This document shows, piece after piece, positions 1 to 64,000 of a stretch of 64,000 nucleotides of DNA. Under the pieces are notes generated by a model. That model was not told the origin of the DNA and made no database searches. It worked only from the letters and a program-made list of their open reading frames with translations. The stretch is taken from assembly GCF_000504285.1 (NCBI RefSeq), contig NZ_KI632511.1, positions 7,112,154 through 7,176,153 on the forward strand, read 5' to 3'. A program made the translations under genes and the position numbers. Source of the DNA: Actinospica robiniae DSM 44927. Its GTDB lineage: Bacteria; Actinomycetota; Actinomycetes; Streptomycetales; Catenulisporaceae. Every line of letters begins with the position of its first letter. Positions within the stretch are counted from its first letter, which is position 1.

Positions 1-13
1 GGAGCCGGAACAA

Positions 14-61
14 GTTGCTTGTACCCTGCAACCATAGGGCAACTTGGTTGTAGCGTGCAAC
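14..61. promoter_or_regulatory. Paired operator-like boxes at left edge
   Basis: Two copies of TTGTA-C/G-C-N-TGCAAC occur at 19-32 and 48-61, 29 bp apart. The first lies inside a GTTGC/GCAAC inverted repeat (14-18 and 28-32). Paired short dyads of this kind are typical of TetR- or MarR-type operators. They lie about 130 bp upstream of the proposed leaderless start of the threonine deaminase gene, so they may instead serve a gene outside the window. The regulator is unknown. Confidence 0.35.
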
Positions 62-193
62 GAAATAACGGGTAAGGGACGACATCGTTATGGCCCTGTT
101 ACGGCGGGGCGCCGAGGGCCCGTCGGCGCCCCCGCCCGGCCGCGTCCGGCCGCGTCCGGCCCGGCGTTCACGGACCCGCGCGGGCCCGGCCCT

Positions 194-206
194 TAGCCTG
201 AAAGGC
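194..206 (+). promoter_or_regulatory. -10 element for a leaderless transcript (ilvA)
   Basis: TAGCCT at 194-199 ends 7 nt before the GTG at 207, so transcription would start at or next to the start codon. The same arrangement recurs before at least ten other genes in this window. There is no properly spaced Shine-Dalgarno sequence. Confidence 0.5.
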
Positions 207-1421
207 GTGCGTAACCCCGTCACGCTCGATGAGATCCAGGCCGCGCGCAAACTGCTGGCCCAGATCACCCGGCCCACACCGCTGGCCTGGTCCCGGCCGC
301 TGTCCGAACAGGTCGGCGGCGAGGTCTACTTCAAGTGCGAGAACCTGCAGCGCGCCGGCTCGTTCAAGGTGCGCGGCGCCTATGTCCGCATCCACAACCT
401 GCCCGCGGACGAGCGGTCCCGCGGCGTGGTCGCGGCCAGCGCCGGCAACCACGCCCAGGGCGTCGCGCTCGCCGCCACTCTGCACGAGATCCCGTCCACC
501 GTCTTCATGCCGGAGGGGGCGCCGCTGCCGAAGGTGGCCGCCACCGAGTCCTACGGCGCCACGGTCCGGTTCGCCGGCTCCACCGTGGACGAGGCCCTCG
601 TCGCCGCGCGGGCGCACGCCGTCGAGACCGGCGCGGCGTTCATCCACCCGTTCGACCACCCCGACATCATCGCCGGACAGGGCACCGTCGCCCTCGAGAT
701 CCTCGAGCAGCTGCCCGACGTGCGAACGGTGCTGCTCGGGCTCGGCGGCGGCGGGCTGCTCTCGGGAGTGGCGCTGGCCCTCAAGGCCCTGCGACCCGAG
801 GTGCGGGTGATCGGCGTGCAGGCCGCCACCGCCTCCTCGTGGACGGCCTCGCTCGCGGCCGGGCATCCCACTTCGATCTCCGGCATGTCGACCATGGCCG
901 ACGGCATCGCCGTCGGACGGCCGGGCGACCTGACCTTCCGCCTCGTGCGCGAACTCGGCGCGCAGGTGCGCACCGTCTCCGAGGAGTCGATCTCGCGCGC
1001 CCTGCTGCTTCTGCTGGAACGCAACAAGCTCATGGTCGAGCCGGCCGGCGTGGTGGGCGTCTCCGCGTTGCTCGAGGCGCAGGAGGAGTACGAGACGCCC
1101 GCGGTGGCCGTGCTCTCCGGCGGCAACGTGGACCCGCTGCTGCTGCTCCGGCTGATCCGGCACGGCCTCTCCGCCGCCGGGCGCTTCCTGTCGCTGCGGC
1201 TGCGCGTGCTAGACCGGCCCGGCGCGCTCGCCCACATACTGGGCGAGATCGCGGCCGCCGACGCCAACGTGGTCGACGTCGAACACGGCCGGATGGCGCC
1301 GCGCCTCGGCATCGGCGAGGTCGAGATCGGGCTCACCGTGGAGACGCGCGGGCCGGCCCACGCCGCGAACGTGATGGGCCGGCTGCGTTCGGCGGGCTAC
1401 CCGATCGTGTCCTCCGAGTGA
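207..1421 (+). CDS. ilvA: Threonine ammonia-lyase (threonine deaminase)
   Basis: PLP enzyme, 404 aa, that deaminates threonine to 2-oxobutanoate and ammonia, the entry to isoleucine synthesis or threonine catabolism. The PLP lysine lies in GSFKVRGAY (about K54), and a glycine-rich phosphate loop (GLGGGGLLSG) lies near residue 180. An ACT-like regulatory tail of about 80 residues starts near SLRLRVLDRPGAL. One short tail fits the ilvA_1Cterm type rather than the long two-domain biosynthetic form. The reading frame is open back to 90, but those 39 codons encode only Arg/Pro-rich sequence. GTG 207 is preferred because it follows a TAGCCT -10 box by 7 nt and begins at the conserved N-terminus. 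Confidence 0.93.
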   Translation: MRNPVTLDEIQAARKLLAQITRPTPLAWSRPLSEQVGGEVYFKCENLQRAGSFKVRGAYVRIHNLPADERSRGVVAASAGNHAQGVALAATLHEIPSTVFMPEGAPLPKVAATESYGATVRFAGSTVDEALVAARAHAVETGAAFIHPFDHPDIIAGQGTVALEILEQLPDVRTVLLGLGGGGLLSGVALALKALRPEVRVIGVQAATASSWTASLAAGHPTSISGMSTMADGIAVGRPGDLTFRLVRELGAQVRTVSEESISRALLLLLERNKLMVEPAGVVGVSALLEAQEEYETPAVAVLSGGNVDPLLLLRLIRHGLSAAGRFLSLRLRVLDRPGALAHILGEIAAADANVVDVEHGRMAPRLGIGEVEIGLTVETRGPAHAANVMGRLRSAGYPIVSSE

Positions 1422-1590
1422 GGGACGGGTTGCGGCCAGGTGAGGCAGCGCCCTCCGAGTGAGCTTTCTGGGCCGAGTGAGGGACCGTGAGAGACCCTGA
1501 TGGGCGCCCGGATACGGGCCGTTCGGGTGGCTTGAGCGGGTTTTCGCACCGCCCCGGCGCGCCCGCGTACGCGGCGCATATGTCCACAGT

Positions 1591-1621
1591 CTGGTCCAAC
1601 GGCCCCCCTAGCTTGGACCAG
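1591..1621. promoter_or_regulatory. Operator-like inverted repeat upstream of fdxA-dapC
   Basis: CTGGTCCAA (1591-1599) and TTGGACCAG (1613-1621) form a perfect 9-bp inverted repeat with a 13-nt spacer. A TAGCTT -10-like hexamer (1609-1614) lies inside the repeat, so a bound regulator would cover the promoter. It is about 90 bp upstream of the ferredoxin start. The rest of the gap from 1422 has only short direct repeats of CCGAGTGAG (one contains the ilvA stop). Confidence 0.4.
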
Positions 1622-1712
1622 AGCCGGGGCAGGCGGGATACTGGATCGACGTGAACAGGAGAGGACCGGGACCGCGCTGCGGCTTCCGGCCCGCAGCCAG
1701 GAGGATCCGGAC

Positions 1713-2039
1713 GTGACCTACGTCATCGCGCTGCCGTGCGTGGATGTGAAGGACAAGGCCTGCATCGAGGAGTGCCCGGTCGACTGCATCTACGAGGGCG
1801 AGCGCTCCTTGTACATCCACCCGGACGAATGCGTCGACTGCGGTGCCTGCGAGCCGGTATGCCCCGTCGAGGCCATCTTCTACGAGGACGACACGCCCGA
1901 CCAGTGGAAGGACTTCTACAAGGCGAACGTGGAGTTCTTCGAGGACCTCGGCTCGCCGGGCGGCGCCTCGAAGCTCGGCCAGATCGCCAAGGACCACCCG
2001 ATCGTCGCCGCGCTGCCGCCGCAGGGCGAAGGCCACTGA
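1713..2039 (+). CDS. fdxA: 7Fe ferredoxin
   Basis: Small acidic electron carrier of 108 aa, FdxA type. The N-terminal half has the 3Fe-4S pattern C-x7-C-x3-CP. It is followed by the 4Fe-4S pattern CVDCGACEPVCP, and the tail is the acidic extension usual for actinobacterial seven-iron ferredoxins. GTG 1713 follows an AGGAGG at 1699-1704 with good spacing. It ends 11 nt before dapC, and ferredoxin-dapC pairs are common in actinobacteria, so the two are probably co-transcribed. The electron partner cannot be told from this sequence. Confidence 0.95.
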   Translation: MTYVIALPCVDVKDKACIEECPVDCIYEGERSLYIHPDECVDCGACEPVCPVEAIFYEDDTPDQWKDFYKANVEFFEDLGSPGGASKLGQIAKDHPIVAALPPQGEGH

Positions 2040-2050
2040 CCGACGCCGGC

Positions 2051-3172
2051 ATGGACCACCGCCCTCGCACCCTGGCCGACCGGCTCCCGCAGTTCCCGTG
2101 GGACCGGCTGGCACCGTATGCCCGCAAGGCCGACGTGCATCCCGGCGGACGGGTGGACCTGTCCGTCGGGACGCCGGTCGATCCGGTCCCGCCGGTGGTG
2201 CGCGCCGCGCTGATCGAGGCCGCGGACTGGCCGGGCTACCCGGTCACCCGCGGCACCGACGCGCTGCGCGCCGCCGCGCTGGGCTGGATGGAACGGGAGC
2301 TCGGCGTCGTCGGCGATCCGGGTGTGCTCCCGGTGATCGGCTCCAAGGAGCTGGTCGCCAACCTGCCGACGCTGCTCGGCCTGGGCGCGGGAGACCGGGT
2401 CGGCTATCCGGTGCCGGCGTATCCGACCTATGAGATCGGCGCGCTGCTGGCCGGGGCCGAGCCGGTGCCGACGCCGTTCGGCGAACTGCCGGACGCGGCG
2501 TCAGGTCCGGCGCCGCGCCTGATCTGGCTCAACTCGCCGGCCAATCCGCACGGCCAGGTGCTCGACGTCGCGCAGCTGCGCGAAGCCGTGGCCTGGGCGC
2601 GGGCCAACGACGCGGTGCTCGTCTCGGACGAGTGCTACGTGACCTTGGGCTGGGAGGGCGTGCAGCCGGTCTCGGTGCTGCACCCGTCGGTGTGCGACGG
2701 GGACTTCTCCGGGCTGCTGGCGCTGCACTCGCTCTCGAAGCGCTCGAACCTGGCCGGATACCGGGCCGCGTTCCTGGCCGGCGATCCGGCCCTGCTCAAG
2801 GATCTGCTGCTGGTGCGCATGCACGGCGGGATGATCATGCCCGGTCCGGTGCAGGCCGCGGTGGCGGCGGCGCTGGCGGACGAGGCGCACGCGCGCGAGC
2901 AGAAGGAGCGCTACCTCGCCCGGCGCGGGGTGCTGCGCACGGCGTTGCTGGCAGCCGGGTTCCGGATCGAGCACTCCGCGGCAGGTCTGTACCTTTGGGC
3001 CACTCGCGGCGAGCCTTGCTGGGAGACGATCGGCGCGCTCGCGGATCTGGGCATCCTCGCCGCGCCCGGGGAGATCTACGGCCCGGGCGGCGAACAGCAC
3101 GTGCGTCTCGCGCTCACGGCCACCGACGAGCGGATCGAGTCGGCGGCCGCGCGCCTGGCCGCGCTGCGCTGA
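2051..3172 (+). CDS. dapC: Succinyldiaminopimelate transaminase
   Basis: Class I/II PLP aminotransferase, 373 aa, predicted to interconvert N-succinyl-2-amino-6-oxopimelate and N-succinyl-LL-diaminopimelate with glutamate in lysine and peptidoglycan precursor synthesis. Visible motifs are NSPANPHGQVL (substrate and PLP site) and SLSKRSNLAGY with the Schiff-base lysine at about K230. ATG 2051 comes 11 nt after the fdxA stop and gives the usual family length; upstream codons overlap fdxA in another frame. The other succinylase-branch genes, dapD and dapE, are 2.7 kb downstream, past three opposite-strand genes. A strong hairpin follows the stop. Confidence 0.92.
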   Translation: MDHRPRTLADRLPQFPWDRLAPYARKADVHPGGRVDLSVGTPVDPVPPVVRAALIEAADWPGYPVTRGTDALRAAALGWMERELGVVGDPGVLPVIGSKELVANLPTLLGLGAGDRVGYPVPAYPTYEIGALLAGAEPVPTPFGELPDAASGPAPRLIWLNSPANPHGQVLDVAQLREAVAWARANDAVLVSDECYVTLGWEGVQPVSVLHPSVCDGDFSGLLALHSLSKRSNLAGYRAAFLAGDPALLKDLLLVRMHGGMIMPGPVQAAVAAALADEAHAREQKERYLARRGVLRTALLAAGFRIEHSAAGLYLWATRGEPCWETIGALADLGILAAPGEIYGPGGEQHVRLALTATDERIESAAARLAALR

Positions 3173-3193
3173 CGATGCGCTGAGCTGACCACG

Positions 3194-3227
3194 AAGACCG
3201 CCGGCTCCCGCGGGAGCCGGCGGTCTT
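3194..3227. terminator. Perfect 17-bp hairpin after dapC
   Basis: Positions 3194-3210 and 3211-3227 are exact reverse complements (AAGACCGCCGG...CCGGCGGTCTT), giving a stem of up to 17 bp just after dapC, followed by TCG. It is probably the terminator of fdxA-dapC. A second, imperfect hairpin (AGGGGGTCCCCGCG / CGCGGGGAACCCCT) lies at about 3263-3302, before the convergent gene. Confidence 0.7.
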
Positions 3228-3369
3228 TCGTGCCGGATCCGGCTGCGTCCCCGGACGAGATGAGGGGGTCCCCGCGCTCATCCCTTCGCGCGGGGAACCC
3301 CTCCGCCGTGTCCGCGTGGTCAGCAAGCCGGGCACCGGGACTGACGGCCGCTCAGACCGCGGCGCGCGT

Positions 3370-3795
3370 TCACGCCTGCAGGCCGGCGTGCTTCGGAGTG
3401 TAGGGGGCCGAGGCGAGGTCCGCGGCCATCTCCTGCTGCGCCTCGCGGGCCGCCGCGGCCGGGGCCATCGGCGCCGCCGCCGCGCCGGCGCTGTTGGCGA
3501 CGTTCGCGCCCGCGCTCTTGGCCAGGTCGCCGACCACCGGGATGTTGGAGAGCGGGCTGCTGCCGCCGGCGCCGGTCAGGTTGCCGACCAGGCCGCCGGC
3601 CACCGGGAGGCCGCCGAGCGCGCCGCCGCCCAGCCCGCCGACCGCCGGAAGGCCGCCGGCCAGGCCGCCGACCGCGGGCAGCCCACCGACCAGAGGCAGC
3701 GCGGCGGCCTGCGCGCTGGCCGCGCCGAGCACCGGGATGGCGACGGCCGCGGTCGCGACGGCGGCGGAGGCGATGCGACGTCCAGCGTGACTCAT
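3370..3795 (-). CDS. Small secreted Ala/Gly-rich protein, function unknown
   Basis: Protein of 141 aa with a clear Sec signal peptide: a basic start MSHAGRR, a hydrophobic Ala/Val core, then SAQA before the mature chain. The mature part has imperfect GLPAVGGL-type repeats in the first half and an Ala-rich C-terminus. No cysteine, catalytic motif or sorting signal was seen. The start at 3795 is chosen because a GAGG ribosome site lies about 9 nt upstream; the longer frame adds only charged sequence. It may be a structural or surface protein. The next gene upstream on this strand encodes another small exported protein. Confidence 0.7.
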   Translation of the reverse strand: MSHAGRRIASAAVATAAVAIPVLGAASAQAAALPLVGGLPAVGGLAGGLPAVGGLGGGALGGLPVAGGLVGNLTGAGGSSPLSNIPVVGDLAKSAGANVANSAGAAAAPMAPAAAAREAQQEMAADLASAPYTPKHAGLQA

Positions 3796-3917
3796 GGTGT
3801 TTCCTCTTCTTCGGTGATCGGGGGAACGTTTGTGATCGAGATCTCGTGCGTTCACGGAGTCTTACGAGTAATGGACCCGCCAGGTTGCGGCCGAACGAGA
3901 TAAAGATTCGGTAAATG

Positions 3918-3950
3918 CCGAAAGTGTTCAGATCGGTCGTCTGAACACTC
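3918..3950. promoter_or_regulatory. Inverted repeat between the two small secreted protein genes
   Basis: GTGTTCAGA (3924-3932) and TCTGAACAC (3940-3948) are perfect 9-bp arms around a 7-nt loop, with partly matching flanks (CCG/CGG). It could be the terminator of the 4029-4661 gene or an operator of the 3370-3795 gene. The TTCAG/CTGAA core recurs at 4675-4686, just upstream of the other secreted gene. Confidence 0.45.
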
Positions 3951-4028
3951 GGAGAAGCGAATAGAGAATATGTGGGCCGATTTCTTCGAAAACCGGCCCA
4001 CCGGGTATCGCCGCGGGCACCGGGCGGC

Positions 4029-4661
4029 TCAGAGGGCGCTGGCCGCGCCGAGCGAGTCCATCACCGGCGTGCCGAAGACCGTGCTGACCGGGATCGCGGT
4101 GGTCAGGGCGCCGACCGTGCCGAACATCGGCATCTGGGTGCGGCTGAGCGAGGCGGTGGCGTCGCCGACGGTCGGCACCCCGCCCTGCTGAAGCTGCGCG
4201 GCCATCGGCCGGGCCTGCGCGGCCACGTTCGCGGCCACCGCGGTGGTGCGCTGGCCGACCGTGCCGGTGAGCGTGCCGACGGTGCCGTTGCGCAGCACCG
4301 CCGGGGCCAGCTCGCCGGGCACCGCGTTCGGGTTCGCCGGCACGGCCTGGTGCAGCAGGCCCTTAGCCGCGGCCCCGCTGCCGATCTGGGTGGCGAGCTG
4401 GTCGGCCCCCTGCTCGAGCTGGTCGGCGCCCGCGCTCAGGTCCTGGATCTTCCCGTTCAGCTCCACGGCCTTGGCGCCGAGGCCCGAGTCGGCGATCGGG
4501 TTGCCCGCGGTCAGCGGCGCGGCCACGGCCAGCGGGTCCGGCGCGGCGGCGGCGAAGGCGGTACCGGCCGCGGCCAGCGGCAGGGCGCCCGCGGTGAGCG
4601 CGGCGGCCGCGGTGGCCACGGTCCGGCCGGTGGTGCGCGGTCGGCGGTGTTTCCCAGTCAT
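4029..4661 (-). CDS. Secreted Ala-rich protein, function unknown
   Basis: Protein of 210 aa with an N-terminal signal peptide (basic MTGKHRRPRTTGR, a hydrophobic Ala/Leu core, then an A-x-A site near residue 38). A helical stretch around residues 70-95 (KIQDLSAGADQLEQGADQLA) looks able to form a coiled coil. No enzyme motif or cysteine was recognised. ATG 4661 has an AGGAG 10 nt upstream. Its 5' leader has a strong hairpin that can compete with the ribosome site, so expression may be controlled in the leader. With the 3370-3795 gene it makes a tandem of small exported proteins. Confidence 0.72.
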   Translation of the reverse strand: MTGKHRRPRTTGRTVATAAAALTAGALPLAAAGTAFAAAAPDPLAVAAPLTAGNPIADSGLGAKAVELNGKIQDLSAGADQLEQGADQLATQIGSGAAAKGLLHQAVPANPNAVPGELAPAVLRNGTVGTLTGTVGQRTTAVAANVAAQARPMAAQLQQGGVPTVGDATASLSRTQMPMFGTVGALTTAIPVSTVFGTPVMDSLGAASAL

Positions 4662-4667
4662 GAAAAC

Positions 4668-4709
4668 GGCTCCTGTTCAGCTGAACTTAAGGCTCCTCGG
4701 GGAGGAGCC
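4668..4709 (-). promoter_or_regulatory. Leader RNA with mutually exclusive pairing of the ribosome site
   Basis: Read on the minus strand, GGCTCCTC (4709-4702) pairs with GAGGAGCC (4698-4691). A 12-bp palindrome GTTCAGCTGAAC (4686-4675) follows, then the Shine-Dalgarno AGGAGCC (4674-4668) and the start at 4661. GGCTCCT of the first arm is also a perfect complement of the Shine-Dalgarno, so the leader can form either a hairpin or a sequestered ribosome site. A regulatory function is an inference. Confidence 0.4.
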
Positions 4710-4803
4710 CTCACCGTTGTTCATCGGAAAGAAGGGGCCTTAGGTTGCGGGTTCGCCGAGTAAAGAAATGATAACTTTGATCTCCGGGACGCTTTTTCGC
4801 ACG

Positions 4804-5772
4804 TCAGGATCCGGACGTCATCGTCAGCACGACCCGGTCGTTCGGCGCGGCCGCGGAGTCCTTCGTGGTCTGCCAGGATCCGGGGGAATTCGAGGCGGAC
4901 CAGGTCTTCCCGTCGAAGCCGACCGAGGTGATCCCGAGCGCCTCCGCCTTGGACACCGCCCAGTTGGCGTAAGCCCAGCCGCGCTGGTTCTCCGCCGTGG
5001 CCGAGCGCCCGCCGGGCAGCGCGAGCGCGAAGCTGCGCTTGGCCGCGGAGACGTTCTCCACCGGCGCCGAGCCCCACTGCTTCTGCGCGTCCGCGATCAC
5101 GGCCTCGCCCTGCGCGGTCATTCCGTGCGTGTTCGCGGGCTGGGCCGAGAAGGTGGGCCGGTCCAGCGTGCAGGTCAGCGCGGCGCCGACGGTGCCGGTG
5201 AAGATCTTGGCCAGGACCAGCGCCTCCTGCTCGTGGTTCGCATACGCCGTCGGATAGCCCGAATGCTGGACGTCCTGCGCCGCCACGGTCAGATCCAGGT
5301 GCTGCCAGTCCTTCACCTTCTCCAGCGCCTGGTAGAACGCCGTGGACGCGTAGGTGGTGTCCATGATCTGATCCGCCGAGCCCCAGCCCATCGAAGGGCG
5401 CTGCTGGAACAGGCCCAGCGAGTCGCGGTCGCCGCCGTTGATGTTGTAGAGCTTGGACTCCTGCAGGGCCGTGGCCTCCGCGATCTCTATCCCGAACGTC
5501 GGCACGCCCAGCTTCACCCCGACCGCCGCGATGGTCGAGGCGTTCTGCATCTGCTCGAGCTGGTAGGTGAAGGTGGTGGTGCCGTCCACGGCAGTGCACT
5601 GGGCTGAATTGAACAGCGGCAGCGAACCGAGCCGGTGCAGCAGGTAGATGCCCAGGCCCACCAGGCCGCCCGCCACGAGCGCCACCACCAGAAGCCCGAT
5701 CAACCAGCCGCCCCGCTTCTCCCGCGCCGGCCCGTTCGATCGGCCGTCGTCGCTCCTGCGGGATGAGGACAC
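4804..5772 (-). CDS. Membrane-anchored lysozyme-like (transglycosylase-like) protein
   Basis: Protein of 322 aa. A charged cytoplasmic N-terminus (about 20 aa) is followed by one transmembrane segment (about residues 22-46) and a large outside domain. That domain has ALQESKLYNINGG followed by DSLGLFQQRPS, the Glu-Ser ... GLFQ pattern of soluble lytic transglycosylase-like folds; the glutamate of QES would be catalytic. Homologues in Streptomyces are often labelled heavy-metal transporter, which the sequence does not support. A role in peptidoglycan cleavage or remodelling is inferred. It is divergent from dapD. Confidence 0.65.
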   Translation of the reverse strand: MSSSRRSDDGRSNGPAREKRGGWLIGLLVVALVAGGLVGLGIYLLHRLGSLPLFNSAQCTAVDGTTTFTYQLEQMQNASTIAAVGVKLGVPTFGIEIAEATALQESKLYNINGGDRDSLGLFQQRPSMGWGSADQIMDTTYASTAFYQALEKVKDWQHLDLTVAAQDVQHSGYPTAYANHEQEALVLAKIFTGTVGAALTCTLDRPTFSAQPANTHGMTAQGEAVIADAQKQWGSAPVENVSAAKRSFALALPGGRSATAENQRGWAYANWAVSKAEALGITSVGFDGKTWSASNSPGSWQTTKDSAAAPNDRVVLTMTSGS

Positions 5773-5900
5773 GCGGTGACTCCCTCTGCTTGCCGTGCTG
5801 CCGGGCGGACGGGGCCGGGACCAGATCCCGATACCCCGTCGAGCACACCGTACGCGATCCCGCGGGCCGAACGCCGCCGTGCCCCGTCACAGCCTCGCAC

Positions 5901-5913
5901 TAGAATCCGGGCC
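5901..5913 (+). promoter_or_regulatory. -10 element for leaderless dapD
   Basis: TAGAAT at 5901-5906 lies 7 nt before ATG 5914. There is no Shine-Dalgarno sequence, so dapD is probably transcribed without a leader. Confidence 0.55.
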
Positions 5914-6768
5914 ATGACCGTGCCTGAATCGTCTCCCGTGTTCACCTCCCCCCTCCCCGCCGTCATCGACGAGCTCTGGGAGCGCAGAGCCGAGCTCTCG
6001 ACCGCCGACGCCGACGCCCGTGCCGAGATCGTCAAGGCCGTCGACCTGCTCGACACCGGCGCGGCCCGGGTCGCCTTCGTCGACCCCGCGACCGACGAGG
6101 TGGTGGTGGACGAGCGGGCCAAGCGGGCGATCCTGCTCACCTTCAAGGTGCTCGAGATGACCGAGGCCAAGGTCGGCGAGTTCTACCAGCACGACAAGAT
6201 GCCGCTCAAGACCACCTTCGACGGCGTGCGCGTGGTGCCCGGCGCGGTCGCCCGCTGGGGCAGCTACTGCGCGCCCGGCACGATCCTGATGCCCTCGTTC
6301 GTCAACATCGGCGGCTACGTGGACAGCGGCACGATGGTCGACACCTGGGCCACCGTCGGCTCCTGCGCCCAGATCGGCAAGAACGTGCACCTGGCCGGCG
6401 GCGTGGGCATCGGCGGCGTGCTCGAGCCGCCGAACGCCAAGCCGGTGGTGATCGAGGACGGCGCGATGATCTTCTCCCGCTGCATGATCATCGAGGGCGC
6501 CCGGGTGGGCAAGGGCTCCGTGGTCGGCGCCGGCACCATCCTGTCCGCCTCGATCCCGGTGATCGACGCCGAGACCGGCGAGGAGATCAGCCGCGGCCAC
6601 GTGCCCGACTACTGCGTCGCGGTCGGCGGCACCCGGATGAAGAAGTTCAACGGCGGCGAGTTCGGCCTGCCCTGCGTGCTGGTGCTCAAGCGCCTCGAGG
6701 AGGGCAAGGCGCACGACAAGGCCAGGCTCAACGACATCCTGCGCGACAACGGCCTGGCGACGGGCTGA
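5914..6768 (+). CDS. dapD: Tetrahydrodipicolinate N-succinyltransferase
   Basis: Transferase of 284 aa that succinylates tetrahydrodipicolinate with succinyl-CoA in the lysine/diaminopimelate pathway. The centre is a left-handed beta-helix of hexapeptide repeats with the strongly conserved MVDTWATVGSCAQIGKNVHL and GGVGIGGVLEPP. Length and motifs resemble the E. coli-type enzyme (about 274 aa) more than the longer mycobacterial-type DapD, which is unusual here. ATG 5914 is chosen over an in-frame start 138 nt upstream because of the leaderless -10 box and the family length. dapE starts 3 nt after the stop. Confidence 0.93.
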   Translation: MTVPESSPVFTSPLPAVIDELWERRAELSTADADARAEIVKAVDLLDTGAARVAFVDPATDEVVVDERAKRAILLTFKVLEMTEAKVGEFYQHDKMPLKTTFDGVRVVPGAVARWGSYCAPGTILMPSFVNIGGYVDSGTMVDTWATVGSCAQIGKNVHLAGGVGIGGVLEPPNAKPVVIEDGAMIFSRCMIIEGARVGKGSVVGAGTILSASIPVIDAETGEEISRGHVPDYCVAVGGTRMKKFNGGEFGLPCVLVLKRLEEGKAHDKARLNDILRDNGLATG

Positions 6769-6771
6769 TCC

Positions 6772-7878
6772 ATGGGCACGACGCAGCAGGAGCAGCCGGC
6801 GGTGGCACTCGACCTCGGGCTCGAGGTGGGCGAGCTGACCGCCGCGCTGGTGGACATCCCCTCGGTCAGCGGCGCGGAGCTGCCGCTGGCCGACGCGGTC
6901 GAACGCGAACTGCGGGCCCTGCCGCGGCTGCGGGTGGACCGGCACGGCAACAACCTCGTCGCGCGCACCGGGTTCGGCCTGCCCGAGCGGGTGGTGCTGG
7001 CCGGGCACCTGGACACGGTGCCGATCGCGGACAACCTGCCCTCCCGGGTGCAGGACGGGCGGCTGTACGGCTGCGGCTCGACCGATATGAAGAGCGGTGT
7101 GGCGGTCCAGCTGAAGATCGCCGCCGAGCTCGGCGCGGCCGACGGGCCGACGCCCGCGCGCGAGGTGACCTTCGTGTTCTACGACTGCGAGGAGGTCGAG
7201 GCCGAGCGCAACGGCCTCGGCCACCTCGTGCGCGAGCACCCGGACTGGCTCGCGGCCGACTTCGCCATCCTGCTCGAGGGCACGGACGCGCAGATCGAGG
7301 GCGGCTGCAAGGGCACGCTCAGGGCCACGGTGCGCACCCGCGGGCAGCGCGCGCACAGCGCCCGGGACTGGCTGGGCGTCAACGCCATCCACCTCGCCGC
7401 GCCGATCCTGACCCGTCTGGCGCAGTATCAGGCCCGTGAGGCCGATGTCGAAGGGCTGATCTACCGCGAATGCCTCAACGCGGTCGGTATCACCGGCGGG
7501 GTGGCCGGCAACGTCATCCCGGACGAGTGCGTGGTCACGGTCAACTACCGGTTCGCCCCGGACCGCTCCGAGCAGGAGGCCGCCGCGCACGTCGTCGAGG
7601 TCTTCGAGGGTTTCGACGTGCAGATCACCGATTCCGCGCCCGGCGCGGCGCCGGGGCTCTCGCTGCCGGCCGCCGCCGCCTTCGCCGCGCTGGTCGGCGG
7701 CACGCCGGCGGCGAAGCAGGGATGGACGGACGTGGCCCGATTCGCCGGTTCGGGTGTACCCGCCGTCAATTACGGACCCGGCGACGCCACGCTGGCCCAT
7801 ACTCGGCAGGAGTACGTGGAACTCGAGCGGATCACCCGCACCCTCGCAACACTGCGGCGGTGGCTCGATCTCGGATAG
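6772..7878 (+). CDS. dapE: Succinyl-diaminopimelate desuccinylase
   Basis: M20-family metallopeptidase, 368 aa, predicted to hydrolyse N-succinyl-LL-diaminopimelate to diaminopimelate and succinate. Motifs follow the family order: GHLDTVP (H79 and D81), CGSTDMKSG with the bridging aspartate, CEEVEAERNG with the general-base glutamate and the next metal ligand, and a C-terminal histidine in ATLAHT. It starts 3 nt after dapD, so the two are surely co-transcribed. The following 150 bp holds an imperfect CCCGGAC/GTCCGGG hairpin (about 7938-7973) that may end the transcript. Confidence 0.93.
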   Translation: MGTTQQEQPAVALDLGLEVGELTAALVDIPSVSGAELPLADAVERELRALPRLRVDRHGNNLVARTGFGLPERVVLAGHLDTVPIADNLPSRVQDGRLYGCGSTDMKSGVAVQLKIAAELGAADGPTPAREVTFVFYDCEEVEAERNGLGHLVREHPDWLAADFAILLEGTDAQIEGGCKGTLRATVRTRGQRAHSARDWLGVNAIHLAAPILTRLAQYQAREADVEGLIYRECLNAVGITGGVAGNVIPDECVVTVNYRFAPDRSEQEAAAHVVEVFEGFDVQITDSAPGAAPGLSLPAAAAFAALVGGTPAAKQGWTDVARFAGSGVPAVNYGPGDATLAHTRQEYVELERITRTLATLRRWLDLG

Positions 7879-8028
7879 ACAACGGGTTCATGGCGCGATG
7901 GCGATATCCTTGAAGGCCATGGCAACCCTGGTCAGAGCCCGGACGTCATCCCGTGACGGGAGCGATGTCCGGGTTCCTCGACACGAGGGCCGCGGACGCG
8001 TCGAAGCGAGCGGAACGGGCTTACGGGT

Positions 8029-9171
8029 ATGGGCTTGACCAGCGAAGGCTTTCTCATCGTCGTCATCGCGGCGGTGGCGCTTTTCCCGTTGCTGACCCTG
8101 CTGCTGTGGAACCGGCTGCCCGGACCCCGCCCGGTGAAGGTGGGCTCCCGACTCGGCCTGATCCTGATGGCCCAGGTCAGCGCCGTGCTGCTGGCGGCGC
8201 TCTGGATCAACAACAGCTACCAGCTCTACACCTCCTGGTCCGACCTGTTCGGCCGGGACGGCGGCACCGGCGCGATCGCCGCGGCCACCCCGGCCGACCG
8301 GCCCGGCGTGCGCAGCGCCTCGCTGCCCAACGCGAGGCTGTTCCGGCCGATGTCCGGCGTGGCCGACGGCTACAGCGCCACCATCTCCGGGCCGCGCTCG
8401 CACATCGTCAACAACGTATCGGTCTGGCTGCCGCCGCAGTACTTCGAGACCGCTTACGAGCACGCCGAATTCCCGGTGGTGCAACTGCTCTCCGGCACCC
8501 CGGGCTCGCCGCAGACCTGGCTGGAGGGCATGCAGGCGCCGCTCGCGCTGACCCGGCTGGTGGACAGCGGCCGGGCGCACCCGTTCATCCTGGTCTCCGC
8601 CGCGATCAACGTCGACCCCGGACACGACCCGGACTGCTCGAACATCCCGAACGGCCCGAAGGTCGCCACCTGGCTGACCTCGGACGTGCGCGATCTGGTG
8701 CTCACCTCGTTCCGGGCCTCCTCGAACCGCGACTCCTGGGGTCTGATGGGGTATTCGGAGGGCGGGCTGTGCGCCTCGAAGCTGGCGCTGCAGTACCCGC
8801 GGCTCTACTCCGCCGCCGTCTCGCTGAGCGGCGACGACCACCCCGACGGCGACCTGCTCAAGCCCGGCACCGCGGCCTACGAGCAGAACGCGCCGCTGTG
8901 GCTGCTCCAGCACAAGGAGCCGGCCCACGTCTCGCTGCTGCTCACCGGCACGCACCAGGACGGCGACGTGGCCGCCGAGGCCGCCGCCATGGCCGCCGCG
9001 GCCCACGAGCCCACCACCGTCCAGACGCTGATGGCCGCGCGCGGCGGCCACAACATGGGCGTGTGGAAGGCCGACGAGACGCCCGCGTTCGAGTGGCTCT
9101 CCGGCCGTCTGCTGGCGCCCTCCTCGCTGGTGTACGCGGCCGGACCGCAGCTGATCAGCGGGATCGGCTGA
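8029..9171 (+). CDS. Membrane-anchored esterase, esterase-D/mycolyltransferase-like
   Basis: Protein of 380 aa. Two transmembrane segments (about residues 7-26 and 41-60) precede an external alpha/beta-hydrolase domain of the PF00756 esterase family. The nucleophile elbow is GYSEGG, the catalytic histidine is probably in ARGGHNMGVWK, and an acidic residue should lie between them (LLTGTHQDGD region). Such proteins act on acyl esters in the envelope; the substrate is unknown. It lies between dapE and the LOG-family gene, two genes that are often direct neighbours in actinobacteria. No strong ribosome site was seen before ATG 8029. Confidence 0.75.
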   Translation: MGLTSEGFLIVVIAAVALFPLLTLLLWNRLPGPRPVKVGSRLGLILMAQVSAVLLAALWINNSYQLYTSWSDLFGRDGGTGAIAAATPADRPGVRSASLPNARLFRPMSGVADGYSATISGPRSHIVNNVSVWLPPQYFETAYEHAEFPVVQLLSGTPGSPQTWLEGMQAPLALTRLVDSGRAHPFILVSAAINVDPGHDPDCSNIPNGPKVATWLTSDVRDLVLTSFRASSNRDSWGLMGYSEGGLCASKLALQYPRLYSAAVSLSGDDHPDGDLLKPGTAAYEQNAPLWLLQHKEPAHVSLLLTGTHQDGDVAAEAAAMAAAAHEPTTVQTLMAARGGHNMGVWKADETPAFEWLSGRLLAPSSLVYAAGPQLISGIG

Positions 9172-9212
9172 GCGGCCGCGGCCCGGTCGGGTCCGGCCGC
9201 GCCCCGAACGGA

Positions 9213-9224
9213 TAACGTGGCGGC
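9213..9224 (+). promoter_or_regulatory. -10 element for leaderless LOG-family gene
   Basis: TAACGT at 9213-9218 followed by a 6-nt spacer and GTG 9225. Confidence 0.5.
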
Positions 9225-10046
<822 letters not shown>

Positions 10047-10053
10047 CGGCCGG

Positions 10054-11382
10054 TCACGCCCCCGTGGCGGCCCGGTGCGACGCCTGCGCCGCCGCGCACA
10101 CCGCCCGGCAGATCGCGGCCACCTGGTCGTCGGTCGTCGGGTACGGCGGCATGGTGTAGATCAGGTCGCGGAACGGCCGCAGCCAGACGCCGGCGGCCAC
10201 CGCCGCGTCGGTCGCCGCGGCCAGGTCCACCTCGTGCTCGAGCTGGACCACCCCGATCGCGCCGAGCACCCGCACGTCCCGCACGCCCGGAAGCTCGCGG
10301 GCCGCGCCGAGCCCGGCGCCGAGGGCCGACTCGATCCGGACGACGTCCTCGCGCCAGCTCGTGCCGCCGCGCAGCTCCGGATCGGTCAGCAGGTCGAGCG
10401 AGGCGTTGGCCACGGCCGCGGCCAGCGGGTTGCCCATGAACGTCGGCCCGTGCGCGAGCACCGGCACCTCGCCGCCGCTGATGCCCTGCGCCACCCGCGG
10501 CGTGCACAGCGTGGCGGCCAAGGTGAGGTAACCGCCCGTCAGCGCCTTGCCCAGGCACATCACGTCCGGGCACACCCCGGCGTGGTCGGCGGCGAACAGC
10601 TCGCCGCTGCGCCCGAAGCCGGTCGCGATCTCATCGAACACGAGCAGCACGTCGTGCTCGTCGCACAGCTGCCGCAGCGCCCTGAGGTAGGCGGGGGAGT
10701 GGAAGCGCATGCCGCCCGCGCCCTGCACCACCGGCTCCACGATCACGGCCGCGAGCTCGGCGGCGTGACGCTCCATCAGGTCGGACAGGTGGGAGAGGTA
10801 GGCCTGGTCCGGCTCGGCCGCGAAGCCGGCCGGCGGCGCGTCCGCGAACACCTGCTCGGGCAGCACCCCGCTCCACAGGCTGTGCATCCCGCCCTCCGGG
10901 TCGCACACCGACATCGGATGGAAGGTGTCGCCGTGATAGCCGCCGCGCCATGTCAGCAGCCTGCGTTTGCCCGGGCGTCCGAGCGAGCGCTGGTACTGCA
11001 GGCACATCTTGATCGCGACCTCGACCGAGACCGATCCGGAGTCGGCCAGGAAGACGTGCCGCAGCGGGTCCGGCGTCAGCTCGACCAGCCGCTCGGCCAG
11101 GCGCACGGCCGGCTCGTGAGTGAGGCCGCCGAACATCACGTGCGCGAACCGGTCGATCTGGGCGTGCGCCGCGGCGTCGAGCACCGGGTGCCGGTAGCCG
11201 TGCACGGCGGCCCACCATGAAGACATTCCATCGATCAAGGAGGTCCTGCCCTGCGCTCCGGCGACCTCGAGACAGACCCCGCGCGCGCCTGTGACCAGCA
11301 ACGGAGTCGCGGTTCCGGGCATCGGACCGTAGGGATGCCACACGTGCGCACGGTCCAGCTCAAGCAGCTCGCGATACTCCAT
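10054..11382 (-). CDS. bioA: Adenosylmethionine--8-amino-7-oxononanoate aminotransferase
   Basis: Class III PLP aminotransferase, 442 aa, making 7,8-diaminopelargonic acid from KAPA with S-adenosylmethionine as amino donor in biotin synthesis. BioA-specific features are the N-terminal HVWHPYG, the DGMSSWW motif and [12 protein letters not shown]. The PLP lysine is in [10 protein letters not shown] (about K279). An open frame extends 25 codons further, but ATG 11382 begins at the conserved [11 protein letters not shown] and lies 6 nt after a minus-strand TACGGT (11394-11389), so it is probably leaderless. No bioD, bioB or bioF lies in the window. Confidence 0.95.
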
Positions 11383-11388
11383 CGGCAC

Positions 11389-11394
11389 ACCGTA
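11389..11394 (-). promoter_or_regulatory. -10 element for leaderless bioA
   Basis: TACGGT on the minus strand, 6 nt from ATG 11382. This fixes the bioA start. No second box or BirA-type operator was recognised. Confidence 0.5.
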
Positions 11395-11455
11395 TCCCGA
11401 TCGCTGTATTGTTCCTTGCACGGCTCCTGGCCCACGAGTACGGAGGCAACGCCGC

Positions 11456-11797
11456 ATGTTCTACTTCCAGCTGCTCGTCGTAGTGGTCCTGCTCATCGCG
11501 GTGGGCTGGGTGGCCGTGGGCGGCGGCGGGCATCTGTCCCAGCCGGTCCCGGACCGGCCGGACCCGGCCGTGCCCGAGACGGGCCTGCTCGGCCGGGAGC
11601 ACGTGGACAAGGTCCGGTTCTCGGTGGGCGCGCGCGGCTACCGGATGGACGAGGTCGACGACATCCTCGACCGGCTCGCGAACGAGATCGACCAGCGGGA
11701 CAGGCGGATCGCCGAGCTCGAGCACGCCGGGGTGCCCCACGCCGGCTCCAACGGCGCGCAGGCGCACTCCGAGGAGCCCGACGGCCCGCAGGAGTGA
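11456..11797 (+). CDS. DivIVA-domain membrane protein
   Basis: Protein of 113 aa. One N-terminal transmembrane helix (about residues 5-22) and a short linker precede a DivIVA-type N-terminal motif: [20 protein letters not shown] then a short coiled coil to about residue 90. Such small DivIVA-domain proteins are common in actinobacteria and are thought to sense curved membrane or join polar-growth complexes, but this type is uncharacterised. A GGAGG lies about 10 nt before ATG 11456. It is divergent from bioA. Confidence 0.82.
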
Positions 11798-11924
11798 TCC
11801 GGCGACGGCCCTCACTACTTCAGGTGATTTCCGCGTGACGTCTTGACGTCGCGTGGCCGACGCGGTTTCCTGGCAGCACTCCGACCCGAACCCTGACTCC
11901 GGTGCGAACTCCGGGAGGTGCGGC

Positions 11925-12479
11925 GTGGCCCAGCAGATCACCCGAGTCCACAGCGAGACGACACCGATCCGGCTCCGGCCTTATGACGGCCAGTGGTCGG
12001 CGTACTTCCAGCAGTATCGAAGCCTGATCCAGAGCGTGCTCGGCGAGCGCGCGACGCTGATCGAGCACATCGGCTCCACCGCCGTGCCCGGCCTGCTCGG
12101 CCAGGCGTGCGTGGACGTGCTGCTCGCGGTCGCCGAGCCGGACGCCGAGGAGGACTACCGGGCCGAGCTCGAGGGCCTCGGCTTCCGGCTGTGGCAGCGC
12201 GAGCCGGACCGGCGCGTGTTCGGCAGCGAGCCGGCCGCCCACGGGCTGCCGCCCTGCCCGGCCCGGCTGTTCGTCTGCCGCTCCGGCGGCACCTGGGAGT
12301 TCGACCAGCTGCTGCTGACGCACTACCTCGGCGCGCACGAGGAGCGCCGCGAGGCCTACGCCGAGCTCAAGAGCCGGCTCGCCGACGTCCACCGGGACGA
12401 CCCGGAGGGTTACGCGCTGGCCAAGCGCCCGTTCCTGCGCGAGACGGTGCGGATGGCGCACCGCTCGTTCCTGGACTGA
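11925..12479 (+). CDS. GrpB family protein (nucleotidyltransferase fold)
   Basis: Protein of 184 aa of the GrpB/UPF0157 family, which has a nucleotidyltransferase-like fold and no settled function. The diagnostic stretch is IEHIGSTAVPGL, followed by a conserved aspartate (ACVDVLLAV) and a C-terminal helical part (RDDPEGYALAKRPFL). GTG 11925 is preferred over an in-frame GTG at 11853 because a GGGAGG (11913-11918) is ideally placed and the family similarity starts soon after. It converges on the enoyl-CoA hydratase gene. Confidence 0.85.
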   Translation: MAQQITRVHSETTPIRLRPYDGQWSAYFQQYRSLIQSVLGERATLIEHIGSTAVPGLLGQACVDVLLAVAEPDAEEDYRAELEGLGFRLWQREPDRRVFGSEPAAHGLPPCPARLFVCRSGGTWEFDQLLLTHYLGAHEERREAYAELKSRLADVHRDDPEGYALAKRPFLRETVRMAHRSFLD

Positions 12480-12538
12480 TCGAGCGCGGATCGAGCGGGC
12501 GCCGCTGCTGACTTTCGAGGCGTCGGCCCCGCAGGACG

Positions 12539-13345
12539 TCAGCGCTGCCCGGTGAAGACCGGCGGCCGCTTGGCCAGGAAGGCCTCGACCGCCTCCCGGT
12601 GGTCCGGCGCCGCGGCGCAGCGTTGCTGCATCGCGTCCTCGACCTCGAGCGTCTCGGCCAGCGTGTGGCTGGCTCCGTACGCCACCGACTCCTTGATCGA
12701 GGCGTAGGCCACCGTCGGTCCGGCCGCCAGCTTCTCGGCCACCTCGCGGGCCCGCTCGGCCAGCTTCTCCGCGGGCACCAGCTCGGTGTAGAGGCCGAGC
12801 TCGTACGCGCGCTCGGCCGAGATGGTCTCCGGCAGCAGCAGCAGTTCCAGCGCGCGGGCCTGGCCGACCAGCCGCTGCAGCGTCCAGGAGGCGCCCGAGT
12901 CCGCGCTCAGCGCGACGCCGGCGAAGGCGAGGTTGACCTTGGCCTCCGGGCACCCGATGCGCAGGTCGCAGGCCAGCGCGAAGCCGGCCCCGGCACCGGC
13001 CGCGACCCCGTTGACCGCCGCGATGACCGGCTTGGCCATGCCCGCGATGGCGAGGGTGATCGGGTTGTAGTGCTTCTCGACCGTGTTGGAGATCGGCTCG
13101 CCGGAGGTCAGCTTGCCCACGTGCTCGCGCAGGTCCTGGCCCACGCTGAAGGCGCGGCCGGTCCCGGTCAGCACCACCGCCCGCACCGCGCTGTCGCCGG
13201 CGGCCTGCCGCAGCGCGTCCAGCAGCGCGTCCTTCGTGGCGTCGTCCAGCGCGTTCATCGCGTCCGGGCGGTGGAAGGTGATGGTGGCGACGGCGCCTTC
13301 CACGGCGTAGCCGACGGGTTGCGCCACGGGGCTCGAAGTGCTCAC
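12539..13345 (-). CDS. Enoyl-CoA hydratase/isomerase family protein
   Basis: Crotonase-fold protein of 268 aa acting on a CoA-thioester. The oxyanion-hole region GVAAGAGAGFALACDLRIG and the earlier GTGRAFSVGQDL are typical. The catalytic region reads ALSADSGASWTLQRLVG, which resembles PaaG-like ring-opening isomerases where an aspartate replaces one hydratase glutamate, so it may be an isomerase rather than a simple hydratase. A GAGAGGAAGAGG stretch precedes GTG 13345. It is monocistronic here; no phenylacetate genes are visible. Confidence 0.85.
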   Translation of the reverse strand: MSTSSPVAQPVGYAVEGAVATITFHRPDAMNALDDATKDALLDALRQAAGDSAVRAVVLTGTGRAFSVGQDLREHVGKLTSGEPISNTVEKHYNPITLAIAGMAKPVIAAVNGVAAGAGAGFALACDLRIGCPEAKVNLAFAGVALSADSGASWTLQRLVGQARALELLLLPETISAERAYELGLYTELVPAEKLAERAREVAEKLAAGPTVAYASIKESVAYGASHTLAETLEVEDAMQQRCAAAPDHREAVEAFLAKRPPVFTGQR

Positions 13346-13472
13346 GGTGTGCCTCTTCCTCTCGGGTTGAGGAAGAAGTTACCGGCTGGTAAGGCAACAG
13401 GCCAGACGCCGTTCCCCGCGCGTGGTCGAACCGGTATCCTCCGCTCCTTTTCGCAGTGTCGGTGTCATGCGG

Positions 13473-13478
13473 GATAAT
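13473..13478 (+). promoter_or_regulatory. Likely -10 element of the DUF3117 gene
   Basis: GATAAT at 13473-13478, about 35 bp before the start codon, is AT-rich against a very GC-rich background. No clear -35 was found. Confidence 0.35.
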
Positions 13479-13515
13479 GGGACAGGTCAGGGTGTCTGCA
13501 GGAAGGGGAATGCGC

Positions 13516-13683
13516 ATGGCGGCGATGAAGCCGCGAACGGGCGACGGCCCGCTCGAAGTGGTCAAGGAGGGGCGCGGCATCGTGATGCGGGTGCCGCTCG
13601 AAGGCGGCGGACGGCTTGTCGTCGAGCTCAACGCCGAAGAGGCGGGAGCCCTGGGCGACGCCCTGAAGAACGTCATCGGCTAG
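13516..13683 (+). CDS. DUF3117 mini-protein
   Basis: Protein of 55 aa that nearly matches the highly conserved actinobacterial DUF3117 family: MAAMKPRTGDGPLEV at the start, RGIVMRVPLEGGGRLVVEL in the middle, and a C-terminal helix ending DALKNVIG. Its function is unknown. An AGGAAGGGG lies just upstream. An alternative ATG at 13510 would add two residues; ATG 13516 matches the usual family start. Confidence 0.9.
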   Translation: MAAMKPRTGDGPLEVVKEGRGIVMRVPLEGGGRLVVELNAEEAGALGDALKNVIG

Positions 13684-14118
13684 CGGAGCCCGGTACCAGG
13701 CGGCCGCGACCGGCAGGCGGGCACGCGAGGCGGCTGTGCCCGCCTTCCGGCATACCCGAACACGGTCACCCATCCGGCCGTATCAGCCACGCAGCGTGAC
13801 GAGAAGCACCGGCGGCGCCCGGCACCCTGACCGCGCCCGCGCCGACCGGTGCCGCCCATGCCGTCGGCACGGGCCCCTCGGCGCACGGCCGACGCCGGTC
13901 GGCGACGCTCGGCGACGGCGTCCGGCGCGGCCCGGGAACCCGCGCCGAGGCGCGCTCGTTGATCCTGGTGTCAGAGCTCAGCCGGGTGCAGCTGCCCGGC
14001 GGGCGGGTCGAAGTTGACAGACTCTCTGTCAACTTTCAGGCCCTTCTCAGCCTTGGCGAAGGGGAAACGGGCTATGGTGACCAGTGCAGCGGTACTCGAA
14101 AAACGAGGAGGTAGTGCC
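13684..14118. other. 435-bp gap upstream of the ECF sigma gene
   Basis: No supported gene. The first 300 bp are GC-rich sequence without recognisable signals. The last 110 bp hold the perfect inverted repeat at 14011-14035 and the sigma gene's ribosome site. Confidence 0.6.
14011..14035. promoter_or_regulatory. Perfect 11-bp inverted repeat upstream of the ECF sigma gene
   Basis: AAGTTGACAGA (14011-14021) and TCTGTCAACTT (14025-14035) flank a 3-nt centre. The left arm contains TTGACA, a consensus -35 hexamer. This could be an operator over a promoter for the sigma operon, or an RNA hairpin; the tight dyad favours a DNA-binding protein. It is 84 bp upstream of the start codon. Confidence 0.5.
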
Positions 14119-14838
14119 GTGGCGCTCGGGGGCGAGTCAGAGCACTGGGGAGCGGGCGCGAACAGCCCGGCCGAAACGGGCGAGGCCGGCGGCGCCGGCG
14201 AGTCCGCGGAGCAGTTCGGCATGCCGGTCCTGGGCCAAGGCCCGGTCGACTGGACGCCGCCGAGCTGGGAAGAGGTCGTGCGCACGCACTCGGCCCGGGT
14301 CTACCGGCTGGCCTACCGCCTCACCGGCGACCGGCACGACGCCGAGGACCTGACCCAGGAGGTCTTCGTCCGGGTCTTCCGCTCGCTGAGCACCTACGCC
14401 CCCGGCACCTTCGAGGGCTGGCTGCACCGGATCACCACCAACCTCTTCCTCGACCAGGCCCGGCGCAAGTCGCGGATCCGGTTCGAGGGCCTCGCCGACG
14501 ACGCCGCCGAGCGGCTCGCCGGCCGCGAGCCCACCCCGGCCCAGGCCTACTTCGACGCCCACCTCGACGGGGACATCGAGGCCGCGCTCGCCGCGCTGCC
14601 GCCCGAGTTCCGCGCCGCGGTGGTGCTCTGCGACATCGAAGGCCTCTCCTACGAGGAGATCGCCGCGACCCTCGGGGTCAAGCTCGGCACCGTGCGCTCC
14701 CGGATCCACCGCGGCCGCGGGCAGCTGCGGGCCGCGCTGGCGCACCGCGATCCACACCGCCGGCTCGAGGGGGAGGGCGCTTCGCCCGACCCGCAGGAGG
14801 AGACCCAGCGCGGCCGTGGCGGAAAGGGGATGCGGTAA
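14119..14838 (+). CDS. sigE: ECF RNA polymerase sigma factor, SigE-like
   Basis: Sigma-70 family extracytoplasmic-function factor, 239 aa. Region 2 (about residues 50-115) includes [20 protein letters not shown], and region 4 (about 155-205) has a helix-turn-helix in [20 protein letters not shown]. The N-terminal 45 residues are a Gly/Glu-rich extension. GTG 14119 follows AGGAGG (14106-14111) by 7 nt; an earlier TTG in frame has no ribosome site. The stop overlaps the anti-sigma start by one base. The order sigma, zinc anti-sigma, tatB, Mrp matches the actinobacterial SigE envelope-stress locus, which suggests a cell-wall stress role. Confidence 0.9.
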
Positions 14839-15365
14839 TGGCGTTGTTCGGCGATCACCTCGGCCCCCGGCTCGCCGCCCTCGTCGACGGTGAGCTCTCG
14901 CACGACGACCGCGACCGCGCGCTCGCGCACATCGCGGGCTGCGCCGCCTGCCGCGCCCTGGTCGAATCCGAGCGCACGCTCAAGGGGCAGCTCGAGTCCA
15001 TGGCGATGCCGGAGCCCTCGGCCCGGCTGATGGCCGCGCTCTTCCAGATCCCGCAGACGCACGGCTCCCGCCGGGACGACGACGACCCGCCGTTCGGCGC
15101 CGGCGGCGATCGTCCCCGTTCCGGTGCCTTCGGCTCGCTGCTCGGCCGCTCCGCCTCGTTCCTGCCCGAGTTCGCGGTGGGCCTGCGCCCGCTGCCGCCG
15201 CACGGCGACGGCGACGCCGAGGAGGACACCTCGCACAGCGGCTACGCCCGGCTGGCCGGTCCGTCCTCGCTCTGGCCGGCCTCCTCCGGCCGCGCGCCGC
15301 AGAACCCGGAGTACGCCCGGGCGTCCGGCCGCGCCCCGCTGCGCCCGCTGTGGTTCGCCGAATAG
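14838..15365 (+). CDS. rseA: Zinc-binding anti-sigma factor (RseA-like)
   Basis: Protein of 175 aa with the anti-sigma zinc motif H-x3-C-x2-C in HIAGCAACRAL near residue 35, the fold that clamps the cognate ECF sigma factor. The C-terminal 120 residues are Gly/Pro/Arg-rich and show no obvious transmembrane segment, so it may be cytoplasmic. The start codon shares a base with the sigma stop (TAATG), which implies translational coupling. In other actinobacteria the next gene is an HtrA-like protease; here there is a gap of about 300 bp and then tatB. Confidence 0.88.
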   Translation: MALFGDHLGPRLAALVDGELSHDDRDRALAHIAGCAACRALVESERTLKGQLESMAMPEPSARLMAALFQIPQTHGSRRDDDDPPFGAGGDRPRSGAFGSLLGRSASFLPEFAVGLRPLPPHGDGDAEEDTSHSGYARLAGPSSLWPASSGRAPQNPEYARASGRAPLRPLWFAE

Positions 15366-15667
15366 GCGTCGCGCCGCACCTGTCTTCCGCCGAATAGGCG
15401 CGCACCCGATCGACCCCGCGTCCGCAGTGGCCGTCCGCCGCGCGGACGCGGCGGCGTTCGTGGTGACGGTCCGTCGATCATGCTGCCCGATCACGTGATC
15501 AGCCGACGCTTCCGCCGCCTTCGGCCGGGTGATATTCGGGGTGCCTCTGTCATCGGGCCTCATTCGGGGATTACTGTGGATACCGACCGCCGCGTCCGGC
15601 GCCGCTTACGGGACGAGGCCGGTCGACCACCCTCAAGGCCGCGCCTTCCGACCGCCGGAGCCAGACG
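15366..15667. other. 302-bp gap between anti-sigma and tatB
   Basis: No gene supported. The motif CGCCGAATAGGCG occurs twice about 31 bp apart (near 15357 and 15388; the first contains the anti-sigma stop codon), and ATTCGGGG occurs twice near 15534 and 15563. This is where an htrA-like gene lies in related loci; no remnant was seen. Confidence 0.5.
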
Positions 15668-16075
15668 ATGTTCTTCGACTTGTCCCTGCCCGAAATAGTC
15701 GTGCTCCTCGGGCTCGGAATCGTCCTGTTCGGTCCGGACAAACTGCCCCAGGCCGCCGCCAGCGCGGCCCGGTTCCTGCGGCAGGTGCGGGCCTTCAGCG
15801 ACAACGCCCGACAGGACCTGCGCAAGGAACTCGGCCCCGAGTTCGAGGACCTCGACCTCGCCGATCTGAACCCGAAGACCTTCGTGCGCAAGAACCTGCT
15901 CGGCGAGGGCGAGGAGCTGCGCGACCTGCGCAAGGAGATCAACGGCACGCTGAACGAGGCCGGGACCCTGACCCCGACGCCCGTGCCCGCGCCGCGCGTG
16001 ACCGACGTGGCCAACGGGAGCAGCCCGGCCCTCGGCGCCGGCGAGCAGCCGCCGTACGACGCAGACGCCACCTGA
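15668..16075 (+). CDS. tatB: Sec-independent protein translocase TatB
   Basis: Protein of 135 aa and a Tat subunit that, with TatC, receives twin-arginine precursors. An N-terminal membrane helix (about residues 5-20) with the conserved Glu in LPEIVVL and the FGPDKLP hinge leads into an amphipathic helix (AARFLRQVRAFSDNARQ). Then comes a charged domain with the actinobacterial TatB stretch DLNPKTFVRKNLL and a Pro-rich tail. A GGAG precedes ATG 15668. Its position after sigE-rseA matches related actinobacteria. Confidence 0.92.
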   Translation: MFFDLSLPEIVVLLGLGIVLFGPDKLPQAAASAARFLRQVRAFSDNARQDLRKELGPEFEDLDLADLNPKTFVRKNLLGEGEELRDLRKEINGTLNEAGTLTPTPVPAPRVTDVANGSSPALGAGEQPPYDADAT

Positions 16076-16124
16076 CCGGACTTGCCCCCGGGGGCGGCGT
16101 CGCCCACACGATTGCGAGAACCGG

Positions 16125-16787
16125 ATGCTCCGGCACAATCCGCAGGACGCGACGCCCGGCGCCACTGAAGTCGACGTCCCCCTGCCCGCCCAAGCCCCCG
16201 CCGCCCCGGACGCCTTCGCCCGGGCCGGCCTGCCCTGGTACGGCCTCGACGCCGGCTGGCAGGGCCCGCGCAGCCTCGGCGCCGTGTGCACCGGACCGGA
16301 CGGCATGGTGGAGTTCGGCACCCTGCGCCACGGCGACGGCGGTGCGCTGCGCCCGGACGCCCAAGCCCAGCGCCGCTCCGTCACCGTGCTGACGATGGCT
16401 CGGCTGGGCCGCCGCCCCCTCTACAAGCCCGACGGCGCCACGGCCGGCTCGGTCGAGGCGATGACCGCCTCCGCCGCCGCCGCGCTGGCCGGAGTGGGTC
16501 TGGTCGACGACAACTGGCCCTGGCACCTGGATGCGACGACTCGTCAGTACTGGGTGGATCAGCAGCGCGACATGGCCTACGCGGTGGCCGAGACCCTGGG
16601 CACAGAGCCCTGGCAGCCGCTCACCCTGCTCGTCGGCGAGCAGCAGCAGGAGTTTTACTACCGCGAGTCGCTCTACGGCTGGGTCATGGCCGCCGCGCGC
16701 CCCGACTGCTTCCTGGCGGCCTACGGGCGCGGTGTCTCGGCGTACTCGCTCGCCTTCGTCCGGGTCGACCCGAGTCTCTACGCGTGA
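16125..16787 (+). CDS. Conserved hypothetical protein
   Basis: Soluble protein of 220 aa without signal peptide or membrane segment, and not recognised. It is rich in Trp and Tyr (LPWYGLDAGWQGPR, DDNWPWHLDATTRQYWVDQQ, EFYYRESLYGWVM) and has no obvious nucleotide or metal site. The start is uncertain: ATG 16125 has only a weak GAGAA upstream. It lies 49 nt after tatB on the same strand and is followed by a strong hairpin, so it may be the last gene of that transcript. Confidence 0.65.
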   Translation: MLRHNPQDATPGATEVDVPLPAQAPAAPDAFARAGLPWYGLDAGWQGPRSLGAVCTGPDGMVEFGTLRHGDGGALRPDAQAQRRSVTVLTMARLGRRPLYKPDGATAGSVEAMTASAAAALAGVGLVDDNWPWHLDATTRQYWVDQQRDMAYAVAETLGTEPWQPLTLLVGEQQQEFYYRESLYGWVMAAARPDCFLAAYGRGVSAYSLAFVRVDPSLYA

Positions 16788-16789
16788 CG

Positions 16790-16831
16790 TTCGGCCCTGA
16801 CCCCCGTGTCGCCGAGGGGGTCAGGGCCGAA
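16790..16831. terminator. Bidirectional terminator, 16-bp stem
   Basis: TTCGGCCCTGACCCCC (16790-16805) and its exact complement (16816-16831) with a 10-nt loop lie between the convergent 16125-16787 gene and the Mrp gene. The A/T-bearing ends suit termination in both directions. Confidence 0.75.
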
Positions 16832-16857
16832 AGTTACTCAGTTTGCGCGTCCGGGTT

Positions 16858-17991
16858 CTAGGCCTTCGAGACGCTCAGGGACATGCCGACCAGACCGCGG
16901 GAGCGGACGGTGAGCTTCTCGGCGATCTGGCCGAGGACCGCGCTCGCCGGGGCCTGCGGGTCGGACAGGACCACGGGGACGCCGCCGTCGCCACCTTCGC
17001 GCAGGCGCAGGTCGATCGGGATCTGGCCGAGCAGGGGGACGTTCGCGCCGGTGACCCGGGTCAGCGCGTCCGCGACGGTCTGGCCGCCGCCGCTGCCGAA
17101 GACCTCGACCCGCTCGTCGCAGTGCGGGCAGGGCATCCAGGACATGTTCTCCACCACGCCGGCGATCCGCTGGCGGGTCTGCATCGCGATCGTGCCCGCG
17201 CGCTCGGCCACCTCGGCGGCGGCCTGCTGCGGGGTGGTGACCACCAGGATCTCGGCGTTCGGCACGAGCTGGGCGACCGAGATCGCCACGTCGCCGGTGC
17301 CGGGCGGCAGGTCGAGCAGCAGCACGTCGAGGTCGCCCCAGTAGACGTCGGCGAGGAACTGCTGCAGCGCCCGGTGCAGCATCGGGCCGCGCCAGACCAC
17401 CGGCTCGTTGCCCGGGGTGAACATGCCGATGGAGATCACCCGGACGTTGTGCGCGACCGGCGCCATGATCATGTCCTGCACCTGGGTCGGCCGCTCGGTC
17501 ACGCCGAGCATCCGCGGCACGGAGTGGCCGTAGATGTCCGCGTCCACGATGCCGACCTTCAGCCCGCCGGCCGCCATGGCCGCGGCCAGGTTCACCGTCA
17601 CCGAGCTCTTGCCGACGCCGCCCTTGCCGGAGGCGACCGCGAACACGCGGGTGAGCGAGCCGGGCTTGGCGAACGGGATCTCCCGCTCGGCCCGGCCGCC
17701 GCGCAGCTGGGCCTGGAGCTGCTGGCGCTGCTCCTGGCTCATCACGTCGAGCTCGATGTCCACGCTGGTGACGCCGGCGAGGGCGCCGACCTCGCGGGAG
17801 ATGTCGGTGCGCAGCGGGTCCTTGTGCGGGCAGCCGGCCACGGTCAGGTAGATCCCGACGTTCACGGCGCCGCCTTCGACCGCCACGGATTTCACCATGC
17901 CGATCTCGGTGATCGGACGGCGGATCTCCGGGTCCTGCACCCGCGCGAGCGCGGTGCGGACCTGCTCTTCGGTGACGGTCGCTACGGTCAT
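16858..17991 (-). CDS. mrp: Mrp/NBP35 family iron-sulfur carrier P-loop ATPase
   Basis: Protein of 377 aa. An N-terminal MIP18/DUF59 domain (about residues 1-95, with GCPHKDPL) is joined to a deviant-Walker ATPase: SGKGGVGKSSVTVNLAAAM, then IVDADIYGHSVPRMLG, then DLPPGTGDVAISV. A C-x2-C (MPCPHCDE) that can hold a bridging Fe-S cluster lies near residue 280. The family delivers Fe-S clusters to apoproteins. The frame is open further upstream, but ATG 17991 lies 7 nt after a minus-strand TAGTAT (18004-17999), so it is probably leaderless. Confidence 0.93.
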   Translation of the reverse strand: MTVATVTEEQVRTALARVQDPEIRRPITEIGMVKSVAVEGGAVNVGIYLTVAGCPHKDPLRTDISREVGALAGVTSVDIELDVMSQEQRQQLQAQLRGGRAEREIPFAKPGSLTRVFAVASGKGGVGKSSVTVNLAAAMAAGGLKVGIVDADIYGHSVPRMLGVTERPTQVQDMIMAPVAHNVRVISIGMFTPGNEPVVWRGPMLHRALQQFLADVYWGDLDVLLLDLPPGTGDVAISVAQLVPNAEILVVTTPQQAAAEVAERAGTIAMQTRQRIAGVVENMSWMPCPHCDERVEVFGSGGGQTVADALTRVTGANVPLLGQIPIDLRLREGGDGGVPVVLSDPQAPASAVLGQIAEKLTVRSRGLVGMSLSVSKA

Positions 17992-17998
17992 ACCGCTC

Positions 17999-18004
17999 AT
18001 ACTA
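17999..18004 (-). promoter_or_regulatory. -10 element for leaderless mrp
   Basis: TAGTAT on the minus strand, spaced 7 nt from ATG 17991. Confidence 0.5.
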
Positions 18005-18057
18005 GTCAGTAACCCCCGGTTGGATGTCACCTGGCCGGACGAGTGTGACGCGATCGG

Positions 18058-18594
18058 CTACCGGCGGCGGGTGGTGCCGGGGCCGGACTGGACCGGCGCG
18101 GCGCCGCTGGCCTTGGCGTAGCGGCCCGGGCCCTCGAGCAGCGGGCCCTGCGGCACGATCCGGTAGACCACCGAGTGCGCGGCCCAGCGCTCGGGCTGCG
18201 CCTCGCCGTCGCGGGCGTTGAGGCGCTTGGCGTGCAGCGTGGGGACCACCTCGGCCCACTCCGTGCTGCCGGGCTCGATCCGGCCGACCAGACCGGACCA
18301 GGTGGCCAGCCGGCCGCCCTTGTCCTTGGAGCGCACGGTGATGCGCACCAGCTGTCCGTCGGACAGGCCCGGCACGTTCTGCTCGCCGCCGCCGGTGACC
18401 AGGTAGGCGGCGCCGCGGCCGTCCACCTCGTGCCAGACGTGCCAGACCACGCGGTCGCGCATGCCCGGCACGGCCACCCAGAGCAGGCCGGACTTCTTAC
18501 AGGCCTCCTCGACCAACGCGGCGTCAGGCAGCGCGGGCGGGAGCGTCGCGACGGAGGACGACGAGGGCGAGGCGGGGTACTGCGGCCGGGTCAT
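18058..18594 (-). CDS. Conserved hypothetical protein next to mrp
   Basis: Soluble protein of 178 aa. The core contains VVWHVWHEVDGRGAAYLVTG, QNVPGLSDGQLVRITVRSKD and ATWSGLVGRIEPGS, an all-beta-looking pattern that may be a split-barrel-like fold. Similar proteins lie beside mrp in other actinobacteria as far as I recall, but no function is known. ATG 18594 is chosen over an ATG six codons upstream; a CAGTCT 6 nt upstream could be a weak leaderless -10. It is divergent from the EamA transporter. Confidence 0.65.
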   Translation of the reverse strand: MTRPQYPASPSSSSVATLPPALPDAALVEEACKKSGLLWVAVPGMRDRVVWHVWHEVDGRGAAYLVTGGGEQNVPGLSDGQLVRITVRSKDKGGRLATWSGLVGRIEPGSTEWAEVVPTLHAKRLNARDGEAQPERWAAHSVVYRIVPQGPLLEGPGRYAKASGAAPVQSGPGTTRRR

Positions 18595-18603
18595 GGTCCA
18601 AGA

Positions 18604-18642
18604 CTGTCCCACAGTGCATTTCGCCGATTGTCAGTGGGACAG
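18604..18642. promoter_or_regulatory. Inverted repeat between divergent genes
   Basis: CTGTCCCAC (18604-18612) and GTGGGACAG (18634-18642) are perfect 9-bp arms 21 bp apart, immediately upstream of the 18058-18594 gene and overlapping its possible -10. The spacing fits two half-sites on one DNA face. The regulator is unknown. Confidence 0.4.
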
Positions 18643-18744
18643 CTTGTAGAAGTTCGCAGGCCGCATGGTATGCCGGATGGCCTTCTCGGGCGGGGCTTGT
18701 ACGCTGAGGAGGCACCGTGTCATACCCGCCTTCCGGAGGTACCC

Positions 18745-19773
18745 CTGACCAGCCAGCCCGCCCTCCCGGTCGACGCGCTGTCGGTGGCCGCGGCGGCGCC
18801 CGCCCCGGCGCCGGCGACGCGTGGCCGGTCCGCCGTGCACCGGCCGCCGGCCAAGGACGTCCCGATCCTCGCGCTGGCGGTGCTCGGCGTGGGCACCTCA
18901 GGACCCTTGATCGCCGCGACCCGCGCGCCCGCGCTGGCGATCGCCATGTGGCGCAACGCTCTGGGCGCCGCGGTGCTCACGCCGTTCGCGCTGCTGCGCC
19001 ACCGCGACGAGCTGCGGGCGCTGCGGCGGGCCGAGTGGCTCACGGCGCTGCTGGCCGGTCTGACCCTCGGCCTGCACTTCGCCACCTGGACCCCGAGCCT
19101 GTCGATGACCTCGGTGGCCTCGGCGACGGCGTTCGCCGCGACACAGCCGATCTTCGCGGCCGTGATAGCCAGGCTGCGCGGCGAGCACGTGGCCGCGCGC
19201 GCCTGGACCGGGATCGTGATCGCCTTCCTCGGCGTGGTCGCGCTCTCGGGCGTCGACCTGCACCTGTCGCTGCACGCCTTCCTCGGCGACCTGTCCGCGC
19301 TCACCGCGGCCGGGTTCGCGGCGATCTACATGACCTTGGGCGCCAAGGTGCGCCAGACGGTGTCGCTGACCCCTTACACCAGCATCTGCTACGGCACGGC
19401 CTCACTGACGCTGCTGCTGCTGGCGTTCGTCACCGGCCAGTCGCTGCTCGGCTTCTCCGGCAACGCCTGGCTCAAGATCCTCGCGCTCACCGCGGGCGCC
19501 CAGCTGCTCGGGCACACCCTGTTCAACCGGGCGCTGAAGACCACCAGCCCGACCGTGGTCTCGGTGGTGATCCTGCTCGAAGTGCCGATCGCCGCGCTGA
19601 TCGCGGCCGTGTGGCTGGGGCAGGTGCCCTCGATCTGGGCGCTGCCGGGGGCGCTGCTGATCCTGGCCGGGCTGGTGGCGATCAGCACCGCCGGGGCCAC
19701 CGCGGCCGAGCCGGAAACCGACAGCGCGCCGAGTGGCGCGCATCACGCGGCGCTCATCCCTACTGACGGGTAA
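18745..19773 (+). CDS. EamA/DMT family transporter
   Basis: About 342 aa with around ten transmembrane helices in two EamA repeats, the drug/metabolite transporter superfamily (export of amino acids or metabolites). The first repeat starts near ILALAVLGVGTSGPLIAATRA and the second near LGDLSALTAAGFAAIYMTLG. The start is unusual. Codons upstream of CTG 18745 have no good ATG or GTG with a ribosome site, whereas GGAGG (18735-18739) lies 5 nt before CTG 18745. The alternative GTG 18784 has no ribosome site. A separate GAGGAGG before GTG 18717 would start translation in the wrong frame. Confidence 0.8.
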   Translation: MTSQPALPVDALSVAAAAPAPAPATRGRSAVHRPPAKDVPILALAVLGVGTSGPLIAATRAPALAIAMWRNALGAAVLTPFALLRHRDELRALRRAEWLTALLAGLTLGLHFATWTPSLSMTSVASATAFAATQPIFAAVIARLRGEHVAARAWTGIVIAFLGVVALSGVDLHLSLHAFLGDLSALTAAGFAAIYMTLGAKVRQTVSLTPYTSICYGTASLTLLLLAFVTGQSLLGFSGNAWLKILALTAGAQLLGHTLFNRALKTTSPTVVSVVILLEVPIAALIAAVWLGQVPSIWALPGALLILAGLVAISTAGATAAEPETDSAPSGAHHAALIPTDG

Positions 19774-19824
19774 CCTCACCAGGGACAACGGTCCGTACCC
19801 TGACGGGAAGGAACCACCCCTCTC

Positions 19825-20784
19825 ATGTCCGCAGTCAACCGCCCGCGCCGCTCCTGCCTGGCCGTGCCGGGCAGCAACCCGCGCTTTCTGGCCAAGGCCC
19901 AGACTCTGCCGGCCGACCAGGTCTTCCTCGATCTCGAGGACGCCTGCGCGCCGCTGGAGAAGGAGGGCGCCCGGCTCAAGATCGTCGAGGCGCTCAACGA
20001 GGGCGACTGGACCGGCAAGACCCGCACCGTGCGCGTCAACGACCTGACGACGCATTGGACCTACCGTGACGTGATCACCGTGGTCGAGGGCGCCGGCGCG
20101 AACCTGGACTGCATCATGCTTCCCAAGGTCCAGGACGCCGGGCAGGTGCTCTGGCTGGACCTGCTGCTGACCCAGATCGAGAAGACGATGGGGCTCGAGG
20201 TCGGCCGGATCGGCATCGAGGCGCAGATCGAGAACGCCCGCGGCCTGGTGAACGTGGACGCCATCGCCGGCGCCTCGCCCCGGATCGAGGCGATCATCTT
20301 CGGGCCGGCCGACTTCATGGCCTCGATCAACATGAAGTCCCTGGTGGTCGGGGAGCAGCCGACCGGCTACGACGTGGGCGACGCCTACCACTACATCCTG
20401 ATGCGGATCCTGATGGCCGCCCGCGCCCATGACGTGCAGGCGATCGACGGGCCCTACCTGCAGGTGCGCAACGTCGAGGGCTTCCGCACGGTGGCCGGGC
20501 GCTCGGCCGCGCTGGGCTTCGACGGCAAGTGGGTGCTGCACCCGGACCAGATCGCGGTGGCGAACGAGGTCTACGCGCCGACCCAGGAGGACTACGACCA
20601 CGCCGAGCTCATCCTGGACGCGTACGAGTACTGCACCTCCGAGGCCGGCGGGAAGAAGGGCTCGGCGATGCTCGGCGACGAGATGATCGACGAGGCCAGC
20701 CGGAAGATGGCGCTGGTGATCGCGGGCAAGGGCCGCGCGGCCGGCTACAGCCGGACCGGCAGGTTCGAGCCGCCGCAGGACTGA
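19825..20784 (+). CDS. HpcH/HpaI-family CoA-ester lyase (malyl-CoA lyase-like)
   Basis: TIM-barrel lyase of 319 aa, related to CitE and to L-malyl-/beta-methylmalyl-CoA lyase. Visible motifs are VPGSNPRFLAKA, FLDLEDACAPLEK (metal-binding acid cluster), IMLPKVQD, a glutamate in IGIEAQIENARG, and IFGPADFMASI. Substrates are probably malyl-CoA-type esters cleaved to acetyl- or propionyl-CoA and glyoxylate. Next come an acyl-CoA dehydrogenase and, 3.7 kb on, a MaoC hydratase, the three enzyme types of the lower ethylmalonyl-CoA pathway. The crotonyl-CoA reductase and mutase genes are not in the window. Confidence 0.87.
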   Translation: MSAVNRPRRSCLAVPGSNPRFLAKAQTLPADQVFLDLEDACAPLEKEGARLKIVEALNEGDWTGKTRTVRVNDLTTHWTYRDVITVVEGAGANLDCIMLPKVQDAGQVLWLDLLLTQIEKTMGLEVGRIGIEAQIENARGLVNVDAIAGASPRIEAIIFGPADFMASINMKSLVVGEQPTGYDVGDAYHYILMRILMAARAHDVQAIDGPYLQVRNVEGFRTVAGRSAALGFDGKWVLHPDQIAVANEVYAPTQEDYDHAELILDAYEYCTSEAGGKKGSAMLGDEMIDEASRKMALVIAGKGRAAGYSRTGRFEPPQD

Positions 20785-21002
20785 GCCGGGGCGCGGCTGG
20801 ACCGGAGCGGGCGGCACCGGCGGCCGCCCGCGCCCCGGCGTGCCCGGACGCGGCCGGGCAAGGGCGGGTGGTGGGAGCGAAAGCGCGAAATCGTGGGGCG
20901 AAGCACCCTTTCCAGGCTCGCGCGGGCTGGGGATACTGGCCGGTAACAACTTCTGACCCGCACCCGATCCGGGGCGGGAGCATCGACAAGGGAGCCGTAC
21001 GC

Positions 21003-22196
21003 ATGGCACGCCTGGCCAAGACCGAGGGTCTGACCGAGATCCAACAGGAGATCCTGGGGACCGTGCGCACCTTCGTGGAGCGCGAGATCATCCCGGTCGC
21101 CACGGAGCTCGAGCACGCCGACGAGTACCCGACCGAGATCGTCAAGGGGATGGCCGAGCTCGGCCTGTTCGGGCTGATGATCCCGGAGGAGTTCGGCGGG
21201 CTCGGCGAGTCGCTGCTGACCTACGCCCTGGTGGTGGAGGAGATCGCCCGCGGCTGGATGTCGGTGTCGGGGATCCTCAACACCCACTTCATCGTCGCGT
21301 ACATGATCAAGCAGCACGGCACGCCGGAGCAGCAGGCGGCGTTCCTGCCGGAGATGGCCGAGGGGCGGGTGCGCGCGGCGTTCTCCATGTCCGAGCCCGG
21401 GCTGGGCTCGGACGTCGCCGCGATAACCACCAAGGGGGTGCGCGACGGTTCCGACTATCTGATCACCGGTCAGAAGATGTGGCTGACCAACGGCGGCACC
21501 AGCAACCTGGTCGCGCTGCTGGCCCGCACCGACGAGGGCGCGGACACGCCGTACAAGAACCTCACCACCTTCCTGGTGGAGAAGGAGCCGGGCTTCGGCG
21601 AGGTCCGGCCCGGGCTGACCGTGCCCGGCAAGATCCAGAAGATGGGCTACAAGGGCGTCGACACCACCGAGCTCGTGCTCGACGACGTGCGGGTGCCGGC
21701 GGACCGCGTGCTCGGCGGCACGCCCGGCCGCGGCTTCGCGCACATGATGGACGGGGTCGAGGTCGGCCGGGTGAACGTGGCGGCGCGGGCGTGCGGGATC
21801 GCGTTGCGGGCCTTCGAGCTCGGCATCGCCTACGCCCAGCAGCGTTCCGCCTTCGGCAAGCCGATCGCCCAGCACCAGGCGATCCAGTTCAAGCTGGCCG
21901 ACATGGCGGTCAAGGTCGAGGCCGCGCACCAGATGATGGTGCGCGCCGCGCGGACCAAGGACGCCGGACAGCGCAACGACCTCGAGGCGGGTATGGCCAA
22001 GTACCTCGCGGCCGAGTACTGCAAGGAGGTCGTCGAGGACTCCTTCCGCATCCACGGCGGCTACGGCTACTCCAAGGAGTACGAGATCGAACGGCTCTAC
22101 CGCGAGGCGCCGATGCTGCTGATCGGCGAGGGCACGGCCGAGATCCAGCGGATGATCATCGGGCGCCGGCTGCTGGAGGAGTACAAGCTGCGCTGA
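21003..22196 (+). CDS. Acyl-CoA dehydrogenase
   Basis: FAD flavoenzyme of 397 aa. Family signatures are MSEPGLGSDVAAITT (substrate/FAD region), GQKMWLTNGGTSN, and near the C-terminus EGTAEIQRMIIGR, where the glutamate of EGTAE would be the catalytic base. Placed between a malyl-CoA lyase-like gene and a MaoC gene, it may be a methylsuccinyl-CoA dehydrogenase, but the sequence alone does not fix the substrate. The frame is open far upstream; ATG 21003 has AAGGGAG 8-9 nt before it and starts at the family N-terminus. Confidence 0.9.
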   Translation: MARLAKTEGLTEIQQEILGTVRTFVEREIIPVATELEHADEYPTEIVKGMAELGLFGLMIPEEFGGLGESLLTYALVVEEIARGWMSVSGILNTHFIVAYMIKQHGTPEQQAAFLPEMAEGRVRAAFSMSEPGLGSDVAAITTKGVRDGSDYLITGQKMWLTNGGTSNLVALLARTDEGADTPYKNLTTFLVEKEPGFGEVRPGLTVPGKIQKMGYKGVDTTELVLDDVRVPADRVLGGTPGRGFAHMMDGVEVGRVNVAARACGIALRAFELGIAYAQQRSAFGKPIAQHQAIQFKLADMAVKVEAAHQMMVRAARTKDAGQRNDLEAGMAKYLAAEYCKEVVEDSFRIHGGYGYSKEYEIERLYREAPMLLIGEGTAEIQRMIIGRRLLEEYKLR

Positions 22197-22249
22197 GGTT
22201 CCGGCCGGGTGTCAGCACCCGGGTGTCAGGGTTTGTCGGTGGCCGGGGT

Positions 22250-22261
22250 TAGCCTGGATCC
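22250..22261 (+). promoter_or_regulatory. -10 element for leaderless alpha/beta hydrolase gene
   Basis: TAGCCT at 22250-22255 followed by a 6-nt spacer and GTG 22262; the same hexamer as before ilvA and the PHP gene. Confidence 0.55.
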
Positions 22262-23221
22262 GTGAGCGTCCCGCCGCGCGTGCCCGGGCGCCTGGTCGGC
22301 GTGGCCGGGCTGGCCACCCACGTCGTGGCCGAGCCCGGGCCGGGGTCCGGTGCCCGCCCCCCGGTGCTGCTCAGCTCCGGCCTCGGCGGCGGCTGGTACG
22401 ACTGGAAGCTGGTGCTGCCGCGACTGGCCGAGCACGCGCCCGCGCTCTGCTTCGACCGCCCGGGCCTGGGCTGGTCCGAGCCCTCGCGCCTCGGGCCGAC
22501 GCTGGCCGGGGAGGCCGAGCGCATCAAGGCCCTGCTGACCACGCCCGGGGTGCTCGCGCCCGGCGCCGCGCCCGTCGGTCCGGCGGTGGTGGTCGGGTTC
22601 TCGCTCTCGGGCTTCCACGTCGAGGCCTTCGCGCGGCTGCATCCGGAGCTGGTGGCCGGCATGGTGCTGATCGACGGGTCGGCCGAGCCGGAGCCCGCGG
22701 CTCCGCCGACGCCGGAGCAGGCCGCCCGTTCGCTGGAGCTGTGGCAGACGGTCGGTCAGTTCGCCGCGCGCACCGGCGCCGCCGCGCTCGGTACGCCGCT
22801 GATGCGCGCGCTCGCGGTGCGGGCCACCCGGCTCGGCGGAGCAGACCTCGCCGATGCCGCGGAGGTGTCCGCCGCCGGAGCGTCCGGCCGCGTGTTCACG
22901 GCCGGACTGCTGGAGAACGCGACGTACCACGCGCTGGCCGCCCAGCTGCTCGAGCTGCGCTGCGAACGCCCGTTCCCGCAGGAGCTGCCGCTGCGGGTGA
23001 TCGCCGCGTACGGCGTCTCCCCGGTGGCCCGGCTGCTGCCCTTCGCCGGCGGCTCGCTGAGACGGCGGCGCGAGCAGTGGCGTGCCCGCCAGCAGCAGTT
23101 GACGCGGATGTCCGCGCACGGAAAGCTGATCGAGCTCGAAGACAGCGCGCATTTCGTGCCGTACGACCGCCCGGACGCGATCGTCGAGGCCGTGGCCGAG
23201 GTTTGGGCTCAGCTCGTCTAG
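22262..23221 (+). CDS. Alpha/beta hydrolase
   Basis: Soluble hydrolase of 319 aa. An oxyanion region LLSSGLGGGWYDW and the CFDRPGLGWSEPS loop precede the nucleophile elbow VGFSLSGFH (serine in GFSLS). The acid is probably D in LIDGSAEP or a later strand, and the histidine is in EDSAHFVPYDRPD. No signal peptide is present. The substrate is unknown. The GTG start follows a leaderless -10 box, so it is probably transcribed separately from the acyl-CoA dehydrogenase upstream. Confidence 0.83.
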   Translation: MSVPPRVPGRLVGVAGLATHVVAEPGPGSGARPPVLLSSGLGGGWYDWKLVLPRLAEHAPALCFDRPGLGWSEPSRLGPTLAGEAERIKALLTTPGVLAPGAAPVGPAVVVGFSLSGFHVEAFARLHPELVAGMVLIDGSAEPEPAAPPTPEQAARSLELWQTVGQFAARTGAAALGTPLMRALAVRATRLGGADLADAAEVSAAGASGRVFTAGLLENATYHALAAQLLELRCERPFPQELPLRVIAAYGVSPVARLLPFAGGSLRRRREQWRARQQQLTRMSAHGKLIELEDSAHFVPYDRPDAIVEAVAEVWAQLV

Positions 23222-23347
23222 ACTTCGTCCGGCCGAACCCTTTTCCCGCCTGCCCGGAGCACCTGACGCGCACCGGGCGGATAGGGCAGGATGGGCGGCG
23301 ACGACCGCCCCCGCGCGGCAAGGATCAGGGAGGGCCAGGAGACTCCG

Positions 23348-24154
23348 ATGGCAACGTATTACGTGATCGCCCGGATGGACGGAACCCGGCAGATCGGACC
23401 GGACCGGCAGGTGGTCGACCTGGCCGCGGCCCTTGAGCGCGGCATCACCACGTTCCTGACCGAGCCGGCCGACGCGGCCGAGGCGTCCGGCGAGCCGTAC
23501 GGGCTGCTGCTGCACCCCGAGCCCGCGCAGACCGGCCTCGGCATCGCCGATGACATGACCCTGACACTGGGGGTGGACGGCGCGTTCCGGCTCTTCCAGC
23601 TCCAGGCCGTGCCCGCGCCGGAGCACTTCGTGCCGGCCTCCTCGGTCGGCGCGCAGGCCATCGTCACCCGCGAGTTCCTGGCCATCGCCGAGGTGCCGTC
23701 CTGGTGGGCGTACGGGCCGAACGGCCGGCGGGTGCTCGGACTGCTGTTCGCGCTCGGCAACCTGACCCGGGATCAGCTCGACCGGATCGGCAAGCGGATC
23801 GACAGCGCCGGGCTGAGCTTCGCCCGGCACAAGTTCGACGCGCTGGCCGCCGCCGACTCCGCGATCAACGCCTCCGGCCGGGCCGGCGCCGCCCGGCTCG
23901 CCCGCGGCTACGCCCGCGCGGCCACGTACGGCACCTGGGAGAAGGACTCGGCGCTCAGCCACGCCGCGTCGGCCGCGGGCGACCTGGCCTACGTGCTGAC
24001 CGTGGGCGACCTGATCGAAGAGGACTACCCCGACCACCTCGCCAGCTGGCTCGCGCCGGAGATCGCCGACGTCGGCTTCGCCGGCGACCCGCTGGACTAC
24101 CCGAAGCCGGGGCAGCCGGAGTTCGAGCCAGAGCCGGTGGAGCAGGACGCCTAG
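23348..24154 (+). CDS. Conserved hypothetical protein, stop codon at a MITE insertion site
   Basis: Protein of 268 aa, not recognised, without signal peptide or membrane helix. It starts MATYYVIARMDGTRQIGP. The middle has VPSWWAYGPNGRRVLGLLFALG and is otherwise helix-rich with many Ala residues, ending in an acidic PEFEPEPVEQDA tail. ATG 23348 is favoured over a start 19 codons upstream by the CAGGAGA just before it. Its TAG stop lies in the CTAG that is duplicated on both sides of the palindromic element at 24155-24316, so insertion left the protein intact but replaced its 3' untranslated region. Confidence 0.68.
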   Translation: MATYYVIARMDGTRQIGPDRQVVDLAAALERGITTFLTEPADAAEASGEPYGLLLHPEPAQTGLGIADDMTLTLGVDGAFRLFQLQAVPAPEHFVPASSVGAQAIVTREFLAIAEVPSWWAYGPNGRRVLGLLFALGNLTRDQLDRIGKRIDSAGLSFARHKFDALAAADSAINASGRAGAARLARGYARAATYGTWEKDSALSHAASAAGDLAYVLTVGDLIEEDYPDHLASWLAPEIADVGFAGDPLDYPKPGQPEFEPEPVEQDA

Positions 24155-24320
24155 GGCGCGTTTGAGAAGTATCGCCGGGGCCACGGCGTCTGACGCGTGC
24201 GCTCGCTGTGTTGCCGGAGCGGTTACAGACGAGGCGAGTATGCGCCCGCCCCGGCGCCTTGCGAGCGCACGCGTCAGACGCCGTGGCCTGATCCGACGCT
24301 ACTTCTCAAACGCGCCCTAG
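24151..24320. mobile_element. MITE-like palindromic element with CTAG duplication
   Basis: Inner element 24155-24316 (162 bp) is bounded by direct CTAG copies (24151-24154 and 24317-24320). The ends are perfect 17-bp inverted repeats starting GGCGCGTTTGAGAAGTA (24155-24171; complement at 24300-24316). Pairing continues inward for about 50 bp with few mismatches (arms through GCGTGCGCTCGC), and GCCGGAGCGG / CCGCCCCGGC also pairs near the centre. There is no coding capacity. CTAG target duplication is typical of IS5-family insertion, so this is probably a non-autonomous derivative. It would also form a strong hairpin in RNA. Confidence 0.75.
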
Positions 24321-24464
24321 ATCTGGACCTCGCAGAGGCCCTGGGACCACGGCGGCGCCCGCGCCGGATCGGCGCGGGCTGTGAGGCAAGGCACCCTACC
24401 GGTCGGTAACAAGTTGCGGCAGGATGGTCGGCACGCAACGTTCCCACCCTTCAGGAGCTGACCC

Positions 24465-24965
24465 ATGCAGTTCGGCCGCTACTTCGAAGAGTTCGACATC
24501 GGCGCGGTCTACAAGCACTGGCCCGGCAAGACCGTCACCGAGTACGACGACCACCTGTTCTGCCTGCTCACCATGAACCACCACCCGCTGCACCTCGACG
24601 CGCACTACGCCGAGACCGCGACGGAGTTCGGCCGGAACGTGGTGGTGGGCAACTACATCTACTCGTTGCTGCTCGGCATGTCCGTGCCCGACGTGTCCGG
24701 CAAGGCCATCGCCAACCTCGAGGTCGAGTCGCTGCGGCACGTCGCGCCGACCTTCCACGGGGACACGATCTACGGCGAGACCACGGTGCTGGACAAGACC
24801 GAGTCGAAGTCCAAGCCGGACCGCGGCGTCGTCCAGGTCGAGACCAGGGGCCTGAATCAGGACGGCGTGATCGTGTGCGTCTTCCGCCGCAAGGTCATGG
24901 TGCCCAAGCGTCCCGAGGACCCGGCCGCGGCCGAGCCCCGCCCGCGGGCGCAGGGCGCGGCGTAA
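24465..24965 (+). CDS. MaoC-family dehydratase (mesaconyl-CoA hydratase-like)
   Basis: Hot-dog fold hydratase of 166 aa, close to the MaoC proteins of Streptomyces crotonyl-CoA carboxylase gene clusters. The start MQFGRYFEEFDIGAVYKHWP and the active-site stretch NHHPLHLDAHYAE (Asp/His pair) are diagnostic, with GNYIYSLLLGMSVPDVSGK following. It would hydrate a short-chain enoyl-CoA, probably mesaconyl-CoA. The upstream MITE-like element separates it from the lyase and dehydrogenase genes. AGGAG lies about 8 nt before ATG 24465. Confidence 0.88.
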   Translation: MQFGRYFEEFDIGAVYKHWPGKTVTEYDDHLFCLLTMNHHPLHLDAHYAETATEFGRNVVVGNYIYSLLLGMSVPDVSGKAIANLEVESLRHVAPTFHGDTIYGETTVLDKTESKSKPDRGVVQVETRGLNQDGVIVCVFRRKVMVPKRPEDPAAAEPRPRAQGAA

Positions 24966-25036
24966 CGCGGCCGCTCGGCCTCTCCCGAGTGACGACCGCT
25001 TGACGCCGACGCCCTAAACGGGAGACCGTTCGTATC

Positions 25037-25783
25037 ATGAAGGCCGAGCCGAGTTGCCCACGGTGCGGGAGTCGCGTACGCGCTCCCGGCGATCCGTCGG
25101 CCCACCTGCCGGTGGTGCCGGAGTCGCTGGTCGGCTCGGTGCCGGACACCGTCCCGGAGAACCTCGCGTCGCTGCCCGCGGCCGCGCTGCCGATCGCGCC
25201 CGGGTCCGCGGTGGACCTGTGGCACTGCGAGCTGCACGGCGCGGTGCACCCGGTGCAGCCGGTGCTCGCGCCCGACGCCGAGTCGCTCGCCGGCGTGGTC
25301 GCGCACTCCCAGGTCCCGCTGTGGCTGCCCTGGCCGCTCGCCAGCGGCTGGCGCTTCGGCGGCCTGGCCTATGTCGGCGACCGCACGGACGGGGCCAGGG
25401 CCACGGTGGTGGCCGCCTCCGGACCGTCCCCGTTCGGCGGCGAGGGCGACCTGCTGCTGATCGCCGAGGAGATGGGCATCGGCATCGGCGCCCGCTTCGC
25501 CGGCCTGCCCGGCCCCGATCCGGGCCCGATCTTCGAGGACACCGCGGCGCACGCCAAGGTCTACGCGGCCGGCCGGCCCACCCCGATGTGGGCCGTGCCC
25601 GGCACCGGCGACCGCGCCGTGTTCGTCGGCGAGGCGCGCGGCATGTGGCTGTGGATGGTGCTCTGGCCGTCGATCGACGGCACCCTGCTCTACGACGAGG
25701 TGGTGCTCACCGACCTGCGCGACGCCGCCGCGGAGCTCGCGCACCTGCCGATGGGCACGCTCTCGCCGCGCTTCTTCGGGTAG
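25037..25783 (+). CDS. DUF6758 family protein
   Basis: Protein of 248 aa, start MKAEPSCPRCGSRVRAPG. Cysteines in CPRCG and later in WHCELHG suggest a split zinc ribbon. The rest is Trp/Pro/Gly-rich without a catalytic signature (LPWPLASGWRFGGLAYVGD; GPSPFGGEGDLLLIAEE). I assign the DUF6758 name from memory of Streptomyces homologues, where it also precedes a PHP-domain gene and a MarC gene as it does here. Its function is unknown. Confidence 0.78.
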   Translation: MKAEPSCPRCGSRVRAPGDPSAHLPVVPESLVGSVPDTVPENLASLPAAALPIAPGSAVDLWHCELHGAVHPVQPVLAPDAESLAGVVAHSQVPLWLPWPLASGWRFGGLAYVGDRTDGARATVVAASGPSPFGGEGDLLLIAEEMGIGIGARFAGLPGPDPGPIFEDTAAHAKVYAAGRPTPMWAVPGTGDRAVFVGEARGMWLWMVLWPSIDGTLLYDEVVLTDLRDAAAELAHLPMGTLSPRFFG

Positions 25784-25831
25784 CCGAGGTCTGCGGGGGT
25801 CTGCTCGCGCAGTCCCCACCCCGTCCCCGCG

Positions 25832-25995
25832 CTGCCCCGGCTCCGGGCCGAAGTGGGCCGGGCGAAGGTGCGAGCCGACGGTCCCGCCCTGCCCCGGCTC
25901 CGGGCCGAAGTGGGCCGCCGGAGGTGAGAGCCGACGGTCCCGCCCTGCCCCGGCTCCGGGCCGAAGTGGGCCGCCGGAGGTGAGAGCCGACGGCG
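25832..25995. repeat. Three tandem 56-57-bp repeats
   Basis: Copies start at 25832, 25889 and 25945. The shared core is CCCCGGCTCCGGGCCGAAGT followed by GGGCCG, a short variable segment, then GAGCCGACGG. Copies 2 and 3 are almost identical; copy 1 differs in the GGGCGAAGGTGCGAG segment. The array sits between the DUF6758 and PHP genes and ends just before the PHP -10 box. No spacers vary as in CRISPR. It could be a protein-binding array or a neutral tandem duplication. Confidence 0.8.
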
Positions 25996-26002
25996 GGCCC
26001 GG

Positions 26003-26014
26003 TAGCCTGGCCGA
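26003..26014 (+). promoter_or_regulatory. -10 element for leaderless PHP gene
   Basis: TAGCCT at 26003-26008, 6-nt spacer, ATG 26015. Confidence 0.55.
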
Positions 26015-26851
26015 ATGCGGATCGATCTGCACACCCACAGCAGTTGCTCGGACGGCACTGACACCCCGTCCGAACTGGTCGCGAACGCGGCCGCGGCCGG
26101 CCTCGACGTGATCGCGCTGACCGACCACGACACCACGGCCGGCTGGGACGCCGCGGTCACCGCGGGGGAGCGGCACGGGGTGCGGGTGGTGCCCGGGGCG
26201 GAGATCTCCTGCCGCTTCGGCGGGCCCGGCGGCATCCAGGTCCACCTGCTCGCGTACGGATTCGACCGAGGCGCCCCGGAGTTCGCGGCCGAGCGGGCGA
26301 AACTGCGCGACGACCGGGAGCATCGCGCGGAGCTGATCACTGAGCGCTGCCGCGAGCTCGGCGCGCCGATCACCTGGGAGCAGGTGCAGCGGATCGCCCG
26401 CGGCGCCTCGATCGGGCGCCCGCACGTGGCCAGCGCGCTGGTCGAGGCGGGTGTGGTGCCGAGCGTGGACGCGGCCTTCTCCAGCCTGTGGCTGGCCGAC
26501 GGCGGCCGCGCCTACGTGGAGAAGTACGCCCTCGAACCCGTGCACGCGATCCGGCTGGTGCGCGACGCCGGCGGCAAGACGGTCTTCGCCCACCCGGCGG
26601 CGGCCAAGCGCGGGCGGATCGTGACGGACGAGCAGATCGCCATGCTCGGCGACGCCGGCCTGCACGGCCTCGAGGCGGACCACCCGGACCACGACGAGCC
26701 CACCCGGCAGCGGGTGCGGGCGCTGGCGAAGTCGCTGAACATGGTGGCGACCGGATCCAGCGACTACCACGGCACCCGCAAGACCGTGGTGCTCGGGCAG
26801 TGCACCACGGACCCGGAAGCCTTCGCCGCGCTGCTGCCCGAGTACGCCTGA
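26015..26851 (+). CDS. PHP-domain phosphoesterase
   Basis: Metal-dependent phosphoesterase of 278 aa of the PHP family (related to YciV/RnaAM 5'-3' nucleases). Metal ligands are visible in order: DLHTHSSCSDG, ALTDHDT, VPGAEISC, a central histidine in GRPHVASAL, KTVFAHPAA, and the C-terminal GSSDYHG. The substrate could be oligonucleotides or nucleoside bisphosphates; this is inferred from the family. The start is set by the leaderless TAGCCT box. The MarC gene follows after 20 nt. Confidence 0.9.
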   Translation: MRIDLHTHSSCSDGTDTPSELVANAAAAGLDVIALTDHDTTAGWDAAVTAGERHGVRVVPGAEISCRFGGPGGIQVHLLAYGFDRGAPEFAAERAKLRDDREHRAELITERCRELGAPITWEQVQRIARGASIGRPHVASALVEAGVVPSVDAAFSSLWLADGGRAYVEKYALEPVHAIRLVRDAGGKTVFAHPAAAKRGRIVTDEQIAMLGDAGLHGLEADHPDHDEPTRQRVRALAKSLNMVATGSSDYHGTRKTVVLGQCTTDPEAFAALLPEYA

Positions 26852-26871
26852 AGGTCGAAGAACCCTCCTCG

Positions 26872-27489
26872 ATGAATGTCACCCTCTTCGGCACCAGCTT
26901 CGTCACGCTGCTGGTGATCATGGATCCGCCCGGCACGGTGCCGGTCTTCCTCGGACTGACCTCCGGCCGCTCCAAGCGGGACCGGCGCAAGCTGGCGCTG
27001 CAGGCCTCCGTCGTCTCCTTCGGCGTGATCAGCTGCTTCGCTGCGTTCGGGCACCAGATTCTGAACTACCTGGGCATCACCGTGTCCGCGCTGGAGGGGT
27101 CGGGCGGCCTGCTGCTCCTGCTGGTCGCGCTGGAGCTGCTGACCGGGCGCGCGGACGAGCCGAGCGAGGCGGCGGACGTGAACGTGGCGCTGGTGCCGCT
27201 GGGCACGCCGCTGCTGGCCGGCCCGGGCGCGATCGTCGCGGTGATCCTGTTCGTGCAGCAGATCCACGGCGCCAGCGACTTCCTGGCGGTGGGCGCCGCG
27301 ATCGTGGCCACGCACCTGGTGATCTGGCTGACGATGCGTTACTCGGTGCTGGTCATCCGGGTCATCAAGGAGTCCGGCGTCACGCTGGTGACCCGGATCG
27401 CGGGTCTGCTGCTGGCGGCCATCGCGGTGCAGATGGTGGCCGACGCGGTGCACTCCTACCTGCTCGCCTGGCACTTCGGGCATCAGTGA
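26872..27489 (+). CDS. MarC family integral membrane protein
   Basis: Protein of 205 aa with about six transmembrane helices. Diagnostic MarC/NAAT stretches are VIMDPPGTVPVFLGLT near the start and VPLGTPLLAGPGAIVAVILF in the second half. The function is unresolved despite the old multiple-antibiotic-resistance label. ATG 26872 is 20 nt past the PHP stop, so they are likely co-transcribed; the order DUF6758-PHP-MarC is shared with Streptomyces. Confidence 0.9.
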   Translation: MNVTLFGTSFVTLLVIMDPPGTVPVFLGLTSGRSKRDRRKLALQASVVSFGVISCFAAFGHQILNYLGITVSALEGSGGLLLLLVALELLTGRADEPSEAADVNVALVPLGTPLLAGPGAIVAVILFVQQIHGASDFLAVGAAIVATHLVIWLTMRYSVLVIRVIKESGVTLVTRIAGLLLAAIAVQMVADAVHSYLLAWHFGHQ

Positions 27490-27569
27490 GCTGCCGGGCG
27501 GCGCATGCTGCCCGGGACGCGCCAGGGGTAAGGGTTCGTACCACCTGGCCGCCGTACGGCCGCGCCGCA

Positions 27570-27581
27570 TAGGATTCCGGC
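27570..27581 (+). promoter_or_regulatory. -10 element for leaderless DUF1707 gene
   Basis: TAGGAT at 27570-27575, 6-nt spacer, ATG 27582. Confidence 0.55.
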
Positions 27582-28265
27582 ATGGCGATGGACGAGCAGC
27601 CCGCGAAGCGCCGGGCGGAGATGGACCTGCGCGCCTCCGACACGGACCGCGATCATGTCGCCGAACGGCTGCGGGCAGCCGCCGGACACGGGCGGATCAG
27701 CCTGGACGAGCTTGAGGAACGGCTCGAGGCGGTCTACGCCGCGAAGACGTACGGCGAGCTGGTGCCGATCACCGCGGACCTGCCGCGGGACGCCGAGGCC
27801 GACGGGGTGGGCGCGCCGGTCGGCCGGGCCCTGCGGGTGTCCGAGCCGCAGGACGCGACGCCGCTGGTGGGCGGCGCGCCGGGATCGGTCCGGCGCAGCG
27901 CCATCGCCATCATGGCCGGGGCCAAGCGGGCCGGCGCCTGGGTGCTGCCGAAGCGCTTCCGCGCGTTCGCGTTCTGGGGCGGGGTCGTCATCGACCTGCG
28001 CGAGGCCCGGTACGAGCACGCCGAATCCGTGATCACGGCCACCGCGATCATGGGCGGGGTGCAGATCATCGCACCCGAGAACGTGTACGTGGACGTCACC
28101 GGCATCGGCATCATGGGCGGCTTCGGCGAGAACCGGTCGAACGGGGTCGGCCGGGCGAACGCGCCGGTCGTGCGGGTCCAGGGCTTCGCGTTCTGGGGCG
28201 GCGTGATGGTCCAGCACGTCGAGGCGGAGCAGGGCGGCCGGGGCGGGCGAGCGCTCGAGGGCTGA
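27582..28265 (+). CDS. DUF1707 (SHOCT-like) protein with LiaF-like C-terminal domain
   Basis: Protein of 227 aa. The N-terminal 55 residues form a DUF1707 domain (DLRASDTDRDHVAERLRAA ... GRISLDELEERLEAVYAA). After a linker, the second half has beta-rich repeats with AFAFWGGVVIDLREA, TAIMGGVQIIAPENV and AFWGGVMVQ, as in LiaF/cell-wall-active-antibiotic-response C-terminal domains that form beta-helical scaffolds. No membrane segment separates the two, unlike many relatives. A role in sensing envelope stress is a family-based guess. Confidence 0.82.
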   Translation: MAMDEQPAKRRAEMDLRASDTDRDHVAERLRAAAGHGRISLDELEERLEAVYAAKTYGELVPITADLPRDAEADGVGAPVGRALRVSEPQDATPLVGGAPGSVRRSAIAIMAGAKRAGAWVLPKRFRAFAFWGGVVIDLREARYEHAESVITATAIMGGVQIIAPENVYVDVTGIGIMGGFGENRSNGVGRANAPVVRVQGFAFWGGVMVQHVEAEQGGRGGRALEG

Positions 28266-28322
28266 AAGTGACGGAAGAATTCCGATGCGGGCGGACGAAG
28301 CGGTCCGCTACCTTGCCCGCAA

Positions 28323-28874
28323 ATGGAGAATAAGCAGTTAGTCAAGAATTCGAAGTTCCTCGCCCTCGTGCTGCGGCACGACCCGGGCAAGATCGGCGTG
28401 GAGCTCGACGAGGCGGGCTGGGTGTCGGTGGACGTCCTGCTCGCCGCGATCAAGGCGCGCGGGCGGCAGTTCGACCGCGGCGAGCTCGACCAGGTGGTCG
28501 CGCAGAACGACAAGAAGCGGTTCGAGTTCGATGAGACCGGCACCAGGATCCGCGCCAGCCAGGGCCACAGCGTCCCGGTGGACCTCGGATATGTGCCGAT
28601 CGAGCCGCCGGAAGCGCTCTACCACGGCACCGCGACGCGCTTTCTGGAGAGCATCTTCGGCGAGGGTCTCAGGCCGGGAAGCCGGCACCACGTCCACCTT
28701 TCCACCGATGCCGAGACGGCGGTCAAGGTCGGCACCCGGCACGGCAAGCCGGCGGTGCTCGTCGTGGCCGCCGCGCGCATGCTCGCAGACGGCCACGAGT
28801 TCTTCCGCAGCACCAACGGCGTGTGGCTCACTGAGCAAGTGCCGGCCGAGTATCTCAGTAGGCTGCCGGGTTGA
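28323..28874 (+). CDS. kptA: RNA 2'-phosphotransferase (Tpt1/KptA)
   Basis: Enzyme of 183 aa that moves an internal 2'-phosphate from RNA to NAD+, giving ADP-ribose 1'',2''-cyclic phosphate. Family motifs are all present: SKFLALVLRHDP, RASQGHSVPVDL, LYHGTATRFL, the H-x-H-L-S segment in RHHVHLSTD, and GVWLTEQVP. Bacteria do not make the yeast tRNA-splicing substrate, so the natural role is uncertain; RNA repair, or removal of phosphate or ADP-ribose marks, is proposed for the family. A TACCTT box (28309-28314) lies 8 nt before the ATG. Confidence 0.93.
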   Translation: MENKQLVKNSKFLALVLRHDPGKIGVELDEAGWVSVDVLLAAIKARGRQFDRGELDQVVAQNDKKRFEFDETGTRIRASQGHSVPVDLGYVPIEPPEALYHGTATRFLESIFGEGLRPGSRHHVHLSTDAETAVKVGTRHGKPAVLVVAAARMLADGHEFFRSTNGVWLTEQVPAEYLSRLPG

Positions 28875-30125
28875 TCACCGGTGGGCGCTCGCCAGCAGGT
28901 CACCGGCGGCGTCGTAGGTCCTGATCTTGGTGATCTTGGTGATCTCGGTACCCGGCGGGAACACATCGACGTAGTAGACGATCGGGCCGACGTTCAGGAG
29001 TTCCGACGTCACAGTCGTACCGTCGGCAAGCGTCAGCACGACCTTTTTCACGGCTGGGTTCAGCGGAGCCTCGACGATCACGTCCGTGTTCGGACCGCCC
29101 GACTGCGTCAGGGTCGGGAGGGCGACCGTCTGAGCCGACGGAATCGACTGCGTGTCATAGCAGACGTGTCCGCCCGAATAGTTCGGAAGCATCGTGAATG
29201 CGTAGCATTCCCCGAACGGCCCGTACCAAGCCGAGAAGCTCCACGCCGTTCCGTCGAGGGAACCGTGGGTCGTGCCGCTCCCGAGAGCGGATGACGTCGG
29301 CTGCCGCCCCTGCGGATACCACATGCCGATGCTCGGGAGACCGTTGCCGTTGAACGGGATCGAGTAGCCGAGTTCTGTGCCCGAGTCGGTGTACACCTTG
29401 ATCGTGTCGATGCCGACGCCCAACGGAAAGACGAAGGCGACGAAGCGCTGGGGTGCCGATGTCGTATCCGAAGCCGAGATCACGGTCGGAACGGTGACGG
29501 TCTCGCCGTCCTCGAGTGCGAGCACCAGTCGGTTCACCGTGGCGGGCACCTCGCCGGAATAGAAGCCGAAACTCTCGGTGTAGTTCCCATACGGCTGTTC
29601 GTAGCCCGTGATCTCCGACAGCGGGTCGGAGAGTGCGGGCGGCTTCACGGGCGTCGTGTCATCGGTGATGTTTGGATCGGCGGGATTGTTCGGATCGGCG
29701 GGATCCGGGCTGCCGGGGCCGAGGTGGTCGAGGAAGGTCCCGCCGCCGTCCTTGCCCTCGCCGGGCTGGTAGCCGATCGTCCAGGCGACCCCGTCCACCG
29801 TGCCGGAACCGATCACGCCACGCGCCTCGTCCTGCGCGGCCGAGTCGACCTTGACGCTGTGCTTGACCGGCTTCGACGGCGTGTCCGGGTGGACGGACGG
29901 GGCGGTCTGGCCGACCAGTACGTGCCCGAGCACGCCCGCCGCCAGCGCGAAGACGACCACCGAGGCGGCGCCCATGGTCCACGTCCGCCGGCGGTGGTGC
30001 CGGATACCGCGGCCCTCAGCGAGAATCGCCTCCATCGGCACCATGCTCGGCACGAAGTCACCGAGGTCCTCATCGAGCTGTGTCCGCAGAGCCGCTTCGT
30101 CCTCGTCGTATTCGAACACGTTCAC
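28875..30125 (-). CDS. Membrane anti-sigma-like partner with large outside domain
   Basis: Protein of 416 aa. A cytoplasmic acidic N-terminus (VNVFEYDEDEAALRTQLDED) is followed by one transmembrane helix at about residues 49-70 (GAASVVVFALAAGVLGHVLV) and an external region of about 340 residues rich in Thr, Gly and Pro. That region may hold two related beta domains, since VPATVNRLVLALEDGETVTV and NPAVKKVVLTLADGTTVT look alike. GTG 30125 overlaps the sigma stop by 4 nt (GTGA). Pairing with a SigE-family sigma factor suggests an anti-sigma or sensor; no zinc H-x3-C-x2-C motif is present. Confidence 0.75.
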   Translation of the reverse strand: MNVFEYDEDEAALRTQLDEDLGDFVPSMVPMEAILAEGRGIRHHRRRTWTMGAASVVVFALAAGVLGHVLVGQTAPSVHPDTPSKPVKHSVKVDSAAQDEARGVIGSGTVDGVAWTIGYQPGEGKDGGGTFLDHLGPGSPDPADPNNPADPNITDDTTPVKPPALSDPLSEITGYEQPYGNYTESFGFYSGEVPATVNRLVLALEDGETVTVPTVISASDTTSAPQRFVAFVFPLGVGIDTIKVYTDSGTELGYSIPFNGNGLPSIGMWYPQGRQPTSSALGSGTTHGSLDGTAWSFSAWYGPFGECYAFTMLPNYSGGHVCYDTQSIPSAQTVALPTLTQSGGPNTDVIVEAPLNPAVKKVVLTLADGTTVTSELLNVGPIVYYVDVFPPGTEITKITKIRTYDAAGDLLASAHR

Positions 30126-30652
30126 TTCGCTCCCCCTTCCAGCAGATGCGGGCTGGTGCGCAGCTTGGCCAGCGCGACCGAGGTCTGGCTCTTCACGGTG
30201 CCGACGGAACACCCGAGCACGGCCGCGGTCTGCGCCTCGCTCAGATCGCCGAAATAGCGCAGCAGCACTGCCGCGCGCTGCTTGGGCGGCAGGTCCATCA
30301 GGGCCGCTCGCAGTACCGTGCGGCGCTCCGAGGCCTCGATCTCGTCCGCCGAGCCGGGCGTGTCGGCCGACGAGGCGTGCTCGACCGCCGGCGCGTCGCC
30401 GACGAAGTGCTCGAGGACCCGCCGCTTGCGGAACCGGCCGTTGTTGGCGTTGACCAGGATCCGGTAGACGTAGGCGTCCCGGTCCTCCACGCGGCTCACC
30501 CGCGACCAGGACGCGTACACGTTGGCCAACGTGGTCTGCGCCAGGTCCTCGGCCAGCCCGCGGTCGCCGGTGAGCCCGTAGGCCAGGCGCACCAGCGACG
30601 GCCAGCGTGCGGCCATGAATTGTCGGAAGTCTTCTTCCTTGGCGTCGTTCAC
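30122..30652 (-). CDS. SigE-family RNA polymerase sigma factor
   Basis: ECF-type sigma factor of 176 aa. Region 2 includes RLAYGLTGDRGLAEDLAQTT and RDAYVYRILVN; region 4 includes LPPKQRAAVLLRYFGDLSE then a helix-turn-helix AAVLGCSVGTVKSQTSVAL. This matches the actinobacterial SigE-family (SigE70-type) ECF group rather than the SigE stress factor at 14119. GTG 30652 has an AGGGAGGG upstream. It is translationally coupled to the downstream membrane protein. Targets are unknown. Confidence 0.88.
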   Translation of the reverse strand: MNDAKEEDFRQFMAARWPSLVRLAYGLTGDRGLAEDLAQTTLANVYASWSRVSRVEDRDAYVYRILVNANNGRFRKRRVLEHFVGDAPAVEHASSADTPGSADEIEASERRTVLRAALMDLPPKQRAAVLLRYFGDLSEAQTAAVLGCSVGTVKSQTSVALAKLRTSPHLLEGGAK

Positions 30653-30709
30653 GCATCACCCTCCCTCGACGCATAAGAGAACCGAGGCGGGGAGAAAGGT
30701 TGGGTCGGC

Positions 30710-31885
30710 CTAACGGAATGCGTCCGCGCCGGTCAGTGCCTTGCCGATGACGAGCTGGTGCATTTCCGGGGTGCCCTCGTAGGTGAGCACCGACTCCAGG
30801 TTCGCGGCGTGGCGCATGACCGGGTACTCGTAGCTGATGCCGTTGGCGCCGAGGATGGTGCGGGCGGTGTGGGCGATGGCGAGGGCTTCGCGGACGCTGT
30901 TGAGCTTGCCGTAGCTGACCTGCTCGGGACGCAGCGTGCCCGCGTCCATCCGGCGGCCGAGATGCAGGGCGAGCAGCAGGCCCTTGTTGAGCTCCAGGGA
31001 CATGTCGGCGAGCTTCGCCTGGGTCAGCTGGAATCCGGCGAGGGGGCGGCCGAACTGCTCCCGCGTCATGCTGTAGCCGCGCGCGGCTTCGACGCACGAG
31101 CGCGCGGCGCCCAGCGCGCCCCAGACGATGCCGTAGCGCGCCTGGTTGAGGCAGGAGAGCGGCCCGCGCAGGCCGACCACCTCGGGCAGCGCGGCGTCGC
31201 CGGGCAGCCGGACGTCCTCGAGCACGAGCTCGCTGGTCACGGAGGCGCGCAGGGAGCCCTTGTGCTTGATCTCGGGCGCGGAGAAGCCCGGCGCGTCCGT
31301 CGGCACCACGAAGCCGCGCACGCCGTCCTCGGTCTGCGCCCAGACGATCGCGACGCCGGCCACGGAACCGTTGGTGATCCACATCTTCCGGCCGCGCAGC
31401 ACCCAGTCGGCGCCGTCGCGCTTGGCCGAGCTGCGCATCGAGGCCGGGTCGGAGCCGTGGTCCGGCTCGGTCAGGCCGAAGCAGCCGATCACCTCGCCCG
31501 CGGCCATCGCGGGCAGCCAGTGCTCTTTCTGTTCGGCCGAGCCCCAGCGGTGGATGGCGTACATCGCGAGCGAGCCCTGCACCGAGACCAGCGAGCGCAG
31601 GCCGGAGTCCGCCGCCTCGAGCTCGACGCAGGCCAGGCCGTACTGCACCGCGGACGCGCCGGCGCAGCCGTAGCCCTCCAGGTGCATGCCGAGCGCGCCG
31701 ATCCGGCCGAGCTCGCGGGCCAGCTCGCGCACCGTCGGCAGCTCGCCGTCCTCGAACCACTGCGCGATGTGCGGCAGGACGCGCTCGGCGCACCAGTCGC
31801 GCACGGTGTCGCGGATCGCGAGATCCTCCGGGCTCAGCAGGTCGTCGATGCCGAGCGGGTCGCGGGGGTCGAAGGAGGCAGACAT
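30710..31885 (-). CDS. Acyl-CoA dehydrogenase, glutaryl-CoA dehydrogenase-like
   Basis: FAD enzyme of 391 aa. Features closer to GcdH than to general acyl-CoA dehydrogenases include VSVQGSLAMYAIHRWGS, FGLTEPDHGSDP, KMWITNGSVAG, and the catalytic glutamate in LTYEGTPEMHQLVIGKALTG. It would oxidise and decarboxylate glutaryl-CoA to crotonyl-CoA (lysine/tryptophan degradation), feeding crotonyl-CoA to the pathway suggested by the genes at 19.8-25 kb. The adjacent sigma gene is separated by 57 nt and is probably independent. Confidence 0.87.
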   Translation of the reverse strand: MSASFDPRDPLGIDDLLSPEDLAIRDTVRDWCAERVLPHIAQWFEDGELPTVRELARELGRIGALGMHLEGYGCAGASAVQYGLACVELEAADSGLRSLVSVQGSLAMYAIHRWGSAEQKEHWLPAMAAGEVIGCFGLTEPDHGSDPASMRSSAKRDGADWVLRGRKMWITNGSVAGVAIVWAQTEDGVRGFVVPTDAPGFSAPEIKHKGSLRASVTSELVLEDVRLPGDAALPEVVGLRGPLSCLNQARYGIVWGALGAARSCVEAARGYSMTREQFGRPLAGFQLTQAKLADMSLELNKGLLLALHLGRRMDAGTLRPEQVSYGKLNSVREALAIAHTARTILGANGISYEYPVMRHAANLESVLTYEGTPEMHQLVIGKALTGADAFR

Positions 31886-32053
31886 GGCGATCGGTCCTCG
31901 TCGTCGGGGCGGTGCCGCGGCCGCCCGGGGTTCGCCCGGCGTCCGCGCCTGTCCGCCTAAGCTACCGCCCCCGCCGCATGCTGGAATTCGATGGCACGGC
32001 TTGATCGCCCCGGGTTAGGGTCGAATGTTCAGACCTGGGGAGGATCACCGCAC

Positions 32054-33325
32054 ATGACCGCAACCGCCTTAGCGCCTATAGCCGCACCCCGCCGGGCGCT
32101 CGAGCGTATGGGCCAGGCACTGGGCAAACGGGACTTCCGGATCTGGTTCTTCAGCCAGCTCCTGTCCTCCTCCGGCGGTCTGGCGCAGGCCGTCGCGCTG
32201 TCCTGGCTGATCCTGCAGTCGACCGGCAACGCGGTCTGGCTCACCGCGAGCACGGCGTGCACGTTCGGGCCGACGCTGCTGCTCGGCCCCTGGGCCGGCG
32301 CTCTGGTGGACCGGCACGACCGGCGCAAGCTGCTGCTGATCACCCAGGCGGTGCTGCTCGCCGTCGGCCTCGGCTTCAGCCTGTGCTCCTTCCTCGGGCT
32401 GCTGCCGCTGTGGGTGATGCTCGTCCTGACGGCCTGTTCCGGGCTGGTCAACACGGTGGACGCGCCGGCCCGGCAGGTGTTCGTGGTCGACCTGGTCGGC
32501 AAGGACTCGGTGGCCAGCGCGGTGGGGCTGTGGGAGGTCGCGCTCAACGCCTCCCGGGTGCTCGGGCCGGGCGTGGCCGGCGCGCTGCTCGCGCTGAGCG
32601 GGCCGACGCTCTGCTTCCTCGTCAATGGCTTGTCTTTCGTCGCGCCGCTGCTGGTGCTGCTGCGGCTGAAGCCGGCGGACTCGGACGCGCCGCTCGATGC
32701 GTCGCACGACGCATCGAACCCGCCGCGCCGGCAGCCGATCCGGGCGCGGGAGGGGCTGGCCTACGCCCGGCGCTCGCCGCTCATCAGGGCCCTGCTGCCG
32801 ATGAGCGCCGCCAGCGGCCTGATCTTCTCGATGGGCCTGTCCCTGCCCACGCTGGCGAGCCGGGCCTTGCACCTCGGCGGGGGCGGCTACGGCGCGTTGA
32901 TGGCCGCGTTCGGCATCGGCGGCCTGCCCGGAGCGCTGCTGGCGGCTTCGGCGCCGGTGCCGACCCCGGTGCGGGTGCGCCGGCTGGCGCTGGCGACGGC
33001 CGTGGCGATCCTGGGCACGGCCTGGGCGCCGTACCGCCCGCTCGCCTTCGTCGGCATGGCGGCGGTGGGCCTGACCTCGATCTGGTTCATCGCCAGCGCG
33101 AACACGCTCGCGCAGCTGCGGTCCGACCCGACCATGCGCGGCCGCGTGATGTCGTTGTGGGGCATGGCCATGACCGGCACGCTGCCGCTGACCGGCCTCG
33201 TGGTCACCTCCATCGGCCAGCACGTCGGTGCGCGCTGGGGCTTCAGCGTCTCCGCCATCGCGCTCTCCGCGGCCGTCCTGGCGGGATGGCGGGCGCTGGG
33301 CGGCGATACAGCCTCGACCCCGTGA
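32054..33325 (+). CDS. MFS transporter, EntS/MFS_3-like exporter
   Basis: Protein of 423 aa with about 12 predicted transmembrane helices. The N-terminal KRDFRIWFFSQLLSSSGGLAQ and the loop LVDRHDRRKLLL (motif A variant) place it in the MFS_3 group with EntS-like siderophore and drug exporters. The substrate is unknown; no siderophore genes are nearby. ATG 32054 follows GGGGAGG with normal spacing. A nested hairpin terminator follows. Confidence 0.85.
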   Translation: MTATALAPIAAPRRALERMGQALGKRDFRIWFFSQLLSSSGGLAQAVALSWLILQSTGNAVWLTASTACTFGPTLLLGPWAGALVDRHDRRKLLLITQAVLLAVGLGFSLCSFLGLLPLWVMLVLTACSGLVNTVDAPARQVFVVDLVGKDSVASAVGLWEVALNASRVLGPGVAGALLALSGPTLCFLVNGLSFVAPLLVLLRLKPADSDAPLDASHDASNPPRRQPIRAREGLAYARRSPLIRALLPMSAASGLIFSMGLSLPTLASRALHLGGGGYGALMAAFGIGGLPGALLAASAPVPTPVRVRRLALATAVAILGTAWAPYRPLAFVGMAAVGLTSIWFIASANTLAQLRSDPTMRGRVMSLWGMAMTGTLPLTGLVVTSIGQHVGARWGFSVSAIALSAAVLAGWRALGGDTASTP

Positions 33326-33344
33326 AAATTACTCGGCCCCACCG

Positions 33345-33390
33345 ACCCGCCGCGCTCGTCCACCCGCACTCGGGTGGCGGCGCGGCGGGT
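33345..33390 (+). terminator. Nested hairpin terminator after the MFS gene
   Basis: Outer arms ACCCGCCGCGC (33345-33355) and GCGCGGCGGGT (33380-33390) enclose a smaller CACCCG/CGGGTG hairpin (33361-33376). The stem is followed by TTCTTGTT. Confidence 0.7.
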
Positions 33391-33395
33391 TCTTG

Positions 33396-33424
33396 TTGAC
33401 CGCGTTCGCCGACGGTTCTACCTT
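33396..33424 (+). promoter_or_regulatory. Promoter of the secreted glycosidase gene
   Basis: -35 TTGACC (33396-33401), exactly 17-bp spacer, -10 TACCTT (33419-33424). This is one of the best housekeeping-type promoters in the window. The start site would be near 33431, inside the operator-like sequence. Confidence 0.65.
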
Positions 33425-33430
33425 CCCGAT

Positions 33431-33464
33431 CGAAACTTTCCCGACATTACTGCGGAAAGTTTTC
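33431..33464. promoter_or_regulatory. Operator-like dyad at the glycosidase transcription start
   Basis: CGAAACTTTCC (33431-33441) and GGAAAGTTTTC (33454-33464) form an inverted repeat. Each arm is itself a near palindrome of the CGAAA-N-TTTCG type described for repressor sites upstream of actinomycete hemicellulase genes. Placement over the start site fits repression lifted by a sugar ligand. Confidence 0.55.
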
Positions 33465-33492
33465 TTTCTCTCCGGTTCAAGGAGGAACCCTC

Positions 33493-35664
33493 GTGTCGAT
33501 CAGAAGGACCGGCCTGCTCCGGTCTCCCCGCACAGCCCTGGCCTCGGGCCTGGCGCTCCTCGCCGGCGTCGTCGTGCCCGTCACCTTCGCCGCGTCCCCG
33601 GCCGCGGCGGCCAGCGCGGTCTCGGTGACGGTGAACGCCGGTACCGGCCTCGCCACGGTGCCGGCCGGCGGCGTCGGGCTGAACACCGCCGTGTACGACG
33701 GCAACATGAACGACTCGGCCGCGGCCGGCCTGATCAAGGCCGCCGGAATCAATGCCCTGCGTTACCCGGGCGGTTCGTACGCCGACATCTACAACTGGCA
33801 GACGAACGTGGCGCAGGGCGGCTACGACGCGCCGAACACGAGCTTCGCCAACTTCATGACCACCGCGCAGGCGGCCGGGACCAGCCCGATCATCACGACG
33901 AACTACGGCACTGGTACGGCGGCGTTGGCCGCGGCGTGGGTGCAGAACGCGGATGTGACCAACAACTACAACATCAAGTACTGGGAAGTCGGCAACGAGG
34001 TCTACGGCAACGGGACCTATGGCGCGAACTGGGAGGCCGACAGCCACTGCACCACGGCGGCGTCGGGCGGTGCGGTGACGATCGGCAGCGAGCCGAATCA
34101 GACCTACAACTGCGGGCCGAGTGTGTACGCGAGCAACCTGCTCGGCTACATCTCGGCGATGAAGGCGGTCGACTCGAACATCCACGTCTGCGCGGTGCTG
34201 ACCACGCCCGGGTTCTGGCCGGACGGCGTGACGAACTCGACGACCAGCCCGCTGCCGTGGAACCAGACCGTGCTCAAGGCGCTCGGTTCGAAGACGGACT
34301 GCGTCATCGTGCACTACTACCCGGCCTACTCCGGCATGACGACGGCGCAGATGTTGGCCACCACCACCGACATCTCCGGCATCGTCAGCAGCCTGAAGAC
34401 GGAGGTCACCCAGTACGCCGGCGTGAACGCGGCGAACGTGCCGATCATCGTGACGGAGACCAACAACACGATCGACACCGACACCCAACCGGCCGCCCTC
34501 TTCAGCGCGGACATGTACATGTCATGGCTCGAAGACGGCGTTGCCAACGTCGATTGGTGGGACCAGCACAACGGTCCGGGCACGCCCAGCACGGTCGACG
34601 GCGCCCAGGACTACGGCGACTACGGCATGTTCTCCAGCGGCAGCAACGGCAGCGGCGTCACCGAGCCCGCGCTCGACACCCCGTTCGCGTCGTACTACGG
34701 CGTGCAGATCCTGACGAAGCTGATCGCCAGCGGAGACCAGATGGTCAACTCCAGCTCCGGCAACGCACTTGTGCGCGTGCACGCGGTACGCAAGGCGAAC
34801 GGCACGCTCAGCGTCCTGATCGACAACGAGGACCCGACGAATTCGTACACGGTGAACCTGGGATACAACGGCTACACGCCATCCGGCACCACGACCGTCT
34901 ATACGTTGGGCAACAACGCCAAATCGATCACTTCGGGGACGCAGAGCTCTGCGTCGTCCGTCACGGTGGCTCCGTACACGCTCACCGTGCTCCAGATCCC
35001 CGGCAGCGGCAGCACCGTCGCCGCGGCGCCCAGCGCACCGGGCCAGCCGAGTGTCTCCAACCTGAGCTCGAGCACGTCGAGCAACACCTCCGGCACGGCG
35101 ACGCTGAGCTGGCCGGCCTCGACCGCCGGCACGTACCCGGTCGCCAAGTACCAGGTCTACCAGGTCGGCAGCACCGGCACGAGCACCCTCGTGGCGAGTC
35201 CGACCACCACCAGCCTGAGTCTCAGCGGCCTGACGATCGGTCAGAGTTACAGCTACTACGTGACGGCCGTCGACTCGCAAGGCAATCCGTCGCTCCCGTC
35301 GGCCACCGAGACCTTCACCGTGCCGCCCCCGGCGAACGCCACCTGCGCGGTCCACTACGCCATCACGAACTCCTGGACCGGCGGGTTCGGCGCCACGATC
35401 ACCTTGACCAACAAGGGCACCACGGCCATCAACCCGTGGACTCTGACCTTCACCTGGCCGAACGCCGGTGAGGGCATCCAGTCCGGCTGGGACGGCACCT
35501 GGACCCAGTCCGGCCTGAACGTCACCGTCGTCAGCGAAAGCTGGAACTCCACCATCGCGGCCAACGGCGGCACCGTCAGCCTCGGCTTCAACGGCACCGA
35601 CACCGGCCAGGACGGCGCTCCGGCCGCCTTCTGGATCAACGGCAGCATCTGCGCGAACAACTGA
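33493..35664 (+). CDS. Secreted GH51-like arabinofuranosidase with FnIII and CBM2
   Basis: Exported enzyme of 723 aa. A signal peptide (about residues 1-40, ending PAAAAS) is followed by a clan GH-A catalytic barrel to about residue 510. The acid/base is probably E in WEVGNEVYG and the nucleophile E in IIVTETNN. A linker leads to a fibronectin III-like domain (about 515-615) and a C-terminal CBM2 (about 618-723; paired cysteines, conserved Trp). Plant polysaccharide (arabinan, xylan or cellulose-bound) is the likely target. GTG 33493 has an AGGAGG 8 nt upstream. A promoter and operator precede it and a hairpin follows. Confidence 0.8.
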   Translation: MSIRRTGLLRSPRTALASGLALLAGVVVPVTFAASPAAAASAVSVTVNAGTGLATVPAGGVGLNTAVYDGNMNDSAAAGLIKAAGINALRYPGGSYADIYNWQTNVAQGGYDAPNTSFANFMTTAQAAGTSPIITTNYGTGTAALAAAWVQNADVTNNYNIKYWEVGNEVYGNGTYGANWEADSHCTTAASGGAVTIGSEPNQTYNCGPSVYASNLLGYISAMKAVDSNIHVCAVLTTPGFWPDGVTNSTTSPLPWNQTVLKALGSKTDCVIVHYYPAYSGMTTAQMLATTTDISGIVSSLKTEVTQYAGVNAANVPIIVTETNNTIDTDTQPAALFSADMYMSWLEDGVANVDWWDQHNGPGTPSTVDGAQDYGDYGMFSSGSNGSGVTEPALDTPFASYYGVQILTKLIASGDQMVNSSSGNALVRVHAVRKANGTLSVLIDNEDPTNSYTVNLGYNGYTPSGTTTVYTLGNNAKSITSGTQSSASSVTVAPYTLTVLQIPGSGSTVAAAPSAPGQPSVSNLSSSTSSNTSGTATLSWPASTAGTYPVAKYQVYQVGSTGTSTLVASPTTTSLSLSGLTIGQSYSYYVTAVDSQGNPSLPSATETFTVPPPANATCAVHYAITNSWTGGFGATITLTNKGTTAINPWTLTFTWPNAGEGIQSGWDGTWTQSGLNVTVVSESWNSTIAANGGTVSLGFNGTDTGQDGAPAAFWINGSICANN

Positions 35665-35680
35665 GAGCGAGCTGCGGTGT

Positions 35681-35714
35681 CCTTCCCGCGCGTCCCACCG
35701 GGCGCGCGGGAAGG
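35681..35714 (+). terminator. Terminator after the secreted glycosidase
   Basis: CCTTCCCGCGCG (35681-35692) pairs with CGCGCGGGAAGG (35703-35714), a perfect 12-bp stem with a 10-nt loop. Confidence 0.7.
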
Positions 35715-35772
35715 GCCGCGGCACGCTCCGGCGCGCGGTCAAAGCGCCGATTCGGTACGGATTTCATCGGGT

Positions 35773-37149
35773 ATGCCGGGGAACATGCCCATTACGGACG
35801 GAAACGCGAACCCGGCCGACGTCTCCGGCGCGCGGCGGCGCTGGGGGAAGGCCGTGGTGATCGGCGGCGGATTCGCCGGCCTCGTCACGGCGAGGGTGCT
35901 CACCGACTTCTTCGTCGAAGTAGTGATCCTCGAACAGGATGAGCTGGACGAGAACGCAGGCGTCCATCCGGATGTGCCGCAAGGAAAACACGCGCACGGC
36001 ATGCTCGCGCGTGGCGGCCAGATCCTGGAGCGCCTGTTTCCCGGACTGCGCGCCGAACTCGAGGCCGCCGGAGCTCCCGTGTTCGACTACGGCGAATACG
36101 TCCACTTCCTTCTTCCCGAGGGCTACGCGCCGCGCGTGCACACGGGAGTGCCGCTGCAGACGTTCACCCGCGACGAGCTCGAACGCGTCATCCGCCGCAG
36201 GGTGCGAGCCCTGCCGCAGATCACGCTGGTCGACGGGGTGCGCTGTCTCGGACTGGCCGCCAAGGCGGACGGCCACGTCACCGGCGTGCTGCACAGCCTG
36301 GACGACGTCGTCGACGCAGAGTTCGTCGTCGACGCCTCCGGCCGATCGAGCGTGCTGACCGAATGGCTGGCCAGACTGCACGTCGAGGTGCCGCCGAAGC
36401 GCGTGGTCAAGGCGCGGGTCAGCTACACCTCGGTCGGCTTCGAGCGCTCGGACCGTGACGAGGTGGACTTCACCCTCGCCTACCAGATGACGATCGCGCC
36501 GGACGTCGCGCGCGGGGGCGTCGTGCTCGCTGTGGAGAACGACCGCTGGCTGTGCTCGCTGGTCGGCTACGAGGAGAACGTCCCACCCGTAGACGACGAG
36601 GGATACCTCCAGTTCGCCCGCGGCCTGGACAATACGCATCTCTTCAAGCTGCTCGAACACCGCCGCGGCCAGGACGGCGTGCGCCGGTACACCCACCTGA
36701 ACAACGAGTGGCGCCAGTTCCACCGCGTCCGGGCCTGGCCGGAGCGGCTGGTCGCCGTCGGCGACGCCGTCTGCGTGCTCAATCCGGTGTTCGGACAGGG
36801 CATGACGATGAGCGCCGTGCACGCCGAACTGCTGCACGAGATGCTCGCCGCGCGGGCGGAGGCCGGGGGCGGTCTCGACGGTCTCGGCCGGTCCTTCCAA
36901 GCCCGGCTGGTCCGCGCCATCCGTCCCGCCTGGACGCTCTCGAGCGGCTCGGACCTGATGTGGGACTCGCGGCACCGGCCGCCCGCCTCCGCGAGGGTCG
37001 CGCACTGGTACAACCGCCGCCTGCTCGCCGCCGCGGTGCGGGAGCCGGAGATCTGGATCCGCTTCGTCCGCGTGGTCAACATGATCGCGCCCCCGGCGAC
37101 GCTCTTCGCCCCCGGAGTGCTGGCCAAGGTCTTCGCCCGGACCGGGTAG
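35773..37149 (+). CDS. FAD-dependent oxidoreductase/monooxygenase
   Basis: Flavoprotein of 458 aa of the PHBH/halogenase-like group. The dinucleotide-binding site is AVVIGGGFAGLVTARVL, an FAD/substrate motif ends at DASGRSS, and the second FAD motif is VGDAVCVLNPVFGQGMTMS. A conserved PQGKHAHGMLARGGQI follows the FAD domain, as in epoxidase/hydroxylase relatives. The substrate is unknown. The start is uncertain (ATG 35773 or 35785; the frame is open to 35677). It lies 84 nt upstream of the KAP NTPase on the same strand and could be co-transcribed. Confidence 0.8.
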   Translation: MPGNMPITDGNANPADVSGARRRWGKAVVIGGGFAGLVTARVLTDFFVEVVILEQDELDENAGVHPDVPQGKHAHGMLARGGQILERLFPGLRAELEAAGAPVFDYGEYVHFLLPEGYAPRVHTGVPLQTFTRDELERVIRRRVRALPQITLVDGVRCLGLAAKADGHVTGVLHSLDDVVDAEFVVDASGRSSVLTEWLARLHVEVPPKRVVKARVSYTSVGFERSDRDEVDFTLAYQMTIAPDVARGGVVLAVENDRWLCSLVGYEENVPPVDDEGYLQFARGLDNTHLFKLLEHRRGQDGVRRYTHLNNEWRQFHRVRAWPERLVAVGDAVCVLNPVFGQGMTMSAVHAELLHEMLAARAEAGGGLDGLGRSFQARLVRAIRPAWTLSSGSDLMWDSRHRPPASARVAHWYNRRLLAAAVREPEIWIRFVRVVNMIAPPATLFAPGVLAKVFARTG

Positions 37150-37232
37150 CAGGGTCCTGCCGCGCGCTTTCCGCTCGTGAGAGAAGATGGGCGGACTCGT
37201 CTGAAAACGCGGAGCGCGCACCCGGAGGATTC

Positions 37233-39809
37233 GTGGACCGTCCCAGGCCGTCGTCCCAGCTCAGGCTGCTCAGCGACCGTCCCGTGACCACGCGGGCGAC
37301 GGGCGACCTGCTCGACCGCTCGCTCGAGGCCGAGCGCCTGGCCGCGCTGCTGCACGACTCCCGCGAATCCGCGCCGTACGTCTTCGCCGTGTACGCGGAC
37401 TGGGGGATGGGCAAAACCAGCCTGCTGCGGCTGACCGGGGAGCGGCTGTCCGAAACCGGGGACATCGAAGTGGTCTGGTTCAACGCCTGGCTCGCCACCG
37501 ACGGCCGCGCGCTGGAGATGATCGTCAAGTCGGTGCTCGACCGGCTCGATCCGAACTCGCTGCGCCGGCTCGCGCGCAAGCTGTCCGCGGACTCGAAGAA
37601 GACCTCGTGGGCCAGGGTCCTGCTACGCGGGCTGGCCGGCAGCGTCCACATGCACCACCTCGTCGACGGCATCTGGGACCACCTCGCCGTCGACGCCCGG
37701 ACCCGCGCCGACGCGGAATCCCTGTTCCGCTCGGCCGTCTCCGACTACGCCGGCGCGGACGGCTCCGGCACCCGGGAACGCACCATCGTCGTGTTCATCG
37801 ACGACCTCGACCGCTGCTCGGCCGACACGATCCGCGAGCTCTCCGCCGCGCTCAAGCAGTACCTCGCCGTGCCCGGGTTGGTCTTCGTCCTGGGCTGCGA
37901 CAGGTCCGTCGTCGAGGGCGCGATGAGGTTCGGCCCGACACAGCAATCGGCCGACGAGGCGAGCGGGCGCCGCTACCTGGAGAAGATCATCCAGGCCTCC
38001 TACGCCGTTCCCGCGCCCACCGACTCCCAGCTGGACAAGCTCATCGCCGGCTACGCCGATGCCGCCGGCGCAGCGAGTCTGTTCGGCGGCACGATGGTGG
38101 AGGCGGTCAAACTCCACACCGGCCGCAACCCCCGACGTATCAAGCAGCTGATGAACCGCCTGGTGGCCGAGTACCGGCTGGACCCCGACTGGCAGTCCCT
38201 CGGCGCCGAAGCCCTGTTCAGCGCGGCGATGCTGCAGGAGCTCTACCCGGAATTCCACCGCATGCTCGCCATGTCGGAGGACTTGGACCCGCTGGAGGAG
38301 TTCACCGGCTACCTCGCGGTGATGACGGCGGTCAAGGCGGCCGCAGCCGGCTTCGCGGACGCGACCACCGCGCTGCGCGAAGAGGCGGCGGAATGCCTGG
38401 AGCGCAACGGGATCCACCCCTCGGAGATGACTCCGGACAACCTGGCCGCGCTGGAGAGCGTCGTGCCGGAGAGCATCCCGCGGCTCGCGCACGACAAGGT
38501 CTTCACCGGATTGGTGAAGGCGCTCGTCGGCTCGGCCGCGGAGCGGGAAGTGCGGGCGAAGCTGCGGCGGCGGAAGCTGGCGGAGATCACGAAACCGCAG
38601 ACGGCGGAGCCGCTGGAGAGCGAGTACGGGCGACCCGAGACACAGGATTTTCGAGGGTTGACGGTCTTGTGGCTCGGTCGGCCGGGCAACCCCGATGTGG
38701 TCGAACGCATGGCCCGCGGTGGTGCATCGGTGTTCGGCGTACCCGACCTGGACCGGGCACGGAACGAGATGATGCGCCGGCGAGTAAGTGTTCTTATCAC
38801 CGGCCTCGCGCGAGAAGACTCGGGTGCGGGTGGCTTCGACGATATCGAGGCCCTGAGGAGCAGCGGATTTCGTGGCCAGGAGATCATCTACGCCGAATAC
38901 GTCAGTCAGACCTGGCGTGCGCGGGCGGACGAGATCGGCGTGCCGATCACGAGTGACCCCGAGGAACTGCTCGACCTCGTCGCGCGGGCGCGGTCGGTCC
39001 GACCTGTCGCGGCCCCGACGGAGCCTCCTGCGCCTACGCCCCGGGACCTCGTCGGCATGCGCGTGCTCTGGTTCGCCCCGTTCGACAACGTGCCACTGCG
39101 CGATCACCTCGTCGGCCGCGGCGCCGAAGTCTTCAGCGCCGCGAATCTCGAGGCGGCGACTCAACTCGTCCTTTCTCAACGCGTTAACGCTATCATCGCG
39201 GACCCTTTCCCGAAGTGGGAGGTTCTCAGCCTCCTGCCGAGTCTCCGTTCGGCGGATCCGGCTTCCGGCAAACCGCTTCCGGCGCTCATCCTCGCCCATC
39301 GCGTCACCCCGGAGCGGCACGCGCAAGCTACCGCGTCGGGCGTCGCGATCACCGAGGACACCGATGCCGCGACGCGGTGGCTGGCCGACCAGCGCGCCGA
39401 GCAGGTTCAGGAACTCCCCTCGGTCTCGCTCTCTTCGGACGAGCGCGACCGCGCGGTCGCCGATCTGCGCGCACTGGCGCGCGATGCGCAGCGGCGCTAC
39501 GACCAGGACGATCTCGACTACGCCGAGGCGCGCTGGGACGCGGTGCAGACTCTCGCGTTCACGATCGGCGACAGCGACCAGGCGTTGCGGGCGCGGCTGA
39601 TGAAGGCGCGCATCGCCCTGCGCAAGCGGCGCTACCCGTTGGCCATCCGACGTCTGAACGCGGCGCTGGACGAGCAGGCCTCGAAGCTCCTCGATGCCGA
39701 ACTCATGACGCAGCTCTACACCGACCTCGCCGCCGCGTACGAGGCGATCGGCGAGGAGCGGCAGGCGGCTGACGCGCGGGCGATGGTCCCGCGCGGCCCG
39801 GATGTCTGA
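37233..39809 (+). CDS. KAP family NTPase with tandem receiver-like domains and TPR-like tail
   Basis: Protein of 858 aa. The KAP P-loop domain has Walker A ADWGMGKTSLL (near residue 60) and Walker B VVFIDDLDRCSA (near 190), followed by the KAP-type GCDRSVVEGAM. The usual membrane helices are absent. After a helical region come two related alpha/beta domains (about residues 473-589 and 605-722) beginning GLTVLWLGRPGN and GMRVLWFAPFDN; both look like response-regulator receivers without the acidic phosphorylation site. The last 130 residues are helical and TPR-like. KAP NTPases are linked to phage exclusion and membrane complexes. GTG 37233 has GGAGG 4 nt upstream. Confidence 0.78.
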   Translation: MDRPRPSSQLRLLSDRPVTTRATGDLLDRSLEAERLAALLHDSRESAPYVFAVYADWGMGKTSLLRLTGERLSETGDIEVVWFNAWLATDGRALEMIVKSVLDRLDPNSLRRLARKLSADSKKTSWARVLLRGLAGSVHMHHLVDGIWDHLAVDARTRADAESLFRSAVSDYAGADGSGTRERTIVVFIDDLDRCSADTIRELSAALKQYLAVPGLVFVLGCDRSVVEGAMRFGPTQQSADEASGRRYLEKIIQASYAVPAPTDSQLDKLIAGYADAAGAASLFGGTMVEAVKLHTGRNPRRIKQLMNRLVAEYRLDPDWQSLGAEALFSAAMLQELYPEFHRMLAMSEDLDPLEEFTGYLAVMTAVKAAAAGFADATTALREEAAECLERNGIHPSEMTPDNLAALESVVPESIPRLAHDKVFTGLVKALVGSAAEREVRAKLRRRKLAEITKPQTAEPLESEYGRPETQDFRGLTVLWLGRPGNPDVVERMARGGASVFGVPDLDRARNEMMRRRVSVLITGLAREDSGAGGFDDIEALRSSGFRGQEIIYAEYVSQTWRARADEIGVPITSDPEELLDLVARARSVRPVAAPTEPPAPTPRDLVGMRVLWFAPFDNVPLRDHLVGRGAEVFSAANLEAATQLVLSQRVNAIIADPFPKWEVLSLLPSLRSADPASGKPLPALILAHRVTPERHAQATASGVAITEDTDAATRWLADQRAEQVQELPSVSLSSDERDRAVADLRALARDAQRRYDQDDLDYAEARWDAVQTLAFTIGDSDQALRARLMKARIALRKRRYPLAIRRLNAALDEQASKLLDAELMTQLYTDLAAAYEAIGEERQAADARAMVPRGPDV

Positions 39810-39828
39810 GCTCTGAAGCAGAGATCCC

Positions 39829-39918
39829 ATGTATGGCCCGATCCAGGGCCCTGGTTCCGGAACTTCCCGGATGTATAGACGCGCTCGGCGTTTCCTGCTA
39901 TCAACACATCCGATGTAT
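39829..39918. promoter_or_regulatory. Three ATGTAT sites at exact 42-bp spacing
   Basis: ATGTAT occurs at 39829-39834, 39871-39876 and 39913-39918, 42 bp apart each time (four helical turns). The last two are in GGATGTATAG and CGATGTATCC. The perfect palindromes CCAGGGCCCTGG and TTCCGGAA lie between copies 1 and 2. The cluster sits directly upstream of the GH95-like gene. Confidence 0.3.
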
Positions 39919-39965
39919 CCGCACCCACGCGGATCGCAGGCGCAATGACGCGTGCAGGAGGACCA

Positions 39966-42900
39966 GTGCTCACTCGAACCAGACCACGACACCCCGTGCT
40001 CGGCGCGGGGCTCGGTGTCGCGCTGATCGCGGCGCTAGCCGTCGCCGGAGGGACCGGGACGGCCGCGGCCGCCACTTTGACGACCGCTTGGCAGAACGGC
40101 GCGTTCTCGATGAACATCGGAGGTGTGGTCAGTCGCTCGGACGTGGTGCTCGGCGCGGCCAACACCGCCGCCAGCCAGTCCATGCCGCTGGGCAACGGCT
40201 CGCTGGGGGTGGCCGCCTGGGCCGCCAACGGCTTCACCGCCCAGCTCAACCGCAGCGACACCATGCCCAACCGGCTCTCGCCCGGGCAGCTGAACATTCC
40301 GGGGCTGTCCGCGATGACCTCGGCCTCGAACTTCACCGGCCATCTCGACGTGTACAACGGGGTGCTCGACGAGTCGGGCGGCGGGATGACCCTGCAGGCA
40401 TGGGTTCCGGCCGGCAAGGACGAGCTCGTCGTCGAGGTGACCGGCGCCGCCGCGAACGCCGCGGAGAGCGCCACGCTCAGCCTGTGGAGCGGACGGTCGC
40501 CGTCCACCTCGAGCTCCGGCGCGTACGCCGCGCTGGCGCAGACCTGGGTGGACAACAGCCAGACCGGCAACTCGGGCCAGACCTTCGGCGCCATGGCCGC
40601 GATCACCGCGGGCGGCGCGAACGTGACCGGCTCGGTGGTCAACTCGACCCAGGTCAAGGTGTCCTTCAACGCCTCGTCGACCGGCTCGTACTCGGTCGTC
40701 GTGGCCGCGCCGAAGTGGACCGGTGGCACCGCCACCTCCACGGCCAGCTCGCTGATCGGCTCGGACACGAGCACGGCCGCCTCGACGCTGCTGGCCACGC
40801 AGTCGTCCTGGTGGAACAACTACTGGGCCAATACCGGGCTGATCGAGGCGAACTCCTCCGACGGCTCGGCGCAGTACATGGAGAACCTCAGGACCCTGTA
40901 TCTGTACGACGAAGCGGCCTCGATGAAGTCCGGCGCGTACCCGGGCAGCCAGGCCGGCGTGGCGGACATGTTCGCCTACGACGAGGACCAGCAGGACTGG
41001 TACCCGGCCGGGTACTGGCTGTGGAACCTGCGCGGCCAGATCGCGGCGAACCTGAGCTCCGGCGCCTTCGCGGACAACGTCCCGATCTTCAACATGTATC
41101 TCAATGACCTGCCGGCGATCGAGTCGTGGACCAGCGCGCAGATGGGCGGCAAAGCAGGGGCCTGCGTGCCGGAGACGATGCGGTTCAACGGCAACGGGTA
41201 CTACAACGGCGGAAGCAACAGCTCGAACGCCTCGTGCGCGACCGCGTCGAGCCCGTCGTACAACGCCGAGGACATCACCAGCGGCGCCGAGCTCGCGCTG
41301 TGGATCTGGCAGCAGTACCTCGACACCGGCAGCACCAGCTTCCTGCAGACCTACTACCCGATCCTCGAGCAGACCGCGACCTTCCTGCTCGCGTGGCAGA
41401 GCGTCGGCTCGGACGGATTCCTGCACGCCACCGCCAACGCGCACGAGACGCAGTGGGCGGTGACCGATCCGACCACGGACCTGGTCGCGGACCAGGCGCT
41501 GTTCCCGGCGGTGGTCCAGGCCGCGACGATCCTGGGCACCGACTCCTCGCTGGTCTCGCAGCTGAAGACGGCCGAGAACGAGATCGAGCCGCTGCCCCGG
41601 GTGAGCACCTCGAACCTGTCCTCGCTGCTCAACGCGCAGCCCACCACCGCCTCCGCGGTCGCCTCGCTCGACGCTTCGGGCAACGACGCGATCGGCGATT
41701 CGTACCAGCCCTCTGCGACTCTCCGCAACGGCGAGAACATCGGGCTGGAGGCGGTCTGGCCGTGGGGCGTGATCGGCGACAGCACCACCGTCAACGGTGA
41801 CAACCTGACGGCGCTGGCCAACCGCACCTACAACTCCAAGCCGAACACCGACTCGAACGACTGGACCTTCGACGCCGTCGACGCCGCGCGCCTCGACAAC
41901 GGCTCGGCGGTCTCCTCCAACCTCGTCACCGAGACCGAGAAGTACCAGTACTACATCGACGGACTGGCGGCCTTCAGCCCGAGCTCCACGGACGAGCCGT
42001 ACATCGAGCAGTCCTCGACCGTGGCGACGGCCTTGGACGAGGCGCTGGCCACCGACTACGACGGCACCATCCGCTTCGCTCCGGCCTGGCCCTCGGGCTG
42101 GGACGGATCGGGCACCGTCTACATCCGCGGCGGCTCCAAGGTCGACGTGCAGGTGGAGAGCGGCACGCTGGCCACGGCGGCGATCCAGGCGGGCACGACC
42201 GGCACGCTGAGCGTGCGCAACCCGTGGTCCGGCTCGCAGGCCGAGGTGGTCAACGGATCGACCGGCGCCGTCGTCGTCGCCGCGACCACGGCCGCGACGC
42301 TGAGCGTCCCGGTCACGGCGGGCAGCACGTATCTGGTGGAGCAGCCGGGCAACCTCACCACCTCGCTCGGCTTCGTGCAGGTCACCGGAACCCAGGCGAC
42401 CACCTACAAGAAGCTCGGCGGCATCGCCCAGATCGGGCTGCCGGGCAACAGCGGCTCGGCGGAGGCTCCCTACGGCGGCACCGCGGCGACCGTGCCCGGC
42501 ACCGTGCAGGCCGAGAACTACGACACCGGCGGCCAGGGCGTGGCCTACAGCGTCAGCTCGGTGAACGGCAGCGCCAACAGCTACCGCTCGGACGGCGTCG
42601 ATCTGGAGGCCACCAGCGACACCAACGGCGGCGACGACCTCGGCTGGACCTCCGGCGGCCAGTGGTTCAAGTACACCGTCAAGGTGGCCACCGCGGGCAC
42701 GTACACGCTCAACCTGCGCCTGGCCGCGCCCAACGCCGTCACCGACGGCCTGCACATCTCCAACAGCTCCGGCAGCAACCTCAGCGGCAACATCAACGTG
42801 CCTTCCACCGGCGGATATCAGACTTGGACGACAGTGTCCGCGAATGTGACCCTGCCGGCCGGTACGCAGACGCTGACCCTCAACGAGGACAACGGCGGCT

Positions 42901-43505
42901 GGAACGCCAATTACCTGACGTTCGCGTCGGCCAGCGGCGGAGTCTCGCTCGCCAGCACCTTCAACAATGTGGCGATCACCGCGGACAACAACACCGCGGC
43001 CGGCAACTTCGACGGCGGCAACGCGAGTTTCTCCGAGACCGCGCTGACCAACGCCGGCGCGGGTCCGGGCGCGCAGGTCGCCTCGAACGGCGTGACGTAC
43101 ACGTTCCCCAATGTCGCGGCCGGTGCGAACGACAACACGGTGGCCGAGGGGCAGGTCGTCTCGGTGTCCGGCAGTGCCGCGGATCTCGGGTTCCTGGTGT
43201 CCGCGAGTTACGGGCCGGCCACCGGTACCGGAACGATCACCTATACCGATGGCAGCATCCAGACTTACACGATCACTGTGCCTGACTGGTTCGCCACGAC
43301 CGCGCCGACCGGCGGCGCGGTCGCGATCAACTCCACCTATCAGAACAGGCAGGGCAACACGACCTACGCGCACACCGCCGACGTCTTCTCGGTGAACGTG
43401 GCACTCACCGCGGGCAAGACCGTGGCCTCGGTGGCCCTGCCGGCCGGATCCGCGCTGGCCGCGGGCACGCCGGCGATCCACGTCTTCGGCCTCGCGCTGA
43501 GCTGA
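39966..43505 (+). CDS. Large secreted GH95-like glycosidase with carbohydrate-binding module
   Basis: Exported protein of 1179 aa. A signal peptide (hydrophobic LGAGLGVALIAALAVAGG, then TAAAA) is followed by an N-terminal beta domain with SRSDVVLGAAN. A helical barrel follows at about residues 280-700 (YDEDQQDWYPAGYWLWNLRG, AHETQWAVTDPTTDLVADQ), which resembles GH95 alpha-fucosidase/galactosidase (alpha/alpha)6 barrels. A CBM6/35-like module begins VPGTVQAENYDTGGQG at about residue 840, and a C-terminal beta domain of about 180 aa follows. GTG 39966 is preferred to ATG 39945 because AGGAGG (39956-39961) is 4 nt upstream. The sugar ABC operon follows. Confidence 0.72.
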   Translation: MLTRTRPRHPVLGAGLGVALIAALAVAGGTGTAAAATLTTAWQNGAFSMNIGGVVSRSDVVLGAANTAASQSMPLGNGSLGVAAWAANGFTAQLNRSDTMPNRLSPGQLNIPGLSAMTSASNFTGHLDVYNGVLDESGGGMTLQAWVPAGKDELVVEVTGAAANAAESATLSLWSGRSPSTSSSGAYAALAQTWVDNSQTGNSGQTFGAMAAITAGGANVTGSVVNSTQVKVSFNASSTGSYSVVVAAPKWTGGTATSTASSLIGSDTSTAASTLLATQSSWWNNYWANTGLIEANSSDGSAQYMENLRTLYLYDEAASMKSGAYPGSQAGVADMFAYDEDQQDWYPAGYWLWNLRGQIAANLSSGAFADNVPIFNMYLNDLPAIESWTSAQMGGKAGACVPETMRFNGNGYYNGGSNSSNASCATASSPSYNAEDITSGAELALWIWQQYLDTGSTSFLQTYYPILEQTATFLLAWQSVGSDGFLHATANAHETQWAVTDPTTDLVADQALFPAVVQAATILGTDSSLVSQLKTAENEIEPLPRVSTSNLSSLLNAQPTTASAVASLDASGNDAIGDSYQPSATLRNGENIGLEAVWPWGVIGDSTTVNGDNLTALANRTYNSKPNTDSNDWTFDAVDAARLDNGSAVSSNLVTETEKYQYYIDGLAAFSPSSTDEPYIEQSSTVATALDEALATDYDGTIRFAPAWPSGWDGSGTVYIRGGSKVDVQVESGTLATAAIQAGTTGTLSVRNPWSGSQAEVVNGSTGAVVVAATTAATLSVPVTAGSTYLVEQPGNLTTSLGFVQVTGTQATTYKKLGGIAQIGLPGNSGSAEAPYGGTAATVPGTVQAENYDTGGQGVAYSVSSVNGSANSYRSDGVDLEATSDTNGGDDLGWTSGGQWFKYTVKVATAGTYTLNLRLAAPNAVTDGLHISNSSGSNLSGNINVPSTGGYQTWTTVSANVTLPAGTQTLTLNEDNGGWNANYLTFASASGGVSLASTFNNVAITADNNTAAGNFDGGNASFSETALTNAGAGPGAQVASNGVTYTFPNVAAGANDNTVAEGQVVSVSGSAADLGFLVSASYGPATGTGTITYTDGSIQTYTITVPDWFATTAPTGGAVAINSTYQNRQGNTTYAHTADVFSVNVALTAGKTVASVALPAGSALAAGTPAIHVFGLALS

Positions 43506-43519
43506 CGCCCCGCAGGAAA

Positions 43520-43553
43520 GCGGCGGTGGGACGCCTGATCGTCCCGCCGCCGC
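43520..43553 (+). terminator. Terminator after the GH95-like gene
   Basis: GCGGCGGTGGGAC (43520-43532) pairs with GTCCCGCCGCCGC (43541-43553), 13 bp with one G-T wobble and an 8-nt loop. It separates the glycosidase from the ABC operon. Confidence 0.75.
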
Positions 43554-43639
43554 TATCCGTTGCCCGAAGATCGGAGGCCTGAGTTTCCCCCGCAATCTTC
43601 GATGAGACTTCGATCGGCAAGTGGTTCATGGGTTTTTGA

Positions 43640-43668
43640 TTGACGCACTGATTCATCGGATCTATCGT
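43640..43668 (+). promoter_or_regulatory. Promoter of the sugar ABC operon
   Basis: -35 TTGACG (43640-43645), 17-bp spacer, -10 TATCGT (43663-43668), in a locally AT-rich stretch about 56 bp before the lipoprotein start. Confidence 0.65.
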
Positions 43669-43724
43669 GATGCCCACCTCGCCCGGATGACGACTCCGGG
43701 CTTCGATGACCACCGGAGGTCTCG

Positions 43725-44891
43725 ATGCGAGCACGTCGGCAAGCCGCTCTCTTCGCAGCGTGCATATCCGCTGCCACCCTGGCAATCGGGGGCTGCTCCT
43801 CCAAGGCTCCTGGATCTTCGAACGCCACCTCCGCGGCCGGCAACAGCGGGCCGATCAAGATCGGCGTTTCGTTGACGTACAACAACACGGCTTTCTGGGC
43901 GGCGTACATCCAGTACGAGCAGCAGTACGCGAGTCAGGACGGGGTGCAGCTGCTCGGTCCGGAGCTGGCCCAGGCGGACGCGTCGTTGCAGAACCAGCAG
44001 ATCGAGACATTGGTGAACGAGGGCGCGAAGGCGATCATCGTGAACCCGGAGACCGCGACGAGCCTCGGCCCGGCGATCTCTTATGCGGCGGCGCACAACG
44101 TGCAGCTGGTGTCGGTGGACACGATCGTGGGCACGGGCCACGTGTACATGGTGGTGCGGGCTTCGAACACGCTGTACGGCCAGGACGCCTGCGCGTACAT
44201 CTCCTCGAAGGTCAAGTCAGGGTACGTGCTCGATCTTGAGGGCGATCTGACCTCCTCGAACGGCGCGGACCGCACCAATGCGTTCAATGACTGCATGGCG
44301 GCGAACGACCCCGGGGTCAAGCTGCTGAAGGACCCGACGGTGTGGACCGAGTCGACTGCGGTGACTGACGCGCAGAACGCGCTGAACGCGTACGGCAGCC
44401 AGCTGAAGGCGATCTACTCGCAGTGGTCGAGCCCTGACACGGGCATCCTGCCGTTGTTGGCGAAGAAGGGCTACGGCAAGGTCGGCGACGCGAACCACGT
44501 CATCATGGTCAGTGACGACGGTGTCGCCTTCGAGATGTGCGACATCCAGCAGGGCACCCTGGACGCTTCGCAGTCGCAGCCGGCGGACCTGTACGCGAAG
44601 TACGCGCTGCAGTACGCGATCGACGCCGCGAAGGGTGTGAAGCTCTCCGCCGGTCAGCCCGGTGGCGGCGCGCCGACGCTGCAGAACGTCACCTACAACG
44701 GCGACACGAACCTGGCCGACCCGATCGTGGCGCCATTCGTCACCAACGACACGCTGAACCTGAACCTCGCCTCCCCGGTGGACTCGCTGCCCGGCTCGCT
44801 GACCACGACCGCGGTGAGCGACTCGAGCCTGTGGGGCAACGTCTACGGCGCGGCACACGGCGGTGTGTGCTCGTCCGGCGCCAACTCATGA
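43725..44891 (+). CDS. Sugar ABC transporter substrate-binding lipoprotein
   Basis: Lipoprotein of 388 aa. The lipobox AIGGC places the lipidated cysteine at about residue 24, followed by a Ser/Gly/Asn linker. The body is a type 1 periplasmic-binding fold (RbsB/Peripla_BP_4): IKIGVSLTYNNTAFWAAYIQ, then ETLVNEGAKAIIVNPETATS, then VSVDTIVGTG. It binds a sugar outside the membrane and delivers it to the permease. The stop overlaps the ATPase start by 4 nt. The substrate is unknown; the flanking glycosidases suggest a plant-derived sugar. Confidence 0.9.
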   Translation: MRARRQAALFAACISAATLAIGGCSSKAPGSSNATSAAGNSGPIKIGVSLTYNNTAFWAAYIQYEQQYASQDGVQLLGPELAQADASLQNQQIETLVNEGAKAIIVNPETATSLGPAISYAAAHNVQLVSVDTIVGTGHVYMVVRASNTLYGQDACAYISSKVKSGYVLDLEGDLTSSNGADRTNAFNDCMAANDPGVKLLKDPTVWTESTAVTDAQNALNAYGSQLKAIYSQWSSPDTGILPLLAKKGYGKVGDANHVIMVSDDGVAFEMCDIQQGTLDASQSQPADLYAKYALQYAIDAAKGVKLSAGQPGGGAPTLQNVTYNGDTNLADPIVAPFVTNDTLNLNLASPVDSLPGSLTTTAVSDSSLWGNVYGAAHGGVCSSGANS

Positions 44892-46522
44892 CCACTGAGC
44901 TCACCCCGGCTGTTGAGGCGCGCGGGATCCACAAGAGCTACGGCTCGACCCGCGCGCTGCGCGGGGTGGATCTCGCGCTTGCCCCGGGCCGGTGCCTCGG
45001 GCTGGTCGGGCGCAACGGCGCCGGCAAGTCCACCATGGTCTCCATCCTCTCCGGCCTGCAGCGGCCGGATGAGGGGGAGGTCACCTTCGACGGCGAGGCC
45101 GCGCCCCCGGCGGGCGCGGTGCACGCCTGGCGGCGCAAGCTCGCCACGGTCCATCAGCACTCGATGATCGTGCCCGAACTCACCGTCGCCGAGAACGTCT
45201 TCTTGGGCCGTCTCCCGCACCAGCGCGGCAAAGTCGACTGGCGCGCGGTGAAGGCGGAGGCCGCGGAGGTGCTCGGTGAGTGGGGCAGCGGCGTGAACCC
45301 GGCCAGGGCCTGCCGCGACCTGTCCGTGGAACAGCGCCAGATCGTGGAGTTGGCGCGGGCGGTAGCGTCCGGCACCAAGGTGCTGCTGCTCGACGAGCCG
45401 ACCGCGGCCCTGGAGCGCGACGCGGTGCTGCGGCTGTTCACGAGAGTCCGCCAGCTGGTGGACTCCGGCGTGGCAGTGCTCTACATCTCGCACCACCTCG
45501 AAGAAGTCTTCGACATCTGCGACGAGGTCGCCGTGCTGCGGGACGGCGAGCTCGTGCTCGCCGCCCCCACGGCCGATCTCAGCACTGATGGCCTGGTCAA
45601 CGCGATGGTGCACGGCCACGTCGGCGGCCCCACTGAAGCCGAGCTCGCCTATCAGGTTTCGCATACGTCGGTGGAAGACCTGCCGGTGCACCCGGAGACG
45701 GCGAACGAGGCCGCGGCCGGCCCCGTACTCGAACTGCGCTCGCTCACTGCCAAATCAGAGCACGGCGATCTCAACGGCGTATCGCTCACGGTCGCGCCGG
45801 GTGAGAGCGTCGGCGTGGTCGGCCTGATCAGTTCCGGCGTGGTCACCCTCGGACGGATAGCGGCCGGGATCGACCCCGGAGACGGCGGCGGCCTGCTCGT
45901 CGACGGCGCCGCGCTGGCCGGTGGTGACCGCGCTGCCGCGCTCGACGCCGGTGTCGGCTACATCCCCGAGGATCGACGCGCCGCCGGATTCGTCGGCGGC
46001 CTGTCGATAGCCGAGAACATGACCATGTCGATCACCGACCGGCTCTCCGCCGGGAAGTTCGGCGTGCTCCGACGGCGCGCGGTGACCGAGGCGGCGGAGC
46101 CATGGGCGGAATCGCTTGCCCTGGTCGCTTCCTCGCTCGGTCAGCATGTGTCCGATCTGTCCGGCGGGAACCAGCAGAAGGTGACCGTGGCCAGGGCGCT
46201 CGCCCGGGACCCGAAGCTGGTGGTCGCGATCACCCCGACGCGGGGTGTGGACGTGGCCTCGAAGGAGTTGCTGCTGCGGGCTTTGCGCCGGGCGGCGGAC
46301 GCCGGGGCCGGGCTGTTGCTGGCCACCGACGAATTGGACGACCTCGCGTACTGCGACCGCGTTTTGGTGATCGCGCGCGGGCGGGTCGTGGCCGAGGTAC
46401 CCGGCGGCAGCCGATTCGACCGCACCGCGATGATCGCCACGATCGAGGGCGTCGCCGGCACCTCGATCGCCTCCGATGCCGCCGGCGACGGTGCGCGGCC
46501 AGAAGAACCAGGAGATGCTTAA
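44888..46522 (+). CDS. Sugar ABC transporter ATP-binding protein (RbsA-like)
   Basis: Protein of 544 aa with two ABC domains. Domain 1 is complete: GLVGRNGAGKSTMVS, LSVEQRQIVELARAVA, VLLLDEPTAAL. Domain 2 (from about residue 285) is degenerate: GVVGLISSGVVTLG in place of Walker A, an intact LSGGNQQKVTVARALA, and VVAITPTRGVDVAS where the DE of Walker B is lost. A degenerate second Walker A is normal in RbsA-type proteins; the loss of the DE pair is less usual. ATG 44888 overlaps the lipoprotein stop (ATGA). The permease GTG follows directly after the stop. Confidence 0.9.
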   Translation: MTTELTPAVEARGIHKSYGSTRALRGVDLALAPGRCLGLVGRNGAGKSTMVSILSGLQRPDEGEVTFDGEAAPPAGAVHAWRRKLATVHQHSMIVPELTVAENVFLGRLPHQRGKVDWRAVKAEAAEVLGEWGSGVNPARACRDLSVEQRQIVELARAVASGTKVLLLDEPTAALERDAVLRLFTRVRQLVDSGVAVLYISHHLEEVFDICDEVAVLRDGELVLAAPTADLSTDGLVNAMVHGHVGGPTEAELAYQVSHTSVEDLPVHPETANEAAAGPVLELRSLTAKSEHGDLNGVSLTVAPGESVGVVGLISSGVVTLGRIAAGIDPGDGGGLLVDGAALAGGDRAAALDAGVGYIPEDRRAAGFVGGLSIAENMTMSITDRLSAGKFGVLRRRAVTEAAEPWAESLALVASSLGQHVSDLSGGNQQKVTVARALARDPKLVVAITPTRGVDVASKELLLRALRRAADAGAGLLLATDELDDLAYCDRVLVIARGRVVAEVPGGSRFDRTAMIATIEGVAGTSIASDAAGDGARPEEPGDA

Positions 46523-47572
46523 GTGACCCAGACCCAGCAACCAGCGCCCAAGGCCGCGCCGGCCACGCCCGCCCGGCTTGGCGTGCGCGGCCCGGTGGCC
46601 CTTGGTTTTGTGCGTGAGGCGGCGTTGCTGCCGGTGCTCGTTGTGATCCTGGTGGTCGGGGCGGTGATCAGTCCGGTGTTCCTGACCGCGGACAACCTGA
46701 TCTCCGGGGTGGGCCAGCAGGTCTCCGCGCTCGGGATCACCGTGGTCGGCGAGAGCCTGATCCTGTTGATCGGCGGGATGGACCTGTCCCTGGAGTCCAC
46801 CTACGGCCTGGCCCCGATGATCGCGGCGTGGTTGATCGTGCCCAAGGCGGCGTTCGGTTCCGGGCTGATGCTCAACCCGGTGATCGGGATCCTGATCGTG
46901 TTCGCGATCGGTGCGGCGGTGGGCCTGGTCAACGGCCTGCTGATCGTCAAGGCGCGGTTGAACGGGTTCATCGTCACGCTCGGGATGACGGTGCTGCTCG
47001 CCGGTCTGCAGAACGGCAGTGTCCAGGGCCAGTCCCCGTATCAGCTGCCCTCGGCGTTCAGTTACATCGGGGCGGAGTTCATGGGCAAGGTCCCGGTCTC
47101 CCTGGTGGTCGCGGCGATCGTGTTCATCGCGGCGGGTCTGTTCCTGCGGTATCACCGTACCGGCCGGGCGATCTACGCGATCGGCGGGAACGCGGAGGCG
47201 GCGCGTGCCGCCGGGATCCGGGTGGACCGCATCAAGATCGGCGTGTATGTCGCCGGGTCGGTGCTCGCGGCGCTCGGTGGTCTGATCGAGGCCGGCCGGG
47301 TCTCCTCGGTCACCGGGGACCAGGGCTACCAGGAAGGGATCATCTTCACGGTCTTCGCCGCGGCGGTGATCGGCGGGGTCTCGCTCCAGGGCGGCAAGGG
47401 CACGATGCTCGGGGCTGCCAGCGGCGTGATCCTGCTCGGCCTGGTCCAGAACATCATCAACCTCTCCAACGCCCCGAACTACTGGCAGCTGGCCATCAAC
47501 GGCGGCGTCATCCTCTTCGCCCTCGTCCTCGCCCGCGTCGTCGGCGGAGAATCCTCAGCCGAAAAAGCCTAG
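46523..47572 (+). CDS. Sugar ABC transporter permease (RbsC-like)
   Basis: Membrane protein of 349 aa with about eight to ten helices of the branched-chain/ribose permease family. Typical segments are LILLIGGMDLSLEST, NGLLIVKARLNGFIVTLGM, and the ATPase-contact region AIGGNAEAARAAGIRVDRIK. GTG 46523 begins immediately after the ATPase stop, with the ribosome site AGGAGA inside the ATPase gene. One permease gene with one double ATPase makes a complete importer as a homodimer. Confidence 0.92.
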   Translation: MTQTQQPAPKAAPATPARLGVRGPVALGFVREAALLPVLVVILVVGAVISPVFLTADNLISGVGQQVSALGITVVGESLILLIGGMDLSLESTYGLAPMIAAWLIVPKAAFGSGLMLNPVIGILIVFAIGAAVGLVNGLLIVKARLNGFIVTLGMTVLLAGLQNGSVQGQSPYQLPSAFSYIGAEFMGKVPVSLVVAAIVFIAAGLFLRYHRTGRAIYAIGGNAEAARAAGIRVDRIKIGVYVAGSVLAALGGLIEAGRVSSVTGDQGYQEGIIFTVFAAAVIGGVSLQGGKGTMLGAASGVILLGLVQNIINLSNAPNYWQLAINGGVILFALVLARVVGGESSAEKA

Positions 47573-47574
47573 AA

Positions 47575-48061
47575 CGAATTGATGATCGGCTGGGTGTTGG
47601 TGGCGTGTCGGGTTGGGGTGGTCGTCGTGGTGTGGGCGGGCGCTTCGCGCCGCCCGGTTCGTCTGACCACCCACCCGCCCGTTGCGTTGGCGGGGTGGGC
47701 TGAGGTTTCAAGATCTCGCCTCCGGCGGGGGCCCTTCCCTCGGAGAGATTGCCGGGGTCTGTGGGGTGGCGTGGTTGGCGGGGCGGGCTGGGGTTCGGGG
47801 TGGTGGGGTTGCGGGTGTGTGCTCTCTCCTCGGTCGGCCCCCGGAGGCAATCAGGGACCTGCCGGGAGGTCAAGCGGCGGTGGCTTGGGCTGGTGCTTGA
47901 TTCTGCATGGCGCCGCTTGACCTCCCGGCAGAACCCTGATCGGGCTTCGCCTGCCCGACCGAGGAGAGAGCCCACCCCCTGAGGGTCCGGTGCGAGCTGC
48001 GCTCGGGCCGAGTCCCATCCCGTGGCCCGGTCGCGTTCGATCCGGAAGAATCCTGCATCGC
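47575..48061 (+). repeat. Left arm of a 487-bp inverted repeat
   Basis: This arm is the reverse complement, at roughly 85% identity by eye, of 48534-49020. Coordinates of paired positions always sum to 96595, so there is no net gap across the arm. It contains an inner hairpin with perfect 16-bp outer arms (47822-47837 and 47955-47970) and perfect 20-bp inner arms (47859-47878 and 47912-47931). Confidence 0.85.
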
Positions 48062-48330
48062 CGTGATCCGCCATCCCGACCCTTGATCCGCGCGATGGGG
48101 TCGGTGCTCCGGTCGCGCTTGCTGCTGAATCGTGCAGCGCCTTGGTGCGGTCGGCCCCGATCCCAGACCTCGCTGCGGAATCCCGCAGGCCGGCCGCGTT
48201 CGATGCGGAAGGATTCTGCATCGCCCTGATCCGAGCATCTCGACCCTCGATCCGTGTGAAGGCGCCGGTGCTCGGGTCGTGTGGCGCTGTCGCACGTCGA
48301 GGGGAAATCCTGCACCGCTTTCGGCCACTC
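48032..48330 (+). repeat. Direct repeats in the spacer of the long inverted repeat
   Basis: Segments at about 48032-48115 and 48200-48283 are near copies 168 bp apart, starting GCGTTCGAT-C/G-CGGAAG, then AATCCTGCATCGCC or GATTCTGCATCGCC. The shorter motif GAATCCTGCATCGCC is also seen, more degenerate, near 48126, 48177 and 48304, and inverted at 48534-48548. Confidence 0.65.
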
Positions 48331-48533
48331 TCCCGACGCCATCTGACCAGCCACCCCGTCCACCACCCTCCCGTCACAAGCCCCGATCCCCTACTCTTCC
48401 ATGCTAGACGCCATCACCGACAAAAACCGCGTATCCGTCCTTTGCCGGAAAAGAAAAAATATGGGAGATTTCCGGGCACTCGGGCGTGCTCCCCGGCGTT
48501 GAAGGAGTAGAGGAGAAGACAGCGGCCCAGAAC

Positions 48534-49020
48534 GGCGATGCAGGATTCTTCCGCACCGAGCGCGACCGGGCCACGGGACGGGACCCGGCCCGAGCGCAGC
48601 TCGCACCACTCCCCAGGGGGTGGGTTCTCTCCTCGGTCGGGCAGGCGAAGCCCGATCAGGGTTCTGCCGGGAGGTCAAGCGGCGCCCTGCACAATCGACC
48701 ATCAGCCAGAGCCACCGCCGCTTGACCTCCCGGCAGGTTCCTGATTGCCTCCGGGGACCGACCGAGGAGAGAGCACACACCCGGCACCCGACCACCCCGA
48801 ACCCCAGCCCGCCCCGCCAACGCCAGCACCCCACAGGCCTCGGCACTCTCTCCGAGGAAGGGCCCGCGCCGGAGGCGAAAGCTTGAAACCGCAGCCCGTC
48901 CCCGCCCACGCAACGGGTGGGTGGGTGGTCGGACAAAACGAGCGACGCGAAGCGGCTGCCCGCACCACGACGACCACCCCAACCCGACACGCCACCAACA
49001 CCCAGCCGATCACCAATTCG
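48534..49020 (-). repeat. Right arm of the 487-bp inverted repeat
   Basis: Mirror copy of 47575-48061, including its own 149-bp nested hairpin at 48625-48773. The spacer between arms is 472 bp. The arm ends about 100 bp before the protease gene. Confidence 0.85.
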
Positions 49021-49109
49021 CAGTAGAACGCGTCGTCCGGCGTAGACCAGCCCAGGTCCGCCGCCGCGGCTTTCTGCCGAAAGCATCAGTACTCTGTTGC
49101 GCTTGCCGT

Positions 49110-49121
49110 TACCGTGGAGTC
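49110..49121 (+). promoter_or_regulatory. -10 element for the leaderless protease operon
   Basis: TACCGT at 49110-49115, 6-nt spacer, ATG 49122. This is probably the promoter of the six-gene operon to 57149. No clear -35 was found. Confidence 0.5.
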
Positions 49122-50843
49122 ATGGACGGGCACCGGCACAGTGACGTCGCCTGGCGGGTGAGGGTCGACGACGCGGAGGAGAACACGCACGGAGCCGGGA
49201 TCCTGCTGAGCGACCGGCACGTGCTCACCTGCGCGCACGTGGTCGCCGATGCGGGCGCCGCTCCCGGCGGCCGGTTCTCGCACGTGCGGATCTCCAGCAC
49301 CATGTGCCACCCGGACTGGAGCATCCCGGCCCGGCTGAGCCCGGACTCGTGGGTCTACCGCAACGGCACCTGGCGCGGTGACGTCGCCCTGCTCGAACTC
49401 GATGAGCCCACACCCTGCGGCGCGGCCACCCGGCTGTCCCGGGCACCCGTCTCCGGCGGCCTGGTGCGCTTGTACGGATTCCCGGCGTGGGAGCCGAGAT
49501 TCGGGCTGCCGGTCGTCGCGCGGCTGGCCGGCGCCGGCGGCCGTGAGGGGGAGTGGGCGGGCCTGAGCCGGGTCGAGCCGAACGGGCAGTGGCTCCAGGA
49601 GGGCTACTCCGGCTCCGGCGCGCTGGCACTCGACGGCGAGTTCGAGGGCCGGGTGATCGGCCTGGTGGCGCGGGCCTACGTCGATCCCGAGACCAACGAC
49701 AAAGCCGGCTGGATGCTGCCCACCGAGACCGTTCTCAGCTATCTGCCACAACTCGCGCAGTACGTGGACGGCGAGCAGACCAGCGTGCTGCCGGAGCTCG
49801 AATCCGCCGCCCCGGACCGGGCCCTGGACGACCCGCTGCGCCTCGCCCTGACCCAGGAGCTGACGAAGCTGCTCATCGGGCCGTGGGCGGGCACGGTGGT
49901 GCTCACCGGCGGGGCCACCCAGACCGGCACCTCCTGGCTGGTGCGGCTGGTGCGCACGGCCGACCCCGCGACCCGTCCGAAGACCACCGACATCGAGCTG
50001 TCCCGGGCCCCGCGGGACACCGTGCTGGGCTTCGGCACCGTGGACGCGGCGTACGACGCGGGCCGCAAGTCGCTCGCCGAGGTGCGCACCTACCTCGCCG
50101 ACCGGCTCGGCTTCCGGCCCGGCGAGCCGGACGTGCTCGGCCGGCTGCTCCGCCGCAAGCCGCCGGCCTGTCTGGTGATCGCCGCGGTCGACCGGGCCGC
50201 CGACCCGGACGAGTTGATCGGCGAGCTGCTCGGGCCGCTGGCCCGCCGGGCCTGGTCCCGCGGCATCCGGCTGGTCCTCGGCTTCGACGCCGGGCCGCCC
50301 GAGGACCTGCACCACGAGGTCTCGCTCGGCCCGGAGCTGGCGACCGGCCGCCTGCACGGATCGGCCCTCCGCGCCGAGGCCGAGCAGGACATCGCAGGAC
50401 TCGGTCAGGCCGAGGCGGATGCCGGTGCCCTGCAAGCCAAATGGGGTCTGCGCTACGTCGGCACGCCGCAGTTGCCGCGGCTCGTCGCCCCCCGGCTGCG
50501 GGTGCAGCTCGCCATCGCCGGCCGGGCGGATCCGAACCCTGAGTTCGCCCGGATCCGAGACCAGGCCGAGGCGGCGCTGCACGCGGTTCGCCGCTATAGC
50601 CGGCAGATGCACCGCATGCTCGACACCTGGGAAGACCTGAGCGCCGAGCTGAAGGTGCAGCGGGTACGCGCCGAGCGCTTCTTCGGCGCCGAGGACGTGG
50701 ACCTGATGCCGTTCCACGACACGGCCTCCGAAGCGTTGTGGAACGCGCCGATCGATCTGACCGTCGCGGCCGGAGCCATCCGCCGCTATGCCGACGAGGT
50801 CGACCGGCGCCGAGCGGAAGGTGAGGAGGGAGCGCCGCGATGA
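49122..50843 (+). CDS. Trypsin-like serine protease fused to a degenerate P-loop domain
   Basis: Protein of 573 aa without signal peptide, so cytoplasmic. Residues 1-225 are a trypsin-like peptidase with an apparent triad: H39 (LTCAHVV), D87 (RGDVALLEL) and S163 (EGYSGSGAL). The C-terminal part looks like a STAND-type NTPase core whose Walker A is broken (LTGGATQTGTSWL, Thr in place of Lys) with a hydrophobic Walker-B-like strand CLVIAAVDRAAD, then a helical tail. The fusion suggests a regulated intracellular protease. The kinase start overlaps its stop by 4 nt. The start is fixed by the leaderless -10 box. Confidence 0.8.
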   Translation: MDGHRHSDVAWRVRVDDAEENTHGAGILLSDRHVLTCAHVVADAGAAPGGRFSHVRISSTMCHPDWSIPARLSPDSWVYRNGTWRGDVALLELDEPTPCGAATRLSRAPVSGGLVRLYGFPAWEPRFGLPVVARLAGAGGREGEWAGLSRVEPNGQWLQEGYSGSGALALDGEFEGRVIGLVARAYVDPETNDKAGWMLPTETVLSYLPQLAQYVDGEQTSVLPELESAAPDRALDDPLRLALTQELTKLLIGPWAGTVVLTGGATQTGTSWLVRLVRTADPATRPKTTDIELSRAPRDTVLGFGTVDAAYDAGRKSLAEVRTYLADRLGFRPGEPDVLGRLLRRKPPACLVIAAVDRAADPDELIGELLGPLARRAWSRGIRLVLGFDAGPPEDLHHEVSLGPELATGRLHGSALRAEAEQDIAGLGQAEADAGALQAKWGLRYVGTPQLPRLVAPRLRVQLAIAGRADPNPEFARIRDQAEAALHAVRRYSRQMHRMLDTWEDLSAELKVQRVRAERFFGAEDVDLMPFHDTASEALWNAPIDLTVAAGAIRRYADEVDRRRAEGEEGAPR

Positions 50844-53032
50844 GATGCAACCGTCCCGAATGCGGTCGTGGCGAGATCGACGACGAAGGGTTCTGCACGG
50901 TCTGCGACATGCCGCCGGTGTCTGTGCCCGCACCAACTCCGCCCGCGCTCCCGCGCGAGAAGCCGCGCACGCCCGCCGCTGCGTCGGAGCCGGCCGGCCC
51001 CGCCGGGAAGGTCGGGGTGGCACAGGTCCGACCGGACCCATGGTGGGGCCTGGCCCTCGCCCGTACCGACCTCGTCCCGCCCGAGGAAGACGTGGACCCG
51101 GACGCGCCGCCGAGCGAGTCGCATCGCTACTGCGCGAACCCCGCCTGCCCGGCGCCGGTCGGGCGCGCCGGCGCTGACGGATCTCCCGGCCGGCTCAAGG
51201 GATTCTGCCCGGAGTGCGGCGACGCCTTCGACTTCACCCAGCCCTGGACCGGACAGGTCATCGCCCGGCGCTACGAGGTCAAGCGCGTGCTCGGCGCGGG
51301 CGGCCAGGGCAAGACGTACCTCGTGCGCGACCGCAATCTCGACGCGGACGTGGTGGTCAAGTCGCTGTGGCGCCCGAAGGACGAGACCGGCAGGCTTGAG
51401 CGCAACGCCCTGGTCGGCCTGCGCCACGACAGCATCGTACGGATCCTGAGTTACGAGCCGGACGAGCCGTACGAGCTCAACGGCCCCTACCTCGTACTCG
51501 AATACGTGCCCGGTTCCCGGCTTTCGGCCCGGCCCGAGGAACCTCTCGACGTCATCCTCGGCCACGGCCTGCAGATCCTGCAGGCCCTCGACTACCTGCA
51601 CGCTCGCGGCCTGCTGCACTGCGACGTGAATCCCTCGAACGTCATGCGGTTCGCCGAGCCGACCGGGGACGGGATCCGCGACCGGGTGCGGCTGATCGAC
51701 TTCGGCGCCGTGCGCACGCTGGCCGACACGACCCCGGTCAGCGTGTACACCGCGCCCTTCGCGCCGCCCTCGTCGGAGGGCGTGCGCGGGCCCGACCCGG
51801 AGATGCTGCGGCCCACCCGCGGCTTCGACCTGTTCTGCCTCGGCCGGACGCTGCAAGAACTCTGCCGCGAACCGCTGCGCGATCGGGTCACCGACCCGGG
51901 CGTCGACGCATTGAACCGTTTGCTGCTGCGCGCCACTGACGTCACCGTGCCCGCGCGCCGCTTCGTTACCGCGCGCCAGTTCGCCGAGCAGCTGAGCGGG
52001 GTGATCCGGCAGGTCGTCGCGGCGCCGCCGGAGGGCCGACGGGTGACCAGGCCCTCGATGCTGTTCGGTTCGATGACCGAGTCGCTGCACGGCGGTCTCG
52101 GCGCCCCGCGCCCGATCGCACACTGGGTCGAGGCGCGGCTCAGCTCGCCCCGGGCGTTGCAGATCGCGCAGCCGTTCAGCTTCCCGCGGTATCAGGACAT
52201 TGTCGCAGCGCTGCCGATGCCGCTGGAGGATCCGGACGACGATCCGCGCGAGGCCGAGCGGATCCGCAGCGTGCTCGCCGCCTGCCGCGCCGAGCTGCGC
52301 CGCGGGTCGGCCGACGAGTCGGACGACGTGCTGAGGCAGGCCGCGTTGCCGGATTGGCACTGGCTGCGCGGCTGGTACGACGGGCTGATCTCGCTAGTCC
52401 GGCAGCGGCCGCAGGAAGCCGCCGCGAACTTCGGATCCGTGCGCGACATGCTGCCCGGCGAGCTCATCCCGCTGCTCGCGCTCGGGCTGTGCGCCGAGTT
52501 GGCCGGCGATCCGGTGGTGGCCCGGCTGCACTACCAGACGGTGTCCGACACGGCCCCCGCGCTCGGCGCCGCCGGCTTCGGCCTGGCCCGCGCGCTTCTA
52601 CTGATCGGGCATCGCGGCCAGGCGGTGGCGGTAGCCGACCGGCTGGCCCAGGAATTCCGCTTCGAACGCGAGGCCTCGATCGCGGCGATCAGACTCCTGA
52701 CTGCCTGCCCGGAGCCACCCGGCGCCGAGGCGTTGCCCCCGCCGGACGAGGCGGACCTGCGCCACGCCGAGGAGCGGCTAGGCGTCCTCGACGTGGACGA
52801 GCGCGTAAGGACTCTGATGGAGGTGGAGATCCAGCACGCGCGCTTCCGGGCCGGCGGCGAGACGATGGACCTTTCCGACCGGATCCGGGAGACCGCGCAG
52901 CATGCGCTGATCGAGCGGGACTTCGTGGCCATGGTGGATCTGGCCAACAAGCTGCGTCCGCCGATCGAATGGCGGCTGCGCGGAATTCCGCCGAGAATGG
53001 GCGATTCCGGCCGCATCAAGCACGAGAACTGA
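50840..53032 (+). CDS. PknG-like serine/threonine protein kinase
   Basis: Kinase of 730 aa. The N-terminus has a zinc ribbon (C3, C8, C19, C22) and a second Cys set in CANPACP ... CPECGDAFDF. The kinase domain runs from about residue 145: glycine loop LGAGGQGKTYLVRD, lysine in DVVVKSLW (about 172), catalytic loop HCDVNPSNVMR (about 260) and LIDFGAVR. The rest is helical and TPR-like. Zinc site, kinase and TPR in this order, and the HCDxNPxN loop, match PknG rather than membrane PknB-type kinases. It overlaps the protease gene by 4 nt (ATGA). Confidence 0.9.
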   Translation: MRCNRPECGRGEIDDEGFCTVCDMPPVSVPAPTPPALPREKPRTPAAASEPAGPAGKVGVAQVRPDPWWGLALARTDLVPPEEDVDPDAPPSESHRYCANPACPAPVGRAGADGSPGRLKGFCPECGDAFDFTQPWTGQVIARRYEVKRVLGAGGQGKTYLVRDRNLDADVVVKSLWRPKDETGRLERNALVGLRHDSIVRILSYEPDEPYELNGPYLVLEYVPGSRLSARPEEPLDVILGHGLQILQALDYLHARGLLHCDVNPSNVMRFAEPTGDGIRDRVRLIDFGAVRTLADTTPVSVYTAPFAPPSSEGVRGPDPEMLRPTRGFDLFCLGRTLQELCREPLRDRVTDPGVDALNRLLLRATDVTVPARRFVTARQFAEQLSGVIRQVVAAPPEGRRVTRPSMLFGSMTESLHGGLGAPRPIAHWVEARLSSPRALQIAQPFSFPRYQDIVAALPMPLEDPDDDPREAERIRSVLAACRAELRRGSADESDDVLRQAALPDWHWLRGWYDGLISLVRQRPQEAAANFGSVRDMLPGELIPLLALGLCAELAGDPVVARLHYQTVSDTAPALGAAGFGLARALLLIGHRGQAVAVADRLAQEFRFEREASIAAIRLLTACPEPPGAEALPPPDEADLRHAEERLGVLDVDERVRTLMEVEIQHARFRAGGETMDLSDRIRETAQHALIERDFVAMVDLANKLRPPIEWRLRGIPPRMGDSGRIKHEN

Positions 53033-53070
53033 TACGCTGGCCGATCAGCGGAACCTGGGACGGGTCGGGG

Positions 53071-54576
53071 TTGGGAACGTTGAGGGAACCTGAGCTGCGC
53101 TTCGACGCGCGCGGACTGCGGTTCACCGTGGAGGTCTTCGGCACCGAGGACCTGCCCTTGGACGCCAAGCGTCTGGACGTGCTGCTGACCGTGCGCAGCC
53201 ACGCCGACGCCCGGACGCCCCCCGATCGAAGCCCCTTCGCCGAAGTGCTCGTGATGGACCGCTCGCTCTCGATGGCCTCGGCGGGCAAGATGGGCGAGGC
53301 GAAGCGGGCGGCCTGCGCCGCCGTGGACGCGCTGCCGGATGGCTCGTATCTCGCCGTCGTCGCGGGCAATCACGAGGCCTCGGTGCTCTTCCCGCTCGCC
53401 GGCGGCCTCATTCGGGTCGATCCGGCGACGCGGCGCGCGGCTAAGGAGCGCATACGAGGCCTGACGCCCCGGGGTGGGACCAGGATCGGCCGCTGGCTGC
53501 GCCGCGCCGATGAGCTGTTCGCCGCGGTGGACGCCGGAATCGTGCGCCACGCGGCGCTGTACACCGACGGCCGCAACGAACACGAGACTGCGCAGGAACT
53601 CGACGCCGCGCTCGCGGCGTGCGCGAACCACTTCGTCTGCGACGCGCGCGGACTCGGCGAGGACTGGAACTACGCCGAGCTGCTGCGGATCACCGAGGCC
53701 CTGCACGGCGCGGCCGGAGCCGTCATCGAGGTTTCTGATCTGGCCGAGGACTTCGCCGCGCTGATGGCCGACGTACGGCGTCTGGTAACGCCGAGGGTCT
53801 ACCTCGGGCTGCATCTCAACGAACGATTCGAGCTCGGATTCGTCCGGCAGTCCCGGCCGATCGAGGTGGACCTGACCGCGCAAGCTCAGCACGAGGGCCA
53901 GGACGTGCAGGTGCCGCTGGGTTCCTGGGCGGCCGAGACGCGCGAGTACCGGCTTTCGCTGCGGGTCGATCCGGACCGCCTGGAGGTCGGCCAGCAGCTG
54001 CGGGCCCTCCGCGTGACCATGCTGGCCGACGCGGCGGACGGCACCCGTGAGCCGCGTTCCGAGACGGTCTCGGTGCGAGCGCGTCGCCTCGCCACGGCCG
54101 ATGCCCCGGGGCCGCAGTCCGCGCCGTTGACCAGAGAAGAACGCATGCACGACCTGGGCATGGCGATGCGGGCGTGCGCGAAAGCCTTCGTGGACAAGCG
54201 TTTCGCCGTCGCGGACCGGGAACTGCGCGAGGCGATCAGGCTAGCCCGGGCCCTCGGCGCCACCGAACGGCTGCGGCTGCTCGAATCCCTCGCCCTCGTC
54301 GGCGAGGACGGCGCGCTGGTGGTCGACCCCAAGAAGCGCGCGCTCATCCAACAGCTCGGTATCGAGTCCACCCATACCGGCCCGGTGCCGGAGGATCTGC
54401 TGCGGGACACGGACGTCCCCGCCGCGCCGCTCACTCTCTATGCCCGGCTGATATCCCGAGTCTGCCCGCAGTGCGGGGAGACCACCACCGGGCTGAAGGT
54501 GCGGATCTGCGAGAGCTGCGGGCACCGGTTCGCCGCCGCTGCCGACCACGACGACGATGCGGGTGGTCCGTCGTGA
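53071..54576 (+). CDS. von Willebrand factor A-domain protein with C-terminal zinc ribbon
   Basis: About 501 aa, cytoplasmic. The VWA domain has an intact MIDAS: VLVMDRSLSMAS (D-x-S-x-S), a threonine in GGTRIGRWL, and ALYTDGRNE. It is followed by a beta-sandwich-like region and a helical part. The end is a zinc ribbon, CPQCGETTTG ... CESCGHRF, echoing the ribbon of the kinase. The start is uncertain: no ATG or GTG exists near the conserved N-terminus, and TTG 53071 or TTG 53080 with a G-rich upstream stretch is the best choice. Its stop overlaps the next GTG. Confidence 0.8.
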   Translation: MGTLREPELRFDARGLRFTVEVFGTEDLPLDAKRLDVLLTVRSHADARTPPDRSPFAEVLVMDRSLSMASAGKMGEAKRAACAAVDALPDGSYLAVVAGNHEASVLFPLAGGLIRVDPATRRAAKERIRGLTPRGGTRIGRWLRRADELFAAVDAGIVRHAALYTDGRNEHETAQELDAALAACANHFVCDARGLGEDWNYAELLRITEALHGAAGAVIEVSDLAEDFAALMADVRRLVTPRVYLGLHLNERFELGFVRQSRPIEVDLTAQAQHEGQDVQVPLGSWAAETREYRLSLRVDPDRLEVGQQLRALRVTMLADAADGTREPRSETVSVRARRLATADAPGPQSAPLTREERMHDLGMAMRACAKAFVDKRFAVADRELREAIRLARALGATERLRLLESLALVGEDGALVVDPKKRALIQQLGIESTHTGPVPEDLLRDTDVPAAPLTLYARLISRVCPQCGETTTGLKVRICESCGHRFAAAADHDDDAGGPS

Positions 54577-55535
54577 CGCGGCTCGGGCGTTTCCCGCGCG
54601 CGGTCTCGCGCTGGTCGGCGCGCTCCCTCCGGGACCTGCGCGCCAGCCACCCGGTAAGAGTCCTGCGGATCATGCGCAACCTCATGCTGGCCGCCGTCGT
54701 CAGCACCCTGCTCCTCTGCTTCGGCACAGCCGTGGTGGCCCACCATCGGATCTCCGCCGCCATCCAGACCGAGCGGGCGATGGCGGACGTCGCCGACGCG
54801 CAGAGCACGGTGCAGAAGGCGAGCAACGAGCTGTACGCGGCCTTCCATCAGGGCGACCCGTCACTGACCGGCACAGGCACGGCCTTCGGCACCGACACCG
54901 CCAAAGCGGCGCAGGACCTCGCCGATGCAGTTCGAGACAGCGACGCCGCCGGGGTGCGCGGAGAACAGGAGCTCTCGTTCGTCCAAGGCCAGCTGCAGGT
55001 CTGCGAACGGCTGGCCGATGCCGCAGTGCTCGAATACGCCGAGGTGCGCGACCCCGACGTGGTCACCTCGCCCACCGGATGCCTGACCGACCACGACCAG
55101 ACGACGGCTTCCGGCGCCCGCCTGCCGGACACCGGCGGCCTGACCGCCGCGCTCCTCGACCTCAGGCAGTTGGAGGAGGAGACGTTGACTGCCCAGCAAA
55201 CCTCGTTCTGGCTGCACCCGCTGCGTTTCGTCGGGCTGCTGCTCGCGCCGACGATCGTCATGCTGGCCCTGCTGATCGGCACGGCCGGCCTGCTTGCCCG
55301 GCACTTCCGCCGCTTCATCAGCCCTCTGCTTCTCGCGGCGGCGGCCGACTCCGCGATCGTCGCCGTCGTCCTCAGCATCCTGAGCGCGGCCGACGACGGG
55401 CGCCTGTCCGCGAATCCGTGGACAGCGCATCCGGTGACGATGGCGGTCGAGGGCGTCCTGCTCATCGGGGCGTTGCTGCTGATCTACTTCGGCTACCGCC
55501 CCCGCCTGGCCGAGTACAGGTTCCGCCCGCGATGA
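54573..55535 (+). CDS. Four-helix membrane sensor-like protein
   Basis: Protein of 320 aa. A basic N-terminus precedes one transmembrane helix (about residues 33-55, LMLAAVVSTLLLCFGTAVV), an extracytoplasmic helical domain of about 120 residues with two cysteines, and three more helices (about 190-215, 225-248, 268-290). This layout resembles chemoreceptor-like ligand domains and the GlnX protein that couples a solute-binding lipoprotein to PknG in mycobacteria; homology was not tested. GTG 54573 overlaps the VWA stop (GTGA), and the lipoprotein ATG overlaps its own stop. Confidence 0.72.
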   Translation: MTRLGRFPRAVSRWSARSLRDLRASHPVRVLRIMRNLMLAAVVSTLLLCFGTAVVAHHRISAAIQTERAMADVADAQSTVQKASNELYAAFHQGDPSLTGTGTAFGTDTAKAAQDLADAVRDSDAAGVRGEQELSFVQGQLQVCERLADAAVLEYAEVRDPDVVTSPTGCLTDHDQTTASGARLPDTGGLTAALLDLRQLEEETLTAQQTSFWLHPLRFVGLLLAPTIVMLALLIGTAGLLARHFRRFISPLLLAAAADSAIVAVVLSILSAADDGRLSANPWTAHPVTMAVEGVLLIGALLLIYFGYRPRLAEYRFRPR

Positions 55536-56812
55536 ACACGAGAATGAAGAAGACTGCGATCGCGCGCGGCGCCGCGGCACTCGGCCTGCTCATCGCGGCG
55601 GCCGGCTGCGGCACGGCCGCGCAGACCAGCGCGCAGGTGACCATCATGGTGCCCTGGAGCGGCACCGAGTTCGACGCGTTCTACCGCGTCATCCAGGACT
55701 TCCAGAACTCCACTCACATCCACGTGAACGTGGAGGTCACCCGCGCCCAGACGGAACAGCTCGCCGCGGCCGTGGGCGCCGACGCCCCGCCCGACCTGGC
55801 CGTGCTGCCGAGCGTCGGCGAGGTGGACCAGGACGCGAAGGCGGGCGCGCTCCAGCCGATCCAAGGCGTCGCGTCGAGCGACTTCCTCGAGCCCTTCAGC
55901 GGCCTGATGACCGTCGACGGCAAGGTCTACGCCGTACCCGTCAAAGCCGACGTCAAAAGCCTGATTTGGTACGATCCGCAATACACGGCGGCGCCGCCCG
56001 CCGACGTGTCCGGGCTGCAGACGCTCGCCGCCGGTCATAGCGGATTCTGGTGCCTGGGCGTGGAATCCGGACCGACCTCGGGCTGGCCGGGCGCCGACTG
56101 GATCGCAGACCTCTACCTCGCGAAGAACGGCACGACCGCCTACGAGAACTGGCTGACCGGCACGTCGGCGCAGTGGCAGACGGTCAGGGGCGCCTGGACC
56201 GAGTGGGCGGACCTGGTCGACGGCAGCACCAAGAACGCCGCGACCACCCCGTTCGGCGATGCCGCCGCCGGAATGACCGCGAACAGCCGCCCGAGGTGCG
56301 AACTCGCGCACGGCGCACTGGCCGCCATGGCCTTCTCCAGCGACCTCAAGCCGGGAAAGGACTACGACTTCGTCGCCCCGGCCTCGTCCACCCCGCTCGA
56401 AGTGTCCGCCGACTTCCTGGGCATGTTCACCAGGGACAATCCCGCCGCGGTCACGCTGATGCAGTACCTCACGAGCAAGTCCGCGCAGATCGCATGGGTC
56501 AAGGGCGACGGCTACGCCTTCTCCGCGAACAAGGAGGTGCCGAACGACGTCTACCCCGGCCCGGTGGAGCAGCGCATCGCCGGCCTGCTGCGGCCGAGCT
56601 CCGGCCACCCCCTGTGCTTCGGCGCCGCGGACATGATGACGCCCGACATGTCCACCGCGTTCTACCAGGCCGTCATGAACTTCGTGGAAGCGCCGACCCC
56701 GCGCGACCAGACGATCACCGGCCTGCTCGACGGCCTGCAGACCAGCCAGACCAGCCAGCCCTCTGACACCCCGCAGATCAGCCCCGGCGCGATCTGCTCC
56801 AGCCCGAGCTGA
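55532..56812 (+). CDS. Extracellular solute-binding lipoprotein without transporter
   Basis: Lipoprotein of 426 aa with lipobox AAAGC and lipidated C26. The mature part is a family 1 (MalE-like) solute-binding fold: VTIMVPWSGTEFDAFYRVIQ, PPDLAVLPSVGEVDQDAKAG, and VYAVPVKADVKSLIWYDPQ in the hinge region. No permease or ATPase gene is adjacent, so a sensing role with the membrane protein just upstream is more likely than import. ATG 55532 overlaps that gene's stop by 4 nt. The Thr/Ser/Gln-rich tail ends with a cysteine. Confidence 0.85.
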   Translation: MNTRMKKTAIARGAAALGLLIAAAGCGTAAQTSAQVTIMVPWSGTEFDAFYRVIQDFQNSTHIHVNVEVTRAQTEQLAAAVGADAPPDLAVLPSVGEVDQDAKAGALQPIQGVASSDFLEPFSGLMTVDGKVYAVPVKADVKSLIWYDPQYTAAPPADVSGLQTLAAGHSGFWCLGVESGPTSGWPGADWIADLYLAKNGTTAYENWLTGTSAQWQTVRGAWTEWADLVDGSTKNAATTPFGDAAAGMTANSRPRCELAHGALAAMAFSSDLKPGKDYDFVAPASSTPLEVSADFLGMFTRDNPAAVTLMQYLTSKSAQIAWVKGDGYAFSANKEVPNDVYPGPVEQRIAGLLRPSSGHPLCFGAADMMTPDMSTAFYQAVMNFVEAPTPRDQTITGLLDGLQTSQTSQPSDTPQISPGAICSSPS

Positions 56813-56825
56813 CCCGGGAGCCGCT

Positions 56826-57149
56826 ATGCCCGAAATCGTGGAGTTCACCCTCGCCGACGGCGCGAAGGTGGCCGTGAGCCCGGCCCGCCCGCGCGGCGGC
56901 AGCACCCCCATCGGCCTCGGCGAGCGGATGGAGGTGGCCGAGAAGACGCTGCGCCAGGCCATCGCCCCGGTCACCGCGGCCGCCGCCGAGATGCTCGAGG
57001 ACTTCCGCCGCCTCGCCCACCCCGACGAGGTGGAGATCTCCTTCGGCGTCGCGCTGGACGGCAAACTCGGCGGCATCATCGTCGGCGCCAGCGCCGGCGC
57101 CCACCTCGAGGTCAAGCTCCGCTGGCGGCCGGTCAAGGCAGAGGACTGA
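56826..57149 (+). CDS. Trypsin-co-occurring (CU044_2847 family) protein
   Basis: Protein of 107 aa. The beta-rich start MPEIVEFTLADGAKVAVSPA and the end VEISFGVALDGKLGGIIVGA, joined by a helix (MEVAEKTLRQAIAPVTAAAA), match the small family that co-occurs with trypsin-like peptidases in actinobacteria (trypco domain 1). It follows the lipoprotein by 13 nt with GGGAG upstream. Its presence ties the end of this operon to the protease gene at its start. It is thought to bind or regulate the protease; no direct evidence is visible here. Confidence 0.82.
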   Translation: MPEIVEFTLADGAKVAVSPARPRGGSTPIGLGERMEVAEKTLRQAIAPVTAAAAEMLEDFRRLAHPDEVEISFGVALDGKLGGIIVGASAGAHLEVKLRWRPVKAED

Positions 57150-57244
57150 TGCCCGGCGGGCGTCACCGGTTCGGATCCCAGCGGATGCCGACGCCCGGCC
57201 GCGCGTGATGCGCTGGAGGGGACGACGACCAGCGAGGATGAACG

Positions 57245-58300
57245 ATGGCACTGCCGGTCACGCCCCCGATCGAGCCGATGCTCGCGAAGTCCGCGGCCAC
57301 CGTGCCCACCGGCGGATACCTCTACGAGCCCAAGTGGGACGGCTTCCGCTGCCTGATCTTCCGCGACGGCGACGAGATCGAGCTCGGCAGCCGCGGCGGC
57401 AAATCCCTCACCCGCTACTTCCCCGAGCTGGTCCGGTCCCTGGCCGAGGCGCTGCCGCCGCGCTGCGTGCTGGACGGTGAGATCGTCGTCGTCCAGGGCA
57501 GCCGGCTCGACTTCGACCGGCTCTCCGAGCGCATCCACCCGGCCGAATCGCGCATCAAGCTGCTGGCTGAGCAGATCCCTGCCACGTTCGTGGCCTTCGA
57601 CCTGCTCGCCCTCGACGACGAGGACCTGACGCACCGTCCGCTGATCGAGCGGCACGAAGCGCTCAGCCGCCTGTTCGCCGACCGCTCGCACCCGCACGTG
57701 CGCGTCTCCAACGCCACCGAGGACGTCGACCTCGCCCGGACCTGGTTCGAGACCTTCGAAGGCGCCGGCCTGGACGGCGTCGTCGCCAAGCGGCTCGAGG
57801 ACCCCTACCGCCCCGGCGAGCGCAGCATGGTGAAGATCAAGCACGAGCGCACTGCCGACGTCGTCGTGGCCGGATACCGCTTCCACAAGTCCGGCCCGAT
57901 CGTCGGATCCCTGATGCTCGGCCTGTACCTCGAAGACGGCGTGCTCAATTACGTCGGCGGCGCCAGTGCGTTCACCATGGCCCGCCGTGCCGCGCTGATC
58001 GACGAACTCGCCCCGCTCGTGCTCGAAGAGGGCGCCGAGCACCCCTGGCTCGGCGAGGACGACGGCGCCCATCGGCGCCCCGGCGCGCTCAACCGCTGGA
58101 ACTCGGCCAAGGACCGCTCCTTCGTGGCGCTGCGCCCCGAGCGAGTGTGCGAAGTGCGCTACGACCAGCTGCAAGGCGACCGGTTCCGGCACAACGCGCG
58201 GTTCGTGCGGTGGCGCAACGACCGCGAGCCCGGCTCCTGCGGATACGACCAGCTCGACGTGCCGGCCGACTACGATCTCGCCGACGTGCTCGGCGCGTGA
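57245..58300 (+). CDS. ligC: ATP-dependent DNA ligase, LigC-type
   Basis: Ligase of 351 aa. The adenylated lysine is in EPKWDGFRC (about K30). Other nucleotidyltransferase motifs are SRGGKSLTRYF, VLDGEIVVV, TFVAFDLLAL, and GLDGVVAKRLEDPYRPG ... MVKIKHERT, followed by an OB-fold. It resembles the short LigC ligases of actinobacteria linked to end-joining or short-patch repair. It converges on a LigD-type polymerase gene 14 bp away, a LigC/PrimC-like pairing. No ku gene lies in the window. Confidence 0.92.
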   Translation: MALPVTPPIEPMLAKSAATVPTGGYLYEPKWDGFRCLIFRDGDEIELGSRGGKSLTRYFPELVRSLAEALPPRCVLDGEIVVVQGSRLDFDRLSERIHPAESRIKLLAEQIPATFVAFDLLALDDEDLTHRPLIERHEALSRLFADRSHPHVRVSNATEDVDLARTWFETFEGAGLDGVVAKRLEDPYRPGERSMVKIKHERTADVVVAGYRFHKSGPIVGSLMLGLYLEDGVLNYVGGASAFTMARRAALIDELAPLVLEEGAEHPWLGEDDGAHRRPGALNRWNSAKDRSFVALRPERVCEVRYDQLQGDRFRHNARFVRWRNDREPGSCGYDQLDVPADYDLADVLGA

Positions 58301-58314
58301 CCTGGGTTCGGTCG

Positions 58315-59346
58315 TCAGTCCGTCTGCCGGGCCTTCGACGGCTGCACCCGCTTCGGCTCGCCGGGCATCTTCGGAAACTCGGGCGGATAGGGCAGATCCC
58401 CGAGGCCCCGGTCCTGTTCATCCCGCTCGGCCATCTCCAATAGCGCGTCCAGCGTCGCGGCCGACTCGTCGATGGCGTTGTGCGCGTCCCCGCGTGAGGC
58501 CAGCAGCCCCGGCACGGTACGCACGGTGAAGTCCTCCGGCGTGACGTCGCCTAAATCGCTCCAGCGCACCGGCATCGAGACCCGGGCATCGGGCACCGCG
58601 CGGGTGGAATAGGCGGCGGCCAGCATCCGGTCGCGGGCCATCTGGTTGAAGTCGACGAAGATCTGCGCGTTGCGCTCCTCCTTCCACCACGACGTGGTGA
58701 ACAGCGCGGGCCGCCGCCGCTCGAGCTCCCGCGCGAGCGCGATCACCGCACGCCGAGTGGAGATGAACGACCACCGCGGCTCGATCCGCACCAGGACGTG
58801 CAGCCCGCGCCCGCCGGAAGTCTTCACGAACGGCACCATGCCCAGCTCCGTCAGCAGCGCCCGCGCCTCCATCGCCGCCTCGACCACCTCGGCGAATTCC
58901 GTGCCCGGCTGCGGATCGAGGTCCAGCCGCAGCTCGTCCGGGTGGTCCGTGTCCTCGCGCCGCACCGGCCAAGGATGCAGCTCCAGCGCGTTCATCTGCA
59001 CCGCCCACACCACCGTGGCCGGCTCGGTGACGCAGACCTCGTTGCCCGTGCGCCCGCTCGGAAAGGTGACCTTCACGGTCTGCAGCCAATCCGGCAGCCC
59101 CTTGTTCGGAGCATGCTTGGTGTAGAACGAGTCGCTCGCGCCCGGATCCGCCCCCAGCCCGCGCGGAAAGCGATGCAGCGCCATCGGCCGCCCCGCCAGC
59201 GCCCGCATCAGCCCCTCGCCCACCGCGACGTAGTACTCGGCGACCTCCAGCTTCGTCACCCCGACCGCCGGGTAGCAGACCCGCTCCGGCGAGGACACGC
59301 GCACGCTGCGCCCCGCCACCTCGACGAAGGTCTCGCTGCTGCTCAT
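58315..59346 (-). CDS. LigD-type polymerase/primase (archaeo-eukaryotic primase fold)
   Basis: Stand-alone PolDom of 343 aa. The metal-binding acids are in LRLDLDPQPG, the SGGRGLHVLV motif follows, and a third acid is probably in FVDFNQMARD; HRFPRG and FYTKHAP are LigD-polymerase hallmarks. The enzyme adds nucleotides or ribonucleotides at break ends before ligation. It lies opposite the ligase gene, the separated-domain version of LigD. The last 30 residues are Pro/Lys-rich. ATG 59346 starts at the conserved N-terminus. Confidence 0.92.
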   Translation of the reverse strand: MSSSETFVEVAGRSVRVSSPERVCYPAVGVTKLEVAEYYVAVGEGLMRALAGRPMALHRFPRGLGADPGASDSFYTKHAPNKGLPDWLQTVKVTFPSGRTGNEVCVTEPATVVWAVQMNALELHPWPVRREDTDHPDELRLDLDPQPGTEFAEVVEAAMEARALLTELGMVPFVKTSGGRGLHVLVRIEPRWSFISTRRAVIALARELERRRPALFTTSWWKEERNAQIFVDFNQMARDRMLAAAYSTRAVPDARVSMPVRWSDLGDVTPEDFTVRTVPGLLASRGDAHNAIDESAATLDALLEMAERDEQDRGLGDLPYPPEFPKMPGEPKRVQPSKARQTD

Positions 59347-59451
59347 GACCGCAGGCTAAGCGCCCGGCCGCGCCGCCGCATGCCGAGCGCTTCCCCGTTC
59401 GGCTCGCGCCCCGACGCCGTCAGCCGACGCCCGACGCCCGACCCGACGCCG

Positions 59452-60081
59452 TCAGCCGACGCCCCTCGGCCGGAACTGGGCGCTGATCCGCGGCCCCACC
59501 GGCCGCGCCGTCTTCGGCACCGCGTGCTCCCAGGTCCGCTGGCAGCTGCCGCCCATCACCACCAGGTCGCCGTGCCCCACCTCGTGCCGCTGCACCGGCC
59601 CGCCGCCGCGGGGCCGCAGCGTGAGCGTGCGCGGCGCCCCGAGCGAGAGGATCGCGACCATCGTGTCCTCCGTGCGCCCGCGCCCGAAGGTGTCGCCGTG
59701 CCACGCCACGCTGTCCCGCCCGTCCCGGTACAGGCACAGGCCGACGCTGCTGAACTCCTCGCCCAACTCGGCCCGGTAGTGCGCGTTCAGCAGCGAGCGG
59801 GCCTCGTCGAGCGCGGATTCGGGCAGCGGGTCCGCCTCGCGGTAGGAGCAGAGCAGCCGCGGCACGTCGACCATCCGGTCGTACATCCGCCGCCGCTCCG
59901 CCCGCCACGGAACCCGCTCGAGGAGCTGCGCGAACAGCTCGTCGGCGCCCGTGATCCAGTGCGGCCGCACGTCCAGCCAGGCTCCCTCGGTCAGCTCGAC
60001 GCGCTGCACCGTGGCGCCGAGCGGCCCGATGGCGATCTCGTCCGCGATGTCCAGCAGCGAGCCCTGCAGAGTTCCGTGCAT
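59452..60081 (-). CDS. AlkB-like Fe(II)/2-oxoglutarate dioxygenase
   Basis: Protein of 209 aa related to the AlkB family that removes alkyl lesions from nucleic acids. Iron ligands are visible as H and D in SVAWHGDTFG and the distal H in RTWEHAVPK, and the 2-oxoglutarate arginine is in PRISAQFRP. LCLYRDGRDSVAWHGD is close to the NLYxdGxDxxxWHsD signature. The ATG at 60081 lies 6 nt after a minus-strand TACCAT (60093-60088) and is probably leaderless. A direct repeat CCGACGCCGTCAGCCGACGC, copies 33 bp apart, spans the stop. Confidence 0.87.
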   Translation of the reverse strand: MHGTLQGSLLDIADEIAIGPLGATVQRVELTEGAWLDVRPHWITGADELFAQLLERVPWRAERRRMYDRMVDVPRLLCSYREADPLPESALDEARSLLNAHYRAELGEEFSSVGLCLYRDGRDSVAWHGDTFGRGRTEDTMVAILSLGAPRTLTLRPRGGGPVQRHEVGHGDLVVMGGSCQRTWEHAVPKTARPVGPRISAQFRPRGVG

Positions 60082-60133
60082 GGCTCCATGGTAACCCGTG
60101 ATCGAACGGGTGTACGAAGAAATTTCAGCGACG

Positions 60134-60883
60134 TCACCCGAGCTGTTCGAACGCCTCCGCCGTGACGCAATACGCCGCGCCGTTCTCGCCCTTGCCGCGT
60201 GCCAGGTCGAGGACGGCGGCGCCGACCTGTTCGGGGGAGAGCTGCCCGGGCCCGCGGCGGCGCAGGAACTCCGCGACGTCGATCCCGAGCCGGCGGGCGT
60301 ACGCGTCGACGGCGGCCCCGCCGAGCCCGGTGGCGTCGGTGAGGTCCGGCAGCAGCGAGAGGAACCGGATGCCGAGCCCCGCCCGCGTCGACTCGTCCGC
60401 GGCGTATCCGGCCACGAAGCGCACGGTCGCCTTCGCCCCGGCATACCCCCCGCTCAACGGCGATCCGCCGATCGCCGCCCGGCTGGACACGGCGATCACC
60501 GTGCTGCCCGGCTCGAGGGGTGCGAGCAGCGCCTCGCGATGGAACGCGAACGCCTGGCGCACGTCCGTCTCCCACGCCGAGCTGAACGCCTCCCAAGTCA
60601 GCTGCTGCAACGCCCGCGGCAGTGGCCGGGCGCCCGCGTTGAGGACGACGAGGCCGGGGCGGTAGGCGTCGAAAAGCCGCCCGGGCAACGTGAAGTCCGT
60701 CACGTCGGCAACGCAGGGCTCGAAGCCGTCGCCGAGCAACTCGGCCGTCGACTCCAGCGCCGTGCGGTCCCGCGCCACCCCCACAACCCGCGCCCCCGCG
60801 CCGACCAGCGAGGCGGCGATGGCGCGCCCGAAGCCGCGGCTCGCCCCGGTGACGATCGCGGTGGTGCCGGAAAGCTCAGTCAT
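60134..60883 (-). CDS. Short-chain dehydrogenase/reductase
   Basis: NAD(P)-dependent oxidoreductase of 249 aa with a Rossmann fold. The cofactor loop is TGASRGFG, with NAG in VVLNAGARPL. The catalytic serine is in AVSSRAAIG and the Y-x3-K pair in GYAGAKATV. The substrate is unknown. ATG 60883 is preferred over a start seven codons upstream because it begins at the conserved core. A perfect CTTTCGAAAG palindrome lies about 35 bp upstream and could be regulatory. Confidence 0.88.
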   Translation of the reverse strand: MTELSGTTAIVTGASRGFGRAIAASLVGAGARVVGVARDRTALESTAELLGDGFEPCVADVTDFTLPGRLFDAYRPGLVVLNAGARPLPRALQQLTWEAFSSAWETDVRQAFAFHREALLAPLEPGSTVIAVSSRAAIGGSPLSGGYAGAKATVRFVAGYAADESTRAGLGIRFLSLLPDLTDATGLGGAAVDAYARRLGIDVAEFLRRRGPGQLSPEQVGAAVLDLARGKGENGAAYCVTAEAFEQLG

Positions 60884-60973
60884 GATCGATGCCCTCTTCC
60901 GCATAGGTGGTGACCTTTCGAAAGTGCAGATCCGCCCGGCTCTCCGAACTCATCGCCGCCCAGACACCCCCAC

Positions 60974-61966
60974 TCACCTCAGCCCGAAGAGCTCGAACAA
61001 CGACGGCTGCAGGAACACGTGGATGCCGCCCAACCCCTCCGTGGTCGGCTCCAAGAGGTGGATCCCATGCGGCGCCCACACCCCGTCGCCGTCGCCGGCT
61101 CCGTCCTCGCCTTCACCTTCGCCTTGGCGCAGGTACGAGGCGTACCCCGCCAACCCGTTCGCCGCGATCGGAACCATGCGTAGACGCCGCCCCTCGACCG
61201 CGACACGTCCGGCGAGGAACCGTCCGACCGCCTCACGCCCCTGGAACCAGGTGAGGTAGGGCGGCATCTCAAGCCGGACATCCTCACGCAGAATGCGTGT
61301 CAGCCCTTCGATGTCGGCGCGTTCGAAGGCATGCAGGTAGCGCTCCAACTGGCGCCGGCGTTCGGGTTCGGTAGGCTCCTGCGGCCGATCCGGCGCAAGC
61401 GCACGCGCGTCCTCAAGCTGCGCGCGAGCGCGTTGCAGAGCACTGTTGACGCTCGCCACTGTGCTCTCGAGGATTTCAGCAGTCTCCTTCGCCGAGAATG
61501 CGTAGACGTCGCGCAGAATCAGTGCCGCACGCTGCCGAGCCGGCAAGAGCTGCAGGGCACTGAGAAAAGCGAGCCGGACGCCGGCCCGGTCGACCACCGC
61601 GTCCGCCGGATCCGAGACGAAGAGCGAATCAGGTGCAGGCTCAAGCCAAAAGGCCTCATCCGCGGCCCGCTCGAGTGACGTATCAGCGTCCGCCGACGGC
61701 GCCCCGAGTCCGGAGGGCAGCGGCAGCCGAGCCCGCCGTTCCAACGCCCGCAGGCAAGCGTTCGTCGCGATCCGATAGAGCCAGACCCGCACCGACGAGC
61801 GCGATTCGAACCCCTCCCGCCCCCGCCAGGCCCGCAGCATCGTCTCCTGCACCGCATCCTCGGCGTCGTGCACCGAGCCGAGCATGCGATAGCAGTGAGC
61901 AAGCAGCTCGCGCCGGTACGGCGCGGCAAGGTCGGCCATGTCCCCAGTGTCAACCGTCGCGGTCAT
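60974..61966 (-). CDS. ECF sigma factor with SnoaL-like C-terminal domain
   Basis: Protein of 330 aa. Region 2 has HCYRMLGSVHDAEDAVQETM and VRVWLYRIATNACLRALE. Region 4 has LLPARQRAALILRDVYAFSA and a helix-turn-helix ETAEILESTVASVNSALQRA. Residues after about 200 form a SnoaL/NTF2-like domain (RYLHAFERADIEGLTRILRED ... LTWFQGREAVGRFL). This layout matches the SigG/TIGR02960-type group, in which the tail replaces a separate anti-sigma. ATG 61966 has a GAGGCGGG upstream. Divergent from the VOC gene. Confidence 0.87.
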   Translation of the reverse strand: MTATVDTGDMADLAAPYRRELLAHCYRMLGSVHDAEDAVQETMLRAWRGREGFESRSSVRVWLYRIATNACLRALERRARLPLPSGLGAPSADADTSLERAADEAFWLEPAPDSLFVSDPADAVVDRAGVRLAFLSALQLLPARQRAALILRDVYAFSAKETAEILESTVASVNSALQRARAQLEDARALAPDRPQEPTEPERRRQLERYLHAFERADIEGLTRILREDVRLEMPPYLTWFQGREAVGRFLAGRVAVEGRRLRMVPIAANGLAGYASYLRQGEGEGEDGAGDGDGVWAPHGIHLLEPTTEGLGGIHVFLQPSLFELFGLR

Positions 61967-62021
61967 CGGCACCCGCCTCTTCCTCTGACTCGAGCTTTCG
62001 TGCCCCGCCGAGTACCGATCC

Positions 62022-62053
62022 GCGAGCCCGCCGAAACTCATCGGCGGGCTCGC
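62022..62053. promoter_or_regulatory. 13-bp inverted repeat between sigma and VOC genes
   Basis: GCGAGCCCGCCGA (62022-62034) and TCGGCGGGCTCGC (62041-62053) are perfect arms around AACTCA. It may be an RNA hairpin in the sigma leader, a transcription insulator, or an operator. Confidence 0.5.
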
Positions 62054-62069
62054 TCGTTCCGGCCCTGCC

Positions 62070-62101
62070 GGGCTAGTATCTTGATATCGAGATACTAGCC
62101 C
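62070..62101. promoter_or_regulatory. 32-bp palindromic operator upstream of the VOC gene
   Basis: GGGCTAGTATCT (62070-62081) and AGATACTAGCCC (62090-62101) are perfect 12-bp arms. The centre TGATATCG contains the palindrome GATATC, so only one base pair mismatches across all 32 bp. It contains TAGTAT- and TATCTT-like -10 sequences, so binding would block the promoter. This is probably a MarR- or TetR-type site. Confidence 0.65.
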
Positions 62102-62119
62102 GCGCTGGAGGCCCCACCC

Positions 62120-62527
62120 ATGACCACGACACCCGCGTCCGCCCCCGCCTTCTCGTTCGCCGCGATCGACCACGTCCAACTCGCCATCCCGCCGGGCGGC
62201 GAGCAGCAGGTCCGCGCCTTCTGGGGCGAGTTGCTCGGCTTGGCGGAACTCCCCAAGCCGCCGGCCCTCGCCCCCCGCGGCGGCTGCTGGTTCCAAGGCC
62301 CTGCGTTCCAGCTCCATCTTGGCGTCGAACAGGATTTCCACCCTGCCCGAAAGGCTCACCCCGGCTTCCACATCCGTGGCCTACGCGCGCTCGCAGAGCG
62401 CCTGACCGACCACGGCTACCCCGTGACCTTCAGTGACGAGGTGCCTGGCCAAGACCGCTTCCACACCGTGGATCCGTTCGGCAACCGGCTCGAATTCCTC
62501 GAGCCCTACGCCATGTCCGCGAACTGA
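62120..62527 (+). CDS. VOC (glyoxalase/bleomycin resistance) superfamily protein
   Basis: Protein of 135 aa with paired beta-alpha-beta modules: FAAIDHVQLAIPPGGEQQVR at the start (metal His in DHVQ), and AHPGFHIRGLRALAERL with VDPFGNRLEFLEP at the end (Glu ligand in LEFLE). The family includes dioxygenases, isomerases and resistance proteins; the substrate is unknown. CTGGAGG precedes ATG 62120. Its 3' end overlaps the convergent gene by 22 bp. Confidence 0.85.
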   Translation: MTTTPASAPAFSFAAIDHVQLAIPPGGEQQVRAFWGELLGLAELPKPPALAPRGGCWFQGPAFQLHLGVEQDFHPARKAHPGFHIRGLRALAERLTDHGYPVTFSDEVPGQDRFHTVDPFGNRLEFLEPYAMSAN

Positions 62528-62988
62528 CCCGGCTCGTAGCTCCCGCCGGGATTGCGCACGATCACGTTGAGCCGGTTGTTGGCGTTGATCATCGCGACCA
62601 GGGAGACCAGCGCGACGATCTGATCGTCGTCGTAGTGCGCGCGCACACGCTCCCACGTCTCGTCACTGACACCCCCGGCTCCGTCGGCAATCCGCGTACC
62701 TTCCTCGGCCAGGGCCAGCGCCGCGCGTTCGGCATCGGTGAACACCGTCGACTCGCGCCACGCCGCGACGAGGTTGAGCCGAACCGCGGCCTCGCCGACG
62801 GACGCGGCGTCCTTGGTGTGGTAGTCGACGCAGAAGCCGCAACCGTTGATCTGACTGGCCCGCAGCATCACAAGGTTCTCGGTGGCTTGGGGCAGCGCCG
62901 AATCCGTGATGGTCAGCGCGACGGCGTAGATCCGCTTCGCGATCCTGGCGCCGAGATCGTTGCCGAGGAGATCGAATCGGGGCTCCAT
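62506..62988 (-). CDS. Carboxymuconolactone decarboxylase/AhpD-like protein
   Basis: Protein of 160 aa of the CMD/AhpD fold. The redox motif C-x2-C with the following histidine is intact in NGCGFCVDYHTKDA, as in peroxidase partners. FTDAERAALALAEEGTRIAD follows. It is a tandem duplicate of the next gene upstream (63010-63492); both are 160 aa with the same tail, and the gap is 21 nt, so they form one operon. It probably acts in peroxide or organic hydroperoxide defence. Confidence 0.87.
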   Translation of the reverse strand: MEPRFDLLGNDLGARIAKRIYAVALTITDSALPQATENLVMLRASQINGCGFCVDYHTKDAASVGEAAVRLNLVAAWRESTVFTDAERAALALAEEGTRIADGAGGVSDETWERVRAHYDDDQIVALVSLVAMINANNRLNVIVRNPGGSYEPGQFADMA

Positions 62989-63009
62989 AATCAGGCTCCT
63001 TAATAGCTG

Positions 63010-63492
63010 CTAGTTGAGGTTGTCGGGCCGGTAGTCGCCACCGGGCTGCCGGACGATGACGCTCATCCGGTTCGTCGCGTTCATCAGGGCGATGAGGATC
63101 ACCAGATCCGACAGCTGGTCCTCGTCGAAGTGCGCCCGCGCCTGCTCCCAGGTCGCGTCGCTGACCCCGGCGGCCCCGTCGGCGATCCGCGTGCCCTGCT
63201 CGGTCAGCGCCAGCGCCGCGCGTTCGGCGTCGGTGAACACCGTGGTCTCGCGCCAGGCGGCGACGAGGTGGATGCGCGCGAAGCTCTCCCCGGCGGCTGC
63301 GGCGTTCTTCGTCCACACGTCGGTGGCGTAGGCGTCACCGTTGACCTGGCTTGCCCGCAACAGCACCAGCTTCTGGGTCGTCGCGGGCAGGCGGGACTCC
63401 TGCAGGATCGTCTTGCTTGCGGCCCCGAAGTGCCCCGCCGCTTTGGCTGCGGTCGAGTTCGGGTTGCCGAACAGATTCAAACGAGCGGTCAT
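63010..63492 (-). CDS. CMD/AhpD-like paralogue lacking the C-x2-C motif
   Basis: Protein of 160 aa, clearly paralogous to 62506-62988 (shared FTDAERAALAL, GTRIADGA and the MSVIVRQPGG/LNVIVRNPGG tail). Where the partner has NGCGFCVDYHTKDA, this one has NGDAYATDVWTKNA, so both cysteines and the histidine are lost. It cannot do the usual thiol chemistry and may be a structural or regulatory subunit. ATG 63492 is chosen to match the partner's length. An ECF-type promoter lies about 45 bp upstream on the minus strand. Confidence 0.85.
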   Translation of the reverse strand: MTARLNLFGNPNSTAAKAAGHFGAASKTILQESRLPATTQKLVLLRASQVNGDAYATDVWTKNAAAAGESFARIHLVAAWRETTVFTDAERAALALTEQGTRIADGAAGVSDATWEQARAHFDEDQLSDLVILIALMNATNRMSVIVRQPGGDYRPDNLN

Positions 63493-63536
63493 CGAAGGAA
63501 GCTCCTTGCGCATCGATTCGGTCGAAGTCGAACAGG

Positions 63537-63564
63537 AGATGCCGCGGACCCCTCCGGCGTGACA
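63537..63564 (-). promoter_or_regulatory. ECF-type promoter for the CMD operon
   Basis: Read on the minus strand: TGTCACG (63564-63558), 16-bp spacer, CATCT (63541-63537). It is identical in both boxes and spacing to the plus-strand promoter at 63599-63626 and close to the ECF41 consensus TGTCACA-N16-CGTC as I recall it. Confidence 0.65.
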
Positions 63565-63598
63565 GCCCTCCGATGTGGCCTACGTCACGAGCGTCGGG

Positions 63599-63626
63599 TG
63601 TCACGGGCGCGACGGCAGCGGCATCT
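63599..63626 (+). promoter_or_regulatory. ECF-type promoter for the SigJ-like gene
   Basis: TGTCACG (63599-63605), 16-bp spacer, CATCT (63622-63626), about 48 bp before ATG 63674. It suggests that the sigma factor activates its own gene and the divergent CMD operon. Confidence 0.65.
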
Positions 63627-63673
63627 TGTGTGCGGTACTAGGAAGATCCGCAGCCGGGAAACGGGAACTGATC

Positions 63674-64000
63674 ATGAGTGAGCGCACCGAGCAGATCACG
63701 CAGACCACGGAAGCCACCGAGACCTTCGTCCTCCACCGCAATCTGCTCTTCACCGTCGCCTACGAGATGCTCGGCTCCGCCGCCGACGCCGAGGACGTGC
63801 TGCAGGAGACGTGGCTGCGGTGGGTGCAGGTCGACCTCGCGACCGTGCAGGACCAGCGCGCCTACCTCGTCCGCATCACCACCCGTCAGGCACTGATGCG
63901 GCTGCGCTCACTCCGCCGCCGCAAGGAGTCCTACGTCGGCCCGTGGCTCCCCGAGCCGCTGCTGACCGCCCCCGACGTCGCGCAGGACGTCGAGCTGGCC
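63674..64000 (+). CDS. ECF sigma factor, SigJ/ECF41-like (partial, cut by window end)
   Basis: The frame from ATG 63674 stays open for 109 codons to the last base of the window. It reads MSERTEQITQTTEATETF, then region 2 with YEMLGSAADAEDVLQETW and QRAYLVRITTRQALMRLRSL, then GPWLPEPL, a stretch typical of SigJ/ECF41-type factors that carry a C-terminal SnoaL-like domain. The rest lies outside the window. GGGAA lies upstream. Divergence from two CMD genes and the matched promoters are the standard ECF41 context. Confidence 0.85.
   Translation, partial: MSERTEQITQTTEATETFVLHRNLLFTVAYEMLGSAADAEDVLQETWLRWVQVDLATVQDQRAYLVRITTRQALMRLRSLRRRKESYVGPWLPEPLLTAPDVAQDVELA

Follow-up and report, generated by a model that had tools for sequence, protein, structure and literature searches.

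A predicted cytoplasmic KAP ATPase with two tandem receiver-fold domains in Actinospica robiniae, a possible regulatory member of an actinomycete KAP-receiver family

Known KAP ATPases and divergent receivers

Most of what is known of KAP P-loop NTPases (PF07693) comes from phage-exclusion systems and a neuronal scaffold, and little of it concerns mechanism; transmembrane helices inserted into the KAP domain are usual among them, though not universal. The protein analysed here, P0001 from Actinospica robiniae DSM 44927, shares the KAP domain with them, well above the gathering score, but has no inserted transmembrane helices, and C-terminal receivers such as it carries are absent from the descriptions of KAP proteins in the literature we found. 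Some KAP proteins are anti-phage, as stated in three papers (PMC8195603, PMC11846954, PMC12424860). QatA of the qatABCD system and PifA have, like P0001, the KAP domain at the N-terminus, and QatA is reported to form multimers and to bind DNA (PMC12424860). P0001 differs from both in its C-terminus, however, and there are no qatBCD-like genes among its identified neighbours in the window, by which we mean the whole stretch of 64,000 nucleotides that was analysed (contig NZ_KI632511.1, positions 7,112,154 to 7,176,153). Tmn, also a KAP-family NTPase (PMC11846954), contains two transmembrane domains whereas P0001 contains none. RdrA of the RADAR system is the top Foldseek match for the ATPase part of P0001, but no deaminase gene is present among the P0001 neighbours checked by Pfam.

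Atypical receivers depart from the standard active site. P0001 shares the receiver fold (PF00072) and a non-standard active site with atypical response regulators such as JadR1 from Streptomyces, for which direct binding of a small-molecule ligand is reported (PMC6930871). The output of response regulators such as JadR1 is DNA binding, whereas that of P0001 is a KAP ATPase, and in the family to which P0001 belongs the canonical lysine of PF00072 receivers is absent throughout. Like P0001, cRec and other histidine-kinase-free receivers of conflict systems are divergent receivers outside two-component pairs, and the papers on them propose that they are nucleotide-responsive switches or cyclic-phosphate processors (PMC8195603, PMC7824862). 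This likeness is one of description, and the NAD/ADP-ribose enzymes which the same papers report alongside cRec were not recognised near P0001.

Domains of the Actinospica protein

The P0001 gene (37233..39809; this and all following features of the window lie on the forward strand) is an intact open frame for a KAP-REC-REC-TPR protein of 858 aa, with neither a stop nor a frameshift in its 858 codons. The start codon is GTG at 37233, which is matched by the starts of homologues, and a ribosome-binding-like GGAGG (37224..37228), read directly, is placed 5–9 bases upstream. At a distance of 83 bases upstream there is a FAD-monooxygenase gene of like orientation, and co-transcription of the two is possible; promoter and terminator scans of 36900-40100 returned zero sites, which matches chance expectation. 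The downstream neighbour is a GH95-like/CBM6 glycosidase gene, and the other neighbours were assigned by Pfam to an MFS transporter, a CBM2 protein, an acyl-CoA dehydrogenase, a sigma factor and a sugar-type ABC transporter. The gene had been described from its sequence as placed among metabolic genes, and indeed everything up to 7 kb away belongs to metabolism or transport, with one sigma factor besides.

The KAP P-loop NTPase domain (aa 30-312; 37320..38168) was recognised by Pfam KAP_NTPase with an E-value of 1.7e-32 and 113.3 bits, compared with a curated gathering cut-off of 20; the other Pfam match above cut-off, AAA_16, covers the same region. Walker A (ADWGMGKT, aa 55-62; 37395..37418) and Walker B (aa 185-195, ending in DDLDRC; 37785..37817) are both intact, and among 32 family members G58, G60 and K61, the run D190-D191-L192-D193-R194-C195 and the triplet N299-P300-R301 are invariant. 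P0001 is therefore a KAP P-loop NTPase by score as well as by motif. No transmembrane helix was detected, the highest 19-residue Kyte-Doolittle mean being 1.47 at aa 203, and values of 1.7-2.1 were reached around aa 109-138 in some homologues. Both the intact KAP-type Walker motifs and the missing membrane helices had been noticed in the sequence-only reading, which holds on these two points.

A comparison of P0001 with the PDB sequences gave 0 matches. By structure, RdrA was found for the ATPase part by Foldseek at 2e-6, and in the VIA comparison it gave a Z of 15.3 with an rmsd of 7.7 over 330 residues, ORC/Cdc6-type AAA+ folds being equal in score. The nearest solved folds are thus oligomeric, namely the RdrA heptamer and the ORC/Cdc6-type ATPases. 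The KAP core is linked to the receivers by a helical region (aa 325-447; 38205..38573) whose helices were modelled by AlphaFold2 with a pLDDT of mostly 80-96.

Two receiver-fold domains follow, REC1 (aa 474-590; 38652..39002) and REC2 (aa 607-727; 39051..39413). Searched alone against Pfam, neither gave a match at E <= 1, and with Response_reg at E <= 0.01 24 of the 26 receivers in our set were matched (best 1.7e-11), the two misses being REC1 and REC2. As Pfam is silent on them, their homology rests on shuffle scores, alignment, the Response_reg matches within the family and the VIA match. The local score of REC1 against REC2 is 73, compared with 26.7 +/- 4.7 for shuffled sequences, and 0 of 2000 shuffles scored as high. 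One Streptomyces homologue has a single receiver, which itself matches Response_reg at 6.1e-5 and below the curated cut-off; against REC1 and REC2 this receiver scored 83 and 97 (0 of 2000 shuffles each).

In the structure predicted for REC2 together with the tail (mean pLDDT 85.1) REC2 consists of five beta/alpha units at a pLDDT of about 90; it was superposed on 3crn_A by VIA with a Z of 15.6 and an rmsd of 2.7 over 121 residues, and Foldseek matched it to solved receivers with a target-normalised TM of up to 0.78. REC1 in the whole-protein model (pLDDT mostly 87-96) shows the same five-unit pattern with the elements in the same order as in REC2. Receiver-fold membership is thus indicated for REC2 by its Z score and for REC1 by homology and model pattern. 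Two related receiver-like domains had been read from the sequence, with a structure search proposed as the check and a lack of relationship between them as the contrary case; the search with REC2 returned solved receivers, and the shuffle scores leave the two domains related. A recent tandem duplication was considered and rejected, as REC1 and REC2 do not group together and neither exceeds 34% identity with any relative; their end branches are long (2.34 and 2.77). A KAP protein of Streptomyces catenulae (L046, 7956-10478) also has a tandem pair of receivers, each with a phospho-acceptor aspartate, so that the tandem arrangement exists beyond P0001.

A phosphorylatable active site, consisting of the acidic pair, aspartate, Thr/Ser and lysine, was found in neither domain. 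REC1 has lost all of these including the phospho-acceptor; in REC2 the acidic pair is gone and the aligned aspartate D657 alone is kept. The suggestion that both domains lack the phospho-acceptor aspartate is therefore right for REC1 and wrong for REC2. Among 31 homologues, a tally which includes degenerate receivers and leaves out L026, L037, L042, L047 and L055, 27 have the acidic pair, 28 the phospho-acceptor aspartate and 22 Thr/Ser, while the canonical lysine position holds lysine in none; in two of them a lysine occurs elsewhere among the eight columns inspected. Degenerate receivers were also seen in three homologues (L043, L058 and L060). Degeneracy is special to P0001 and a few others and not a family trait. 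For the receiver alignment, near-duplicate, degenerate or gappy sequences were left out (L026, L032, L037, L039, L042, L043, L047, L052, L054, L055, L058 and L060), and from L046 the second receiver alone was taken.

The receivers also stand out by composition. Third-position GC is 0.75-0.80 in the receiver part compared with 0.94 in KAP and 0.90 in the tail, and the dip at 38613-39392, which is confined to REC1 and REC2, holds the lowest value among 214 overlapping local coding windows; of the bottom 13 of these, 12 fall in or across the receiver stretch. In the homologues the dip is smaller (mean -0.04, lowest -0.12), that of P0001 exceeding all 31. It could reflect relaxed constraint instead of a new function.

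The tail (aa 735-855; 39435..39797) is helical in both structure models, as the label TPR-like had implied, but by sequence the TPR label is weak, TPR_12 reaching an E-value of 0.29 and 11.8 bits compared with a cut-off of 30.1, so that the likeness to TPR repeats is one of helical arrangement. A search with the tail in 60 genomes gave a single other match, a long helical-repeat-like protein in a genome of the same genus (31% over 118 aa).

The actinomycete KAP-receiver family and its genomic sites

To collect relatives, one genome per species was scanned with a three-sequence alignment as query, and the best 80 of 411 loci were kept; a contig scan using the single P0001 sequence found zero relatives. 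Among these 80 loci a close group of 43 (L024-L066) comprises 36 with KAP plus receiver, three ClpC-KAP fusions, one KAP protein without a receiver (L061) and three broken frames, for which sequencing error may be the cause. The KAP-receiver and ClpC-KAP proteins, L061 and P0001 form one clade with an SH-aLRT support of 98, in a tree from which the broken frames L062, L065 and L066 were left out and in which the named outgroup does not lie on one side of a branch. All named hosts in this clade are actinomycetes. P0001 belongs to the actinomycete KAP-receiver family as we define it here, namely by membership in the KAP clade together with a C-terminal receiver, yet the typical member has one receiver and P0001 two. 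It stands beside a Phytohabitans protein with a support of 93, a join flagged as unsure, and because of its long end branch (1.51) its exact position in the tree is unsure. Searches for papers on a KAP-receiver fusion, with most subscription journals outside their coverage, found none. The family is apparently undescribed, yet a variant built of known parts.

Four proteins (L003, 7276-10257 on the forward strand, and L049, L050 and L063) are ClpC-KAP fusions, in which the ClpC N-domain, the D1 ATPase and a UVR/lid part are followed by a KAP NTPase that replaces the D2 ring. Their hosts are Streptomyces (on a plasmid), Mycolicibacterium, Actinocrispum and Crossiella; within the KAP-receiver clade the four group together (support 100), and no paper on a ClpC/KAP NTPase fusion was found in the literature searched. 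The genome of P0001 also encodes a second KAP protein (L002, G000:C1:5735957-5736667), 28% identical and outside this clade.

The family is patchily distributed. The P0001 gene is absent from the two other genomes of its genus and from all 13 other genomes of its family (1/14). A class-wide draw gave any match in 17 of 246 genomes, of which besides P0001 one alone was strong and reached the receiver, and in the genus Streptomyces a homologue was present in 20 of 199 genomes (E <= 1e-20). The Streptomyces homologues occupy one chromosomal position, with genes for an alanine-type aminotransferase/PEP carboxykinase on one side and a D-aminoacylase-like operon on the other. In 21 of the 43 close-group loci an aminotransferase gene lies upstream at a distance of up to about 2.4 kb, and in 22 a gene for a 425-aa aldolase-like protein lies downstream; in nine of the ten gene-bearing Streptomyces genomes covered by both surveys the aminotransferase lies within 0.9 kb, and in the tenth at about 9 kb. 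L034 may serve as an example, with neighbours encoding PEP carboxykinase, a SCO4983-family protein, the aminotransferase, an amidohydrolase and the aldolase-like protein, and further a sugar kinase, an IclR-type regulator, RidA and a GntP transporter.

Flanks of 1500 bases at 30 aminotransferase loci were too short for judging the site, and 20 longer stretches were used instead: one carried an intact gene, one a remnant, and 18 had no gene. The remnant, of a KAP-receiver gene (L159, about 1350-1690), consists of the first codons joined to the end of the receiver by an internal deletion. The pattern at this site points either to a vertically inherited gene that was lost repeatedly or to an old spot of insertion. 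At the P0001 locus itself an empty-site comparison found no shared flank, since the upstream FAD monooxygenase (matched in 9 of the 14 family genomes, P0001's own included) is at most 37% identical in the other genomes of the family. Elsewhere, the Saccharopolyspora copies are near GNAT and TsaD-type genes, the assignment to loci being read from gene order, and at L024 a Phd/YefM-type antitoxin gene and the short gene after it (2917-3413), likely a toxin-antitoxin pair, lie 4.6 kb before an Actinopolyspora KAP-receiver gene.

Possible functions

We tentatively favour the reading that P0001 is a cytoplasmic, AAA+-like KAP ATPase of the actinomycete KAP-receiver family which works as a regulatory switch. 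The invariant KAP motifs, the oligomeric nearest folds, the Response_reg matches of 24 of 26 receivers, the active-site tally and the Z of 15.6 for REC2 count in its favour, as do the clade support of 98, the fixed housekeeping site in Streptomyces and the lack of a close phage or viral relative; the patchy spread in Streptomyces and in the family of P0001, the lowest receiver GC3 of 214 windows and the long branch count against it, and so does the fact that neither a partner gene nor a histidine kinase nor a ligand turned up.

Judged by its fold, the KAP domain may assemble into an ATP-dependent oligomer, and in the family the C-terminal receiver would, again from the fold, control this assembly. 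The Mg-binding acidic cluster is mostly kept in the family receivers and the catalytic lysine never. This uniform lack of the lysine in 31 of 31 homologues, together with the loose Thr/Ser position, argues against an ordinary phosphorelay, and the signal might be Mg2+/phosphate or a small molecule, outside classical two-component relays. With the receiver chemistry of P0001 gone or nearly gone, protein contacts of the two pseudo-receivers and the TPR-like tail are what remains, and such contacts may have replaced the receiver input. We consider a role in stress or developmental signalling more likely than acquired phage defence.

Among the alternatives, phage defence survives best, though we consider it unlikely: KAP would trigger abortive infection or exclusion, with the receiver folds and the tail sensing an infection signal. 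The PADLOC models of PifA, QatA and PDC-S20 match P0001, the ATPase fold resembles that of RdrA, the patchy spread is as in defence genes, and two papers propose histidine-kinase-free receivers in conflict systems and KAP as a substitute for STAND NTPases (PMC8195603, PMC7824862). These matches reach domain level only, however, as they cover the KAP domain alone: the score for the QatA equivalog is 80.2 bits compared with a cut-off of 600, and the best stretch for PifA covers model positions 7-263 of 720. By tblastn, no close relative was seen in phage records, which gave one distant KAP match, or in viral contigs, which gave ten at 22-33% identity. KAP-domain matches occurred in 675 plasmid records; among the 30 listed the best, a ClpC-KAP fusion, alone reached 40% identity, and of the plasmid records examined it is the only one of the clade.

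The neighbours speak against defence as well. PADLOC on 132 neighbours of 16 loci (14 KAP-receiver, two ClpC-KAP) gave five families in no more than 10 proteins, chiefly mad3 and mad8, models which also match near other KAP genes or, for mad3, a window gene. The neighbours of nine other actinobacterial KAP loci (80 proteins) gave 19 families, among them AbiEi and CRISPR regulators, and 55 window genes gave 33, among the 25 listed mostly single-member PD-T4-6 models; the comparison is coarse, resting on codon-usage gene calls and on listings of families and not of distinct proteins. Defence genes are thus not clearly enriched near KAP-receiver genes relative to these controls. The sequence-only reading had taken P0001 for an acquired defence gene, proposed a context survey, and named homologues fixed in core genomes with non-defence neighbours as the contrary finding. 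The survey does not bear out the acquired defence gene, given the single Streptomyces site, the domain-level matches and the unremarkable neighbours; the contrary finding largely holds for the Streptomyces branch, where the housekeeping neighbours were found and the fixation was not (20/199). The case for phage defence is weak.

Drift is improbable, that is, a copy whose ATPase is intact while the receiver part decays under weak selection. The lost receiver active sites, the long receiver end branches (2.34 and 2.77), the GC3 dip deeper than in all 31 homologues and the internal-deletion remnant at the Streptomyces site agree with it, whereas the unbroken frame of 858 codons, the intact ATPase motifs, the coherent tail and the receiver folds still predicted for REC1 and REC2 do not. 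Least probable is a protein quality-control ATPase, in which the KAP ring would act like ClpC D2 with the receivers and TPR as adaptor or substrate-recognition modules. Four proteins of the clade do join the ClpC N-domain and D1 to a KAP in place of D2, but the KAP-receiver proteins have no Clp part, and beside their genes neither a protease nor an adaptor gene was recognised.

Returning to the regulatory ATPase, one may go further and regard KAP here as a motor with exchangeable modules (one receiver, two receivers, pseudo-receivers plus TPR, or the ClpC N-domain plus D1), whose receivers gate the ATPase ring without a histidine kinase and of which P0001 would be the partner-switched, pseudo-receiver end; this wider proposal is speculative and we hold it to be doubtful. 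A KAP branch wired to receivers or to the front half of ClpC would give a handle on KAP gating, for which P0001, with its receiver chemistry gone, is a natural experiment, and the wider interest lies in the exchange of modules, ClpC included, around one KAP subfamily.

Follow-up and report, generated by a model that had tools for sequence, protein, structure and literature searches.

A conserved gene cluster combining a PknG-type kinase, a tethered solute-binding protein and a trypsin-like protease in Actinospica robiniae and related bacteria

Why should a trypsin-like protease be encoded together with a PknG-type kinase and a solute-binding lipoprotein (SBP)? The question is raised by six co-directional open reading frames at positions 49122-57149 of a 64,000-nucleotide stretch of the Actinospica robiniae genome (hereafter, the window; Table 1). 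All six frames are intact, and the successive gaps between them are -4, 38, -4, -4 and 13 nt. Checks of open reading frames and domains upheld the six genes and the gene-by-gene reading given in a preliminary description of this DNA; the gene coordinates also stood, except that the start of the VWA gene is unsure (TTG at 53071 or 53080). We found no permease or transport ATPase gene within the six-gene cluster. Upstream, at window positions 39945-47572, lie ordinary carbohydrate uptake genes, namely a gene for a GH95-like glycosidase with CBM6 followed by those for a sugar-type ABC transporter (Peripla_BP_4, BPD_transp_2). Just downstream (57245-59346), an ATP-dependent DNA ligase gene faces a LigD-type primase-polymerase gene, making up a split LigD set.

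Table 1. Genes of the cluster, their positions in the window and the domain matches that identify them.
Gene product	Position	Strand	Domain evidence
Three-domain trypsin-like protease	49122..50843	+	Trypsin_2, 36.8 bits (Pfam)
PknG-type kinase	50840..53032	+	PknG_rubred, Pkinase and PknG_TPR (Pfam)
VWA protein	~53071..54576	+	VWA_3, 48.1 bits; VWA_2; weak zinc ribbon
GlnX-like 4-TM membrane protein	54573..55535	+	Weak NCBIfam GlnX match, E 0.0065; no confident Pfam family
Solute-binding lipoprotein (SBP)	55532..56812	+	SBP_bac_8, 68.9 bits (Pfam)
Trypco1 protein (optional sixth gene)	56826..57149	+	PF19493, 72.9 bits; CU044_2847, 58.9 bits

Among 60 relatives, five gave close, full-length matches to the window kinase (53-59% identity), all from another family of the order; where inspected, the remaining matches (~33-41% identity) were canonical PknG or belonged to a more distant cluster type. 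The five genomes with close kinases contained the full set in unchanged order, with Trypco1 missing only in one of them (L046). With the protease as query, 128 genomes of the order yielded 12 further three-domain proteases, which showed ~26-30% identity to the window protein over the full alignment and at most 39% in local matches. Downstream of all 12 lay kinase, VWA, GlnX-like and SBP_bac_8 genes, without Trypco1. Outside the window, all 17 full-length proteases therefore lay in the order protease-kinase-VWA-GlnX-SBP, at protein identities of 26-59%, and these five genes form a conserved unit, as the proposed operon had implied. Far from co-occurring rarely, the genes were found together in 17 further clusters, and because these share the order, we rejected a chance assembly of six genes. 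The 4-nt overlap between the VWA and GlnX genes was kept in nearly all clusters. The genes flanking the clusters were not shared between genomes, which sets the cluster boundaries. We refer to the window-like clusters (six, including that of the window) as clade A, to the 12 distant clusters as clade B and to the canonical loci as C.

The distribution, as judged from samples of 128-129 genomes, was patchy: the cluster occurred in 17 of 128 sampled genomes of the order (~1 in 7) and was otherwise absent from the window's own family. When 129 genomes from the phylum and 128 from the class were sampled, full-length proteases proved confined to the same order, and matches outside it covered the trypsin domain only. 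Plasmids yielded no protease match and no close kinase, and a search of genome contigs with the window kinase returned two remote kinases only. We also observed a reduced cluster (L084:8165-12962) comprising genes for a PknG-TPR kinase without rubredoxin, a GlnX-like protein and an SBP_bac_8 protein, in which no protease or VWA gene was detected.

The kinase carries an N-terminal zinc ribbon, a rubredoxin domain, a kinase domain and a PknG TPR domain in a single chain. Its three Pfam matches were above cut-off, with the TPR match spanning 92-279 of 340 positions, and residues 81-708 gave a full-length alignment with Mycobacterium tuberculosis PknG (2pzi; E 1.9e-48), confirming the PknG-type architecture that had been proposed. 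The catalytic Lys, Asp and Asn and the Asp of DFG are all kept. The catalytic loop of the window protein reads HCDVNPSN. Here, and in no other copy, Asn replaces the Lys of HxDxK that lies two positions beyond the catalytic Asp; because of this replacement, the window kinase may be weak or inactive. Neither an FHA substrate gene nor a phosphatase gene was found within the cluster, which leaves the output of the kinase a guess.

The same genome encodes a second, canonical PknG (C1:8.07 Mb), whose locus reads glnX-glnH-hel-pknG-PP2C-VWA-FHA (L007:5615-15024; G000:C1 ~8065.6-8075.0 kb); the published operon is given as glnX-glnH-pknG (PMC6069109, PMC8546545). This seven-gene order was kept in all 14 relatives fetched, and canonical pknG was immediately preceded by hel, which encodes a helical protein without a Pfam family, in 15 of 15 loci. 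The canonical GlnH belongs to SBP_bac_3, and the PP2C and FHA proteins, which we named by sequence motifs and not by Pfam, both carry zinc ribbons. This locus also encodes a VWA protein, of which that of the window is a paralogue (37%, E 2e-39, tblastn). The VWA gene is therefore not an extra, being a regular component of the extended PknG locus in these bacteria. The MIDAS of the window protein is intact, with DxSxS, T and D kept and invariant across clades, and a C-terminal zinc ribbon is present in nearly all copies of clades A and B and absent from canonical copies.

A second connection to the canonical locus emerged from the protease, which consists of a trypsin-like domain (residues ~8-215), an alpha/beta middle domain (~235-405) and a helical C-terminal domain (~413-570). 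Trypsin_2 was present in 18 of 18 homologues, and the triad H39, D87 and S163 was invariant across the 18 sequences of both clades. In the AlphaFold model, the trypsin domain matched PR3 with a Z of ~20 (2.8 A over 191 residues), and the remainder was divided between the alpha/beta middle domain and a long, helical C-terminal part. The window protease has no hydrophobic segment and is therefore predicted to be cytoplasmic. Profile comparison matched the last 160 residues of the protease family to the hel C-terminus (P 1.3e-16, against 0.016 for the reversed control), and each clade alone gave the same match (A, 5e-9; B, 7e-15). This homology means that the fusion ties the protease to the PknG module. 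Judged by homology, the VWA gene and the protease C-terminal domain derive from the canonical locus, the latter from hel. The middle domain had been described as a degenerate P-loop domain, a reading that we could not sustain: the GGATQTGTS of the window protein differs in clade A and is absent in clade B, and a profile comparison with one sequence found no match to nSTAND1. An assignment of this domain to the STAND or P-loop NTPases is accordingly not supported.

Trees of the kinase and of the VWA protein recovered the same three groups, A, B and C, with the window copy as the longest branch in clade A. Both trees were midpoint-rooted with a long A branch, and that of the VWA protein was a quick tree; with midpoint rooting only, they do not establish A and B as a single clade. 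That A and B are one clade is suggested by features that they have in common, namely the protease fusion, SBP_bac_8, the zinc ribbon of the VWA protein and the loss of PP2C and FHA.

The membrane protein proved to be a homologue of GlnX, as had been supposed. Profile comparison of window-type with canonical GlnX gave P 1.2e-13 across 214 columns, against 0.006 for the reversed control; with clade B alone it reached 1.5e-12, and with clade A alone a modest 1.3e-5. Moreover, nearly all copies of both types share the tail R-L/I-x-E-Y-R straight after the last TM helix (window 55475-55532), making this tail a candidate for docking to the PknG TPR domain. The TM helices of the window protein (37-55, 217-235, 252-270 and 288-306) leave one periplasmic domain, whereas canonical GlnX has two, and the loop between TM3 and TM4 measures ~17 residues compared with ~155 in canonical GlnX. 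The predicted structure was helical (pLDDT 79); a Foldseek search with this model returned weak matches (E>0.3), chemoreceptor ligand-binding domains among them, which we did not count as evidence.

The SBP of the window has an intact lipobox (...AAAGC), and the protein is tethered in every cluster, through a lipobox with its lipid Cys in clade A and, for most clade B members, through an N-terminal TM anchor. It was correctly described as an SBP without transporter genes. The comparison with GlnH did not hold, since the protein belongs to SBP_bac_8 and is nearer to oligosaccharide binders than to GlnH. An invariant motif, W-C-x-G...TSGWPG-x-DW, runs through the family. The closest solved relatives are sugar or chitin-oligosaccharide binders, matched weakly (best E 4e-8) and without fixing the ligand, which is probably a sugar or oligosaccharide. 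The genome contains no paralogue of this SBP at E<=1e-6, and on this ground we rejected its being borrowed from a transporter.

Taken together, these homologies identify the cluster as a paralogous, rewired PknG module in which an oligosaccharide-type SBP takes the place of GlnH, PP2C and FHA have been lost, and a trypsin domain is fused to the C-terminus of hel. Trypco1 stands at the operon end opposite the protease. Its pairing with a trypsin-like protein was borne out in five of six clade A clusters, and it was not found in the 12 clusters of clade B; because it is optional, the core cannot require it.

In mycobacteria and corynebacteria, GlnH binds Asp or Glu, there is a functional link to GlnX, and PknG depends on its TPR domain (PMC6069109), which has been proposed to bind GlnX (PMC8546545); the mechanism as published is set out in PMC6069109, PMC9769921 and PMC8546545. 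Receptor, relay and kinase are kept in our cluster by homology, the sensor has been exchanged and the protease has been joined through a hel-derived domain, and from this we infer an outside-in pathway in which the PknG relay of the rewired module controls a cytoplasmic protease, a reading to which we give an even chance. Gene order, homologies, catalytic residues, the fusion and the outline of membrane topology are observed; the ligand class, every protein contact, the direction of control and the effect on the cell are what we propose as follows. On binding an extracellular ligand, the tethered SBP would act on the GlnX-like protein at its periplasmic helical domain, and the short cytoplasmic tail (RLAEYR) of this receptor would hand the signal on to the kinase at its TPR domain, in line with the model for GlnH-GlnX-PknG. 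The cytoplasmic protease, which may dock through its hel-derived C-terminal domain, would in turn be controlled by the kinase; the VWA protein, inherited from the ancestral locus, could serve as a peptide-binding partner, and Trypco1, where present, could tune the protease. The net effect would be that an outside ligand switches intracellular proteolysis. A more specific version, in which the ligand, through the SBP and the GlnX-type receptor, switches the trypsin-like protease on via the kinase, making a receptor-to-protease cascade with intracellular proteolysis as its output, we put forward tentatively. The L084 cluster, which has the kinase, GlnX and SBP genes but neither protease nor VWA, argues against the outside-in reading.

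A role in defence or cell death had also been suggested, in which the SBP and GlnX-like protein would sense an invader or extracellular cue and the protease and Trypco1 would act as a suicide or anti-phage effector. What argues for it is the trypsin/Trypco1 pairing together with the patchy distribution (17/128 in the order, and otherwise missing from the window's own family). In the passages of Kaur et al. 2020 on these proteins, Trypco1-trypsin pairs are proposed as effectors in VMAP systems (PMC7159879). Indeed, the same genome encodes a 1437-aa trypsin-nSTAND1-WD40 protein with an overlapping Trypco1 gene of its own and an adjoining SpoIIE-type phosphatase gene (L008:2460-8592; G000:C1 ~1032.5-1038.6 kb), which looks like a predicted conflict locus; the trypsin domain of this protein (1.036 Mb) is homologous to that of the window protease (profile comparison, P 6e-18). 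However, the input side of our cluster is a solute sensor, its proteins are well conserved in sequence and not variable, and Trypco1 has been lost from one clade A cluster and is absent in clade B. No MoxR AAA+ or VMAP protein was found among the six genes, whose flanks are unconserved, and EAD and nuclease parts are likewise missing; PADLOC gave only a generic match for the kinase and weak ones for the protease. Specific support for defence or cell death did not go beyond the protease-Trypco1 pairing, which predicted conflict systems also use, and we consider this role doubtful.

The direction of control could also be reversed, with the protease resetting the signal by trimming or degrading the kinase, VWA or GlnX-like protein in place of PP2C, and with phosphorylation of a protein encoded elsewhere as the true output. 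Such an arrangement would account for the canonical PP2C and FHA genes missing from the cluster, and the protease does sit where hel is found in the canonical locus, immediately before the kinase gene. It is unlikely, however, given that a large three-domain protease is conserved in every such cluster except the reduced one and that nothing points to cleavage of any cluster protein. Very improbable is decay in the window's organism, leaving reduced kinase activity and a cluster that no longer signals: the Lys-to-Asn change and the long branch of the window copy fit it, but the six frames, protease triad, MIDAS and lipobox are intact, the operon junctions are kept, and tyrosine kinases are active without this catalytic-loop Lys.

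Of the overall interpretation that we started from, the PknG, GlnX and tethered-SBP assignments, the conservation and the Trypco1 pairing thus remain, and none of the outcomes named as refuting it turned up. The P-loop domain is not supported, Trypco1 is optional, VWA is a component of the canonical locus, the SBP is nearer to oligosaccharide binders than to GlnH, and defence has no specific support beyond the Trypco1 pairing. PknG has been studied as a drug target and metabolic switch, and the cluster bears on how its TPR domain communicates with GlnX and on the roles of hel and VWA. As a naturally occurring paralogue with an exchanged sensor and a hel-fused protease, the cluster marks a portable core of SBP, GlnX with its EYR tail and TPR kinase, and it offers direct tests of the GlnX tail as a docking peptide and of the hel C-terminus as a kinase partner. 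If true, the outside-in reading would be a rare link of extracellular sensing to a cytoplasmic trypsin-like protease.

We found no paper describing the six-gene set among open-licence publications, and the passages of Kaur et al. on Trypco, kinases, vWA and peptidases contain no PknG/SBP system (PMC7159879). What comes nearest is a single sentence on the Streptomyces kinases SGR_4432 and SCO1468, which resemble our cluster in the linkage of Ser/Thr kinase and SBP genes, with no protease, VWA or Trypco1 reported (PMC6069109). As presented in the passages mentioned above, the Trypco1-trypsin pairs of VMAP/nSTAND systems share a trypsin-like domain with a neighbouring Trypco1 gene and a VWA protein; unlike them, the window cluster lacks MoxR and VMAP, has a PknG-type kinase with intact catalytic Asp residues and an SBP/GlnX sensor, and treats Trypco1 as optional (PMC7159879). 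The extended canonical locus contains homologues of the window kinase, VWA protein, GlnX (with matching tail) and protease C-terminal domain, but it has no protease or Trypco1, an amino-acid-type SBP, PP2C and FHA, and another gene order. With the GlnH-GlnX-PknG operon of M. tuberculosis and Corynebacterium glutamicum (PMC6069109, PMC9769921), the cluster shares a rubredoxin-kinase-TPR protein, a GlnX homologue and a tethered SBP without transporter genes. By contrast, its SBP is of the SBP_bac_8 type and not the amino-acid-binding SBP_bac_3, its GlnX has one periplasmic helical domain where the known GlnX has them in tandem (PMC9769921), it has no gene for an FHA target of the OdhI/GarA type, and it includes protease, VWA and Trypco1 genes, in an organism that also keeps its canonical PknG.
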